From positions 1 to 45,589 of the forward strand of contig JAHHHZ010000007.1 of assembly GCA_019359095.1 (NCBI GenBank): a DNA stretch of 45,589 nt. The letters are read 5' to 3'. Shown here in pieces: positions 1-45,589 of the stretch. The notes beneath the pieces are model-generated. The model was not told the DNA's origin. It saw only the letters and a list, made by a program, of their open reading frames with translations, and made no database searches. The translations under genes and the position numbers were made by a program. Positions within the stretch are counted from its first letter, which is position 1; every line of letters starts with the position of its first letter. This DNA is from Pleurocapsa minor HA4230-MV1. Lineage in GTDB: Bacteria; Cyanobacteriota; Cyanobacteriia; Cyanobacteriales; Xenococcaceae.

Positions 1-197
1 TGAAAAAATTAAGACGTAATGCTAATCTGACTCAAGAACAGTTGGCCAGAGAGATCGGTATAGCAGTATCTACTGTCCGCCGTTGGGAAAAGGGGCTGGC
101 CGAACCGACCATGACTTTAGACCAAACCAAAAAGTTTTGCCACGCTGTTAAACGCGATTTTGATGAGTTGCCTAATTCTCTGTTGCCAGAAATCTAG
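1..197 (+). CDS. XRE-family helix-turn-helix regulator, 5' end cut by window
   Basis: The frame opens at base 3 (the first two bases, TG, are probably the end of an ATG just outside the window) and stops with TAG at 195-197, giving about 65 residues. The stretch LTQEQLAREIGIAVSTVRRW is a canonical XRE/Cro helix-turn-helix: helix 2 LTQEQLAREIG, turn, recognition helix STVRRWEKG. Nothing else fits in so small a protein, so it is probably a one-domain DNA-binding repressor or an antitoxin-like regulator. The same reading frame stays open after the stop up to 410, so this gene and the next frame may once have been a single gene. Confidence 0.7.
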   Translation, partial: KKLRRNANLTQEQLAREIGIAVSTVRRWEKGLAEPTMTLDQTKKFCHAVKRDFDELPNSLLPEI

Positions 198-410
198 GTA
201 TGTTTTTGGTCAAAAACAGCTACATCCAACGTTAACGGTCAAAGTTTCTTTGCCGTAATAACTGATGGTTTTGTCCAGCCTACTCCAGATAACTTTGCCT
301 CTCTAATTATTAAAAATGGTATTGATGTCAGTCTCAAAATCAAGCAATTAATTCAGACTACAAAATCTTGGCTCAAAACTGAAGACAACACTCAGCAAGT
401 AGAAGTTTAA
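198..410 (+). pseudogene. Open frame without a start, possible broken gene
   Basis: In the same frame as the preceding HTH gene, and directly after its TAG, the sequence is open to TAA at 408-410. It encodes about 70 residues, including FFAVITDGFVQPTPDNFASL and a basic, helical tail. No ATG, GTG or TTG is in this frame near the beginning. The only nearby ATG (200) is in another frame and stops after 11 codons. The composition looks like real protein, and the stop lies two bases before the next gene's ATG. It could be the second half of a gene broken by a nonsense mutation or frameshift. I do not recognise the family. Confidence 0.35.
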
Positions 411-412
411 CG

Positions 413-1177
413 ATGACTAACCCTCGACTTAATCAACGGCAAAAAGCTACTGTAAATCTTTGGCAAGATCGACAGCCAAGCAAAATAGCTAAAATAATCG
501 ACCGCACCTGTGGCTATCGAGATGTGTATTTAGCTTGGGAATTTCGTCTCAATCAGCCAAATAATCAAATTGCGACCATTGATTATCAAACTCGCTTGGA
601 ACTTACGAAAATAGGCAAAATTCGTGTGGAAGAGACATTACAGATAGATGTCCGCTACAGCGCAGGTACTATTAAGGGCGAGACAGTTCCCTTATTGTTC
701 TATTTACCTCCTGTCCCTCCCCTCAAAATCGATCGCTCTTGCTATCCACGATCGAGAAATAGTCTTCGCGCCCCTCAATTTCGCCCTAAAAATCGGCAGC
801 TATCTCTACCTTTATCGGATACGGAACAAAAGTTGCTAAATATTTCCCTTCGTCATGGCGACCCTACCATCTACAGTCGCGAAGATTTGCTGTCTGGAAG
901 AGAAGGCTGGTACTCGTTGAACCAGCGTCGAACTGTCTTTCTCCCTGCTCCTATCCTCACTTTGCTCAAGGAGTTTGATTGTTCTTTAGAAGAATGCGAA
1001 ATGGTTGCTATGTATGCTGGGGTCGTCTCTCCTCAAGCCGTTCTAAATTTTGTCGAACAAATTCCTTTCATGCGCTCTTCGCCAAGTTTTCCCGCTTTTG
1101 CTCAACCAATATCTGTAAAACCTCCTGCCTCTGTTAAACCCCTCACGAATCTTAGTCAACCACAACGCGCTCAATGA
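413..1177 (+). CDS. Hypothetical protein, 254 aa
   Basis: A soluble 254-residue protein that I do not recognise. The N-terminal half (to about residue 100) is mixed alpha/beta, the middle is basic and proline-rich (PPVPPLKIDRS, RAPQFRPKNRQ), and residues 150-215 look helical (DLLSGREGW, LLKEFDCSLEECEMVAMYAG). The last 35 residues are low-complexity with SVKPPASVKP repeats. The ATG at 413 follows the previous stop by two bases, which suggests translational coupling with the broken frame upstream. No catalytic motif, signal peptide or membrane segment is visible. It is followed by a 104-base gap holding the operator-like palindrome of the toxin-antitoxin pair. Confidence 0.6.
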   Translation: MTNPRLNQRQKATVNLWQDRQPSKIAKIIDRTCGYRDVYLAWEFRLNQPNNQIATIDYQTRLELTKIGKIRVEETLQIDVRYSAGTIKGETVPLLFYLPPVPPLKIDRSCYPRSRNSLRAPQFRPKNRQLSLPLSDTEQKLLNISLRHGDPTIYSREDLLSGREGWYSLNQRRTVFLPAPILTLLKEFDCSLEECEMVAMYAGVVSPQAVLNFVEQIPFMRSSPSFPAFAQPISVKPPASVKPLTNLSQPQRAQ

Positions 1178-1224
1178 TAACTATTATCGATCTTTTGTTG
1201 AGATATCAATGGGAGTAATCTCTA

Positions 1225-1240
1225 ACTATCAATTGATAGT
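1225..1240. promoter_or_regulatory. Perfect 16-bp palindrome before the Xre/RES operon
   Basis: ACTATCAATTGATAGT is its own reverse complement. It lies 42 bases before the antitoxin ATG, in the only intergenic space upstream of the pair. Antitoxins of the Xre/ParS type normally repress their own promoter by binding a palindrome, so this is the likely operator. The role is inferred from position and symmetry only. Confidence 0.5.
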
Positions 1241-1281
1241 AGAATAATGTCAGATGAAAATAGCTGGAGACAGATAAAATC

Positions 1282-1647
1282 ATGACTCAATCATTACCAA
1301 AGACCGAACAAATAAACTATGCTTCAATTCAACAGCTAGCTTCTGAGTATCGACTCAATAGATTACAAATGCGCCATATTTTAGGCATTTCCGAAAGTAC
1401 GCAGTTTCGCTACGAAAAACGCAATCCCCTGCTCAAGCCTAATTTAGTCGATCGCTGGCTCAGGTTTAGCAAAATTGTTCGCCAAGCCCAGGAGTTATTT
1501 GAAGACCAAATCGAGACTCAAAGATGGTTATCTACTCCCAAAATAGCCTTAGAGAATAAAACTCCTTTAGAAATACTAGATACAGACTCTGGCTGTAGAC
1601 AAGTAGAACAGATACTATTGCAAGCTGCTTATGGAGTATTTGCTTAA
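1282..1647 (+). CDS. Xre/MbcA/ParS-type antitoxin of a RES toxin
   Basis: A 121-aa protein with the two parts of the RES-Xre antitoxins. Residues 20-50 form an HTH-like N-terminal region (YRLNRLQMRHILGISESTQF). The C-terminal part is a DUF2384-like toxin-binding domain with the family signature W-L-x-x-P-x-x-A-L-x-x-x-x-P-L-E-I-L (WLSTPKIALENKTPLEIL) and a final helix (VEQILLQAAYGVFA). Members neutralise their RES partner by covering its active site and repress the operon. The stop overlaps the next start by one base (TAATG), which implies coupled translation with the toxin. Confidence 0.88.
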   Translation: MTQSLPKTEQINYASIQQLASEYRLNRLQMRHILGISESTQFRYEKRNPLLKPNLVDRWLRFSKIVRQAQELFEDQIETQRWLSTPKIALENKTPLEILDTDSGCRQVEQILLQAAYGVFA

Positions 1648-2111
1648 TGTTTGTCTGGCGTATTTGCGCGGCCAAATATCAATCGAGTGCATTTTCAGGT
1701 ATGGGTGGCTTGTATGTTCCAGGTAGGTGGCACTTCCAAGGACACAGGATTATCTATACGGCTGAAAGTTTGGCTTTGGCTTCACTAGAAATTTTTGTCC
1801 ATTTAGAAAGCGATCGCGTTCCGTTAGTAGCAATAAAAGCTCATCTACCGACTAACTTAAAAGTTGAAGAAGTCAAACTTCAAGATTTACCCCCAAACTG
1901 GCAGGATGTTGCTTCTTATTCTCTGCTCCCAAAAATAGGTCAAGATTGGTTAACGTCTCGTCGAACGTCAATTCTTAAAGTTCCTTCAGCCATCGTGCCA
2001 GTAGAAAATAATTATCTTTTAAATCCCGAACATCCTCAATTTAAAGTAGAACTCGAACCACCTATCCAGTTTAAATTTGACCGCAGAATGTGGAAACCTT
2101 ACCCTGTTTAA
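1647..2111 (+). CDS. RES-domain toxin
   Basis: A 154-aa RES-family protein. These toxins have a fold like ADP-ribosyltransferases and deplete cellular NAD+. Visible family features are the N-terminal FVWRICAAKY, the GLYVPGRWHF loop (R27, equivalent to the usual GGRWN arginine), IIYTAESLALASLE (Y37 and E48) and the SAIVPVENNYLLNPEHP segment carrying the conserved serine before the N-P-x-H-P turn. Length and motif order match complete family members, so it is probably active. It shares one base with the antitoxin gene, and an unrelated membrane-protein gene begins 8 bases after its stop. Confidence 0.9.
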   Translation: MFVWRICAAKYQSSAFSGMGGLYVPGRWHFQGHRIIYTAESLALASLEIFVHLESDRVPLVAIKAHLPTNLKVEEVKLQDLPPNWQDVASYSLLPKIGQDWLTSRRTSILKVPSAIVPVENNYLLNPEHPQFKVELEPPIQFKFDRRMWKPYPV

Positions 2112-2119
2112 TTAGATAG

Positions 2120-3664
2120 ATGAAAAAAATAATAGTTAACGCTAGTAAATTAGAAGTTTTTTTAAGTGCGATTGCCATCATTATCTGTAGTGCAATTTTT
2201 CTCAAAGCAATCATTGATGTCGACACTAATTATGATGTGGGTTGGTATCACTTACCCTTTGCTGCTAGGATTTGGGGTATTATTCCTAAGTCTTCTTTTT
2301 CTTCAGAAAATTTAGTTGAATACAGATACGACGGTTTTCCTCTATTAGCGCATTTTTTTCAGGGTTTATTTTGGAAAATAACAGACAGAGTACAATCAAC
2401 TAATTTAGTTGGGTATCTGAGTTTAATCATCTACTTTTTCTTTCTCCGCAGTTTTTTCCAAGTTCCTCTTTATCTATCAGCAATTGCTATTTTGGCGATT
2501 CCTGCTGTTTTAACCCATGCTGCAACTAGCTTTGTCGATCTTCCAGGTAATATTGGAGTTGCCGTGGTAGTGATGATGCTCTATCGCTTTTACAGCCAAG
2601 CAACACTGCCTAGTAAAAGAGAACTATTAGCTGTTTTTTTGGGAGCAATGATAGCTGCCAACACCAAGCCTCAATTAACCGTCTTAATCGGTTTGCTGTG
2701 GTGGGCAATTGTAATTAGGCTAGCTTGGTTATATTTTCCCAACTTCCAATCTCGGCAGCGCCCAACTATTTCGATTATTTTAGTGACGGCGATCGCTTCT
2801 ACTTTTATTTTTGCTACACCAATCAAAAACACAGTTTTATATGGTAATCCTCTATATCCTGTTAAGGTTGAAGTCGCAGGTATAGTCTTGAATCATCGAG
2901 CCACACCCGCAACATACAAACAAAGCAATCGACCTCAAAAATGGTTACGTTCCGTCTTAGAAATTAATACCCCTGAATGGACAGCAGATCAGTACAACTA
3001 CGCTAACGATCCTAAAATTTTAGACCGTGCTGGTGGTTTCTTTGGTGCATATGTAGTGTGCAACATACTATTGCTCGTTCTCTTTACCACGAAACAAAGA
3101 TTAAATAAATTAATCGAATTAACATCCCAGGACAAAAGTAAAGGGAATGCAACTATGGCTTTGATAATTGTCTTGTTAGCCTCAATTTTTTGTGCCAATT
3201 TTCCTCAATCACATGAGTTACGCTATTTCATGTTTTGGATGATTACGCTAGTTTCGTTTAATTTATCCTTGGTATCATCCCTACAAAATCAAACTATACT
3301 CAAACCTAAATATTTAGGATTGTCCTGTTTGCTATTTCTGGCAATAGTATGTACAAGAATTAACAGCAGTTACCTTCGACCAAAATTCATATCTCCTCAA
3401 ACCTACATGAAAGACAAAAATGCTGTCAACTTTGAACTTTTGCATCAAACTTTACCCAATCAGCGTGTCTGTATGATTTCCCGTCACGCTATCCCCGATC
3501 TTACCAAAGTACCTTACGCCTCAATTGCCAACGCCATTTTTTACAGTTCTTATTTCCATCCAGAAATTGATTATGACTACAGCATCAAAGCGGCCATAGC
3601 TCCGCAAGATTGTGGTAATCTAACTGTAATTCCACACAATGTCGAGCGGTTTCTTCCACAATAA
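2120..3664 (+). CDS. Polytopic membrane protein, GT-C glycosyltransferase-like
   Basis: A 514-aa protein with about ten hydrophobic segments. After the first (residues 12-32) comes a luminal-type loop with D-V-G-W-Y-H (D39 to H44), the position of the acidic motif in GT-C enzymes that use polyprenyl-linked sugars. An FVDLPG motif lies near residue 138 and a soluble C-terminal part (about 420-514) follows the last membrane helix. It is probably a sugar or lipid-linked transferase of the inner membrane. The family assignment rests on topology and the loop acid, not on a diagnostic motif. The gene starts 8 bases after the RES toxin and ends 12 bases before the exoprotein gene, so it may act on that protein or on cell-surface glycans. 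Confidence 0.6.
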   Translation: MKKIIVNASKLEVFLSAIAIIICSAIFLKAIIDVDTNYDVGWYHLPFAARIWGIIPKSSFSSENLVEYRYDGFPLLAHFFQGLFWKITDRVQSTNLVGYLSLIIYFFFLRSFFQVPLYLSAIAILAIPAVLTHAATSFVDLPGNIGVAVVVMMLYRFYSQATLPSKRELLAVFLGAMIAANTKPQLTVLIGLLWWAIVIRLAWLYFPNFQSRQRPTISIILVTAIASTFIFATPIKNTVLYGNPLYPVKVEVAGIVLNHRATPATYKQSNRPQKWLRSVLEINTPEWTADQYNYANDPKILDRAGGFFGAYVVCNILLLVLFTTKQRLNKLIELTSQDKSKGNATMALIIVLLASIFCANFPQSHELRYFMFWMITLVSFNLSLVSSLQNQTILKPKYLGLSCLLFLAIVCTRINSSYLRPKFISPQTYMKDKNAVNFELLHQTLPNQRVCMISRHAIPDLTKVPYASIANAIFYSSYFHPEIDYDYSIKAAIAPQDCGNLTVIPHNVERFLPQ

Positions 3665-3676
3665 TTATTAGTTGTA

Positions 3677-6421
3677 ATGTCTAGATTTGTTCAAAGCTTC
3701 TTGATTTTGTGCCTATTTTCTATTTTGTGTCCTGTCAAAACTTTGGCACAAATAACCCCTGATAATACATTAGGCGCTGAAAACTCACAAATTAATTCAA
3801 TCGACGAATTGCGCGCTCGCATTGAAGGGGGAGCGATTAGAGGCGATGATTTATTTCATAGCTTCAGCGATTTTAACGTAGGCGAAGGAGCAAGTGTAGA
3901 TTTTGCCAATCCAGCAGGAATAGCAAATATTTTTTCTCGCGTTACAGGAGGAAATGTCTCGGAGATTTTTGGCACATTAGGAGTTGATGGTGCTGCCAAC
4001 TTATTTTTGATGAATCCTAATGGAATTATTTTTGGCGAGAATTCAGCAATTAATGTGAATGGCTCGTTTTTAGCGACAACTGCCGATGAAATAAATTTCG
4101 ACAATGGCGATCGCTTTAGTGCCGCAAATCCCAATATACCTACGTTGACAATTAATCTGCCTATAGGATTGGGTATGGGCAGTAATCCTGGAGATATTGA
4201 GGTTAATGGTCTACAAAATAATGTGCGAGTTGAAATACCTTCATTTAAAGTAATCTCTGGAAACTATACTTCTGGACTCAAGGTAGACTCAGGTAAAAAC
4301 ATTTCTTTATTTGGCGGAAACATCAATTTTAATGGTGGAGGGTTGCAGACTTTTAACGGTGGAGATATTGAGGTTGTTAGTGCTGGTGAGAATCAAATTA
4401 TAAAATTGGTACGAGACGAAAACTGGTTTAAATCAAATTTTGTTAATGTATCGCAATTTAGAGACATTAATTTGCAGAATGCTGCCTATATAGACGCTAG
4501 CGATGAGACGGCGGGGAACGTTACTTTAGCTGGCAAAAATATTATTCTCGATCGAGGTTCGGTAGTTTTGTCTAATACCAGTCTATCTTCTAATAATTCT
4601 ATAGATTTGTATGCGACAAATTTATTAGAAGTTAAAGGAAGTTCGGAAAACAACATAATTAACGTATCTTTCAATAAAAACTCTAATACCAACTTTTCTA
4701 CTTTCCAAGGCAAAAGCAATTTTTACAATGTTAGTTTAATTGGAGCTGATTTAGTAACATCTTCAAGCAATCAAATTAGTACTGGCGGTGAAATAAATAT
4801 TAGCGCCAAAAAGATGCGAGTTTTAGACGCAGGTGAAATTCGTACCGTTAGCTTTTCTAATTTTAAAGGTACGGCAGGAAACATCAACATTGATGCTGAA
4901 GATATTTTGGTTGCAGGAGTTAATAATGACGGATTGATTACTTCAGTTATTAATTCAAGTACAGGTATAAATTCCAATGGCAATAGTGGCAACCTTGATA
5001 TTTTCACTTCTGTGTTGCGAGTAGAAAACGGTGGAAGGGTTAAAGCAGATACATTTAGCGCTGGAGCAGGAGGAGAGCTTAATTTGAAAGCCAAACAAAT
5101 TTTTCTTAACGGTAAAGTTAATGGTTCTTCTACTTCAAATCCTATTAGAACCAGAACGGGAATATCTGTTTCTCCTGGGAAAAACCCTGGGAAGGGAGGA
5201 AGCGTAAATATCGAAACTCAGGAATTAAACATTGTTAATGCAGATATTACCAGCAGCTCTTTCAATGAAAAAGGCGTTGGTGTTCCAGGCAGTATTAAAA
5301 TTAATGCCAAACAGTTGAAAATATATGACGGTGGGGCAATCACAGCCGAGACTGCGGCTGGAGATGCAGAAAATATTAAGATTGTAGCGGAAAATATTGA
5401 GCTACGTGGAACCAGAGGTAATTTTGCTGATTTTGCAGGAGGAATATCTACTTCTACACGGCTAAACTCATTCGGTAATGGTGGTGATATCAGCATCATT
5501 ACCAATTCCTTAAAAATATTAGATGGCTCAATTATCAGAGCTATTAGCTTAGGTTCTGGTGATGCTGGCAACATTAACATCAATGCACAAGAAATAGAAA
5601 TTTCTGGAGTAGATCGTTTTGCTTTAGATCCAGTAGCTTCGGAAAGGGTAAGCAAAATTAATACAGCCTCTCTAAAGACTAATGGGGGCAATTTAACGAT
5701 TTTGTCAGATTCAATTAATTTAGATAATTTTGGCAAAATACAGGCTACTTCTGTCCAAGGAGATCGGGGAGGAAACATTATTATAGGCGCAGATAACCTG
5801 ATACTTTCAAATCAATCAAATGTTACGGCTTCTGCTGGAGGAGCAGGAAACGGTGGCAACATTAGTATTGATTCTGATGTTCTAGCTGGCTTAGATAATA
5901 GCGATATTACTGCCAATGCAGTTGCGGGGAATGGAGGTAATATCGAGATCGAATCAAGTTATATCATTGGTTTAGACTCTCGTAACCAGTTGAGTCCCTT
6001 TAGCGATATTACTGCCTCGTCTGAATTGGGCATTGATGGAACAGTTACGATTAACTCTCCTGAAACCAATACCGAGGAGGATACTGTCATAGCAGCCGAA
6101 GACATTAAAGCGATCGCTGGAGAGGAAATACGTGAAGCTAGTTGTTTGAATAGCCATTTTGAGAAAGTTCGAGTAATCGATACAGGCTTTGGATTACCCC
6201 CAAGTCCTTATAATTATTCTTATGATGATGGTCTGGCTAATTTAGACAATCTAAACCCAAATCAACAGGTCAAAAAAAGTTCGCGGATAACCCCCGTTGA
6301 TTGGAAACCAGGCGACCCAATTGTCGAAGCTAATGCGATTAAAACTTTACCTGATGGAAGACAATTTTTTGTAGCTGTAGAATCAACTTCGCCTTTAGAT
6401 TCACATCTTTGTACTCGTTGA
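3677..6421 (+). CDS. TPS-domain haemagglutinin-like secreted protein
   Basis: A 914-aa exoprotein. Residues 1-24 are a signal peptide ending KTLA/Q. Residues 25 to about 270 form the two-partner-secretion (filamentous haemagglutinin N-terminal) domain, with the cyanobacterial hallmarks FHSFSDFNVGEG, VTGGNVSEIFGTL and MNPNGIIFGENS (NPNG starting at residue 113). Residues 280-830 are degenerate repeats rich in G, N, D and I that predict a right-handed beta-helix. The C-terminus (SCLNSHF, GFGLPPSPYNY, DWKPGDPIVEA, LPDGRQFFVAV) is a conserved tail of this family. Such proteins are exported through a TpsB/Omp85 pore; none is encoded in this window. A role in surface adhesion or contact is likely. 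Confidence 0.9.
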   Translation: MSRFVQSFLILCLFSILCPVKTLAQITPDNTLGAENSQINSIDELRARIEGGAIRGDDLFHSFSDFNVGEGASVDFANPAGIANIFSRVTGGNVSEIFGTLGVDGAANLFLMNPNGIIFGENSAINVNGSFLATTADEINFDNGDRFSAANPNIPTLTINLPIGLGMGSNPGDIEVNGLQNNVRVEIPSFKVISGNYTSGLKVDSGKNISLFGGNINFNGGGLQTFNGGDIEVVSAGENQIIKLVRDENWFKSNFVNVSQFRDINLQNAAYIDASDETAGNVTLAGKNIILDRGSVVLSNTSLSSNNSIDLYATNLLEVKGSSENNIINVSFNKNSNTNFSTFQGKSNFYNVSLIGADLVTSSSNQISTGGEINISAKKMRVLDAGEIRTVSFSNFKGTAGNINIDAEDILVAGVNNDGLITSVINSSTGINSNGNSGNLDIFTSVLRVENGGRVKADTFSAGAGGELNLKAKQIFLNGKVNGSSTSNPIRTRTGISVSPGKNPGKGGSVNIETQELNIVNADITSSSFNEKGVGVPGSIKINAKQLKIYDGGAITAETAAGDAENIKIVAENIELRGTRGNFADFAGGISTSTRLNSFGNGGDISIITNSLKILDGSIIRAISLGSGDAGNININAQEIEISGVDRFALDPVASERVSKINTASLKTNGGNLTILSDSINLDNFGKIQATSVQGDRGGNIIIGADNLILSNQSNVTASAGGAGNGGNISIDSDVLAGLDNSDITANAVAGNGGNIEIESSYIIGLDSRNQLSPFSDITASSELGIDGTVTINSPETNTEEDTVIAAEDIKAIAGEEIREASCLNSHFEKVRVIDTGFGLPPSPYNYSYDDGLANLDNLNPNQQVKKSSRITPVDWKPGDPIVEANAIKTLPDGRQFFVAVESTSPLDSHLCTR

Positions 6422-6891
6422 AAAGAACTTTACAGTTGCCTTTAAAAGGCGGAGCCTGCTGTCACTGCCTTGTGCAGTCAAAACTGCCATGATAATTGGA
6501 CTTGACGAATTTGCGTTTCCACAGTGGTCGAGGACTGGTAAGAAGCAAACTCCAACAATGTTGACTTGTATCATGTTCGAGACAAAAGCTGCCCAAATGT
6601 GTAAATATGTTGTTCACTAAATTGATTACGAGATTGCGCCCTGTGGGTTTACCTTCTCGACCTTTCCCTTTTGACCTAACTGAGTATAAACCCAGTTTCT
6701 AGGTGCGATGTATTCGTAGATAATTTCTACTTCGTTACACCAACGAATCACACAAAACCATATTAATTTGACTAAAATAATAATTTGGTGAACATTAAAC
6801 AAGGAAAGTCACAATACAGTATTTAATTGAGATTCCCAACCCCGACCCACTAAAACCATGGATTACGGTAAAAAGCTTCCACAATCGGGAA
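6422..6891. other. 470-bp stretch with no convincing gene
   Basis: No strong gene is visible. Just after the exoprotein stop there is a weak hairpin (GCCTT-TAA-AAGGC, 6440-6452) that could be a poor terminator. On the minus strand the frame from about 6808 down to TAA at 6626-6628 encodes about 60 residues with protein-like composition (WCNEVEIIYEYIAPRNWVYT, then QLGQKGKVEKVNPQGAIS) but only a TTG start. It may be the tail of a lost gene. The rest looks like ordinary AT-rich spacer. Confidence 0.4.
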
Positions 6892-7131
6892 ATGGCAGTT
6901 AGTTTTGCCAACAAAGTTTGGGAAGCCGAATCTGGTTATCTGTGTCTAATTTTTCATGAGGATAATGGCTTTGCGGTCAAAGTACCTCGTCTTAGTTACA
7001 GTCTGGGGGAACAACAGTTTATTACTGTCAAACAGTTTGAGGAGAAAGTAGAAGCGTTAGAATTTGCCCAACAAAATTATCGAGCAGATCGAAATGGTTA
7101 TATAATGTCGATCTTCGAGAGTGATGATTGA
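6892..7131 (+). CDS. Small hypothetical protein, 79 aa
   Basis: An acidic 79-residue protein with alternating hydrophobic strands (YLCLIFHEDNGFAVKVPRL) and a helical C-terminal half (VKQFEEKVEALEFAQQNYRA). I do not recognise the family. The ATG at 6892 is the only in-frame start; another ATG at 6858 is out of frame. It converges on hsdR, whose stop lies 21 bases away on the other strand, so it is not part of that operon. It is plausible as a real gene because composition and start are good, but nothing shows its function. Confidence 0.45.
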   Translation: MAVSFANKVWEAESGYLCLIFHEDNGFAVKVPRLSYSLGEQQFITVKQFEEKVEALEFAQQNYRADRNGYIMSIFESDD

Positions 7132-7152
7132 GCAACTGGGCAGAAGGTCAAA

Positions 7153-10100
7153 TCAAGCAACTCCTCTAAAAGAACTATCGACAGTTTCATTAAACGAGCG
7201 CACCAAAGTGACAATTTCATCGGCTCGATTGTCGTTAAATAGCCCATCTAACCCACTGCTATGAAGATCGGTAAAGGGAGATTCATAGAGTAAACCTGGA
7301 TTCATCACGCCGTTTTGAGTCAGGTAATCGATAATATTCTCGACAAAGCGAATTTGATTGGCATTAAAATTACCACCCTCTAGGTACTTGGCAAAGGCAG
7401 TCTTAGCTGCATTGCGATCTAACCCGACTATCTGGCGGATAAACAGCTTTAAGCTCAGATCTCTGCCGTAAACTGATTCAAATCGCTCTTTACTTTCAAT
7501 TTCCTCGGCTGAAAATAACATTGACTCTAATTCGTCTAAATCTTGCTCTGTTAGAGGTTCGTTGCGTTTTAACTTATAAATAGCGATATGATCTTCATGT
7601 TCTCTAATATAAGCCTCTACCTTTTTACGGTATTGATAGGGACTAAAACCCGTCTGCTGAATGGGGACATCAACCTCAGTCACGTCTCCCAACTCATCCT
7701 TAAAATCGGTGTAGACGATAGTTTGCTCGGTGCGATCGATAAACTTGACCAAATCACGGAATTTAAGCCTGATAGATTCAATTTCGCTGAGAGTAACATC
7801 AGACCACCAGGTTTCAGCCTGTACTTCTTGAATCAGTGGTAGCTGCTTTTTGACCATCGGAATGGTTTGTTTTTCTTCCAGGCGCGAAAGTAAATCTCTA
7901 ACTTTATCCCGCAGTTCGACAAAATCACTGGCTCCATCGAGTACCGCTAATTGGAGCTTGAGACAAAGAAGATCGAAGCGTTTGGCAACTTCATCTTCTT
8001 TTGGTAATCCGTTGGGGAGGGTGGCTAGAGTCTCAGCAATTTGTACCGTATCGGTTTGACTCAGATCGTTCCAGCGATCGCGACTAGAAAACTCTTCTAC
8101 TCGCTCAAGGTGCTTTCTCACCAGAAAGTTCTGTTTCTCCATCGTAGAAACGTGCTGGTGTAAATCATCTAGTAACGACTGCTTGAGTTTTTGGTTTTCG
8201 GTTGAAGTGGTATCTTTTTCTGAGATAGCTTGAGTCAGCTTCAACCTAGCTTTAATGAGCTTAGTTGAAAGACTCTCGGCAATTTTGGGGTCTTTTTCGG
8301 CTATTTCCTGGCTGAAATAGTCGAAGTTACTACACAGGTCAAAAATAGAGAATTTTTCCTTATCTTGTCCCACACCAAATAAGTCGGGGCAAAGTCTCGT
8401 ACCCCGACCGATCATCTGATTGAATTTGACTCTGGAGTAGACTGGTTTAAAAAACACTAAATTAACTACTTCAGGAACATCTACCCCCGTATCGAGCATA
8501 TCAACCGACACGGCAATGGTCGGCTCTTTACTCGCTTCTGAGAAGTCATCGAGGAGACTTTGAGCGTAGTTGTTGTGACTGTCAATTACCTGGGCAAACT
8601 TGCCCTTGTAGTTAGGATAATTGAGGTCAAAACGCTGCACGATAAATTCTGCGTGGTCGTGATTGCGAGCAAAGATAATGGTTTTACCCAACCTGTCACC
8701 ACCTTCGACTTTTAGACCCTTGGACATGAGCAACTCTAGGGCTTGGTCTACCGTATCTTGATTAAATAACCACCTGTTAATGGCTGCTGCATTTACTTCA
8801 TCGGGAATTTGCCCCGTTTCTTCATCGGCAAATCTCTCCTCATATTCTGCTTGTTCTTCTGGGGTTAGTTGGTCATAGCGTATACCCTGGCGCAGAAACT
8901 TAAAGGGAACGATAATACCTTGAGAGGGAACGAGATAACCATCGGCGATCGCGTCTTCTAGTTCGTAGGCAAAGGTGGGAACACCAGCTTCTAAGTCAAA
9001 GATTCTATAAGTATCGCGGTGAACTTCCGAGCGAGGAGTAGCGGTAAGTCCCACCAGCAAGCTATCAAAATATTCAAACAGTGCTTGGTATTTCTGATAA
9101 ATACCTCGGTGTGCTTCATCTACGATTACCAGATCGAAATAGCCTGGGCTAAAGTCTCCTTTGTTAATGCGATTAAACATCGTGGGGTAGGTAGATAACA
9201 CCACGTTAGCACTGCCCCAGTTTTTATCTTTGGTTTTTTTATCTTCTAGGAGATTGACGGGGGTAACAAGAGGTAGGTGGGTTTTGAAATTACGGAAGGT
9301 TTGATTGACCAGAGAATTACGATCTGCTAGAAAAAGCACTCGTTTGACCCAATTACCCCGCATTAACAGGTCAACCAGAGAAATAGCGGTTCTGGTTTTG
9401 CCCGTCCCTGTTGCCATGACCAGCAAAGATTTACGGGCGTTTTGACGGTCGAAACTTTCGGTAATCCGTTTGAGTGCTTCTAGTTGGTATGTCCGTCCTG
9501 CTATCTCCCGTTTGGGAATTACCAAATCCAGGTTTTTACGGTTGCTACGGCGAAAAATAATTCGTTCCAGTTCTTCTTTCTGAAGAAAGCCGTGAATTTC
9601 TCTTGGGGGATAGGTAACATCATCCCAAATCCAGTGATTGTAACCATTAGAGTAAAAAATAACTGGTCGCTGCCCGAATTTCTGTTCTAAACAGTCGGCA
9701 TAGAGTTTGGCTTGCTGCTTGCCCTTGGTGGGATTGCTACTGGTTCGTTTGGCTTCGATGAGTCCTAAAGGTTTACCATCATCACCCCAAAGAACGTAAT
9801 CAACGTACCCCTTACCCGCACTGTTGGGCATTCCTTCAACTTCATACTCCGTCGTATCGGGAGACTCAAGCTTCCAACCAGCTTCTTGGAGGAGGATATC
9901 GAGTAAGTAACGGCGGGTGTCGGCTTCGTGGTAATCGTGGGTATCTGCTACCGCCTCATTTTGCTGTTTTAAGGCAGCTATCTCTTGTTTGAGGGCGTTG
10001 AGTTCGCTTTCTGTCTGCTGCTGCCTATTTAAAGCAATTTGCTTCATCTCGTCTGCTTGAGACAGCTTGGCTTCTAACTCTGCCAACTGCTCCCTAGACA

Positions 10101-10560
10101 TATCCCTTTGTGCTTCGGGTTGTGGGATATGTTCGCGATTAAAGGAAATGACAGGTAAGTTTTTCCCGTTGGGGGAATAGAAGCGATAGAGCCAGTAGAG
10201 AAAGTGAAATAAATCCTCAACGATGCGGAGAGAATCTCTAGAGGTAATCTGGCTGGAACTGTGAGCTGCTAAGTTACCGACCTTCTGAATTGTCCGAATC
10301 TTGGGGAATAGTCCAGGTTTGAGATTGTCCTTAAAGGTTTGTTCGTGGATTAACGCGCCGAGATTATCATCGTAGGGAAGTTTCAGGTAGGTATCGTTAT
10401 TGTAAAGCCAGAGAACCGCCTGTTCTAAGGTAAATCGAGCATAGAAGCAACTGGTACGGGGAGCAGAATATGCCATGCTTTCGGCATGGGTAGCATGGGT
10501 ATAAAGTTCTGGAAACTGCTCTTTAAGAAAATCAAAATTGGATGCCATATACTTGCTCAA
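7153..10560 (-). CDS. hsdR: Type I restriction enzyme R subunit (HsdR)
   Basis: A 1135-aa motor and nuclease subunit. Residues 1-130 resemble DUF4145 and residues 155-205 are coiled coil. The nuclease domain carries D254 and E269-A-K271 (VDYVLWGDDGKPLGLIEAKR). The SF2 translocase follows: Walker A ATGTGKT at 383-389, DEAH at 481-484, GLTATP, and the helicase C domain with DMLDTGVDVP and QMIGRGTRL. The C-terminal 350 residues match the EcoEI R C-terminal domain that docks onto the methylase. All key residues are present, so it should be active. It cuts DNA after ATP-driven translocation when HsdM2-HsdS finds an unmethylated site. It is the last gene of the minus-strand operon, 86 bases after the YgiT-like gene. 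Confidence 0.95.
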   Translation of the reverse strand: MSKYMASNFDFLKEQFPELYTHATHAESMAYSAPRTSCFYARFTLEQAVLWLYNNDTYLKLPYDDNLGALIHEQTFKDNLKPGLFPKIRTIQKVGNLAAHSSSQITSRDSLRIVEDLFHFLYWLYRFYSPNGKNLPVISFNREHIPQPEAQRDMSREQLAELEAKLSQADEMKQIALNRQQQTESELNALKQEIAALKQQNEAVADTHDYHEADTRRYLLDILLQEAGWKLESPDTTEYEVEGMPNSAGKGYVDYVLWGDDGKPLGLIEAKRTSSNPTKGKQQAKLYADCLEQKFGQRPVIFYSNGYNHWIWDDVTYPPREIHGFLQKEELERIIFRRSNRKNLDLVIPKREIAGRTYQLEALKRITESFDRQNARKSLLVMATGTGKTRTAISLVDLLMRGNWVKRVLFLADRNSLVNQTFRNFKTHLPLVTPVNLLEDKKTKDKNWGSANVVLSTYPTMFNRINKGDFSPGYFDLVIVDEAHRGIYQKYQALFEYFDSLLVGLTATPRSEVHRDTYRIFDLEAGVPTFAYELEDAIADGYLVPSQGIIVPFKFLRQGIRYDQLTPEEQAEYEERFADEETGQIPDEVNAAAINRWLFNQDTVDQALELLMSKGLKVEGGDRLGKTIIFARNHDHAEFIVQRFDLNYPNYKGKFAQVIDSHNNYAQSLLDDFSEASKEPTIAVSVDMLDTGVDVPEVVNLVFFKPVYSRVKFNQMIGRGTRLCPDLFGVGQDKEKFSIFDLCSNFDYFSQEIAEKDPKIAESLSTKLIKARLKLTQAISEKDTTSTENQKLKQSLLDDLHQHVSTMEKQNFLVRKHLERVEEFSSRDRWNDLSQTDTVQIAETLATLPNGLPKEDEVAKRFDLLCLKLQLAVLDGASDFVELRDKVRDLLSRLEEKQTIPMVKKQLPLIQEVQAETWWSDVTLSEIESIRLKFRDLVKFIDRTEQTIVYTDFKDELGDVTEVDVPIQQTGFSPYQYRKKVEAYIREHEDHIAIYKLKRNEPLTEQDLDELESMLFSAEEIESKERFESVYGRDLSLKLFIRQIVGLDRNAAKTAFAKYLEGGNFNANQIRFVENIIDYLTQNGVMNPGLLYESPFTDLHSSGLDGLFNDNRADEIVTLVRSFNETVDSSFRGVA

Positions 10561-10615
10561 TCAACTCTTGTCTTAGAGTTCCCGAAATACAATCAAACAA
10601 CTTCTTTTTCTTGTG

Positions 10616-10695
10616 GCAACCAAGTCACTCCTTTACTCTATCCAAACTAAGCTACAAAATCATAAACAGGGGTTTTGATAAAGTGACTTGGTTGC
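10616..10695. repeat. 14-bp inverted repeat between the YgiT-like gene and hsdR
   Basis: GCAACCAAGTCACT (10616-10629) and its exact complement AGTGACTTGGTTGC (10682-10695) are separated by 52 bases. The second arm lies in the last codons of the YgiT-like gene and the first arm in the gap before hsdR. As RNA it would form a long hairpin just ahead of hsdR. It could slow transcription or translation into the nuclease gene or simply be a duplicated site. Function is inferred. Confidence 0.5.
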
Positions 10696-10871
10696 TGTTG
10701 CCGAGCGATAATCTCTTGAATGCGTTCTACAGTAGCAGGAGCAAAGAATTGTTCGTCTGTTTCTAGATTAACTCTTGCGGGAACGTTTTCAATCAGGAAA
10801 AATTGACCATTAATTTTTAATGAATAAGTTACTTTGGTTTCAATTAGTGTTTCTTGATATTCTGAGTTCAT
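10647..10871 (-). CDS. YgiT/MqsA-like small protein lacking the zinc finger
   Basis: A 74-aa protein whose pattern VTYSLKINGQFFLIENVPAR, then V-N-L-E-T-D-E-Q-F-F-A-P-A-T-V, then IQEIIARQQQ, resembles the domain of YgiT-type (MqsA-like) antitoxins that follows the zinc finger (VPARVCxETGEQFFxPETV in typical members). The usual N-terminal CxxC pairs are absent; the protein starts directly with MNSEYQETLIETKVTYSL. No RelE/MqsR-like toxin is adjacent. It sits between hsdS and hsdR on the same strand, so it is probably co-transcribed with the restriction genes, either as a regulator or as a remnant of a toxin-antitoxin pair. The family call is from pattern memory. Confidence 0.55.
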   Translation of the reverse strand: MNSEYQETLIETKVTYSLKINGQFFLIENVPARVNLETDEQFFAPATVERIQEIIARQQQPSHFIKTPVYDFVA

Positions 10872-10878
10872 GATTGAT

Positions 10879-10935
10879 TTATTCTTTGAGTAAAGCTTTT
10901 ATCTTCTCCTGTATTGCTTCAATTAAAGGAGGCAT
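10879..10935 (-). other. Possible 18-aa leader peptide or gene remnant
   Basis: An ATG at 10933-10935 opens an 18-codon frame (MPPLIEAIQEKIKALLKE) that stops 8 bases before the YgiT-like start and lies in the gap after hsdS. The peptide would form an amphipathic helix. It may be a truncated gene or a coupling peptide; no clear ribosome binding site is visible. Confidence 0.2.
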
Positions 10936-10951
10936 ATTTTAAGATAAGTTT

Positions 10952-12127
10952 TTATAGTTCCCCACGAAAGGCTTTTTGCAGCAACGAGTTGAAAAGATTA
11001 TCTAAATAACCTAACGATATATCCAGTTTTTGTTTTTCTAAGTTGTAAATATCAAAGACTTCATTGAAATCAATAATTAGATTTTGAGGAGGCAGAATAA
11101 ATTCAAGATTTCTGACTTGATCTGCATTCAGATGTGGTTGACCTGCTCTCCTTGTAAGAGGTTCGATCATTTGCTTTCCTGAATTATCGTTTATTAGGTA
11201 ATTGTAAAAAATAGAAAGCGATGGGCTGATGTCGATAATCATATCGTAGCCAGCATACGCATTTTCATACTCTTTTGAAATAAAAGCACTATCGCCAGAG
11301 TTTACACCACTTCTGACAATGACAATATCTCCATATTTAAGCTTGCATTTTTCAATTTTTCTCGCCTCTACCGAACTAATAAACCTTAAGTCATTTGTCA
11401 CAATCGTGCCGTTTTTAATGTTCGTAGCTCTAACAAAGGGAATGCCTTTATCCTCAAAAATAGGCGGGGTGCTAGTTCCATATCTTATACTTTCAAATAT
11501 TTCCTCAAACTTAACCACTTTCCACCCTTTCGGGTTAGTAACAGGATCGCCAAACATATCGAGGAAGGTCGATCGCAAGAGTTCTTCGGTTAGGGCGATC
11601 GCTTCTTTTCGCTTCCGTCGAATAGCATCAGCTTTATCCAGTATCGCAGCTATGCGCTTTTGTTCTTCGAGGGGAGGAAGGGGGATTTGATATGTTTCAA
11701 GCAACTCTTTTTTTACGCCATCTTGACCTGCTGTTCTCTCAGAGTTAGAAACAACATAATTAAATAACCTTTCGTTTTTAAGAAAATAATATAAATATTC
11801 TCTATCTAAAATGTTTGCGTTTTTAGGCGAAGCTTTCATCAATGCAACATTATAAGCTCCCTCTAATCCTCTTAGGATTTGAAATAAAGGTGGTCCATAA
11901 CGACCAATCATGATGTCATCTTTACTACAAAATCTACGAGCTTTTTGCTGTGAAATATACGTTATATTTTTATCAGACTTGTAGTCTCGTATTTGCAGTA
12001 ATCTTACATAACCCTCTTTAGGTTCAAAAATAAATTCACTTTTTGGTGGTTGACTTCCACCAATAAAGTTGCAAACTTCCCCCATCTGAGGATATTTCCA
12101 GTTAGTTTTTTGTTCTTTTAATTTCAT
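10952..12127 (-). CDS. hsdS: Type I RM specificity subunit (HsdS)
   Basis: A 391-aa protein built as two target-recognition domains, each followed by a conserved helix. TRD1 covers about residues 1-145. The central conserved region contains LPPLEEQKRIAAILDKADAI and a long helix through FLDMFGDPVTNPKGW (about 150-205). TRD2 spans about 206-365 and the C-terminal helix ends in LLQKAFRGEL. It reads the bipartite DNA target and bridges two HsdM and HsdR subunits. Unusually, it is 2.3 kb from hsdM in this operon. A TnpB element and three or four small genes lie between them. The ATG at 12127 is preceded, on the minus strand, by the end of the TnpB element. Confidence 0.95.
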   Translation of the reverse strand: MKLKEQKTNWKYPQMGEVCNFIGGSQPPKSEFIFEPKEGYVRLLQIRDYKSDKNITYISQQKARRFCSKDDIMIGRYGPPLFQILRGLEGAYNVALMKASPKNANILDREYLYYFLKNERLFNYVVSNSERTAGQDGVKKELLETYQIPLPPLEEQKRIAAILDKADAIRRKRKEAIALTEELLRSTFLDMFGDPVTNPKGWKVVKFEEIFESIRYGTSTPPIFEDKGIPFVRATNIKNGTIVTNDLRFISSVEARKIEKCKLKYGDIVIVRSGVNSGDSAFISKEYENAYAGYDMIIDISPSLSIFYNYLINDNSGKQMIEPLTRRAGQPHLNADQVRNLEFILPPQNLIIDFNEVFDIYNLEKQKLDISLGYLDNLFNSLLQKAFRGEL

Positions 12128-12231
12128 CCCAACATTTCCTCCTAAGCATAAAGCAACCTCCGTTCATTTTTTACTAACATTTGCTAACAAATTGAAAAAT
12201 TCTTGCTTCAACTAGGGTCGTCGGCGACTTC

Positions 12232-13344
12232 CTATCCACAAGCTTGAGTTTGGCGGTGACTCCACCTACTTAGATTTATGCTGGCGTTCCAATCTCGGTC
12301 GATAAAAGAACCACAGCCAACACATAGAAACCATCGATTGGATAGCTTTAGCTCTGGGTTATGCCAATTGCAATTACTACAAGTTTTGCTCGAAGGAAAC
12401 CAGCGATCTGCAATAATTAACTTGCTGCCATACAGTTGACACTTGTATTCTAATTGTCTTCTGAACTCGTAGAATCCCATGTCAGCAATAGCCTTAGCTA
12501 ACTTGCCATTTTTTAACATTCCCGACACATTTAAATCCTCGATTACTATCTGGCTGTGGTTCTTGGCTAGATAAGTAGTGAGTTTGTGAAGCGTATCTTT
12601 GCGGATGTTGGCTATTTTAGCGTGTAGCTTGGCTATTTTTAATTGGGCGCGCTTCCAATTGTTAGAACCAATTTTCTTATTTCGGTTTAACCATTGAAGT
12701 CGAGCAAGTCTTTTGAAGTAACAGCGATATGGCATCGGGCTATTGAAAGAAAAGCCCGTACTCAGATAAGCCAGGGTTTTGACTCCTAGATCGACCCCTA
12801 CAACGTCTACTGATTTAAAAGTCGATTCTGGTTCGACTTCAATCTTGTAAGAAATATACCAACTGTCTGCTTTACGAGTTACAGTTACTGACTTAGGCTT
12901 ATAACCATAAGGCAAACGTTCGTATGTCTTGACTACACCAATTTTCGGTAGCTGAACCTTGAAATGGTCAACTACTTTAATTGTGCCATCTAAGGTAAAG
13001 CTATCGTTGCGTCCTTTCTTTTTAAATCTCGGCGGTTTTGATACTTTCTTGAACGCTCTAGCCCATGCTTCTCTTAGCTGCTTTAAAGCAAATTGGGGCG
13101 CACACTTAGATGATTCGTAGTACCAAGGATACTCAGGTTTTACCATTGTCACCAACCATTTATGTAGATCGATAGCAGATGGAAACTTAATTTTTTCCTT
13201 TGGATTATCTCGATTGTTATCTAAGATTTGCTTGGTTAAGCGCAACCCCCAATTCCAAGCATGACGAGCCACACCAGCGTGTTTTGCCATTTGTGTTCGC
13301 TGCTTGTTATTAAGTTTGAGCTTAGTCTTGAATCCTAGTAACAT
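12232..13344 (-). CDS. tnpB: TnpB RNA-guided nuclease
   Basis: I start the protein at the ATG at 13342-13344 (MLLGFKTKLKL, the family's usual beginning), giving 370 aa; an ATG at 13428 would add 28 residues that are not typical and would cover the divergent gene. The split RuvC site is complete: D185 (VVGVDLGVKT), E269 (IVIEDLNVSG) and D351 (DRDWNAS). The zinc ribbon is CSNC...CVGC. TnpB uses an omega-RNA from the element's 3' end to cut DNA next to the element's target motif. The C-terminus stops soon after D351. Another frame continues with LKLVDRKSPTTLVEARI, which resembles common TnpB tails, so a late frameshift is possible. Confidence 0.9.
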   Translation of the reverse strand: MLLGFKTKLKLNNKQRTQMAKHAGVARHAWNWGLRLTKQILDNNRDNPKEKIKFPSAIDLHKWLVTMVKPEYPWYYESSKCAPQFALKQLREAWARAFKKVSKPPRFKKKGRNDSFTLDGTIKVVDHFKVQLPKIGVVKTYERLPYGYKPKSVTVTRKADSWYISYKIEVEPESTFKSVDVVGVDLGVKTLAYLSTGFSFNSPMPYRCYFKRLARLQWLNRNKKIGSNNWKRAQLKIAKLHAKIANIRKDTLHKLTTYLAKNHSQIVIEDLNVSGMLKNGKLAKAIADMGFYEFRRQLEYKCQLYGSKLIIADRWFPSSKTCSNCNWHNPELKLSNRWFLCVGCGSFIDRDWNASINLSRWSHRQTQACG

Positions 13345-13373
13345 AGTAATATTGTACAGCAATATTACAGCAG

Positions 13374-13520
13374 ATGAAAAGACTAGATATAAGAATTTCA
13401 GATGAAGATAAAGCGGTCTTAGACGCATACTGTAAACAAAAAGAAATTACTCAATCTGATGCTGTTAGAACTTGGATTCGTGGCTTGAAGCGAAAGTTAA
13501 AAAAGGTGAGCAATGGTTAG
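13374..13520 (+). CDS. Ribbon-helix-helix (CopG-like) small protein
   Basis: A 48-aa plus-strand gene starting 29 bases upstream of, and divergent from, tnpB. MKRLDIRISDEDKAVLDAYC followed by KQKEITQSDAVRTWIRGLKR has the RHH layout: a short DNA-contacting strand (RLDIRIS), helix A, a turn, and helix B with S-D-A-V-R. The position, sharing the short promoter gap with tnpB, suggests that it regulates tnpB or the element. It is too short for most gene finders and easily missed. The DNA-binding role is inferred from fold resemblance. Confidence 0.7.
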   Translation: MKRLDIRISDEDKAVLDAYCKQKEITQSDAVRTWIRGLKRKLKKVSNG

Positions 13521-13527
13521 CATTTAA

Positions 13528-13737
13528 CTAACTGTTAACTAGCCCTTTTGGAGTAGGAATATCGCGCCCTAATTCTTGAGCGGTTTCAATCCATTCTTGT
13601 ATCACCACCTCGGCATTAGTTACCGCTTCGACATAGGTTTGACCATCTGCCATACATCCAGGTAATTCTGGCACTTCCACGATAAAAGCTTGGTCTGACT
13701 CGCTCCAATAAATGATCAATTCGTATTTAACTGACAT
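13528..13737 (-). CDS. HicB-family antitoxin-like protein, solitary
   Basis: A 69-aa protein with the HicB fold: YELIIYWSESDQAFIVEVPE then LPGCMADGQTYVEAVTNAEV, which contains the family-defining ELPGCxADGxT turn, and a long helix EVVIQEWIETAQELGRDIP. HicB proteins neutralise HicA, an mRNA-cleaving toxin with a dsRBD fold. No HicA gene is next to it; the flanking genes are an immunity-like protein (2 bases upstream) and the TnpB element. It may be an orphan, or its partner may have been lost when the TnpB element arrived on its 3' side. The C-terminal DNA-binding extension of longer HicB proteins is absent. Confidence 0.85.
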   Translation of the reverse strand: MSVKYELIIYWSESDQAFIVEVPELPGCMADGQTYVEAVTNAEVVIQEWIETAQELGRDIPTPKGLVNS

Positions 13738-13739
13738 CG

Positions 13740-14084
13740 CTATACTTTCACTTCTAGATTTGATTCTTTAGCTAATAACTCATCACTTTGTCTAAACTCA
13801 GCTAGCAACCGATAAAAAGATTCAAACCCAATTTTTTCATCGTGACAAGAAAGCATGATTAACTTAGCCCAGGAAGTAACTGACTTGACCCCTAGCTTTT
13901 TTTGTAACCAAGGTTGAAATTCTTCATAAAACTTATTTTCAGCTTCGCTTAATTCAAGATCCATTTCGCTACGAGCAAATTCATAGCCAACAATAAACAT
14001 AAATAAATCGCTGACTGAAGGACGACCGATATACATCCCTGGAGATTTTTCTATTTTCTGTAAGACTTCAAATAAATCGATCAT
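13740..14084 (-). CDS. Immunity-like protein next to papain-fold toxin
   Basis: A 114-aa acidic, mostly helical protein beginning MIDLFEVLQKIEKSPGMYIG, then RPSVSDLFMFIVGYEFA. The PGMYIGRPS turn followed by helices with W-L-Q-K-K-L-G and SWAKLIML is a pattern I associate with small immunity or accessory proteins near cyanobacterial polymorphic-toxin genes; I cannot name the family. It lies 23 bases downstream of the papain-fold toxin and 2 bases before the HicB-like gene. By position it is the natural antidote of the papain-fold protein. That role is an inference. Confidence 0.55.
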   Translation of the reverse strand: MIDLFEVLQKIEKSPGMYIGRPSVSDLFMFIVGYEFARSEMDLELSEAENKFYEEFQPWLQKKLGVKSVTSWAKLIMLSCHDEKIGFESFYRLLAEFRQSDELLAKESNLEVKV

Positions 14085-14107
14085 AAAAATTTTCCTATTA
14101 TCGTAAA

Positions 14108-14452
14108 TTACAAAGAAGTTAATTCATCTATAACAAACTTATCGCTGCGAGAGTGAAAATCTTTTGTCCAAGCATCTCTCGATAAACCCTCTGTAGATAA
14201 ATTGTCAAATACTAGCCCGTAGACCTCTACACCATAATGAGTACCATTTTCGGTAATCGATTCATTGCCTCCATAGCGATCGCTTATAATAAAAACTTCA
14301 CTGCGTCTTTTGGTTCTCAATCTCAAGATTTTGCCCTCTATTCCATTATCTTGTAACCATTGCATAACCGAAGCAGCACAACGCGCGCATTCTAGAAGAG
14401 GGTAATCAGCAACAATTTGACTAACCTTTTGCCAGACTTCTTCTTTCGTCAT
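14108..14452 (-). CDS. Papain-fold toxin domain protein (Tox-PL-2-like)
   Basis: A 114-aa single-domain protein with a likely cysteine-protease-type triad. The nucleophile is in LLECARCAASVMQWL (C22 or C25), the histidine is H72 in NGTHYGVEV, and the aspartate is D83 in VFDNL. It is followed by LSRDAWTKDFH, usual in this family. These domains are found as effector tips of polymorphic toxins and as small free-standing genes in cyanobacteria, and are predicted to act as peptidases or deamidases. The start overlaps the hsdM stop region (ATG at 14450-14452), so it is translationally coupled to the methylase. A toxin here could act as a guard or addiction gene for the RM operon. Confidence 0.65.
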   Translation of the reverse strand: MTKEEVWQKVSQIVADYPLLECARCAASVMQWLQDNGIEGKILRLRTKRRSEVFIISDRYGGNESITENGTHYGVEVYGLVFDNLSTEGLSRDAWTKDFHSRSDKFVIDELTSL

Positions 14453-15936
14453 TACCCCAACATCTTCTCTAGTGCATCGAGGTCAGAACTTATTTCTGCT
14501 TCGAGCGATCGCAGTTTACCTAAAATTACCTTGGGCGGTTCGTATTTCACTTCTTCATACTCAATCTCTTTGTAGCGGTTAATTGAAAGATCGTAGCCGT
14601 TATCCTTAATCTCTTTCTTAGGAACAAAAAACGCCTTGGATTTACGATTTGTCTTCTGCTTCGGATCGCGGTTGTGCCATTTATCCAGTAAATCGGGAAT
14701 ATCATTTTCTTCAATCGGCTGTCGTTTATCATCCAGGGATAACCCATCGGCTTTCATATCATAGAACCACACATAATCTGTACCGTCTTTTTCTACTCCA
14801 ACCTTGGTAAAGATAATAACTGCCGTGGAAACTCCTGCATAGGGTTTAAATACCCCCGACGGCATAGAAATCACCCCATCTAGTTTATGATTCTCGATCA
14901 GAGTTTTACGGATCGATTTATGTGCATTGGAAGAACCAAACAAAACCCCATCGGGAACAATGACAGCCGAACGTCCCCCAATTTTTAGTAGTCGCAGGAA
15001 TAGCGGTAAAAATAGTAGTTCGGTTTTAGTAGTAGAGATAACTTTGGTTAAGTCCTTGGCGATCGTCGATTTTTCTACCGAACCCTTAAACGGCGGGTTT
15101 GCCAGAATCATGGTGAAGGCTTCTTTTATTTCTGAATAAGCATCTGCCAGGGAATCTCTTGCCTCAATCTTAGGATCTTCAATCCCGTGCAGCATCAGGT
15201 TCATACTGCCAATTCGTAGCATCGTTCCGTCGAAATCAAACCCATGAAACATATCACTATTGAAATGCTCGCGGTTGCCTGGGGCATTTAAAACTAAATT
15301 GCCGTCGGAGTCTTTCAAGTCTCGTAAATACTCAGCAGCAGCCACTAAAAAACCACCCGTACCACAGGCAGGGTCACAAATAATTTCTCTTGCTCCTGGG
15401 TTCATCAAGTCCACGATCATCTTAATAATGTGGCGGGGGGTTCTAAACTGTCCGTTTGTTCCTGCGGTAGTGAGCTTGGAAAGCATATATTCGTAAAGGT
15501 CGCCCTTGGTATCGCGATCTTCCATCGGAATCTGCTCGATTTGCGTAACCACATTGGTTAACAGGGCAGGGTTGGCAATCAAAAACACCGCATCTTTCAT
15601 GTGTCGGGCATAGGCGGTTTCTACTACTGTACCACCAAGGTTTTTAATAAAGGGGAAAGCCTCATCGCGGACGATCTTAAGCATTTCCTCGGCATCGGTG
15701 AGGTTCTTAAAATGCGACCAGCGCGATCGCTGTTGCTCTTCTGAGAAAATAGGATTCTCAACTGGCTGCCCTAGTCGCTGGGCTCTCCGTTCCTTGGCTA
15801 ACTCCAGATCGTCGAGCCTTTTAATGAACAGCAAATAGGATATTTGTTCGATCACAGACAGGGGGTTGCTGATACCGTTATTCCAAAAAGTCGTCCAAAG
15901 TTTATCTACCTTGGATTTAATCTCACCTGTGATCAT
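14452..15936 (-). CDS. hsdM: Type I RM methyltransferase subunit (HsdM)
   Basis: A 494-aa N6-adenine methyltransferase. The N-terminal helical domain (residues 1-130, IKSKVDKLWTTFWNNGISNP) is followed by the SAM-binding motif DPACGTGGFL (D188-L197) and the catalytic motif NPPF (N280-F283, ILANPPFKGS). The C-terminal segment to residue 494 ends in a helix that contacts HsdS (LRSLEAEISSDLDALEKMLG). It methylates the host target and, with HsdS and HsdR, forms the restriction complex. It is the first gene of the operon; its promoter should be within 15937-16018, where there is a short GGGG/CCCC stem. All motifs are intact. Confidence 0.96.
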   Translation of the reverse strand: MITGEIKSKVDKLWTTFWNNGISNPLSVIEQISYLLFIKRLDDLELAKERRAQRLGQPVENPIFSEEQQRSRWSHFKNLTDAEEMLKIVRDEAFPFIKNLGGTVVETAYARHMKDAVFLIANPALLTNVVTQIEQIPMEDRDTKGDLYEYMLSKLTTAGTNGQFRTPRHIIKMIVDLMNPGAREIICDPACGTGGFLVAAAEYLRDLKDSDGNLVLNAPGNREHFNSDMFHGFDFDGTMLRIGSMNLMLHGIEDPKIEARDSLADAYSEIKEAFTMILANPPFKGSVEKSTIAKDLTKVISTTKTELLFLPLFLRLLKIGGRSAVIVPDGVLFGSSNAHKSIRKTLIENHKLDGVISMPSGVFKPYAGVSTAVIIFTKVGVEKDGTDYVWFYDMKADGLSLDDKRQPIEENDIPDLLDKWHNRDPKQKTNRKSKAFFVPKKEIKDNGYDLSINRYKEIEYEEVKYEPPKVILGKLRSLEAEISSDLDALEKMLG

Positions 15937-16018
15937 TGAAATAAACTCCTATTGTGTATAAGGGGATATGCCCCGTTGCGCTATTTTAGCCCCTGTCGTT
16001 CGCTGAAAGCTAGAAATG

Positions 16019-16074
16019 CTTAATCACTTAATCACTTAATTGCTTAATTGGTTGTCTAGATAAGTGCTTAAGAG
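16019..16074. repeat. 8-bp phased repeat array 1 (3' of the ParB-like gene)
   Basis: Seven consecutive octamers begin at 16019: CTTAATCA twice, CTTAATTG twice, then GTTGTCTA, GATAAGTG and CTTAAGAG. The shared core is TTAA at positions 2-5 of each octamer. The array overlaps the last codons of the small partition gene. It is of the same type as arrays 2 and 3 and is probably bound by the same protein. Confidence 0.65.
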
Positions 16075-16353
16075 TTCTTGCACTAAATCTGAGAAATCTC
16101 TGTCGGGCTTGTCTAGCAATAGTTTCTGAATTTGTAGGTAAGTATCTTTCTTGACATAAGCACCTACTTGTTTATAGGTCGGATCTGTTCTTTTACCAGT
16201 AGATTTACTTCTTTTAGGAGTATTGAGAGTATTAGTACTTGCCTCATCAATATCTTTTGTCTCAGCAGGACTAGTGACAGTAGATTCAATTTCTTCTACT
16301 TTCTCTACTTTATTCTTTTTAGCTTTAGCTCCTTTTAATACATCATCAAACAT
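16036..16353 (-). CDS. Small ParB-like centromere-binding protein
   Basis: A 105-aa protein directly downstream of parA, overlapping it by one base (TAATG). Residues 1-60 are charged and probably unstructured (KKNKVEKVEEIESTVTSPAE). The C-terminal 45 residues (QVGAYVKKDTYLQIQKLLLD then KPDRDFSDLVQELLSTYLDN) fit a ribbon-helix-helix fold: a strand VGAYVKK, helix A and helix B with S-D-L-V. This is the layout of ParG/Omega-type partner proteins: a flexible N-terminal arm that stimulates ParA and an RHH domain that binds short repeats. The octamer arrays on both sides of the cassette are the expected binding sites. The family is inferred from context and pattern. Confidence 0.7.
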   Translation of the reverse strand: MFDDVLKGAKAKKNKVEKVEEIESTVTSPAETKDIDEASTNTLNTPKRSKSTGKRTDPTYKQVGAYVKKDTYLQIQKLLLDKPDRDFSDLVQELLSTYLDNQLSN

Positions 16354-16958
16354 TAGAATAATTCCTCTATTTCTCTACCTACATCCTGATAATCTTTCCA
16401 AGCAATCTTAGATTTGCTATCGTTGACTTTATCAACTGAAACGCCTAATAGTGCTGCTTTCTTATACGCTTGAAACCTTCTAATTGAACTATCAAACAAA
16501 GGTAAGTCAGCTTTTAGTAATGACTTACGGGCTTCATCTCCATCTCGGTTTGGTTTAGGTGGCACTATGCTCAATAGAACTTTATAGCTATCACTGTTTA
16601 GCTTTTTTAGCGCCTCTACTGTCAGCATCATTGCCTCTAGACTAAGTACATCAGGTACACAAGGGAGAATTAATAAGTCGCAACCTTCAGCTAGAGTTTT
16701 TAAATCTTCCTCATTGGGACGGGCAGCAGTATCGATGATGATGTGGTCTGCATCTCTAGAATATTTAGCCGCGTGTCGTTCATCAGCTACAAGAAATGGT
16801 AGCTTGCCTCTTTCAGCCCAATTAGAAACACTACGGTTAGCATCTCCATCGAGTAACAGTACATTATTCTTTCCTTCCTGGGAGAAATAGGAGGCTAGGT
16901 GAATGGAGGTAGTACTTTTTCCTACCCCACCTTTAAATGAGGCTACAGTTACGATCAT
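16353..16958 (-). CDS. parA: ParA-family partition ATPase
   Basis: A 201-aa deviant Walker ATPase of the small ParA (type Ib) class. Walker A is KGGVGKST near residue 9, with the signature lysine before the second glycine pair. DGDANRSVSNWAERG is Walker A', and HIIIDTAARPNEEDL is Walker B. The C-terminal part includes LLSIVPPKPNRDG. There is no N-terminal HTH, which is why these proteins leave autoregulation to the small partner. It moves the replicon or element through a ParA gradient on the nucleoid. The start codon is followed upstream by an 8-bp repeat array that begins two bases away, so promoter and centromere probably coincide. Confidence 0.93.
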   Translation of the reverse strand: MIVTVASFKGGVGKSTTSIHLASYFSQEGKNNVLLLDGDANRSVSNWAERGKLPFLVADERHAAKYSRDADHIIIDTAARPNEEDLKTLAEGCDLLILPCVPDVLSLEAMMLTVEALKKLNSDSYKVLLSIVPPKPNRDGDEARKSLLKADLPLFDSSIRRFQAYKKAALLGVSVDKVNDSKSKIAWKDYQDVGREIEELF

Positions 16959-16959
16959 A

Positions 16960-17119
16960 GTTAATCAGTTAAGTGCTTAAGCGATTAATCGATTAGCCAA
17001 ATAAGTAGTTATTTAATTAACTGCTTAAGTGATTATCTGACTTGTTATAGCCTCACTAACCATAAAGATCAAGTAGGCAGTTAAGTAATTAATCGATTAA
17101 GCGCTTAGTTAGTTACTAT
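16960..17119. repeat. 8-bp phased repeat array 2, probable centromere/operator of parA
   Basis: Ten octamers run from 16960 to 17039, among them GTTAATCA, GTTAAGTG, CTTAAGCG, ATTAATCG, ATTAACTG and CTTAAGTG, and five more from 17080 to 17119, including GTTAAGTA, ATTAATCG and ATTAAGCG. The core is NTTAANNN. The two blocks are 120 bases apart start to start, which is exactly 15 octamers, so the phase is kept across the gap. Phased short repeats beside parA are the usual centromere for RHH partner proteins, which also repress the operon. Sequence and phase are seen directly; the role is inferred. Confidence 0.75.
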
Positions 17120-17135
17120 GTCATACCCTCCAAAG

Positions 17136-17249
17136 CTGTCTAATAAATCAATTGCGAGACAAACTGTCTACTAATAACCTGAAAAGAGATTTAGGAGACA
17201 GTATGTAGAGGGGGATTTTTGAGTCTATTAAGTTATAAAATAGGAGACA
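17136..17249. promoter_or_regulatory. Cluster of TGTCTNNTAAAT-like motifs in both orientations
   Basis: TGTCTAATAAATC (17137-17149) and TGTCTACTAATAA (17165-17177) are read forward. GATTTAGGAGACAG (17188-17201) and AAAATAGGAGACA (17237-17249) carry the same motif reversed, and a partial copy GAGACA lies at 17156-17161. The cluster sits in the 522-base gap between parA and the STAND gene. It could be an operator for either, or a recombination site for the nearby integrase. The remainder of the gap (17250-17480) is AT-rich promoter-like DNA with AGAC...GTCT just ahead of the STAND start. Confidence 0.45.
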
Positions 17250-17480
17250 CCTAAATTTAGTCATTCTATAGAGGAATATGTTTATTAAAAATTAATTATG
17301 CCAGTATTTTTCGATAAATTAGTCTTGTGTTACCGATAATTCTGCTTGTCTGTTATTTGAGATATTAAGATAAAAAAATAGCTACAACAGGACTCTGATT
17401 TTGCATATTAACCAATATACAAGAATGTTTGTCATTATTGATTCAGATCAGACAGATTAGCAGACTATATATTTTGTCTT

Positions 17481-20400
17481 ATGCCTCAAGCTGGTGGAGA
17501 AGCAGATAAACTGGGTAATCGTTATGAAGCTCGCTGGACAATTCATTGCATGATTGATGTTATGGATGAACAAGCCGAGTCGATATACTTAGAACCTCCA
17601 GGAGAAGATGCTTTTGAATTCTTCATGTGGCGCAAAGGCAAGAAAGAGTATCATCAGGTTAAAAGGCAGAAAAGCAGCAGTGGTAACTGGTCATTAAAGT
17701 CTTTAGAAACAAATCAAATTAGCGTTCTTTCCGACTTTTGGGATTATCTTCAAAAACCAGATGTTACCTGTGTATTTATTTCGACCGAAAATGCCAAGGA
17801 GCTATACGAACTAGCTTACCGTGCTAAAAACTCCAACTCATTTACAGAATTTGAACGAAAAAGAATTAATGATATAGGTATCTCAACTAAATTTAAAGTC
17901 CTGCGTGAAAAATGGCAAAGTTGCTCTCCACAATCAGCATATGAAGCTTTAAGAAAAGTCAAAATTCAAACCGTTGGAGAAGATTTTTTAATTGATTCGA
18001 TTGAAAATCGTCTTACTACTCTAGTAGAAGAAGACCCCAAGACGATCAGAATTGAATTAGCTGAGTTGATACTTAATAGTACTCGTAAAGAGTTGAATAC
18101 ACATGATATCTGGCATTATCTAAGTCAAAGAGGATATCGTCGTCGCGAATGGGGAAAAGACACGCGTGTTTTAGCTACTGTTGAGAATACAAATCGTCGT
18201 TATATTAAAAGACTCAAAGATATTGAGATCGCAGACAATATAATTTCCCGTGATGAAACTCAAACTATTTTGTCTAAACTTCAGTCAAATACTGGAAAAA
18301 AGGCAGTATTAGTAACGGGAGAAGCTGGAATTGGTAAAAGTGTGATCATGCTTCAGGTTTTAAAAGCACTGATTGATCTAGGCATTCCTGTATTGTCAAT
18401 GCGTGTAGATAATCTTAAGCCAGTAGATCATTCTGATGATGTTGGTAAACAGTTAAAGTTACCTGGTTCTCCTACTAATGTCTTAGCCAGTATTGCTAAA
18501 GGTAGAGAATGCGTACTTGTAATAGATCAGTTGGATACAGTTAGTTTGGCTTCTGGTCGTCATCCAGATTTTTTTGAGTGCGTCAATGAAATAATTAGAC
18601 AGACTTTAGTTTATCCTAATATGGGTTTGTTGTTAGCCTGCCGTCAGTTCGATCTGGATAACGATTATAGATTAAAGAAATTAATTGACACTAAGGGTAT
18701 AGCTGAAACCTTCAATATCAATTATCTCAGTCATGACAAGGTTAGAGAAATAGTTGCTGAGTTGAATTTGGATGCTACAAAACTAAACTCACAACAACTA
18801 AATTTACTGTCTGTTCCCCTACATCTATGGTTATTATCGCAAATAGCTTCAGACTCAACTAGTAATTCACTTGAGTTTATTACTGCCAAAGATTTATACG
18901 ATCGCTTTTGGGATTATAAGCCCAGAAAACTAAATGCAAGGCTTGAACGTAAAATCGAATGGACAAAGATAATCGATCTTATTAGTGATCGCATGAGTGA
19001 AAAACAAAGTCTTTCTGTGTCAAAGGCAGTTGTAGATGATTATCAAGCAGATGCTGAAGCTATGGCATCAGAACATATTTTAGTTAAAGATAACAACCGT
19101 TATAGATTTTTTCATGACGGTTTCTTTGATTATGCTTTTGCCAGACGTTTTGCTGCTCGTGAAGAAGATATATTAACCCTTTTGTATAGCGATGAACAGC
19201 ATTTATTTCGCCGTACTCAAGTCAAGCAAATTTTAATTCATGAGAGAGAAAGCGATTTTGATTTCTATCTCGAACATCTTGAGGATTTATTAACCAGTAG
19301 TAATATTCGTTTTCATATCAAACAAATAATATTTGCTTGGCTAGGGACATTAAACAACCCCAAAGAAGAAGAATGGGAAATACTTCTCCCGATGCTTGAA
19401 GGTGATGGTAGTCTAAATCGTTCAGCTTGGTCAGCAATATGCACCTCTAGTAGTTGGTTCAAACTTTTAGCATCTTTAGGGCTAGTTACTCGATGGCTTA
19501 ATAGCGGTCAAATTAGAGATGTCAACCGAGCAACATATCTGTTGTGGAATGCTCAAAAAGAAACACCAGAAATAGTAGCCAACTTATTAAACCCCTTAAC
19601 CAATTCCTCAAAGAAAGGACAAGACTTAATTAATAAGATTATAGATTTTACTTATTTAGGTAATAATCGCCAAATTTTTGATTTATTTTTAAATTTACTC
19701 AATCAAAGCTATTATGATGGAAAAAAAGATATTTTTGACCATACTGGCTTAGATTTTTGGTCACAAATACATTCACTACCTAGAAACAATTCTGATTGGG
19801 CTTGCGAAGCAATAGGTCATTATTTAGATCGTTATTTGAATTTAAGTATCGCTATTGATCAAGACAACTTATTTGATTATAAAAATAGTATTTTTCCTCA
19901 CAGTCAAAGTGCAGAAAGCGTCATCCGAGCAAGTGCGAATAGATCTCCTCGCTCTTTTATAAAATACATTTTGCCTTTTGTCTTAAAACAAATAAAACTT
20001 ACAGTCGATTCTTCAAGTAGCAATCCACCGTGGAAAGATGATGTATGGCGTTACATAAAGTATGACAATTATTACGATTTTGAAGATATTTTATTAAACT
20101 GTCTTGAGAAAGCACTTCAAGATCTTGCTATTAAAGAACCGCAAGATTGTAAGGTAATTATTGAACAACAACTTAAGACAAACCAAGATTTTAAAACAAT
20201 TCAATTTCTTATAGTTCGTGCATATACAGCAAATGGAGCTTATTTTTATGAAGATGCAACTAACTTTCTTTGTCAATCTCCAAGTAGACTAAAAAATGGT
20301 TACGATATTAGTAATGGCAACATCCATGCTGCTCCATATTGGGCAACAGGCCAGCTTTTGATTAATATTATTCCTTATTGCTCTGCTTCAGATTTAAATA

Positions 20401-22391
20401 AACTAAAAAATACGTTATTTAATTATTATCCTGTCTGGAATAAGAGAAAGCAAGAAAGTATTCCTTTAACAACTTACTTACACGATTCTAATTTTTTCTA
20501 TATTCGAGTTCCAAAGCATTCAACACTCAAGCTATTTCCGCAAACTATAAATTTATTGTATTGGTTATCTTGCTCTCAATATCTTGGATTTCTAAAAAGA
20601 AGTGTGGAATATTCTTTACATTTACGAGGATATCCTCAATTTGTTTTAATTGACAGCTTTGTGATTGCAGCAGAATCGCAATTACAGATAATTGCCACTA
20701 AAATATTTACTTTAGCTTATTCTTCTAATACTCAATACCACAAAATAGCTTATTTAATTTTACTAAATAATATTCAGCTTTTTGCTTTTGATTCAACTAT
20801 TGCTCATCGCTGGAGTGAATGGCGACGTAAATTTAAGTCATTAAACCTATTAACAGAAGAACTAGATAATATTGAACCTCCTGAAGCAGTAGAAGCTTTC
20901 GTTGTTGGATCTCCAATTAGTCAAGACGTTACAAGCTATATGACTGATGAACAGTGGCTAAACGCAATAAATAAGTATAATGCTGATGGCATAAATTCTA
21001 GAAAAAGTGACTTAACTAAAGGCGGTGCATTAGAGTTATCAAGAAATCTGGAAAAATCTGCCGCCAAAGAACCTGTTCGATTTGCACACTTAATCTGGAA
21101 ACTATCAGATGATTGTCATACTTATTATTTCGACGCAATTTTAAATGGTTTGGCAAATTCAGAAATCAATATCCCGATTAAGTTTTGGAGTGTTCTGATT
21201 AATATAGATTGTTTAGCTGGTCTTTTATTTTTATATAGTTTCACCAATGTAGTGACTGCTTCTAGTGTTATCCGAAGATGTCATCAACTCCCTGACAAGC
21301 CTTGTGGACGAGCAATTAGCAATTTATGCCAAAAACTAGCTAGTCTGCCTTGGTCTATTGGGGCGATGAATATATTAATTTACTATGCCCTAAATGACTC
21401 CGATCCTGAAAAAGAATTCTGGCACAAGACAGAGCCAAACGATACCGTTTACTACGGTGGCGACATATTAACTGCTGGAATAAATTCGGTCAGAGGTTCT
21501 GCGGTAGAAGCGATCGCCAGTCTAATTTTTGCTGATAAAACTCGCGGTGCTTATTTTCAATATTCTTTAGAGAAAATAGTAAAAGATAAATCAATTGCTG
21601 TAAGAAGTTGTGCTGCTGAAGCTCTCACGGCAATGCTAAATTATGACCGTGATTTGGCTGTTCATTTGTTTTTAAAGCTCTGCGATACAGAAGATGTTTT
21701 GCTAGGAATACGTACAGTTGAAAGATTCTTGAGATACTCCACGTATACGCATTTTGAGATTTTAAAATTTCTTTTAGAAAAGATGATACGTTCAAAACAG
21801 CCTGACATAATTGAAGTCGGCTCAAGAATCTCTACAATGAGAGCTTTAGAAATGGATGAAGGTCAAGATCTCGCTCATTATTGTCTATCGGCAACCATCA
21901 CTCATCGAAAGGCTTTAGCTCAAGTTTTCGCAGCAAATTTTAAATCTGCGAACTTTCGTCAATATTGTGTAGATGGACTGATAAAACTATTTAGCGATCT
22001 CGAAGAAGATGTTCGCTCTCAAGCTGCCAGATGTTTTTATGAACTTGAAGCTGACGAACTAGAACTCTACGTAAACCTGATACAGAAATTTGTCAATAGT
22101 CCTGCATTTAACAATAATTCTGACGCTTTAATCCACGCACTAACCAAAACTACTGCTAAATTGCCTCAAGAAACATATTTAGTTTGCAATCGCTTTATAG
22201 AACACTTAAAGACCTTACCTACTGAACAACTGTACTATGTCAGGGATGGAGATCGAATTAGTCAACTGTTAATTAGACTATACAGCCAGCGAAATAAATT
22301 GATGAAATCGAAGTGTTTAAACCTAATCGACAGTCTCAGTGAGATGAACATTCATCAGTTAAATCAAGCAGTTAGTAATTATGAGAGATGA
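17481..22391 (+). CDS. STAND NTPase with Cap4-like nuclease domain (Avs-like)
   Basis: A 1636-aa three-part protein. Residues 1 to about 220 resemble the DUF4297/Cap4 PD-(D/E)XK nuclease: YEARW near 15, E42-D43 in PPGEDAFEFF, and Q59-V-K61 in EYHQVKRQ. Residues 250-560 are a STAND P-loop NTPase with Walker A GEAGIGKS (280-287) and Walker B LVIDQLD (D349, D352), followed by CRQFD and a helical winged-helix part (FFHDGFFDYAFARRFA). Residues 600-1636 are helical repeats, some clearly HEAT-like (AVRSCAAEALTAMLN; DVRSQAARCFYELEADE). In Avs proteins the repeats recognise a phage protein and trigger the nuclease. The subfamily is not certain. It stands alone on the plus strand between parA and the integrase. 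Confidence 0.82.
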   Translation: MPQAGGEADKLGNRYEARWTIHCMIDVMDEQAESIYLEPPGEDAFEFFMWRKGKKEYHQVKRQKSSSGNWSLKSLETNQISVLSDFWDYLQKPDVTCVFISTENAKELYELAYRAKNSNSFTEFERKRINDIGISTKFKVLREKWQSCSPQSAYEALRKVKIQTVGEDFLIDSIENRLTTLVEEDPKTIRIELAELILNSTRKELNTHDIWHYLSQRGYRRREWGKDTRVLATVENTNRRYIKRLKDIEIADNIISRDETQTILSKLQSNTGKKAVLVTGEAGIGKSVIMLQVLKALIDLGIPVLSMRVDNLKPVDHSDDVGKQLKLPGSPTNVLASIAKGRECVLVIDQLDTVSLASGRHPDFFECVNEIIRQTLVYPNMGLLLACRQFDLDNDYRLKKLIDTKGIAETFNINYLSHDKVREIVAELNLDATKLNSQQLNLLSVPLHLWLLSQIASDSTSNSLEFITAKDLYDRFWDYKPRKLNARLERKIEWTKIIDLISDRMSEKQSLSVSKAVVDDYQADAEAMASEHILVKDNNRYRFFHDGFFDYAFARRFAAREEDILTLLYSDEQHLFRRTQVKQILIHERESDFDFYLEHLEDLLTSSNIRFHIKQIIFAWLGTLNNPKEEEWEILLPMLEGDGSLNRSAWSAICTSSSWFKLLASLGLVTRWLNSGQIRDVNRATYLLWNAQKETPEIVANLLNPLTNSSKKGQDLINKIIDFTYLGNNRQIFDLFLNLLNQSYYDGKKDIFDHTGLDFWSQIHSLPRNNSDWACEAIGHYLDRYLNLSIAIDQDNLFDYKNSIFPHSQSAESVIRASANRSPRSFIKYILPFVLKQIKLTVDSSSSNPPWKDDVWRYIKYDNYYDFEDILLNCLEKALQDLAIKEPQDCKVIIEQQLKTNQDFKTIQFLIVRAYTANGAYFYEDATNFLCQSPSRLKNGYDISNGNIHAAPYWATGQLLINIIPYCSASDLNKLKNTLFNYYPVWNKRKQESIPLTTYLHDSNFFYIRVPKHSTLKLFPQTINLLYWLSCSQYLGFLKRSVEYSLHLRGYPQFVLIDSFVIAAESQLQIIATKIFTLAYSSNTQYHKIAYLILLNNIQLFAFDSTIAHRWSEWRRKFKSLNLLTEELDNIEPPEAVEAFVVGSPISQDVTSYMTDEQWLNAINKYNADGINSRKSDLTKGGALELSRNLEKSAAKEPVRFAHLIWKLSDDCHTYYFDAILNGLANSEINIPIKFWSVLINIDCLAGLLFLYSFTNVVTASSVIRRCHQLPDKPCGRAISNLCQKLASLPWSIGAMNILIYYALNDSDPEKEFWHKTEPNDTVYYGGDILTAGINSVRGSAVEAIASLIFADKTRGAYFQYSLEKIVKDKSIAVRSCAAEALTAMLNYDRDLAVHLFLKLCDTEDVLLGIRTVERFLRYSTYTHFEILKFLLEKMIRSKQPDIIEVGSRISTMRALEMDEGQDLAHYCLSATITHRKALAQVFAANFKSANFRQYCVDGLIKLFSDLEEDVRSQAARCFYELEADELELYVNLIQKFVNSPAFNNNSDALIHALTKTTAKLPQETYLVCNRFIEHLKTLPTEQLYYVRDGDRISQLLIRLYSQRNKLMKSKCLNLIDSLSEMNIHQLNQAVSNYER

Positions 22392-22484
22392 AAATGCTAA
22401 CATTTTCGTCTTATAAAAGTAGATAAAAAAAACATAACTCTTTGACAGTTTGATTTACTGGGTCATATGCTGGAAAGCGAGGTA

Positions 22485-22548
22485 ATTAACTGCTTAAGCA
22501 GTTAATTAAGTAACTAGTTAAGTGCTTAATTAATCAAGCACTATTGAG
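22485..22548. repeat. 8-bp phased repeat array 3, next to the integrase gene
   Basis: Eight octamers include ATTAACTG, CTTAAGCA, GTTAATTA, GTTAAGTG and CTTAATTA. ATTAACTGCTTAAG and GTTAAGTGCTTAA occur both here and in array 2. The array starts 93 bases after the STAND gene and ends 2 bases before the integrase stop. Together with arrays 1 and 2 it brackets the STAND gene. It may be a second centromere site or part of the recombination site. Confidence 0.65.
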
Positions 22549-22550
22549 TA

Positions 22551-23129
22551 CTAAAAATTCAAAGTAGAAATAGCAGTTTCTTTCTGCTGCTCCGTCACAC
22601 CTAGATACCTTTCTAATGCTGCTAAAGTTTTATGACCTGATATTGCCTGTATATGTCGTAGAGGCACACCAGAATCACTCATACGGGTTAATGCAGTGCG
22701 TCTAAAGGAGTGGGTCGAGACACCTTCTATTTCTAATTTATAGCAAGCATCACGTAGTATTTTATCTGCACTACCCTTATGAATGCTTCCTTTACCATGT
22801 CTGCCTGGAAATAGATGAGGACGAGTGGCCCATAAATTAGTGAGATGATGTTGATTTAAATATTCTTTTAGTTGAGGATGTATTTGAATTTCTCTAGTAG
22901 ATTGTTTGCCTTTGGTGTTGTAGCTGCGGATTACTAGAACATCTCTTACCCCCTTGATACCTATTACATCGCCACGTAATAAAGTACAAGCTTCATTAAT
23001 TCTTGCTGCTGCATATAAACACACACCAAAGAGGGCGCGATCGCGGGGTTTGGTGAATCCCTCGTTAAATAGTAGAGTTATTTGAGTCGGGGTCAGGATG
23101 GCAGCCCGACCAAACTTGTTCACTTTCAT
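22551..23129 (-). CDS. Short tyrosine recombinase (integrase catalytic domain)
   Basis: A 192-aa protein consisting almost only of the catalytic domain. The full active site is visible: R43 (AARINEA), K73 (NTKGK), H140 and R143 (HSFRRT), H166 (SGHKT) and the nucleophile Y175 (LERYLGV). The N-terminal core-binding domain of ordinary integrases is missing, although the start MKVNKFGRAAILTPTQ looks natural, so this is a short class rather than a truncation. It could resolve multimers of the replicon or move the STAND/par block. It ends 2 bases from repeat array 3. About 240 bases of spacer follow upstream. Confidence 0.92.
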   Translation of the reverse strand: MKVNKFGRAAILTPTQITLLFNEGFTKPRDRALFGVCLYAAARINEACTLLRGDVIGIKGVRDVLVIRSYNTKGKQSTREIQIHPQLKEYLNQHHLTNLWATRPHLFPGRHGKGSIHKGSADKILRDACYKLEIEGVSTHSFRRTALTRMSDSGVPLRHIQAISGHKTLAALERYLGVTEQQKETAISTLNF

Positions 23130-23368
23130 AGAAACAAGTTTACATGATCAAATCGAACGATGATCATCTAATTCTCCTCGATCGTTGTCAGATAAGAGTC
23201 ATAACTTAAGCTTATACAGACTAGTAAACTGTTTTGGTAAATCTTAAATAGAAATAGTTAATAGATTTAGTGATAGGGGCTATTTTATGCTGGTAAGGTG
23301 AAGCCAATCCTAGTTTTTCAACTCACCAGTTGCGATTGTCCTTCGGGACAATCGGGGGAAACTCAGAT
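23130..23368. other. Spacer with a strong TTCG-loop hairpin
   Basis: No gene is visible. At 23333-23354 CGATTGTCC-TTCG-GGACAATCG forms a perfect 9-bp stem with a stable UUCG-type loop, 15 bases beyond the stop of the lipoprotein gene. It lacks a T-run on the lipoprotein strand, so it would stabilise the 3' end or act as a weak terminator rather than a classical intrinsic one. Confidence 0.55.
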
Positions 23369-24430
23369 TTATAGGTTTTTCTTTTGTTTCGCTGCATAGG
23401 CTTTGACAAAGCGATCGTCAAATAAATTGCTCAGATCGGGAGCCTGTTGCGCTAAACCTGATTTAACTAAAAAATCGCTGATTTTCTGCGCTGAAAACTG
23501 CAATGACGTGACATCTTGACCAGGTTCAAATGCCTTGATGTTGTCTTCTACTGAAAAGATGGTCGTACCATCGGCATAATCTTCGTATTCGGCGAGGGTT
23601 ACATTTGCTTTTTTCGCCATGATTTTATTGGCTTGTTCTGGATTTTGCTTAAGGCGATCGAGGGTGGCAAACCAAGAATTGACTGTAGCCTGTACCTGTT
23701 CGGGATTTTCTTCGACAAACTGGCGCGAAAAGACTAAATGATCGGAGATTGCTCCAGGAAAGTCTTTGGAACTAAATAATTCTTTGCTGCCAGGTCGTTT
23801 TAGAGCTTGAGTGGTAAAAGGAGCAAATACGGCAACGGCATCAACTTGACCACCAACAAAAGCTGTAGCTGCTTGACCTGTTTCTAAAGGTACAAACTCA
23901 ATATCTGCTGCGGATAAACCTTCTTTTTCTAGCCCGAGTAATAATAAATAATGATCGACTGTCCCTTCTTCAGCAGCAATCTTTTTCCCTTTGAGATCGG
24001 CAACACTATTGATTCCTTCACTGACAATAATTTTGTCGTTACCAGTAGAGTTATCGTTGACTAAAACTATAGCTAAATCTGCACCGCCAGAAGCACTGCT
24101 AATCGTGTCGTTTAAGGTTTGACTATTGGCATCAATTTGTCCTGTGGTTAAAGCACTGATGGATTCTAAATAACCATCAAACCATTTAAGCTCCACTGAG
24201 GCATTGTTGGCTTTAAAAATCCCTGATTCTTGGGTGACTTGCCAAGGAAACCAACCAGGCCAAGCACTATAGCCTAAAGTAAGGGCAGCCTCACCTGTAG
24301 CAGTGGGGGAATTGGTATCAGTAGTTGTTTTAATCGAGGTAGCTGGATTACACCCAACAACAACACTTGCGCTAAGGACAAAAATTACTAAAAGAAAATT
24401 TATTAAAGATCGAGCTAAAAATGATGTCAA
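23369..24430 (-). CDS. ABC-transporter substrate-binding lipoprotein (NMT1/TauA-like)
   Basis: A 353-aa periplasmic lipoprotein. Residues 9-26 are a hydrophobic signal ending in the lipobox VVVG-C27. The mature part has the NMT1/SsuA-like pattern: LTLGYSAWPGWFPWQVTQES at the start of lobe 1, a D-A-N-S-Q-T-L-N-D hinge-region motif, DLKGKKIAAEEGTVDHYLL, and FVGGQVDAVAVFAPF in lobe 2. Relatives bind sulfonates, nitrate, pyrimidine precursors or similar small molecules; the ligand cannot be told here. No permease or ATPase gene is nearby, so either it works with a transporter encoded elsewhere or the operon was broken. The start is close to the broken HipA-like gene (6 bases). Confidence 0.88.
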   Translation of the reverse strand: MTSFLARSLINFLLVIFVLSASVVVGCNPATSIKTTTDTNSPTATGEAALTLGYSAWPGWFPWQVTQESGIFKANNASVELKWFDGYLESISALTTGQIDANSQTLNDTISSASGGADLAIVLVNDNSTGNDKIIVSEGINSVADLKGKKIAAEEGTVDHYLLLLGLEKEGLSAADIEFVPLETGQAATAFVGGQVDAVAVFAPFTTQALKRPGSKELFSSKDFPGAISDHLVFSRQFVEENPEQVQATVNSWFATLDRLKQNPEQANKIMAKKANVTLAEYEDYADGTTIFSVEDNIKAFEPGQDVTSLQFSAQKISDFLVKSGLAQQAPDLSNLFDDRFVKAYAAKQKKNL

Positions 24431-24436
24431 GCAGGG

Positions 24437-25034
24437 TCACACCCCCCTCGCTCTCTTTCTAGTTCTAGATTGGTCGCCAGGAGAATCGGAATTTGTGGGT
24501 TTCGGTTTCTTGCTTTGTAATCGTGCAAGATTTACCGCAGCAATATCAGTAAAATAAGATTCTTTGGTTTGACTAATGTTAGTTCCCAGATCGAGCCACT
24601 CATTTTCTATATATTGAGCTGTTAAATATTCTTGAGGGTCGATCTTATTTTGATAAGTGATAATTTTAGTTTTTGAATCAAATTTAACTACCGAATTGCC
24701 ATTTTCCACTATCTTGTTCTGATTGAGTTTGAGATAGTCGATCAAAATTGGAGCAATCTTTTTTACCCTGTCTTGCTGCTGGTTATTAGGGGATAAAACT
24801 AAATCTAAACTTAAGAGCTGCTTTCGATTATATTTGAGTAACTCAAGAGCAAAGTTCTTTGCCTCTTGAGTAAGACGCTCACTGGGTATTTTGGCAAAGA
24901 CTCGTTCAATTTGCCTAAAATCAAGCTGTTGCAATTTATTTAACCAGATCTTAGCTGCTTGAGGACGTATTGTAGCAGCCTGTCTAAATACTTCTATCCC
25001 GCTTATCTCTTCACCTCGATCGCTAAAGGTTGAC
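24437..25034 (-). pseudogene. HipA-like gene, C-terminal fragment (piece 3 of 3)
   Basis: The frame ending at 24437 is open well past the first ATG (24934). On the minus strand it begins at the TnpB-element end with STFSDRGEEISGIEVF, then continues through RQAATIRPQAAKIWLNKLQQ and on to the C-terminus GDQSRTRKRARGV. It is the tail of a HipA-like kinase-fold protein whose earlier parts lie at 26387-26847 and 29092-29312. The ATG-initiated 165-aa version is therefore only a truncated reading. The STFSDRGEE segment is where such proteins continue after the FDH catalytic loop. Confidence 0.7.
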
Positions 25035-26386
25035 GCTCCCCGACCGTCGCGGACGGGGATTCCTAAGAGATAGTTATTCTTAGAGGGTTAGCCAAAAACC
25101 CGCTAGACACTCGCTGGAAATCCAGTCTGTGCTTACTTTTAACTAAAATATTAGCACTGCCATTAATATCTGCTGAGACTAAATGTTTATCCTTTGTTTT
25201 ATACAATCCACGCTTAACCCTCCTTCCAGAGAATTTATTCTTTGTGGGGTTGTCGGCATTATAAAAGGGTATTGTGTCTTGGTCGTAAAAACTAGCTTTA
25301 GAAGTATAGCTCTCCTCTTGTTCAAGATATTCAATTCCGTATCTAAAACACAGCGCTTTAAGCTTGCTTCTCAGTTGCCAAAAGGGTATTTGAACAAAGT
25401 TTTGATTGTTAGACTTACCAATATTGATTTCCTGTTTAATGCCTGGATTGTAACCAACTATCAGTTTACCTATTTGATATTCAAGGCAATGGTTAATTAT
25501 CAATCTAGTAGCCTTGTTCAAATAGTCTCTGACACAGTTACTACGCCATTGATTCAGTCTTGCTTGTTTGTTGGTCAACGATTTAATACCTTGCTTATCT
25601 TTAGCAGATTGGAGTTGTGCATTGCGTTTGTTGTACCACTGATTAATACTTTTAAGTCGTTTTCCATCAATCAAAAATTGATGCCCATCAGTATCGATAC
25701 AACCACACAGATTATCAACTCCCAAGTCAATAGCAATAGCTTTACTGGAATCAACAGATGCTTCTATTTTTTCGTCTTCAAAAATATATTCAACCTCAAA
25801 CCAACGAGCCGAGTATTTTGGATGTATTCGTACCTCCTTAATTTTTTTATTTTTCAGCCTTTCTGGAAGTTGGATCTTTACCTCGCCATATTCCTCTTTA
25901 AACTCACGAGACATGGGTACTGCAAAATACCCATCCTTGAGTCTAATACGAGGAATAATCAAAGGGAAATATCCCTCTTTTGGCAAATAGTTAGGCAGTT
26001 TAGGTCTTTGGTCACAGCGTCCAATAGATATTGCTTTGAGCAGTCCCAAGAAAGACCTTATACTTCTATCCACCACTTTTATAGTCTGTTGAGCAATGTC
26101 GGTATTAAGCAACCGATAGTTTTCATTCGACTTGCACAAGTGGTAATTAGATTCATACGTCAGACGTTTTCTTTCATTAAAGAAATATTGTCTACATTCA
26201 TACAACGCCACGTTAAAAAGATTCTTACTCAAACGACACAAAGCAGACATAGCTTTAAATTCCTGTCGGCTAAGTCTTCTGAGTTGATTTTTTTGAGTAG
26301 CGTACATATCCAAAGTAATTCGCTGTATTTACAGTATATAGCGAATTAGTTTAAAAGTAAAGCCGTCCTAGAAGGACGAGGTTTCT
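25035..26386 (-). mobile_element. TnpB-only element (IS200/IS605, IS1341 type) in a HipA-like gene
   Basis: Both ends carry the subterminal hairpins of this family. The right-end hairpin is at 25038-25058 (CCCCG...CGGGG arms with one mismatch), 4 bases past the tnpB stop on the minus strand. The left-end hairpin is at 26364-26378 (CGTCCT-AGA-AGGACG). There is no TnpA gene. The host coding frame resumes on each side, so the element lies inside the HipA-like gene. Exact end positions are uncertain by a few bases. Confidence 0.8.
25063..26313 (-). CDS. tnpB: TnpB nuclease with relocated catalytic residue, no zinc ribbon
   Basis: A 416-aa TnpB of a cyanobacterial IS1341-like subfamily. RuvC-I aspartate D196 lies in IAIDLGVDN and the RuvC-III aspartate D382 in SADINGSANI. 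The usual RuvC-II glutamate is not in the expected strand, where LIVGYNPGIKQ is found. Instead a strongly conserved-looking EESYTSKASF (E333/E334) precedes the third motif. The C-terminal CxxC pairs are absent; GRRVKRGLY occupies that place. Known alternative TnpB groups have a rearranged catalytic glutamate, so it may still be active. It reads in the same direction as the gene it interrupts. Confidence 0.87.
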   Translation of the reverse strand: MDMYATQKNQLRRLSRQEFKAMSALCRLSKNLFNVALYECRQYFFNERKRLTYESNYHLCKSNENYRLLNTDIAQQTIKVVDRSIRSFLGLLKAISIGRCDQRPKLPNYLPKEGYFPLIIPRIRLKDGYFAVPMSREFKEEYGEVKIQLPERLKNKKIKEVRIHPKYSARWFEVEYIFEDEKIEASVDSSKAIAIDLGVDNLCGCIDTDGHQFLIDGKRLKSINQWYNKRNAQLQSAKDKQGIKSLTNKQARLNQWRSNCVRDYLNKATRLIINHCLEYQIGKLIVGYNPGIKQEINIGKSNNQNFVQIPFWQLRSKLKALCFRYGIEYLEQEESYTSKASFYDQDTIPFYNADNPTKNKFSGRRVKRGLYKTKDKHLVSADINGSANILVKSKHRLDFQRVSSGFLANPLRITIS

Positions 26387-26847
26387 AACCCAAATTTCTG
26401 ATGATCGAATACAGGCGAAAGATAAAATTGCCCACTAGACTGTCTGACAATATCTAAATTTCGGTCATGACGGTCGCTATTACCTACTGTCGCATCCATC
26501 ATTAAAACTCCGACAAACATATCAGCAGCATCTTTGATGCCTTCGGGAACTGGAAAATTTGGCGGGAGTTGAATGTTGTTATCTGATAAAGCCTGAATTA
26601 CATTATCAACCTGATAATCAAAAGCGTAATCATATTGACTCATAGATTGCTGCAAAAGATTTTCCAGCGGAAAACGTTCTTCATCGTCAGGTTGAGACAG
26701 ATCGATTGATATCGTACCAGGAACTTCTCGCTCGTCCTCTACCATGACAGCAAGCTCACAAAGCGCTGTAGGAAGACCTGTAAGTTGATTAATTTCTGAA
26801 ACCACTTTTTCCGACCAATCTGTTCTAGACTCAGCAATATCTTCGCG
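26387..26847 (-). pseudogene. HipA-like gene, middle fragment (piece 2 of 3)
   Basis: The frame is open from the IS607 element boundary (REDIAESRTDWSEKVVSEIN) to the TnpB element. It contains the hallmark kinase region MDATVGNSDRHDRNLDIV and LSPVFDH. In HipA-like proteins D in NSDRH acts as catalytic base, N binds metal, and D in FDH chelates magnesium. After FDHQKFGL the frame runs into the TnpB element's end and stops (ETSSF). With pieces 1 and 3 it rebuilds one protein of at least 420 residues. HipA kinases phosphorylate a tRNA synthetase or other target; no HipB partner is visible here. Confidence 0.75.
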
Positions 26848-28416
26848 CTACTTAAAATCTAGGCAAAGTTGGGTAAACTTAGGCAGACATGAATCCAAGC
26901 ACAGAGATTCACTAAGGATTTTAGGAGTAGAATAATCTTTGCCTGCTAGCTTCCTGCTCTCTTGAGAACTCTGGCTAGTAGGCTTGACTCCAACCCTGAC
27001 TCTCATCCCAAAGTAGCTATGCCTACGGCAACCCTTAACTAGCTTTGAGATACGCGCCCAATAAGACCACACGTGCTTATTCACATCCACTGGCGCGAAT
27101 AAGGCGTTACAGAATCTAGGCAACCGCTCAGAGAATCGAAGACCACGACGAGCGAGTACTAATGCTGCGGAAGTACCCGAATTTAACCCGTACAAACTCA
27201 TGTATTTAACCATGCCAATAAGCGAGGAATAGGCAGGGTTAACATCTATAACTTGAATGGCTGCACTTTTAGCTTTGGAATGAACTAGCTCTGAAAACTT
27301 ACTATAGGCAAATTGTGAAAGCGTTCTGGCGTAACGTTTGCCGCTTTCTCTTAGTCTGTTTTTCTTGTTGGCAAAATCCAACTTCTCAATCACTATAGGA
27401 CATTGATACTCAACAGCTAGATCTATTATCTGTCCGATGGATTCACTTAAGATATGTGTCGCTTGTCCTGATGATTTGCCTTGTAAATCGATATTAATTT
27501 GACCATGTTTAGCCAGATTTCCTTCGCTATCACAATAAGTCCAGGCAATATTATCAACATTCAAATCGATACCAATTGCGCCATTATTTTTGTGGCTAAT
27601 CCAAGGCAGATCGGGCAATTCAACAGTTGTATGGAGATACCATTTACTATTTTTCTTGACAAAGCGATGAGTTACAGCTTTTTCTGTACCATTGCGATAG
27701 CTCAAGCCTCGCTTATGTCGCGTTGGAGACAAGGCAATATCTACAAAGGTTTGACCATAGTTAAACTTAACCCCATCACAATTAATGTGAGAACCAAACT
27801 GCTTTAACATACATGGTGGCACTGTAATTGTTAGCTGCCCAGCGCTAGTAACCCGACAAAGTTGGTTTCCACCTTGATAGGTTTTTGAGCCAACCATCAT
27901 GAAATTAGATTGGCGGTTGGCTCTCCAATCAACTAGCCATTCATCATGACTAGCATAGCCATTTGCATCCAAGTTAAATTGTGCTTTGAATAATCTTTTA
28001 GTTCCAAAGCACAACCCGATATTTTTATCCTGTAATGCTTTTAGGTTGTGCTGCTTAATAGCTAGCCTGCGCTTTTGCTGATGGATAATGAATTTATCTT
28101 TTTGAGTAATCTGCTTTTTTTGGAGACGCTTTTTAATCGCAGATTGAATACTTTTGATAGTAGATTTTAAGTCTTTAGCCTGAGTCTTTCTAAGTTCTTT
28201 TATTCCTTGCTGCTTACCTTTGAGGTTGTGGTAGACATTACGAGTTGTGGTGCTATCTACTTTGTATTTAGACTGTAGAGACTTCTCAATACTGGCTATT
28301 GGTTCGCCACGCATTAATGCTACGTGCATATTTTTTTCAACAGCCGAATATATCTCGCTCATTTGGTCGAGAAATGGGTAGATTGATTCGGGTAATACAG
28401 TTTGATATGTAGGCAT
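26848..28416 (-). CDS. tnpB: IS607-associated TnpB-like protein
   Basis: A 522-aa protein. Its N-terminal third is helical and basic; the RuvC core starts with D284 (AIGIDLNVDNIAW) and E344 (CPIVIEKLDF), followed by D391 (VIDVNPAYSS). The usual third motif DxNAAxNI and the zinc ribbon are not visible. In their place is the S-L-I-G-M-V-K-Y ... GLNSGTSAALVLARRGL pattern common to IS607-linked cyanobacterial proteins. The last 60 residues are serine-rich and low-complexity. Its TAG stop is the last base triplet of the element. It probably acts with an RNA from the element, but activity as a nuclease cannot be judged from motifs. Confidence 0.85.
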   Translation of the reverse strand: MPTYQTVLPESIYPFLDQMSEIYSAVEKNMHVALMRGEPIASIEKSLQSKYKVDSTTTRNVYHNLKGKQQGIKELRKTQAKDLKSTIKSIQSAIKKRLQKKQITQKDKFIIHQQKRRLAIKQHNLKALQDKNIGLCFGTKRLFKAQFNLDANGYASHDEWLVDWRANRQSNFMMVGSKTYQGGNQLCRVTSAGQLTITVPPCMLKQFGSHINCDGVKFNYGQTFVDIALSPTRHKRGLSYRNGTEKAVTHRFVKKNSKWYLHTTVELPDLPWISHKNNGAIGIDLNVDNIAWTYCDSEGNLAKHGQINIDLQGKSSGQATHILSESIGQIIDLAVEYQCPIVIEKLDFANKKNRLRESGKRYARTLSQFAYSKFSELVHSKAKSAAIQVIDVNPAYSSLIGMVKYMSLYGLNSGTSAALVLARRGLRFSERLPRFCNALFAPVDVNKHVWSYWARISKLVKGCRRHSYFGMRVRVGVKPTSQSSQESRKLAGKDYSTPKILSESLCLDSCLPKFTQLCLDFK

Positions 28417-28423
28417 AAATATA

Positions 28424-29047
28424 TTATCCCGAATTTTCTTTACTTATTTTAACTAATTTGCTCAGGTTTTCTTCTAAAAGTATTACGTTTTTACGACTTC
28501 TCATACTGTGCAGCTTCGCACTAAAGACAGTAATTATTTCTAAAACGTTTTTAACTAATTCCTCTTCAGGAGAACTGTCTGGAGTTTTATTAAGTATCAC
28601 TACTTTTACTCCATACAGTTCACACATTGAAAACACTAACTCGCTGCCAAACCTAAGCAATCGATCTTTGTTAGTCAAAACTAATCTAGATACTTTACCT
28701 TCTACTAAAAGAGACAGTAGCTTATTAAGTCCTTTCTTTTTATAATTAACGCTTGAACCAATGTCTTTGAGAGTCAAGCAGTTTTGCCATTTGTTAATCT
28801 CAGCATAGGTTTCAAGTACTGCTATCTGTCTGTCTAAATCTTTCTTTTGTGGGCGAGTACTAACTCGACAGTATAAAACTGTTAATCCCTCTGTTGCTTT
28901 GTCTTTGAGAATTGTTGTTAAGTCATATCGTCTGTGACCACTTTCTGTTCTTTCTGGAATCAGCTTTTTCTCTTCTTCCCATCTCCGCAAGGTGTCTGTA
29001 GATACTCCCAGTAAATAAGCAGCTTCAGATCTACTTAACTTAGGCAT
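28424..29047 (-). CDS. tnpA: IS607 serine transposase (TnpA)
   Basis: A 207-aa protein of two parts. Residues 1-50 are a MerR-like winged HTH (KLSRSEAAYLLGVSTDTLRR, then RTESGHRRYD). Residues 55-207 are a serine-recombinase catalytic domain with YCRVST (catalytic S63), QKKDLDRQ and a K-D-R-L-L-R-F-G motif; the long C-terminal helix ends in ENSG. This order (DNA binding first, catalysis second) defines the IS607 type. It cuts and joins DNA through a covalent phosphoserine. It starts 44 bases inside the element end and is followed after 7 bases by tnpB. Confidence 0.95.
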   Translation of the reverse strand: MPKLSRSEAAYLLGVSTDTLRRWEEEKKLIPERTESGHRRYDLTTILKDKATEGLTVLYCRVSTRPQKKDLDRQIAVLETYAEINKWQNCLTLKDIGSSVNYKKKGLNKLLSLLVEGKVSRLVLTNKDRLLRFGSELVFSMCELYGVKVVILNKTPDSSPEEELVKNVLEIITVFSAKLHSMRSRKNVILLEENLSKLVKISKENSG

Positions 29048-29091
29048 TTTACAATATATATAGTATTGCCTAAGTTTATCTAAGTTTTAGA

Positions 29092-29312
29092 CGTGCTGCC
29101 CGTAGCCGATCGCTCTTCGCTTCTTTAAATAAAACTTTTCCCAAGCGTTCGGTTTCAATCCAGCCTTTAGGGATAATGCCGTCTAATTCTTCGTTTATTT
29201 TTACTAGAGAAGCTGGGACAGAGATAATTCCATAATTATGGTCGATCATTAATTGGTTGATAATCAGGTTCAGAGGAATAGCAGTTTCAATAGAGGCAGC
29301 ATTATAACCTTT
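29092..29312 (-). pseudogene. HipA-like gene, N-terminal fragment (piece 1 of 3)
   Basis: The minus-strand frame is open from an in-frame TAA at 29313-29315 to the IS607 boundary. It reads SIETAIPLNLIINQLMIDHN, then YGIISVPASLVKINEELDG, ending LGKVLFKEAKSDRLRAAR, where the element begins. RAAR joins in frame to EDIAESRTDWSEK of piece 2. The true start must be upstream but is lost: the open frame begins right at a stop codon with no ATG before residue 24, so the 5' end has also been damaged or replaced. Confidence 0.65.
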
Positions 29313-29522
29313 TTAGGGATAATTACTGTTTCGTTCATTCTTTGGCCCTTGATTAAATTACTTTGTTTACTGTTACCGCGCGGACGCGGATGCGGTCAGC
29401 GCGACGCGATCGCCTTCCACGGTGACAAACTACTAGATCTTGCTCTTGTTTTTCTCTTCTTGTTTTCTTGTCTTTATATCTTATCTCATCTTTCTATCTT
29501 TTATTTAACTTTTGACGGATAA
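29253..29522 (+). CDS. Doubtful 89-aa frame with two hydrophobic segments
   Basis: A plus-strand frame that overlaps piece 1 of the HipA-like gene at its beginning. It would encode two hydrophobic stretches (TFLGIITVSFILWPLIKLLC and LALVFLFLFSCLYILSHLS) separated by residues encoded by a GC-rich dispersed repeat (RGRGCGQRDAIAFHGD). The repeat inside the frame and the overlap with the broken gene make it more likely to be chance coding in a damaged region. It is listed because it fills the otherwise empty strand. Confidence 0.2.
   Translation: MVDNQVQRNSSFNRGSIITFLGIITVSFILWPLIKLLCLLLPRGRGCGQRDAIAFHGDKLLDLALVFLFLFSCLYILSHLSIFYLTFDG
29377..29414. repeat. GC-rich dispersed repeat
   Basis: A block starting GCGCGGACGCGGATGCGG and ending GACGCGATCGCC stands out from the AT-rich surroundings. 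It has the look of the short GC-rich repetitive sequences found at many places in cyanobacterial genomes, with an internal HIP1 site. Only one copy is in this window. Confidence 0.5.
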
Positions 29523-29534
29523 AAGTCAACTATC

Positions 29535-29702
29535 CGATTCTCGAAGTTAGATGTCAAGAATCCCCCAGTAGAGTGACGTTAGGAGCTTACTGTCGAGGTT
29601 GAGAAAGAGTATTCTTACTCAAAAGCCGCCGTGCGTTGGCGGGGTTCTCCTCAGTGCGATAAGGACAAGCCCCCGAATTCATTCGGGGGACAGCGCCTTG
29701 AC
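29535..29702 (+). ncRNA. Structured element end, possible orphan omega-RNA region
   Basis: This stretch has no convincing coding sense but holds hairpins: CCGCC-GTGCGTT-GGCGG at 29627-29643 and a 20-base hairpin at 29670-29689 with the arms CCCCCGAAT and ATTCGGGGG. It resembles the structured right end of an IS200/IS605-type element, where the guide RNA scaffold is encoded. No tnpB lies beside it. The coding remnant that follows begins directly after the last hairpin, as expected at an insertion boundary. Type and orientation are inferred. Confidence 0.35.
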
Positions 29703-29969
29703 TATAGAAGAACTGAAGCCGAAGCCCAAATCAATCATGCTATCGATCTGATTATGGAGTACAACCAAGCGTCAGGTAGAAATCATCAAGACAAATTTAG
29801 AATAGGCATGGGAGCTTTAAGAAAGATGACCAAACGTGGTTGTCGAGTCATTGAAAGAATAATTGAAAGTAGAAATGATGAGATTGAAAAACATCAGTTG
29901 CTAAATCCAAGGCACAATAATAAAGGGTTTAATGCTATTTCAATTGATGCCGCGATTCCTCTAGATTAA
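29703..29969 (+). pseudogene. C-terminal fragment, possible telomere resolvase
   Basis: About 89 residues beginning YRRTEAEAQINHAIDLIMEY, with IGMGALRKMTKRGCRVIERI, then IESRNDEIEKHQLLNPRHNN and a final KGFNAISIDAAIPLD. The order (helix with N-x-A-I-D-x-I-M, A-L-R-x-x-T, R-V-I-x-R-x-x-x-S-R-x-x-E-I-x-x-H, H-N-x-K-G) matches my recollection of the C-terminal DNA-binding part of cyanobacterial protelomerase/telomere-resolvase-like proteins. A frame opening at 29631 adds 23-24 residues that come from the hairpin region upstream and look non-genuine. The catalytic domain is missing, so it is a remnant. The family call is tentative. Confidence 0.4.
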
Positions 29970-30012
29970 TTATTTATTTGGGAATACTAGATAGAAATCA
30001 AGTTCCCATGAT

Positions 30013-30564
30013 ATGCAAGCCAAGCTATTCCTATTTTATTTACGCTTCCGTAAGCCAATAATTATAATCTCTGCCCTATTAGCTGCTGCCATCATTGGCT
30101 TAGATAACTGGCAAAGATACAAATACAGAACAGCCGACTATACACCCTGGACTTTAGAAACAGTAAATAGTGGCTCAAGTTTTACTGTGACTCGTAATGA
30201 TGAAACTAAGATCATCAATTTATGTGGCGTAAATGCTTCTGGAGATAAAGCTAAGAACTATTTGCACTCAGTAATTAATCTTGGTAATGGCACAGTAGAG
30301 CTTGAGCAAGTTGGCGATCGCTATGAAGCTTGGATACTGCTAGACAAAAATTACGATGTTGAGTTAGTAAAACAAATTTCAGCTCGGCCTAACTATCTTA
30401 TTGAGCAGCAGATTCACTTGAATACTTGGGTTATAGAAAACGGTTATGCCAAACAAGATCGACAAAGTTCTCATACCTGTAGAAAACCAGAACATTTAAC
30501 TTGGGCAGAGAAGGTTGCTCAAGAAAATGGGTTGGGAATTTGGCAGGGCAAACAATCAAATTAG
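30013..30564 (+). CDS. Membrane-anchored SNase-like protein, probably inactive
   Basis: A 183-aa protein. Residues 13-31 form a transmembrane anchor (KPIIIISALLAAAIIGLDNW). The rest resembles the staphylococcal nuclease OB fold: SSFTVTRNDETKIINLCGVN is the strand-turn equivalent of the usual D-x-x-K-V-R-L-x-G-I-D, later VELEQVGDRYEAWILLD, and the C-terminal WVIENGYAK...WAEKVAQENGLGIWQG is typical of the family end. The arginine of the R-L-x-G-I-D motif is replaced (I-N-L-C-G-V-N) and the second catalytic arginine/glutamate pair is not recognisable. It is thus probably a non-catalytic SNase fold. Four bases past the stop a UvrD remnant begins on the other strand. Confidence 0.7.
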   Translation: MQAKLFLFYLRFRKPIIIISALLAAAIIGLDNWQRYKYRTADYTPWTLETVNSGSSFTVTRNDETKIINLCGVNASGDKAKNYLHSVINLGNGTVELEQVGDRYEAWILLDKNYDVELVKQISARPNYLIEQQIHLNTWVIENGYAKQDRQSSHTCRKPEHLTWAEKVAQENGLGIWQGKQSN

Positions 30565-30664
30565 GACGCTCAATTAATTTACTTGGCTGACCGTGATAAG
30601 TAACCAAAACTTCTTTTTTAGCGCGAGTAGCTGCAACGTAAAGCAAACAGCGATCGCTATTTAT
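30560..30664 (-). pseudogene. Remnant of a UvrD-type helicase, motif VI region
   Basis: On the minus strand the short frame SDRCLLYVAATRAKKEVLVT followed by YHGQPSKLIERP is unmistakably motif VI of a UvrD/PcrA helicase with its downstream strand. It is open only from about 30664 and runs into the antisense of the SNase-like gene. The GQPSKLI tail is of the type seen at the C-terminus of large UvrD proteins in loci like the one starting at 30749. It may therefore be the last piece of a second, inverted copy of that gene. Confidence 0.7.
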
Positions 30665-30748
30665 TTATTTGTTGTGCGACGCTGTTATTTTAGCTGTTAA
30701 ATTTGGGCATATTTGTAAGTACATAGATATTTTATATAGATATTTAAT

Positions 30749-33634
30749 ATGGTTAACTCTGCTGTGCTTGCGCCAGGAGCTAGAATTGTTATACGCGATT
30801 CTGAATGGTTGATACGTAAAACTCTTAAAGCTTCAGCGGGAAGTAGAGTAGTCATAGAAGTCGTTGGTGTTAGTAATTTTATCAGACACGAAACAGCACA
30901 GTTTATAGCCGAGCTAGAAGAAGATTTAGTTGTCTTAGATCCCAAAGAAATAAAGTTAGTTGCTGATAATTCTTCTGGTTATTTAAAATCACTATTATTC
31001 ATTGAAGGTAATTTAAAACAGACTGCGCCTACTGACTCTAATCTCTACATTGGTCATAAGGCAGCGATGGATATTTTGCCTTTTCAGTTAGCTCCTAGTT
31101 TAAAAGCTTTAAAAATGCCTCGTCAACGGCTATTAATTGCCGATGCGGTTGGGCTTGGGAAGACTTTAGAAGCAGGTATTTTAGTCTCGGAATTAATTCG
31201 ACGGGGAAAAGGAAGACGTATTTTGGTGGTCACGACTAAAAGTATGTTGACCCAGTTTCAAAAGGAATTTTGGTCGCGGTTTACTATTCCTTTAGTACGT
31301 TTGGATTCAGTAGGTATTCAAAGAATTAGATCGCGTATTCCAACTAATCACAATCCTTTTAATTACTACGATAAGGCAATTGTTTCAGTAGATACTTTGA
31401 AACAGAATAGGGAGTATCGTACCTACATCGAAAACGCTTATTGGGATGTTATTGTTATTGATGAAGCGCATAATGTAGCGCGTCGGGGAAAAGGTCAAAG
31501 TACTTCTTTAAGGGCGAAATTAGCCGAAAGACTGGCTACTCGTTCTGATAGTTTAATTATGCTGTCGGCTACGCCTCATGATGGTCGAGCAGAAAGTTTT
31601 GCTAGCTTGATGAATATGCTCGATCCCACGGCGATCGCATCCGAGCAAGACTACAGTAAAAGCGAAATTCGCGATCTCTATGTCCGTCGTTTTAAAAAGG
31701 ATGTCAAGGATCAGTTAGCTAAGAATTTCCCCGAACGAAGCGCGATCGCAATTGCTGCCGATGCTTCTAGTTTAGAAGAGTCAGCTTTTGAAATACTAGA
31801 TAGTTTAAAACTCCTTTCGATTAATAAGAAGGGGAAAGCAGGGATGTTATTTAAGACAACTTTGTTGAAAGCAATGTTGTCTAGCCCGATGGCTTGCTTG
31901 GAGACAGTTGTTAAACGCATTAAGAAAGTAGAGAAAAACGGTGATTCGCTTACACAAGATAAAGATATTGCTGAGTTAGAAGAATTCAAGTCTGTCTTAG
32001 AAGAAATTACTGCTGCGGAGTTTTCTAAGTATCAACAGCTATTGTCTGTCATCAAAGGTAAAAGCAAAGATGAGTTTGCGTGGAAGGGGAAATACTCAAA
32101 AGACCGTATTGTTATCTTTACCGAGCGTTTGGAAACAATGCGCTTTTTGGCGAAGAATTTAGCTGAGGATTTGTCTCTTAGCAAAGAAGCGATCGCAACA
32201 TTAGATGGAAGTATGTCTGATGTAGATTTAATGGGCATCATCGAAGATTTTGGTAACGAAAAGTCTTCTTTAAGGTTATTGATTGCTACGGATGTAGCTT
32301 CAGAGGGAATCAACTTACATTACCTATCCCATCGCTTGATTCACTTTGATATTCCTTGGTCTTTGATGGCTTTACAGCAACGTAACGGGAGAATCGATCG
32401 TTATGGACAAGAGGAACAGCCACAAATTCGTTATTTGTTAACTCGTTCTAATAATTCTCGGATGGATGAGGTTGAGAGAATTATTCAGGTGCTATTAGTT
32501 AAAGACGAGCAAGCAGTTAAGAATATTGGCGATCCTTCAGTCTTTATGGGGGTGTTTGATGTTGATGAAGAAATAAGGATTGTCAGTAAAGCTATTGAGT
32601 CTGGGACATCGGCAGATGATTTTGCTAGTTCCCTCGAACCAAAACAGCTAGCAGATGATGATTTTGATTTCTTTGCTTTATTAGATGAGCCTGTTGTGGA
32701 GAAACAGGAAGAAGATGGCACAGAGACAAGGGAAGAGTCAGAGATTGGTGAAATGCCGAGCTTGTTTAAAGATGACTTTAGCTATGTCGTGGCTGCATTA
32801 GAGCAGTTTAAGCAGGAGCAAGACTTACAGTTATCTGTTCTCGAAGACGAACTCTTAATTGAGTTGACTATGCCGAAGGAGTTACGCGATCGCTATAAAC
32901 GCTTTCCTAGAGAGATTTTACCTGAGAAAAATGAACCTTTAAGGTTATCGGCAGATAAAAAAGCGATCGCGACTGACTTAGAAGAAGCCAGACGCGCTGA
33001 AGATAGTTGGTCTTCTTTGCAATATCTTTGGGAATTACACCCGATAGTTACTTGGCTCAATGATAGGGGAGTAACTTTATTTGGTCGCCATCAAGCACCA
33101 GTAATTACTTTAAGGGATAATTTAGCACCCCAAGAAGTTGTATTTATTATCTCTGGAGTAATTCCCAATCGTCGGGGACAACCGTTGATTAACAAGTGGT
33201 TGGGGGTAGTGTTTGAGAAAAATAAGTTTGTCAGAGTAGAAGAATTTACCGCCACACGCGATCGCTCCCTTTTAGGCAAAGAACCAATTCCCAATACCAA
33301 TCAAGAGGTAGACGAGTCTTTATTAGAACTGCGATCGCAAGCTGTAGAGGAAGCGACTAAAAATATCCTGGCAGCAGATAAAGAGTATAACGATTGCATT
33401 AATCCAAAGTTACAAGAACAATACGATCGCTTGGAAAAATGGCGAGGAAAGTCTTGTGAGCAGCTTGAACTGCCGACAGTTAATACATATAACATTGCCA
33501 AAAGTAAAAAAGAAAAAGAGCAAAATCGTATTCAACGTACTTTTGAAGATTATTGGAATTTTGTACAAGAAAGCACCACGACTGAAAAATCACCCTATAT
33601 CAAGATTGTCGCTGTTTTAAGAGGTAGTGGCTAA
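30749..33634 (+). CDS. SNF2-type helicase, DrmD-like
   Basis: A 961-aa SF2 ATPase. Motif I is GLGKT (135-139, LLIADAVGLGKTLEAGIL), DEAH is at 238-241, SATPHDGR follows at 273, and the helicase C domain has ASEGINLHYLSH and motif VI QQRNGRIDR (543-551). The following region to residue 700 is very acidic, and a C-terminal extension of about 250 residues is unlike chromatin-type SNF2 enzymes. This architecture is that of DrmD of DISARM class 1, which is thought to translocate on DNA. It opens the plus-strand operon; the upstream AT-rich gap (30665-30748, TATTTTATATAGATATTTAA) should hold the promoter. The next gene follows 52 bases later. Confidence 0.85.
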   Translation: MVNSAVLAPGARIVIRDSEWLIRKTLKASAGSRVVIEVVGVSNFIRHETAQFIAELEEDLVVLDPKEIKLVADNSSGYLKSLLFIEGNLKQTAPTDSNLYIGHKAAMDILPFQLAPSLKALKMPRQRLLIADAVGLGKTLEAGILVSELIRRGKGRRILVVTTKSMLTQFQKEFWSRFTIPLVRLDSVGIQRIRSRIPTNHNPFNYYDKAIVSVDTLKQNREYRTYIENAYWDVIVIDEAHNVARRGKGQSTSLRAKLAERLATRSDSLIMLSATPHDGRAESFASLMNMLDPTAIASEQDYSKSEIRDLYVRRFKKDVKDQLAKNFPERSAIAIAADASSLEESAFEILDSLKLLSINKKGKAGMLFKTTLLKAMLSSPMACLETVVKRIKKVEKNGDSLTQDKDIAELEEFKSVLEEITAAEFSKYQQLLSVIKGKSKDEFAWKGKYSKDRIVIFTERLETMRFLAKNLAEDLSLSKEAIATLDGSMSDVDLMGIIEDFGNEKSSLRLLIATDVASEGINLHYLSHRLIHFDIPWSLMALQQRNGRIDRYGQEEQPQIRYLLTRSNNSRMDEVERIIQVLLVKDEQAVKNIGDPSVFMGVFDVDEEIRIVSKAIESGTSADDFASSLEPKQLADDDFDFFALLDEPVVEKQEEDGTETREESEIGEMPSLFKDDFSYVVAALEQFKQEQDLQLSVLEDELLIELTMPKELRDRYKRFPREILPEKNEPLRLSADKKAIATDLEEARRAEDSWSSLQYLWELHPIVTWLNDRGVTLFGRHQAPVITLRDNLAPQEVVFIISGVIPNRRGQPLINKWLGVVFEKNKFVRVEEFTATRDRSLLGKEPIPNTNQEVDESLLELRSQAVEEATKNILAADKEYNDCINPKLQEQYDRLEKWRGKSCEQLELPTVNTYNIAKSKKEKEQNRIQRTFEDYWNFVQESTTTEKSPYIKIVAVLRGSG

Positions 33635-33636
33635 TA

Positions 33637-33686
33637 AGTAATTCCGAACTCGTTACTTATTACTTATTATTCATTACTTAAAAAGC
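33637..33686. repeat. Short heptamer tandem repeats before the methylase gene
   Basis: Between the two genes runs a series of ATTACTT-like heptamers, some degenerate (ATTATTC). A near-identical block precedes the fourth gene of the operon. Such short tandemly repeated heptamers are long known from cyanobacterial intergenic spaces. Confidence 0.6.
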
Positions 33687-36600
33687 ATGGCTGTTTTAAC
33701 TGGAATTATCAACGAGAATGAATTTTATTCCCACCATTATCTTGATGCTATTTTACATAACGATCTCAAAGAGGTTGTTAAACGCTGGAATGAAGAAGCA
33801 GAAACAACAGGAGATAAGTCCCCACCAAAAGCGATCGCATCTCTAAAAGTTGATTATTGTAAAACTCGCAGTCAGATTAGCCAGGAAAAAGACGTTCGAG
33901 AGCAATTATTGCTTCAAAGGCAATGGTTATGTAAGTTTTTCTCTGTACTGGGTTATGAGTTTAAACCGACGGAGAAAGTTGTAGAAGACGATGAAATAAT
34001 TCCTGTAGTTGCCGAGGTTAGTAAGAGTAACGGACAGCCTTTACTGTGGATTATTGAGGCTATTTCCGAGACAGAAGAAGCAGTTGATGTCTTATCTCTT
34101 AGCTTAAATGAAAATCAGTTTGAAAGCGATCGCTCAGAGCAACATCTAAATCCCGAACTACTCAACATTGACTTTGAAGACTTAATTTCTGACTATATTT
34201 TTGCTCAAGACGATCCGCCTCGTTGGATTATTTTGGCTGGTATGCACCAAGTAGTTTTGCTAGATCGCTTTAAGTGGAATGCTTCGCGGTTGTTGCGTTT
34301 TGACCTAGAGGAAATTCTTGCCCGTCTGGATAATAATGCCCTGCAAGCTAAGGCGATTTTACTCCATCGCGAACATACTTGTCCTAGTGAGGGAACAGCT
34401 TTACTAGATGAGTTGGATGAAAATTCTCACAAACACGCTTTTTCTGTCTCCGACGATCTTAAGTATGCGCTGCGGGAGTCGATTGAGTTATTAGGTAATG
34501 AGGCGGTTTGGTATAAGCAAAATAAGCTTCATGAAGGAGTATTCAAAGGAAAACTGGATGAAGGACAGCTAACTCTAGAATGCCTGCGGTATATGTATCG
34601 CCTGTTGTTTCTCTTTTACATCGAGGCGCGTCGAGAATTGGGTTATGCGCCGATGAATTCGGATATCTACCGTCAGGGGTATAGTTTAGAGTTTTTGCGT
34701 AATCTCGAACAAGCAGAGTTACGCACTACGGAAGATACGGAAGGCTATTTTATTGATGCTTCGATTACAAAGCTGTTTAAATTGGTTTGGGAGGGATTTC
34801 CTGAAGGTGATGAGAATTTTAGTCTTAATTTAGAGCAGAAAGAAATTACCCACGATACTTTTGAACTAAAAGCGTTGAAAAGTCATCTCTTCGATCCTGC
34901 GCGTTTATTTCTACTCAATAAAGTCAAGTTTCGTAACGTGGTTTTGCGTCGCGTAATTGAGTTAATGTCTCTTTCTAGAGCGAGTAAAGGTAAAAGAAGA
35001 GGGCGTATTTCATATGCCCAGTTGGGAATCAACCAATTAGGTGCGGTTTACGAAGCTTTACTCTGCTTTCGGGGGTTTTTCGCGGAAGAAGATTTGTATG
35101 AGGTTAAGTCAGCCAAAGAGAAGACTACTGATGAATTAAAGGTGGCTTATTTTGTTAAGTTACCAGATTTAGAAAACTATACCGAGGAGGAACGAGTTTT
35201 TAATGATGACGGTACGCCGAGATGTTATCCCAGGGGTACTTTTATCTATCGTTTAGCGGGACGAGATCGCCAAAACTCCGCTTCTTACTATACTCCCGAA
35301 TCTTTAACTCGTTGTTTGGTCAAATATTCCCTCAAGGAGTTACTCAAGGATAAAAAGGCTGATGATATTCTCAAGTTGCGTATTTGTGAGCCAGCAATGG
35401 GGAGTGCTGCGTTTTTGAATGAAGCGATTAACCAATTAGCCGAGGCTTATTTAGAATTCAAACAAAAAGAATTAGATCGACGTATCAAACAAGAAAATTA
35501 TCTGCAAGAAAAGCAGAAAGTCAAAATGCTGTTGGCGGATCGTAATGTGTTTGGCATTGACTTAAATCCCGTCGCGGTTGAGTTGGCGGAAGTATCTTTA
35601 TGGCTCAATTCTATTTATCAAGGGGCGCACGTACCTTGGTTTGGAATGCAGTTACACTGCGGTAATTCTTTAATTGGGGCGCGTCGTCAAGTTTACGACA
35701 CCAGTTTAGTTCCTCAAAGTAACAGACACAAAAACTACTGGTATGATAACGAACCCAAACGAGTTTTATTAACAGAAGAATTACCAGTTAAGACTATCTT
35801 TCATTTCCTGTTACCCGATCCAGGAATGGCTAACTATACCGACAAGGTAATCAAACAATTAGCACCAGACAATATCCAAAAGATTAAAGATTGGCAGAAG
35901 GAATTTTGCAGAGAAGCTTACAGTGAATTTGAAATCGAACAGTTAGTTAGCTTGAGCAAAAAGATCGATCAACTTTGGCAACGCCATGTCAAAGAACAGC
36001 GTAAGATGCGAAACCGCACCACCGATCCTTTATCTGTTTTTGGTCAGGAGGATGATGAGCTAAAACGTAGCAGCTTGAGCATGAAAGATAAGATTGTGGC
36101 TCAAGAAAGAATGTCCGAAGGTGTGGGTAATTCCAGTGCCTATCGGCGATTAAAACTGGTGATGGATTATTGGTGTGCTTTATGGTTTTGGCGCATCGAA
36201 CAAGCCGATTTATTACCTAGCCGTAGTGAATATTTGATGGAGCTTGCTGTCATTTTAGGAGAAATGCCCATCGCCCCTGAAAAACAGTTAGATATTCCTT
36301 TATTTCCTGAAACTACACCCCCAGAAGAAGCCAAAGAATTTATTGCTAAATATGGTTCGGTAGATTTAAAAATGCTTTGTAGTCGCTTTCCGCGATTGCA
36401 GTTAGTAGAAGAAATAGCCAAAGAAAAAAGATTCTTTCATTGGGAATTAGAATTTGCCGATATTTTTGCCGATAATAATGGCTTTGACTTTATTTTAGGT
36501 AATCCACCTTGGATAAAAGTTGAGTGGAAAGAAGGTGATGTTTTAGGTGATGCCGAACCTTTATTTGTATTACGAGGTTTTACTGCTAGTAAGCTAGGAA

Positions 36601-38450
36601 AATTAAGAGAAGAAACTTTGACTAAATATTCTCAATTAAAACCTGATTATTTTAATGTTTATGAAGGTTTAGAAGGTACGCAAAATTTTCTTAATGCTTT
36701 TCAAAACTATCCTTTATTGGTCGGTCAAAAAGCTAACTTGTATAAATGTTTTATTCCTCAAAGTTGGTCAAAGAGTCATAAAAAAGGGATACAAGCTTTC
36801 ATTCATCAAGAATCAATCTACGATGATCCAAAAGGTGGTATTTTTAGACAATCAATTTATCAACGCCTTAAAGCTCATTTTCAATTTATTAATGAGTTAC
36901 AACTTTTTCCAGACATCGATCATCACAATAAATATAGTATTAATGTTTATGGAGAAAAGTCGAAAACCGTATTTTTTAAAAACATATCTAATTTATTCTT
37001 AACTAAAACTATTGATGCTAGTTTTGAACATGATGGTAAGGGTAATGTTCCAGGAATAAAAGACGATGAAAATCAGTGGAATACAGATAATCATCTTAAA
37101 AGAATAATTGAGATCGACGAACAAAAACTAAAATTGTTTGCTCAACTTTATGATGGAGAAAATATACCTGCTTTACAAACTCGCCTTCCAGCACTTCATT
37201 CTCAACAATTATTAAGTGTATTAGAAAAATTTGCAATTCAACCTCAAAAATTAAGTCATTTAAAAGAGAACTACTTTAGTACATCTTGTTGGAATGAAGT
37301 GAATGCTCAAAATGATGGAATTATTAAGAGACAAACTTGTTTTCCTAGCTCAACAGAACAATTAATTCTTTCGGGTCCTCATTTTTATGTTGGTAATCCA
37401 CTGAACAAAACACCAAGAGAAGTTTGTACCGCAAATAGCCATTATAATGTTTTAGATTTAACAAGTATTTCCAATGAATATTTACCACGAACTAATTATT
37501 TTCTTGCTTGCACTAAGGAAGAATATCGAAGCAAAATACCTCTCGTTACGTGGGTTGAAACGACAACAAATCAATCCAAAAAGTTTACAGAGTATTATCG
37601 TTTAGCTTTTCGAGGGATGCTACCTCCTGGCAATGAAAGAACTTTAATCGGTTCAGTTATACCTAAAGGTGTGGCACACATTAATGGCTGTAGAAGTTAT
37701 GCTTTTGCCGATCAATATATTAATCAATTAACAATTTTTGGCTCTTTTACATATTCTATAGCTTATGACTTTTTAGTTAAAACGACAGGAAAAACAAATC
37801 TTCATCAAATACTAGATGATTTTCCATTAATTTACGGTACTTGTTTTGATAACAGTTTAAAAATCCGTTTCTTAACACTTTCTTGCCTAACCACTCACTA
37901 CGCTGAACTTTGGGAGACGAGCTACACCCCAGAATTCAATCAAGACACCTGGACAAAACAAGACCCCAGATTAAATAACCAATTCTTCCACAACCTAACC
38001 CCAAATTGGCAAAGAAACGTTGCCCTCCGCACTGACTACAAACGCCGACAGGCATTAGTAGAAATAGACGTACTCGCAGCAATGGCATTGGGTTTAACCC
38101 TAGACGAACTAATCACCATCTACCGCGTGCAATTCCCCGTGATGCGCCAATACGAAAAAGATACCTGGTACGACCAAAACGGGCGCATTGTCTTCACTTC
38201 TAGTAAAGGACTTCCAGGGGTAGGCTTCCTTCGTACTGCACCCAGAGGCGAAACGGGTTGGGAAGATATCAAAGATATGAAGACGGAAACGGTAGAACGC
38301 ACTATCGAAGATAACACCCTACCAGGAGGAACAGTTACCAGAACCATTGTTTATCAGGCCCCATTCGATCTTTGCAATCGCGAGGAAGATTACAAGATTG
38401 CTTGGTCAGCTTTTAAACAAAGATTCGCTAATCAGGAGGTTAAAGCATGA
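33687..38450 (+). CDS. Large N6-adenine methyltransferase, DrmMI/PglX-like
   Basis: A 1587-aa Eco57I-type methyltransferase. An N-terminal part of about 500 residues contains REHTCPSEG and long helices. It is followed by [20 protein letters not shown] (about 531-551), motif [10 protein letters not shown] (E568 to F576) and motif IV NPPW (N939-W942, [12 protein letters not shown]). A target-recognition-type C-terminal region follows (about 1000-1400). There is no visible nuclease motif, unlike true type IIG enzymes. It resembles DrmMI of DISARM and PglX of BREX, which mark host DNA. It lies between the SNF2 gene and the DUF1998 helicase, and its TGA overlaps the next ATG by four bases (ATGA). 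Confidence 0.9.
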
Positions 38451-41400
38451 TACCATCCGTTCTTGCCTCCGAAATTCAAGCCAGTATTACAGACTTCCTC
38501 AAGACCGAATTTCGCTCATCTTCTCCTGGTTTTGAGGATTTAATCGATCGCTTTTTGGCAGAACCAGAAGCCATCTTTAAAGGACCATATTTATCTACCA
38601 GTTTGCCTTTTAGATCGGGAACTGCGGGAGCTAACTATTTTCCCGACGTACCGATGGCTTTTCCTCCCCACCGACATCAAGAGCAGGCGTTCGGGCGACT
38701 GCAACACCCTAACTATCAGTCAACTATTGTCGCTACTGGGACGGGTTCGGGTAAAACTGAATGTTTTATGCTGCCTATCCTCGATCATTGTTTTAAATAT
38801 CGAGGCGAACCAGGTATCAAAGCAATCCTAGTCTATCCGATGAATGCTTTGGCTACCGACCAAGCAAAAAGATTAGCGCAGCTAATTTGGCACAATTCTA
38901 ACCTTAAAGGTTATGTTACGGCGGGTTTATTTGTGGGGGAAAACGAACGCGAACCTACTTCAGTAATGACAGAAACGGGAGTAATTACCAGTAAAGATAT
39001 TCTGCGCCAACGTCCCCCAGATATCTTGTTAACCAACTATAAAATGTTGGATTATCTGTTAATTCGTCCCAAAGACCGGGGTTTATGGGTGGGTAATAGT
39101 CCCGAAACTCTGCGTTATTTAGTTGTAGATGAAATCCATACCTTTGATGGCGCACAGGGAACGGATTTAGCCTGTTTGATTCGTCGTCTCAAGGCTCGTT
39201 TGCAAACACCCGCGAATTATTTGGCTTGTGTGGGAACTTCAGCAACTTTAGGCGGAAATAAAGACACGGGGAATGAATTAATAAGCTATGCGGGAAAGAT
39301 ATTTAATGAGACATTCAATAATAACTCTATCGTTACCGAAGATAGGTTAAGTGCAGCAGAGTTTTTAGCCGATGCCTTTATCGATCCTCAACCAGTACCC
39401 AGTCCAGATTTACTAGACTCGTTACTACCGCAAAACTATGAGAGCGTAGAGAAGTATATCCGCGCTCAATATCAACTCTGGTTTAATTATCCCCTAGAAG
39501 ATGATTGGGATGAAACAGACTGGCGCATCGATTTAGGCGATCGCTTGAAGTCTCTTCCCATCGTTCATAACCTGCTAAAAATCCTTTCAGGCAAACCAAC
39601 TTCCTTGCCTTCTCTATGGACGCAATTGAGTCGTAAAATGCGTCTGCCAAATAGTACGGATACAACCTATCAAATTGCTTTATTTACTAGCCTAGCTGCT
39701 TTATTTTCCATTGCACGAGACATCAATAACCGTCCTTGGGCTAATATTCGTATACAGCTATGGCTGAGAGAATTACGGCGTATGGTAGCTGATATAAGCG
39801 ATCGCCCTGCACTAACTTTTGCTGACGATCTGACTACGGAAGAATCGGGGAAAAGCTTACCTGTAATTCACTGTCGTGAATGTGGGGCTACTGGTTGGGG
39901 AAGCTTACGGCGCAAACAAAATGACCAACAGCTAGATTGCGATCTCAGAGCTTTTTATACGGCATTTTTTAATCGTAATCCTTTAACTGCTTTTGTTTTT
40001 CCCATTAAAGACAATGAAAAATACGAAACGGACATCTCACTGGGGCGAGGCAACCTCGCCCCCCGTGTCCTTGAGAAAGAAAGAATTGAAAGCAAGCTAT
40101 GCCAGGACTGCTTGAGGTTAAATATTTCCAAAGCTACTTACTGTCATACCTGTAATGGGAAAAACTTACTTTCGGTTATCGAACCGAATATGGTGCAAGA
40201 GAAGAGTAAAAACGGCTCTAAATGGCGAGAAACCAGTCATGATTGCCCCTTCTGTAAGGCTAAGAATAATCTAGCTATCTTGGGTTCTCGTGCTGCTAGT
40301 TTGGCTAGTGCTGCTATTGGTACGCTGTTTGCTTCTACCTATAACGACGATCGCAAATTAATTACCTTTTCCGACTCCGTACAGGATGCTGCCCATCGCG
40401 CTGGTTTCTTTGCTGCCCGTACTTTTAGGACTACTTTACGTACCGCTATCAAACAGTATTTGGATGAACGGGGTAATGACAAATACTTAGAGCAAATTAT
40501 TCCCGAATTTAAACAATATTGGCAAGAAAAACTAGGTTCGGATACTGATTATGTAGCTACCTTTCTGCCTTCAGATTTGGAATGGCTGTATGAATGGGAA
40601 CAGTTACAGAAGACAGGTAAATGTAGTTCCCAGTTAAAAGAATATTGCGATCGCCGTTTGGACTGGGAAATTATCTCAGAACTCAGTCTTAAAACTTCTT
40701 TTGGCGGTTCATTAGAACAGACAGGGACTTGTGCAGTAGGGCTTAATCTCGAACAGTTAGACAAAGCTACAGCAGAAGTATTAATTAAGCTGCAAAACGA
40801 ACTGGGACTGCATCATATAAACAATGACAGGGTAAAACAGTTTATCTTGGGCATTTTTTATCATATGAGACAAAAAGGAGCAATCTTACATCCTCTTACC
40901 AAACAATACATCGAACAGGATGGCAATATTTTCCTCTTGCAAAAACCTACTTTTATGCCCAACATGGGACCCGCTTCGATTAAACCTAGCTATCCCATAG
41001 AAGCGAGAAACCACGAGGAATTTGAACCAGTTATTATCAAAAACTCTACGTGGTGGGAAAATTGGGCAGTTAAAAACTTCTTTGACACTCAGGATTATAA
41101 CTTCTTTGACACCCAGGATTATTCTTTAATTGGCGCACAGACACCCGCTATTTATCAATATACTTTCAATACTCTAGTTGAGTTTGGTCTTTTAGGCGAT
41201 CGCTATACCAATAAAAACGCTAAAGTCTGGGGAATCGAAACTACAGCTTTAAATCTTGATACAGACACTAAGCATTTATCTTGTTCTAGCTGTCATCACT
41301 CTGTTGTCACTGACAATAGCGAACTATCCTATTGGAATGGAATGTCCTGTTTACAATCGCAGTGCTTAGGACATTATGAGGAAAGAACAGCAAAATTAAA

Positions 41401-44400
41401 CTTCTACAAAAATCTCTACTCTAAAGGTAATGTACGACGTATCTTTGCCCAAGAACATACGGGACTATTAGAAAGAGAAGTCAGAGAAGAACTAGAACGT
41501 CGCTTTATTGCCAGTCAACATCGTTCTGACCCCAATTTACTCTCTGCCACTTCTACCTTGGAAATGGGGATTGATATCGGAGATTTATCCTCAGTCTTAC
41601 TCTGTTCCATTCCTCCCCAACAGGCAAACTATCAGCAAAGAATCGGACGGGCGGGAAGAAGAGACGGTAATGCCTTTATCACTACCATTGCTAACGGTAC
41701 AAATCATGACCTCTATTTCTGGTCTAATCCTCTAAAAATGATTGCGGGAGGAGTAGAAACCCCAGGTTGTTATCTTGATGCTTCGGCAATTCTCCAACGT
41801 CAGTTAACCGCTTACTGTCTTGACTGTTGGATCGGTGATTCGAGCAAAACCCCAGATTTACCAGAAATCTTTAATCGAGTTCTAGCACCAGTACAGCAGG
41901 GGGACATTAACCGCTTTCCCTATACTTGGTTAAACTATATCGATCGCGATCGAGAACAACTATTATCTGGCTTTATTCGGCTATTTGATGCAGAAATAGA
42001 TAAAGATACCAAAGAACAACTAGAACTTTTCATTACTCAGGGAGAGCAAGAAAAAGGCGGTTTGCGGTGGCGTATCCTCAATCGACTACAGGAAGTAGTT
42101 GAGGAACGGAAAAGACTGCAAAATCAAATCAAAACCCTTGGTCGTCGCATCAAAGATAAAGAAAAAGGTGCTAAATCGCAAAACTTTGAGGCTGAATTAG
42201 ATGAATTAAAGCTAGAAAGAAAAGGCTTTATGAAATTAGTAGAGCTTATCAACAAAAAAAATACTCTTAACTTCTTCACCGACGAGGGTTTACTACCTAA
42301 CTATGCTTTCCCCGAAGCTGGCGTAACCCTCAAATCGATCATCTGGCGCAGAAGTAACCAGCCCAATAATAAATACGAAACCCGCCCCTTTGAATACGAA
42401 CGTCCAGGGGCATTAGCTATCAAAGAACTCGTTCCCTCCAGTACCTTTTATGCTGAAGGTCGTAAGGTTAGAGTAGACCAGATAGACGTAAAACTGTCTG
42501 AAATAGAAGAATGGCGTTTTTGTCGTAACTGTAGCTATGCTACTCTCAATATCCATAAAACAGCAGACCAAAAAACCTGTCCGCGCTGTGGAGATACCAT
42601 GTGGGCTGACGAAGGGCGTAAACGCAAAATGATTCGTCTGCGTCAGGTAATGGCAACTACAGGCGATCGCAAAAGTCGGATTGGAGATGACCGAGACGAT
42701 CGCAATCCTTCATTTTTTAGCAATCAGCTACTAGCTGATTTTGCCCCCGAAGCCAGAGAAAAGTCTTATCTAATTGACTCAGAAGAATTTCCCTTTGGCT
42801 TTGAATTCCTCTCGCGGGTTAACTTCCGTGAAATCAATTTTGGTCAAATCACCAATCAAGCTGAAACAGTAGAAATAGCAGGTGAAGCTCGTCCGAGGGG
42901 CGGGTTTAAAATCTGTCGTGAGTGTGGCAAAGTTCAAGATAGGGAAGATCAAGCCAATCATACTCTAGCTTGTAAGAAAGACGATAACCCGAAAAACTTT
43001 ATTGATGTCCTGTATCTATTCAGACAGTTTGAATCAGAAGCAATTCGCATTCTAATGCCCGTCGATACCATCAATTCTTCTCAACAGTTACCCTCATTCC
43101 TAGCTGCTTTACATCTAGGACTAAAACTACACTTCCAGGGCAAAGTAGACCATCTTCGTACTTTAGTCAGTGAAGAACCCGTTGCTAATAGTTCCCGCAG
43201 AAAACCCTTCCTTTTCCTCTACGATACCGTTCCTGGGGGGACTGGCTATCTCAAGCAGCTACTTCGTAATCCTCAAGAAATAATATCAGTTTTAGAAAAA
43301 GCTTTAGCTGTTCTGGTTAGCTGTAGTTGTGATGATGGTTGCTATGAATGCGTTTACGCCTATCGTAACAACTTCGAGCAGGACAATACTAGTCGTAAAA
43401 GCGCGATCGCCGTTTTAAATGACATTATCACCCGCAAAGATAAAATTACTCTATCTCAGCCTGGATTATCAGAAGTAAAGCTAAATGCCTTATTTGATAG
43501 CGTTTTAGAACAACGTTTCATTGATGCCTTAGCTCGTTATCGCCATGAGGATAAACCAACTACTTTGCGTAAAGAAGTAATCAACGGCAAACCTGGTTAT
43601 TTGCTTTCTATCGGCGAACAAACCTGGCAAATCGAACCCCAGGTAGAACTAGGACAAAATGATGGAATAGCTATTCCCAGTCGCGCTGACTTCGTATTCT
43701 ATCCTGCCAAAGAATCTCTAGATATCAAACCCATTGTTGTCTTTACCGATGGTTGGGAATATCATCGCGATCGCTTATCACACGACTTTCAACAAAGAAT
43801 GGCGATCGCTAAAAGCGGAAATTTTCATGTTTGGTCGCTTACTTGGTCTGATGTTGAATCTCAGTTTAATTCCCAATCAGGTGCTTACGTCAATCTCCTA
43901 ACTCAAGATATCAGTAGCTTGTTTCGTACCAATCAAAATAAACTTCACGAACAATATAAGTGCGAACAATTACGCCCCTTAAAAGACAAAGATAGTTTTA
44001 CATGGTTGGTTAACTTTCTCAAGCTACCCGATCGCAATCTATGGCAACGTTGGGCATTACTCAGAACCCTGGCATACATCAATCCTCAAGCACAGTGCGA
44101 TCGTAACCTTTGGGAACAAGAAGTCAGTCAATTAACAGATTCTAAGATAATTAATACATTCGACCTAAACACTTCCTGCCGTTTGGCAAATTTGAGCTGG
44201 AAGTCGATACAGCAAAATGACTTAATTCAATCTTATTTTGCGATCGCACCACCAAAGCATAAATCTTCTGATAGTAAAGGTTCGTTAGTAGTTATGTCGA
44301 TCGGCGATCGCTTTGCAGAAATCGATGATGAAATAGTTAAAGCTTGGACTGGAATATTACGGCAATACAACCTATTCCAGTTTCTCGACTACAGCTATGT

Positions 44401-44782
44401 AGTTACTTCTCGCAGTTTTGAAACCGAAACAGAACTTGAACCATTATTACTTTCACCGCCAATAGATAAAGAAACTTTTGCCAGTAATAGCAATCCAATT
44501 TGGCAAGAAATTAAAGAATTAGTCTTTGATGAAGATGCGATCGCCCTAATCGACTATATGTCAACTCATAACTGGCAAGTACCCGAAGTCGGTTACGAAC
44601 TTACCGACGATACCGATACCGTAATTGCTGAAGCAGAATTAGCCTGGAGTGAGCGCAATTTAGCCTTAGTCATAGACACCAGCGAAACCGAAATCTTTAC
44701 CCAGAATCAATGGAAAACTTTCACTATAGCCGAAGTATTGAATGACCCAGAAGCTTTTTACAATGACCATCTAACTTCCTAA
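38447..44782 (+). CDS. Giant DEAD helicase with DUF1998 and C-terminal nuclease fold
   Basis: A 2111-aa protein. Motif I TGTGSGKT is at 97-104, DEIH at 228-231, SAT at 265-267, and motif [11 protein letters not shown] at 1063-1071, an Lhr/MrfA-type helicase. Several zinc-knuckle pairs interrupt it ([32 protein letters not shown]). A coiled coil lies near 1210-1265. The DUF1998 region contains [14 protein letters not shown] (from 1592) and the cysteine cluster C1626, C1628, C1632, C1635. Beyond it, ADFVF (D1748) and TDGWEYH (D1768-H1773) resemble a Vsr-like endonuclease fold. The helicase-DUF1998 arrangement recalls DruE of Druantia or a fusion of DISARM DrmA and DrmB. ATGA overlap with the methylase gene. 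Confidence 0.87.
41075..41122 (+). repeat. 24-bp in-frame tandem duplication
   Basis: Two adjacent 24-base units, 41075-41098 and 41099-41122, differ at one base (T or C) and encode NFFDTQDY twice (residues 877-892 of the giant helicase). The near-identity points to a recent slippage duplication in a loop that tolerates length change. Confidence 0.9.
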
Positions 44783-44832
44783 ACATAAACAAAAAAACTT
44801 ATTACTTATTACTCATTACTTATTACTTAAAA
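44783..44832. repeat. Short heptamer tandem repeats before the RelE-UvrD gene
   Basis: The gap consists mainly of TTACTTA/ACTTATT heptamers (ACTTATT, ACTCATT, ACTTATT), very like the block at 33637-33686. They separate two genes of one operon and probably have no promoter of their own. Confidence 0.6.
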
Positions 44833-45589
44833 ATGCTAAATCACAATATCCGCATGGCGATCGCCGCCGACTTTTTAGATGCTTTTAGCAAGCTACCCAG
44901 ACAGACTCAAGCTAAAACCAATTCCTTTATTAGTAAATTCAAGCAAAATCCTACTAGCTCAGGGATTAACTACGAATCAATTCATAATGCTACTGATAAA
45001 AACCTCAAATCCGTCAGAGTTGATGGCAGCTATCGAGCGATCGTGCTTAAACCCGAAACTGGTAATACCTATTTACTATTATGGGTGGATAATCACGACG
45101 AAGCATACCAATGGGCGCAAAGAAGAGTTTGTAAAATTAATCCCGAATCTGGTGCATTACAAATTATTGATGTCGAAGAAGTAGCAGCAATTGAGCGAGA
45201 AATAGCAGCAGACTCTAAAGCATCCAGACAAAAAAGATTTGCCGATATTCGCGATCGTCACCTATTAAGATTGGGAGTTCCAGAAGAATTATTACCAGCA
45301 GTTCGGGCTGTCGTTACGGATGATGATGTCGATAAATTAATCTCTAAACTACCAGAAGAGGCTGCCGATGCTATTTTACTACTTGCTGCTGGTTATTCAC
45401 TTGACGACGTTCTAAAGCTACAAGATAAGCAGAGCGATAAGCCTGACGGCATGGCTTCGCTACTCCAAATTAATACAGAAGACTTTGATACTGCCTTGGA
45501 AACCGATGACAGTAAGCGCAGATTCTATATTGTTGAAGATGATGCCGAACTGGAAGAAATGCTGGCAGCGCCTCTCGAAAAATGGCGTG
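44833..45589 (+). CDS. UvrD-type helicase with RelE-like N-terminus, cut by window end
   Basis: The frame from ATG 44833 is open to the last base, 252 codons. Residues 1-105 look like a RelE-fold domain: ADFLDAFSKLPRQTQAKTNS, GINYESIHNA, NLKSVRVDGSYRAIVLKP and LLLWVDNHDEAYQWAQRR. A linker with RFADIRDRHLLRLGVPEELL and EEAADAILLLAAGYSLDDVL follows. This start is familiar from large UvrD/REP-type helicases where a RelE-like domain precedes the motor, but the helicase motifs lie outside the window. The RelE-like part may be a nucleic-acid-binding rather than a toxic domain. It is the fourth gene of the operon, 50 bases after the DUF1998 helicase. Confidence 0.75.
   Translation, partial: MLNHNIRMAIAADFLDAFSKLPRQTQAKTNSFISKFKQNPTSSGINYESIHNATDKNLKSVRVDGSYRAIVLKPETGNTYLLLWVDNHDEAYQWAQRRVCKINPESGALQIIDVEEVAAIEREIAADSKASRQKRFADIRDRHLLRLGVPEELLPAVRAVVTDDDVDKLISKLPEEAADAILLLAAGYSLDDVLKLQDKQSDKPDGMASLLQINTEDFDTALETDDSKRRFYIVEDDAELEEMLAAPLEKWR

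Follow-up and report, generated by a model that had tools for sequence, protein, structure and literature searches.

Which defence system is encoded by the helicase-methylase operon at the end of a Pleurocapsa minor contig, and how might it distinguish the DNA of a phage from that of its host? The stretch analysed, hereafter the window, comprises 45,589 nt of P. minor HA4230-MV1 contig JAHHHZ010000007.1 (GCA_019359095.1) and represents the entire contig (G000:C7), so that the last gene is truncated by the assembly. ARMADA is an anti-phage system that Bell et al. reported as a preprint in 2025 (PMC12458937), and the four-gene operon is its Type II in a cyanobacterial host. We favour, with a probability of about 0.6, the reading in which defence by this ARMADA Type II operon is based on recognition and modification of DNA by ArmB.

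Gene content and order

The sequence-only reading of the window described four genes on one strand with a 4-bp overlap and short gaps, and the ORF coordinates bear this out (Table 1): ArmA and ArmB are separated by 52 nt, ArmB and ArmC overlap by 4 nt (38447-38450), and 50 nt separate ArmC from ArmD.

Table 1. Features of the operon and its upstream flank in the window.
Feature	Position	Strand	Basis or remark
Inverted ArmD 3'-end remnant, 88 nt	30570..30657	-	adjacent to ArmA on its upstream side; matches contig C1 at 98.9%
ArmA (gene 1)	30749..33634	+	ORF, 961 aa
ArmB (gene 2)	33687..38450	+	ORF, 1587 aa
ArmB hypervariable segment 1, ~aa 1049-1241	36831..37407	+	mapped from ATCC 8739 ArmB; proposed specificity cassette
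ArmB hypervariable segment 2, ~aa 1322-1444	37650..38016	+	mapped from ATCC 8739 ArmB; proposed specificity cassette
ArmC (gene 3)	38447..44782	+	ORF, 2111 aa
ArmC predicted PD-(D/E)XK nuclease domain	43481..43858	+	invariant residues, AlphaFold2 model, weak fold matches
ArmD (gene 4), first 252 aa	44833..45589	+	ORF open at contig end

According to the preprint, ARMADA Type II comprises a BrxHII-like ArmA, a PglX-like ArmB, a YprA-like ArmC and an ArmD with RelE-like and GajB/UvrD parts; it was tested in E. coli NCTC 12900 and ATCC 8739, and anti-phage activity was demonstrated (PMC12458937). The window operon matches this system in gene set, order and domains, although its host is a cyanobacterium and the reference loci are from E. 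coli. The BrxHII-like helicase, PglX-like methylase and YprA-like helicase genes are present in the same order. In profile searches ArmA is a SNF2/RapA-like helicase of BrxHII/DrmD-like type, with Walker A K138 and Walker B D238 located by motif mapping, and is 66% and 57% identical to its counterparts in plasmid loci L058 and L059, respectively. ArmB belongs to the PglX-like, Eco57I/N6-type adenine methylases (SAM motif with G572, NPPW with N939) and shares ~48% identity with its counterparts on E. coli plasmids. ArmC is a YprA/DruE-like DEAD helicase (Walker A K103, Walker B D228) with Helicase_C, an MrfA Zn-binding domain and a predicted C-terminal nuclease region, 39% identical to ATCC 8739 ArmC. 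These families agree with the initial calls of an SNF2 helicase, an adenine methylase and a DEAD helicase, as well as with the placement of a helicase core and a DUF1998-type module in a single protein. The eight residues mutated in the preprint, mapped on the ATCC 8739 proteins, are all conserved, the two in ArmD being visible in relative G003 only.

Unrelated bacteria have the same arrangement: all four genes occur in 38 of 80 loci (best-hit listing), in the order A-B-C-D without exception (38/38), and the UvrD-type protein proposed as an operon member is the fourth gene in 38 of the 80. The window ArmC clusters with ATCC 8739 ArmC (WP_000937965.1) with support of 100 in both of two trees, in which the Type II clade is anchored by the latter protein and not by the preprint's own Type I and Type II reference proteins. 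The suggestion of a distinct or unnamed system has been overtaken, as the preprint assigns all four genes to one named system, which the operon matches gene for gene. No ARMADA model is among the matches listed for the four proteins in PADLOC 2023 (the best 25 at most for each protein) or NCBIfam 2026.

The preprint also describes ARMADA Type I, which has ArmA-, ArmB- and ArmC-like genes in common with the window operon. Type-I-like ArmC rows, a label set in this analysis, form a separate clade in both trees. The main text of PMC12458937 assigns ArmD to Type II only; an ArmD-like gene is present in 4 of the 7 cyanobacterial Type-I-like loci read.

Relation to DISARM, Druantia and BREX

Could the operon be a branch of DISARM, to which the preprint itself relates ARMADA? 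A DrmD-like helicase and a PglX-like methylase are found in DISARM class 1 as well as in the window; the best profiles of ArmA are DrmD (344.6 bits in PADLOC, 354.2 in NCBIfam), followed by a DrmA-labelled profile (243.2 bits), and ArmB has a secondary match to DrmMI (192.1 bits). ArmA, however, falls below the curated DrmD cut-off (354 bits vs 610, NCBIfam), as does ATCC 8739 ArmA (347.8 bits), and ArmC matches DrmA at no more than 60.6 bits among the best 25 of 35 PADLOC matches, as against 378.5 bits for its top profile, DruE. Where DISARM class 1 has separate DrmA and DrmB, the window operon carries both modules in ArmC, and has a predicted fused nuclease and ArmD in addition; no distinct DrmA and DrmB gene pair was found in the window profile searches, and a Pfam scan that covered 21 of the 23 window ORFs with at least 150 aa gave no PLD family or DrmC. 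We consider it very improbable that the operon is a branch of DISARM, and the lack of DrmC is accounted for by the predicted nuclease fused to ArmC.

In that predicted domain, residues D1748, D1768, G1769, H1773, D1780, R1784 and D1802 are invariant across all 91 aligned ArmC rows, and the AlphaFold2 model (pLDDT 88.5) resembles BsoBI and TnsA weakly in fold. Vsr is absent from the fold-match list; the preprint calls the domain Vsr-type. The sole match of the ArmC C-terminal alignment to PDB sequences is an engineered protein (E 0.00026).

A form of Druantia, with its giant DruE-like helicase carrying an MrfA Zn-binding domain as in ArmC, is less probable still. The partners differ, being ArmA, ArmB and ArmD in the window, and no further Dru protein is among the PADLOC matches listed for 10 of the 23 window ORFs; Druantia III DruE bears C-terminal PLD nuclease domains, unlike the predicted PD-(D/E)XK domain of ArmC; and ArmC and ATCC 8739 DruE are apart in both trees, which contain no DrmA and represent DruE by a single long branch. 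The earlier view that the operon fits neither DISARM nor Druantia is upheld. An assignment to Hma was considered as well and not adopted: ArmA matches HmaA at 198.3 bits (PADLOC), lower than DrmD, and neither HmaB nor HmaC is among the best 25 of 29 PADLOC matches of ArmB or the best 25 of 35 of ArmC.

The likeness to BREX lies in the fold that PglX/BrxX shares with the C-terminal part of ArmB and in the match of ArmA to BrxHI/BrxHII (209.5 bits, PADLOC). The curated PglX cut-offs lie far above the scores obtained (31 bits vs 900 and 25.5 vs 500, NCBIfam), and PglZ and BrxC are not among the PADLOC and NCBIfam matches listed for the four proteins. The BrxHII-like ArmA is a shared part and no BREX core component. 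ArmB is longer than Salmonella PglX (1587 vs 1225 aa) and has two separately swapped segments.

Exchange of ArmB segments and a proposed mechanism

ArmB exchange offers a way to approach how ARMADA separates phage DNA from its own. The two hypervariable segments swap independently among enterobacterial operons: six and eight classes were counted across 14 loci, and one pair has 100% identity in one segment and 57% in the other. The predicted fold of the C-terminal part resembles M.BseCI, CamA and BrxX/PglX, and that around the segments resembles the recognition parts of DNA methylases. Searches against PDB sequences gave no match for the C-terminal alignment up to E 0.1 or for full ArmB up to E 0.001. 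Judged from sequence, the predicted DNA-reading part of ArmB is swapped like a cassette among relatives, which suggests how ARMADA may distinguish its own from phage DNA. The words 'methylation' and 'TRD' are absent from the main text of PMC12458937 (term search). O145:H28 methylomes (PMC3893438) were considered as a test of ArmB methylation and were not decisive; in the one O145 relative examined, L175, the annotation gives both ArmB and ArmC as broken.

Beside the results obtained directly here (gene and motif match, tree placement, invariant nuclease-like residues and enterobacterial ArmB cassette exchange), we infer ArmB methylation, its site, its role in self/non-self distinction, the order of steps and the role of the RelE-like domain. 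The exchangeable recognition region of ArmB would let it bind a short DNA site, where it would methylate an adenine in the host genome, and defence would need the same recognition, as with PglX/BrxX in BREX, where PglX is both methylase and specificity factor (PMC11341690). The SF2 motors ArmA and ArmC would engage unmodified phage DNA, translocate and unwind it; the ArmC-fused nuclease would damage it, with ArmD (a UvrD-like motor with a RelE-like domain) also required, so that phage replication halts and the host survives. In E. coli ARMADA all four genes are required and defence is non-abortive; the helicase motifs and ArmB NPPW are needed and two further motifs partly so (PMC12458937).

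Another possibility is that DNA structure is what ARMADA senses, along the lines suggested for Druantia III DruE (3'-tailed or single-stranded intermediates), and that ArmB methylation is secondary. DruE being the best PADLOC profile of ArmC speaks for it, as does the partial activity retained by the ArmB SAM-motif mutant; the NPPW mutant, however, lost protection (PMC12458937), and independent exchange of ArmB segments is difficult to reconcile with a system in which site recognition is irrelevant. We regard structure sensing as a possible but distinctly less likely account than ArmB-based recognition. If the latter is true, operons that are unlike in one ArmB cassette would be expected to have methylation motifs distinct in a predictable part, and to block different phages.

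ArmD, the second copy and the flanks

The 252-aa ArmD fragment matches no family up to E 0.001 in profile searches, and aligns with full-length ArmD of relatives (706 and 709 aa), which carry UvrD-helicase and UvrD_C domains and match GajB profiles. The UvrD part of the window ArmD falls past the contig end and is judged from these relatives; they fit the RelE-like/UvrD-type start read from the sequence, with weak matches for the RelE/ParE-like N-terminus. An RNase toxin domain, as predicted in the preprint, might render the system abortive in P. minor. We consider this improbable, given that E. coli ARMADA is non-abortive (PMC12458937) and that the intergenic gaps leave no space for an antitoxin gene.

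The P. minor genome contains a second, diverged ARMADA copy on another contig, a difference from the E. coli Type II loci, and both ARMADA-bearing contigs terminate at the identical base within ArmD. The two ArmB copies are 57% identical in the segment region vs 89% elsewhere; they diverge most in this proposed recognition region and may recognise different sites. P. minor, with its duplicated operons, may naturally exemplify a cell with two specificities. A fuller proposal seems to us evenly poised: that ARMADA Type II is modification-gated and site-specific with its target set by two independently exchangeable ArmB cassettes, that P. minor's operons differ in specificity, and that their ArmD genes have a near-identical stretch in common via recombination. 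The system is known; the second copy, the swapped ArmB segments and the ArmD-like gene in some Type-I-like loci are additions that were not found in the passages of PMC12458937 consulted. No PLD was found in the seven proteins scanned on contig C1, whose linkage to the window contig is unproven.

An SNase-domain gene upstream of the operon (30013-30564) was rejected as a fifth component and is regarded as a neighbour, because tblastn (up to E 0.001) gave no homologue in any further locus that was searched. Within P. minor, a homologue lies upstream of the second ARMADA copy and a third on the same contig, C4; an annotated thermonuclease gene lies near ArmA on the opposite strand in alphaproteobacterial locus L068. 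Operon-flanking repeats were likewise discarded as a general feature, a 30-nt inverted repeat being present in one of 34 loci tested (L070). Relatives G020 and G004 have a small ORF between ArmB and ArmC; the window is without it, and the two genes overlap there.

Identity of the operon

The four open reading frames proposed in the sequence-only reading are borne out in position, all lying on the forward strand with gaps of 52 nt and 50 nt and one overlap of 4 nt. The window constitutes an entire contig (45,589 bases), and the fourth gene, encoding ArmD, is therefore cut by the assembly. The host is a cyanobacterium, as follows from the excess of HIP1 sites, a cyanobacterial mark (36 observed in the window against 0.27 expected), and from contig C4 of this genome, which carries a gene for a photosynthetic reaction centre.

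The system cannot be named from profiles alone. The top matches are DrmD for ArmA (344.6 bits in PADLOC; 354.2 bits in NCBIfam, where the cut-off is 610), a Type IIG enzyme family for ArmB (946 bits) and DruE for ArmC (378.5 bits). We identify the operon, with a probability of about 0.97, as ARMADA Type II, described by Bell et al. 2025 (PMC12458937); the earlier suggestion of a distinct anti-phage system or an unnamed DISARM branch thus gives way to a system already known, here in a new host. Of the two strains in which that study tested ARMADA, E. coli ATCC 8739 had its operon located (L062): its ArmA, ArmB and ArmC align with the window proteins, and its ArmD was aligned with the full ArmD of a relative. 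All eight residues reported as mutated in that study are conserved, namely K138 and D238 in ArmA, G572 and N939 in ArmB and K103 and D228 in ArmC of the window, and two ArmD residues seen in the relative G003, with the numbering mapped via the proteins of ATCC 8739, not NCTC 12900.

In a tree of 100 ArmC rows, two identical DruE entries included, the window falls inside a 91-row clade with the ATCC 8739 protein (support 100), and DruE and seven rows labelled Type-I-like, from gene content and the tree and not from the preprint's reference sequence, fall outside it. The placement recurs, again with support 100, when 24 rows are analysed with a mixture model; DruE and one actinobacterial row sit on long branches, and no DrmA is among the rows. 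As to the mode of action, we lean towards a BREX-like, modification-gated and non-abortive process, in which ARMADA would attack unmodified DNA. The main rival, structure sensing as proposed for DruE in PMC13192584, seems less likely to us.

A second copy and its surroundings

Contig C4 begins with a second ARMADA II operon, whose proteins are 87% (ArmC), 87% (ArmA) and 80% (ArmB) identical to those of the window. Both contigs stop at one base inside the ArmD gene, after 127 identical nucleotides, a pattern that suggests a repeat-induced k-mer break. Residues 245-595 of ArmD have no close match in the assembly, where only a distant UvrD helicase (29%) was found, and contig C1 starts with residues 596-704. 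The genome thus likely holds two full ArmD genes. Two further assemblies occur twice in the scan for relatives (L102/L120 and L078/L123), and the duplicated operon is worth following.

Coordinates of the features in the window and in related loci
Feature	Locus	Position	Strand	Remark
RES-domain protein	window	1647-2111	+	toxins of toxin-antitoxin pairs are known from this family
HsdR, HsdS, HsdM	window	7153-15936	-	Type I restriction-modification genes
TnpB-like transposase gene	window	12232-13428		between HsdS and HsdM
1636-aa protein	window	17481-22391	+	weakly matches STAND NTPases, HEAT repeats and the candidate defence family PDC-M54A
Inverted ArmD 3'-end remnant, 88 nt	window	30570-30657	-	directly upstream of ArmA; 98.9% to C1
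Second ARMADA II operon	L005 (start of C4)	1-14781	opposite	
SNase-domain gene	L006 (C4)	~15863-16333		third homologue of the SNase-domain gene that precedes ArmA
ArmD 3' end with tyrosine integrase gene	L046 (C1)	1-1496		the integrase gene comes directly behind the ArmD end
ARMADA-I-like locus with ArmD-like gene	L150	1423-16030		the only one showing complete order A-B-D-C
ARMADA-I-like locus with ArmD-like gene	L153	2136-12241		partial ArmB
ARMADA-I-like locus with ArmD-like gene	L152	1707-9635		upstream sequence too short
ARMADA-I-like locus with ArmD-like gene	L149	3855-11379		no ArmA or ArmB in fetched stretch

Recurrence of the gene order and nature of ArmD

A scan of named genomes confirmed at least 584 relatives, of which the best 80 were used, and the sample therefore leans to close relatives. 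On the downstream side, 71 of these 80 loci have ArmD (66 of the 68 with a flank of 1.2 kb or more); on the upstream side, 57 have ArmB (56 of the 74 with 0.6 kb or more) and 42 have ArmA (42 of the 54 with 6.5 kb or more). All four genes, with ArmA and ArmB upstream and ArmD downstream on the same strand, occur in 38 loci; a best-hit listing free of strand and side conditions returns the same 38, all in the order A-B-C-D, and the hosts span many bacterial phyla, so that the order recurs elsewhere, a point the initial reading had left to be checked. Several observations speak against a strict operon layout: ArmB and ArmC are more than 400 nt apart in 29 of the 57 loci having ArmB; ArmB was not found in 18 loci with room (L121, L133 and L146 among them, with about 10 kb upstream), nor ArmA in the flank of 12 with room; ArmD is absent from L087 and L121; and a Cylindrospermopsis plasmid outside the 80 loci has the order C-D-A-B. 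Of 5426 complete E. coli genomes, 518 carry a 3.9-kb part of the E. coli ArmC. In Cyanocohniella sp. LLY (L070), the ARMADA operon is flanked by a 30-nt perfect inverted repeat.

The proposed RelE-like and UvrD-type character of the fourth gene fits the matches obtained, which are weak on the RelE side. Pfam gave no match for the window fragment; combined with 38 relatives into a profile, the fragment matches PDB entry 1wmi, an archaeal RelE (E 0.024), and 9 of these 39 sequences hit ParE-like, at best with E 0.00066. Full-length relatives match UvrD families, with GajB as their best PADLOC profile. A RelE-UvrD gene (ArmD-like, 23-26% identical) was also observed directly upstream of ArmC in four of the seven ARMADA-I-like loci read from related cyanobacteria; the main text of the ARMADA preprint names ArmD for Type II only (PMC12458937).

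Variable segments of ArmB

The two ArmB copies of the host genome are 57.2% identical in aa 1000-1430 and 89.0% elsewhere, and the ArmB proteins of Nostoc linckia and Nostoc sp. FACHB-973 are 52.0% identical to each other within that stretch and 92.2% outside it; these cyanobacterial comparisons show divergence, not exchange. The enterobacterial set comprised 14 loci (12 Escherichia, Mangrovibacter and Enterobacter), taken from a spread listing and not at random, and L170 was left out because its ArmB is annotated as frameshifted. Across the 12 Escherichia rows, mean pairwise identity in 40-aa bins of ArmB is 34-87% within aa 1081-1480 and 92-100% outside, against means of 99.3% for ArmC (66 pairs) and 99.5% for ArmD (55 pairs, 11 rows). 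Segment 1 (~aa 1081-1280 in ATCC 8739) and segment 2 (~aa 1361-1480), whose borders were set after the profiles were seen, fall at 80% identity into 6 and 8 classes, which form 12 combinations among the 14 loci.

Among 12 chosen pairs compared as nucleotides, segment 2 is 100% identical between ATCC 8739 and E1V33, and between 2018-02-2CC and 13C1065T, with segment 1 at 57.0% and 63.4%, respectively; between ATCC 8739 and RCS32TR557_p it is segment 1 that is nearly identical (97.2%), with segment 2 at 50.4%. Since such pairs are near-identical in one segment and only 50.4-63.4% identical in the other, the alignments show an exchange of enterobacterial segments beyond mere fast change, and this cassette exchange is worth following.
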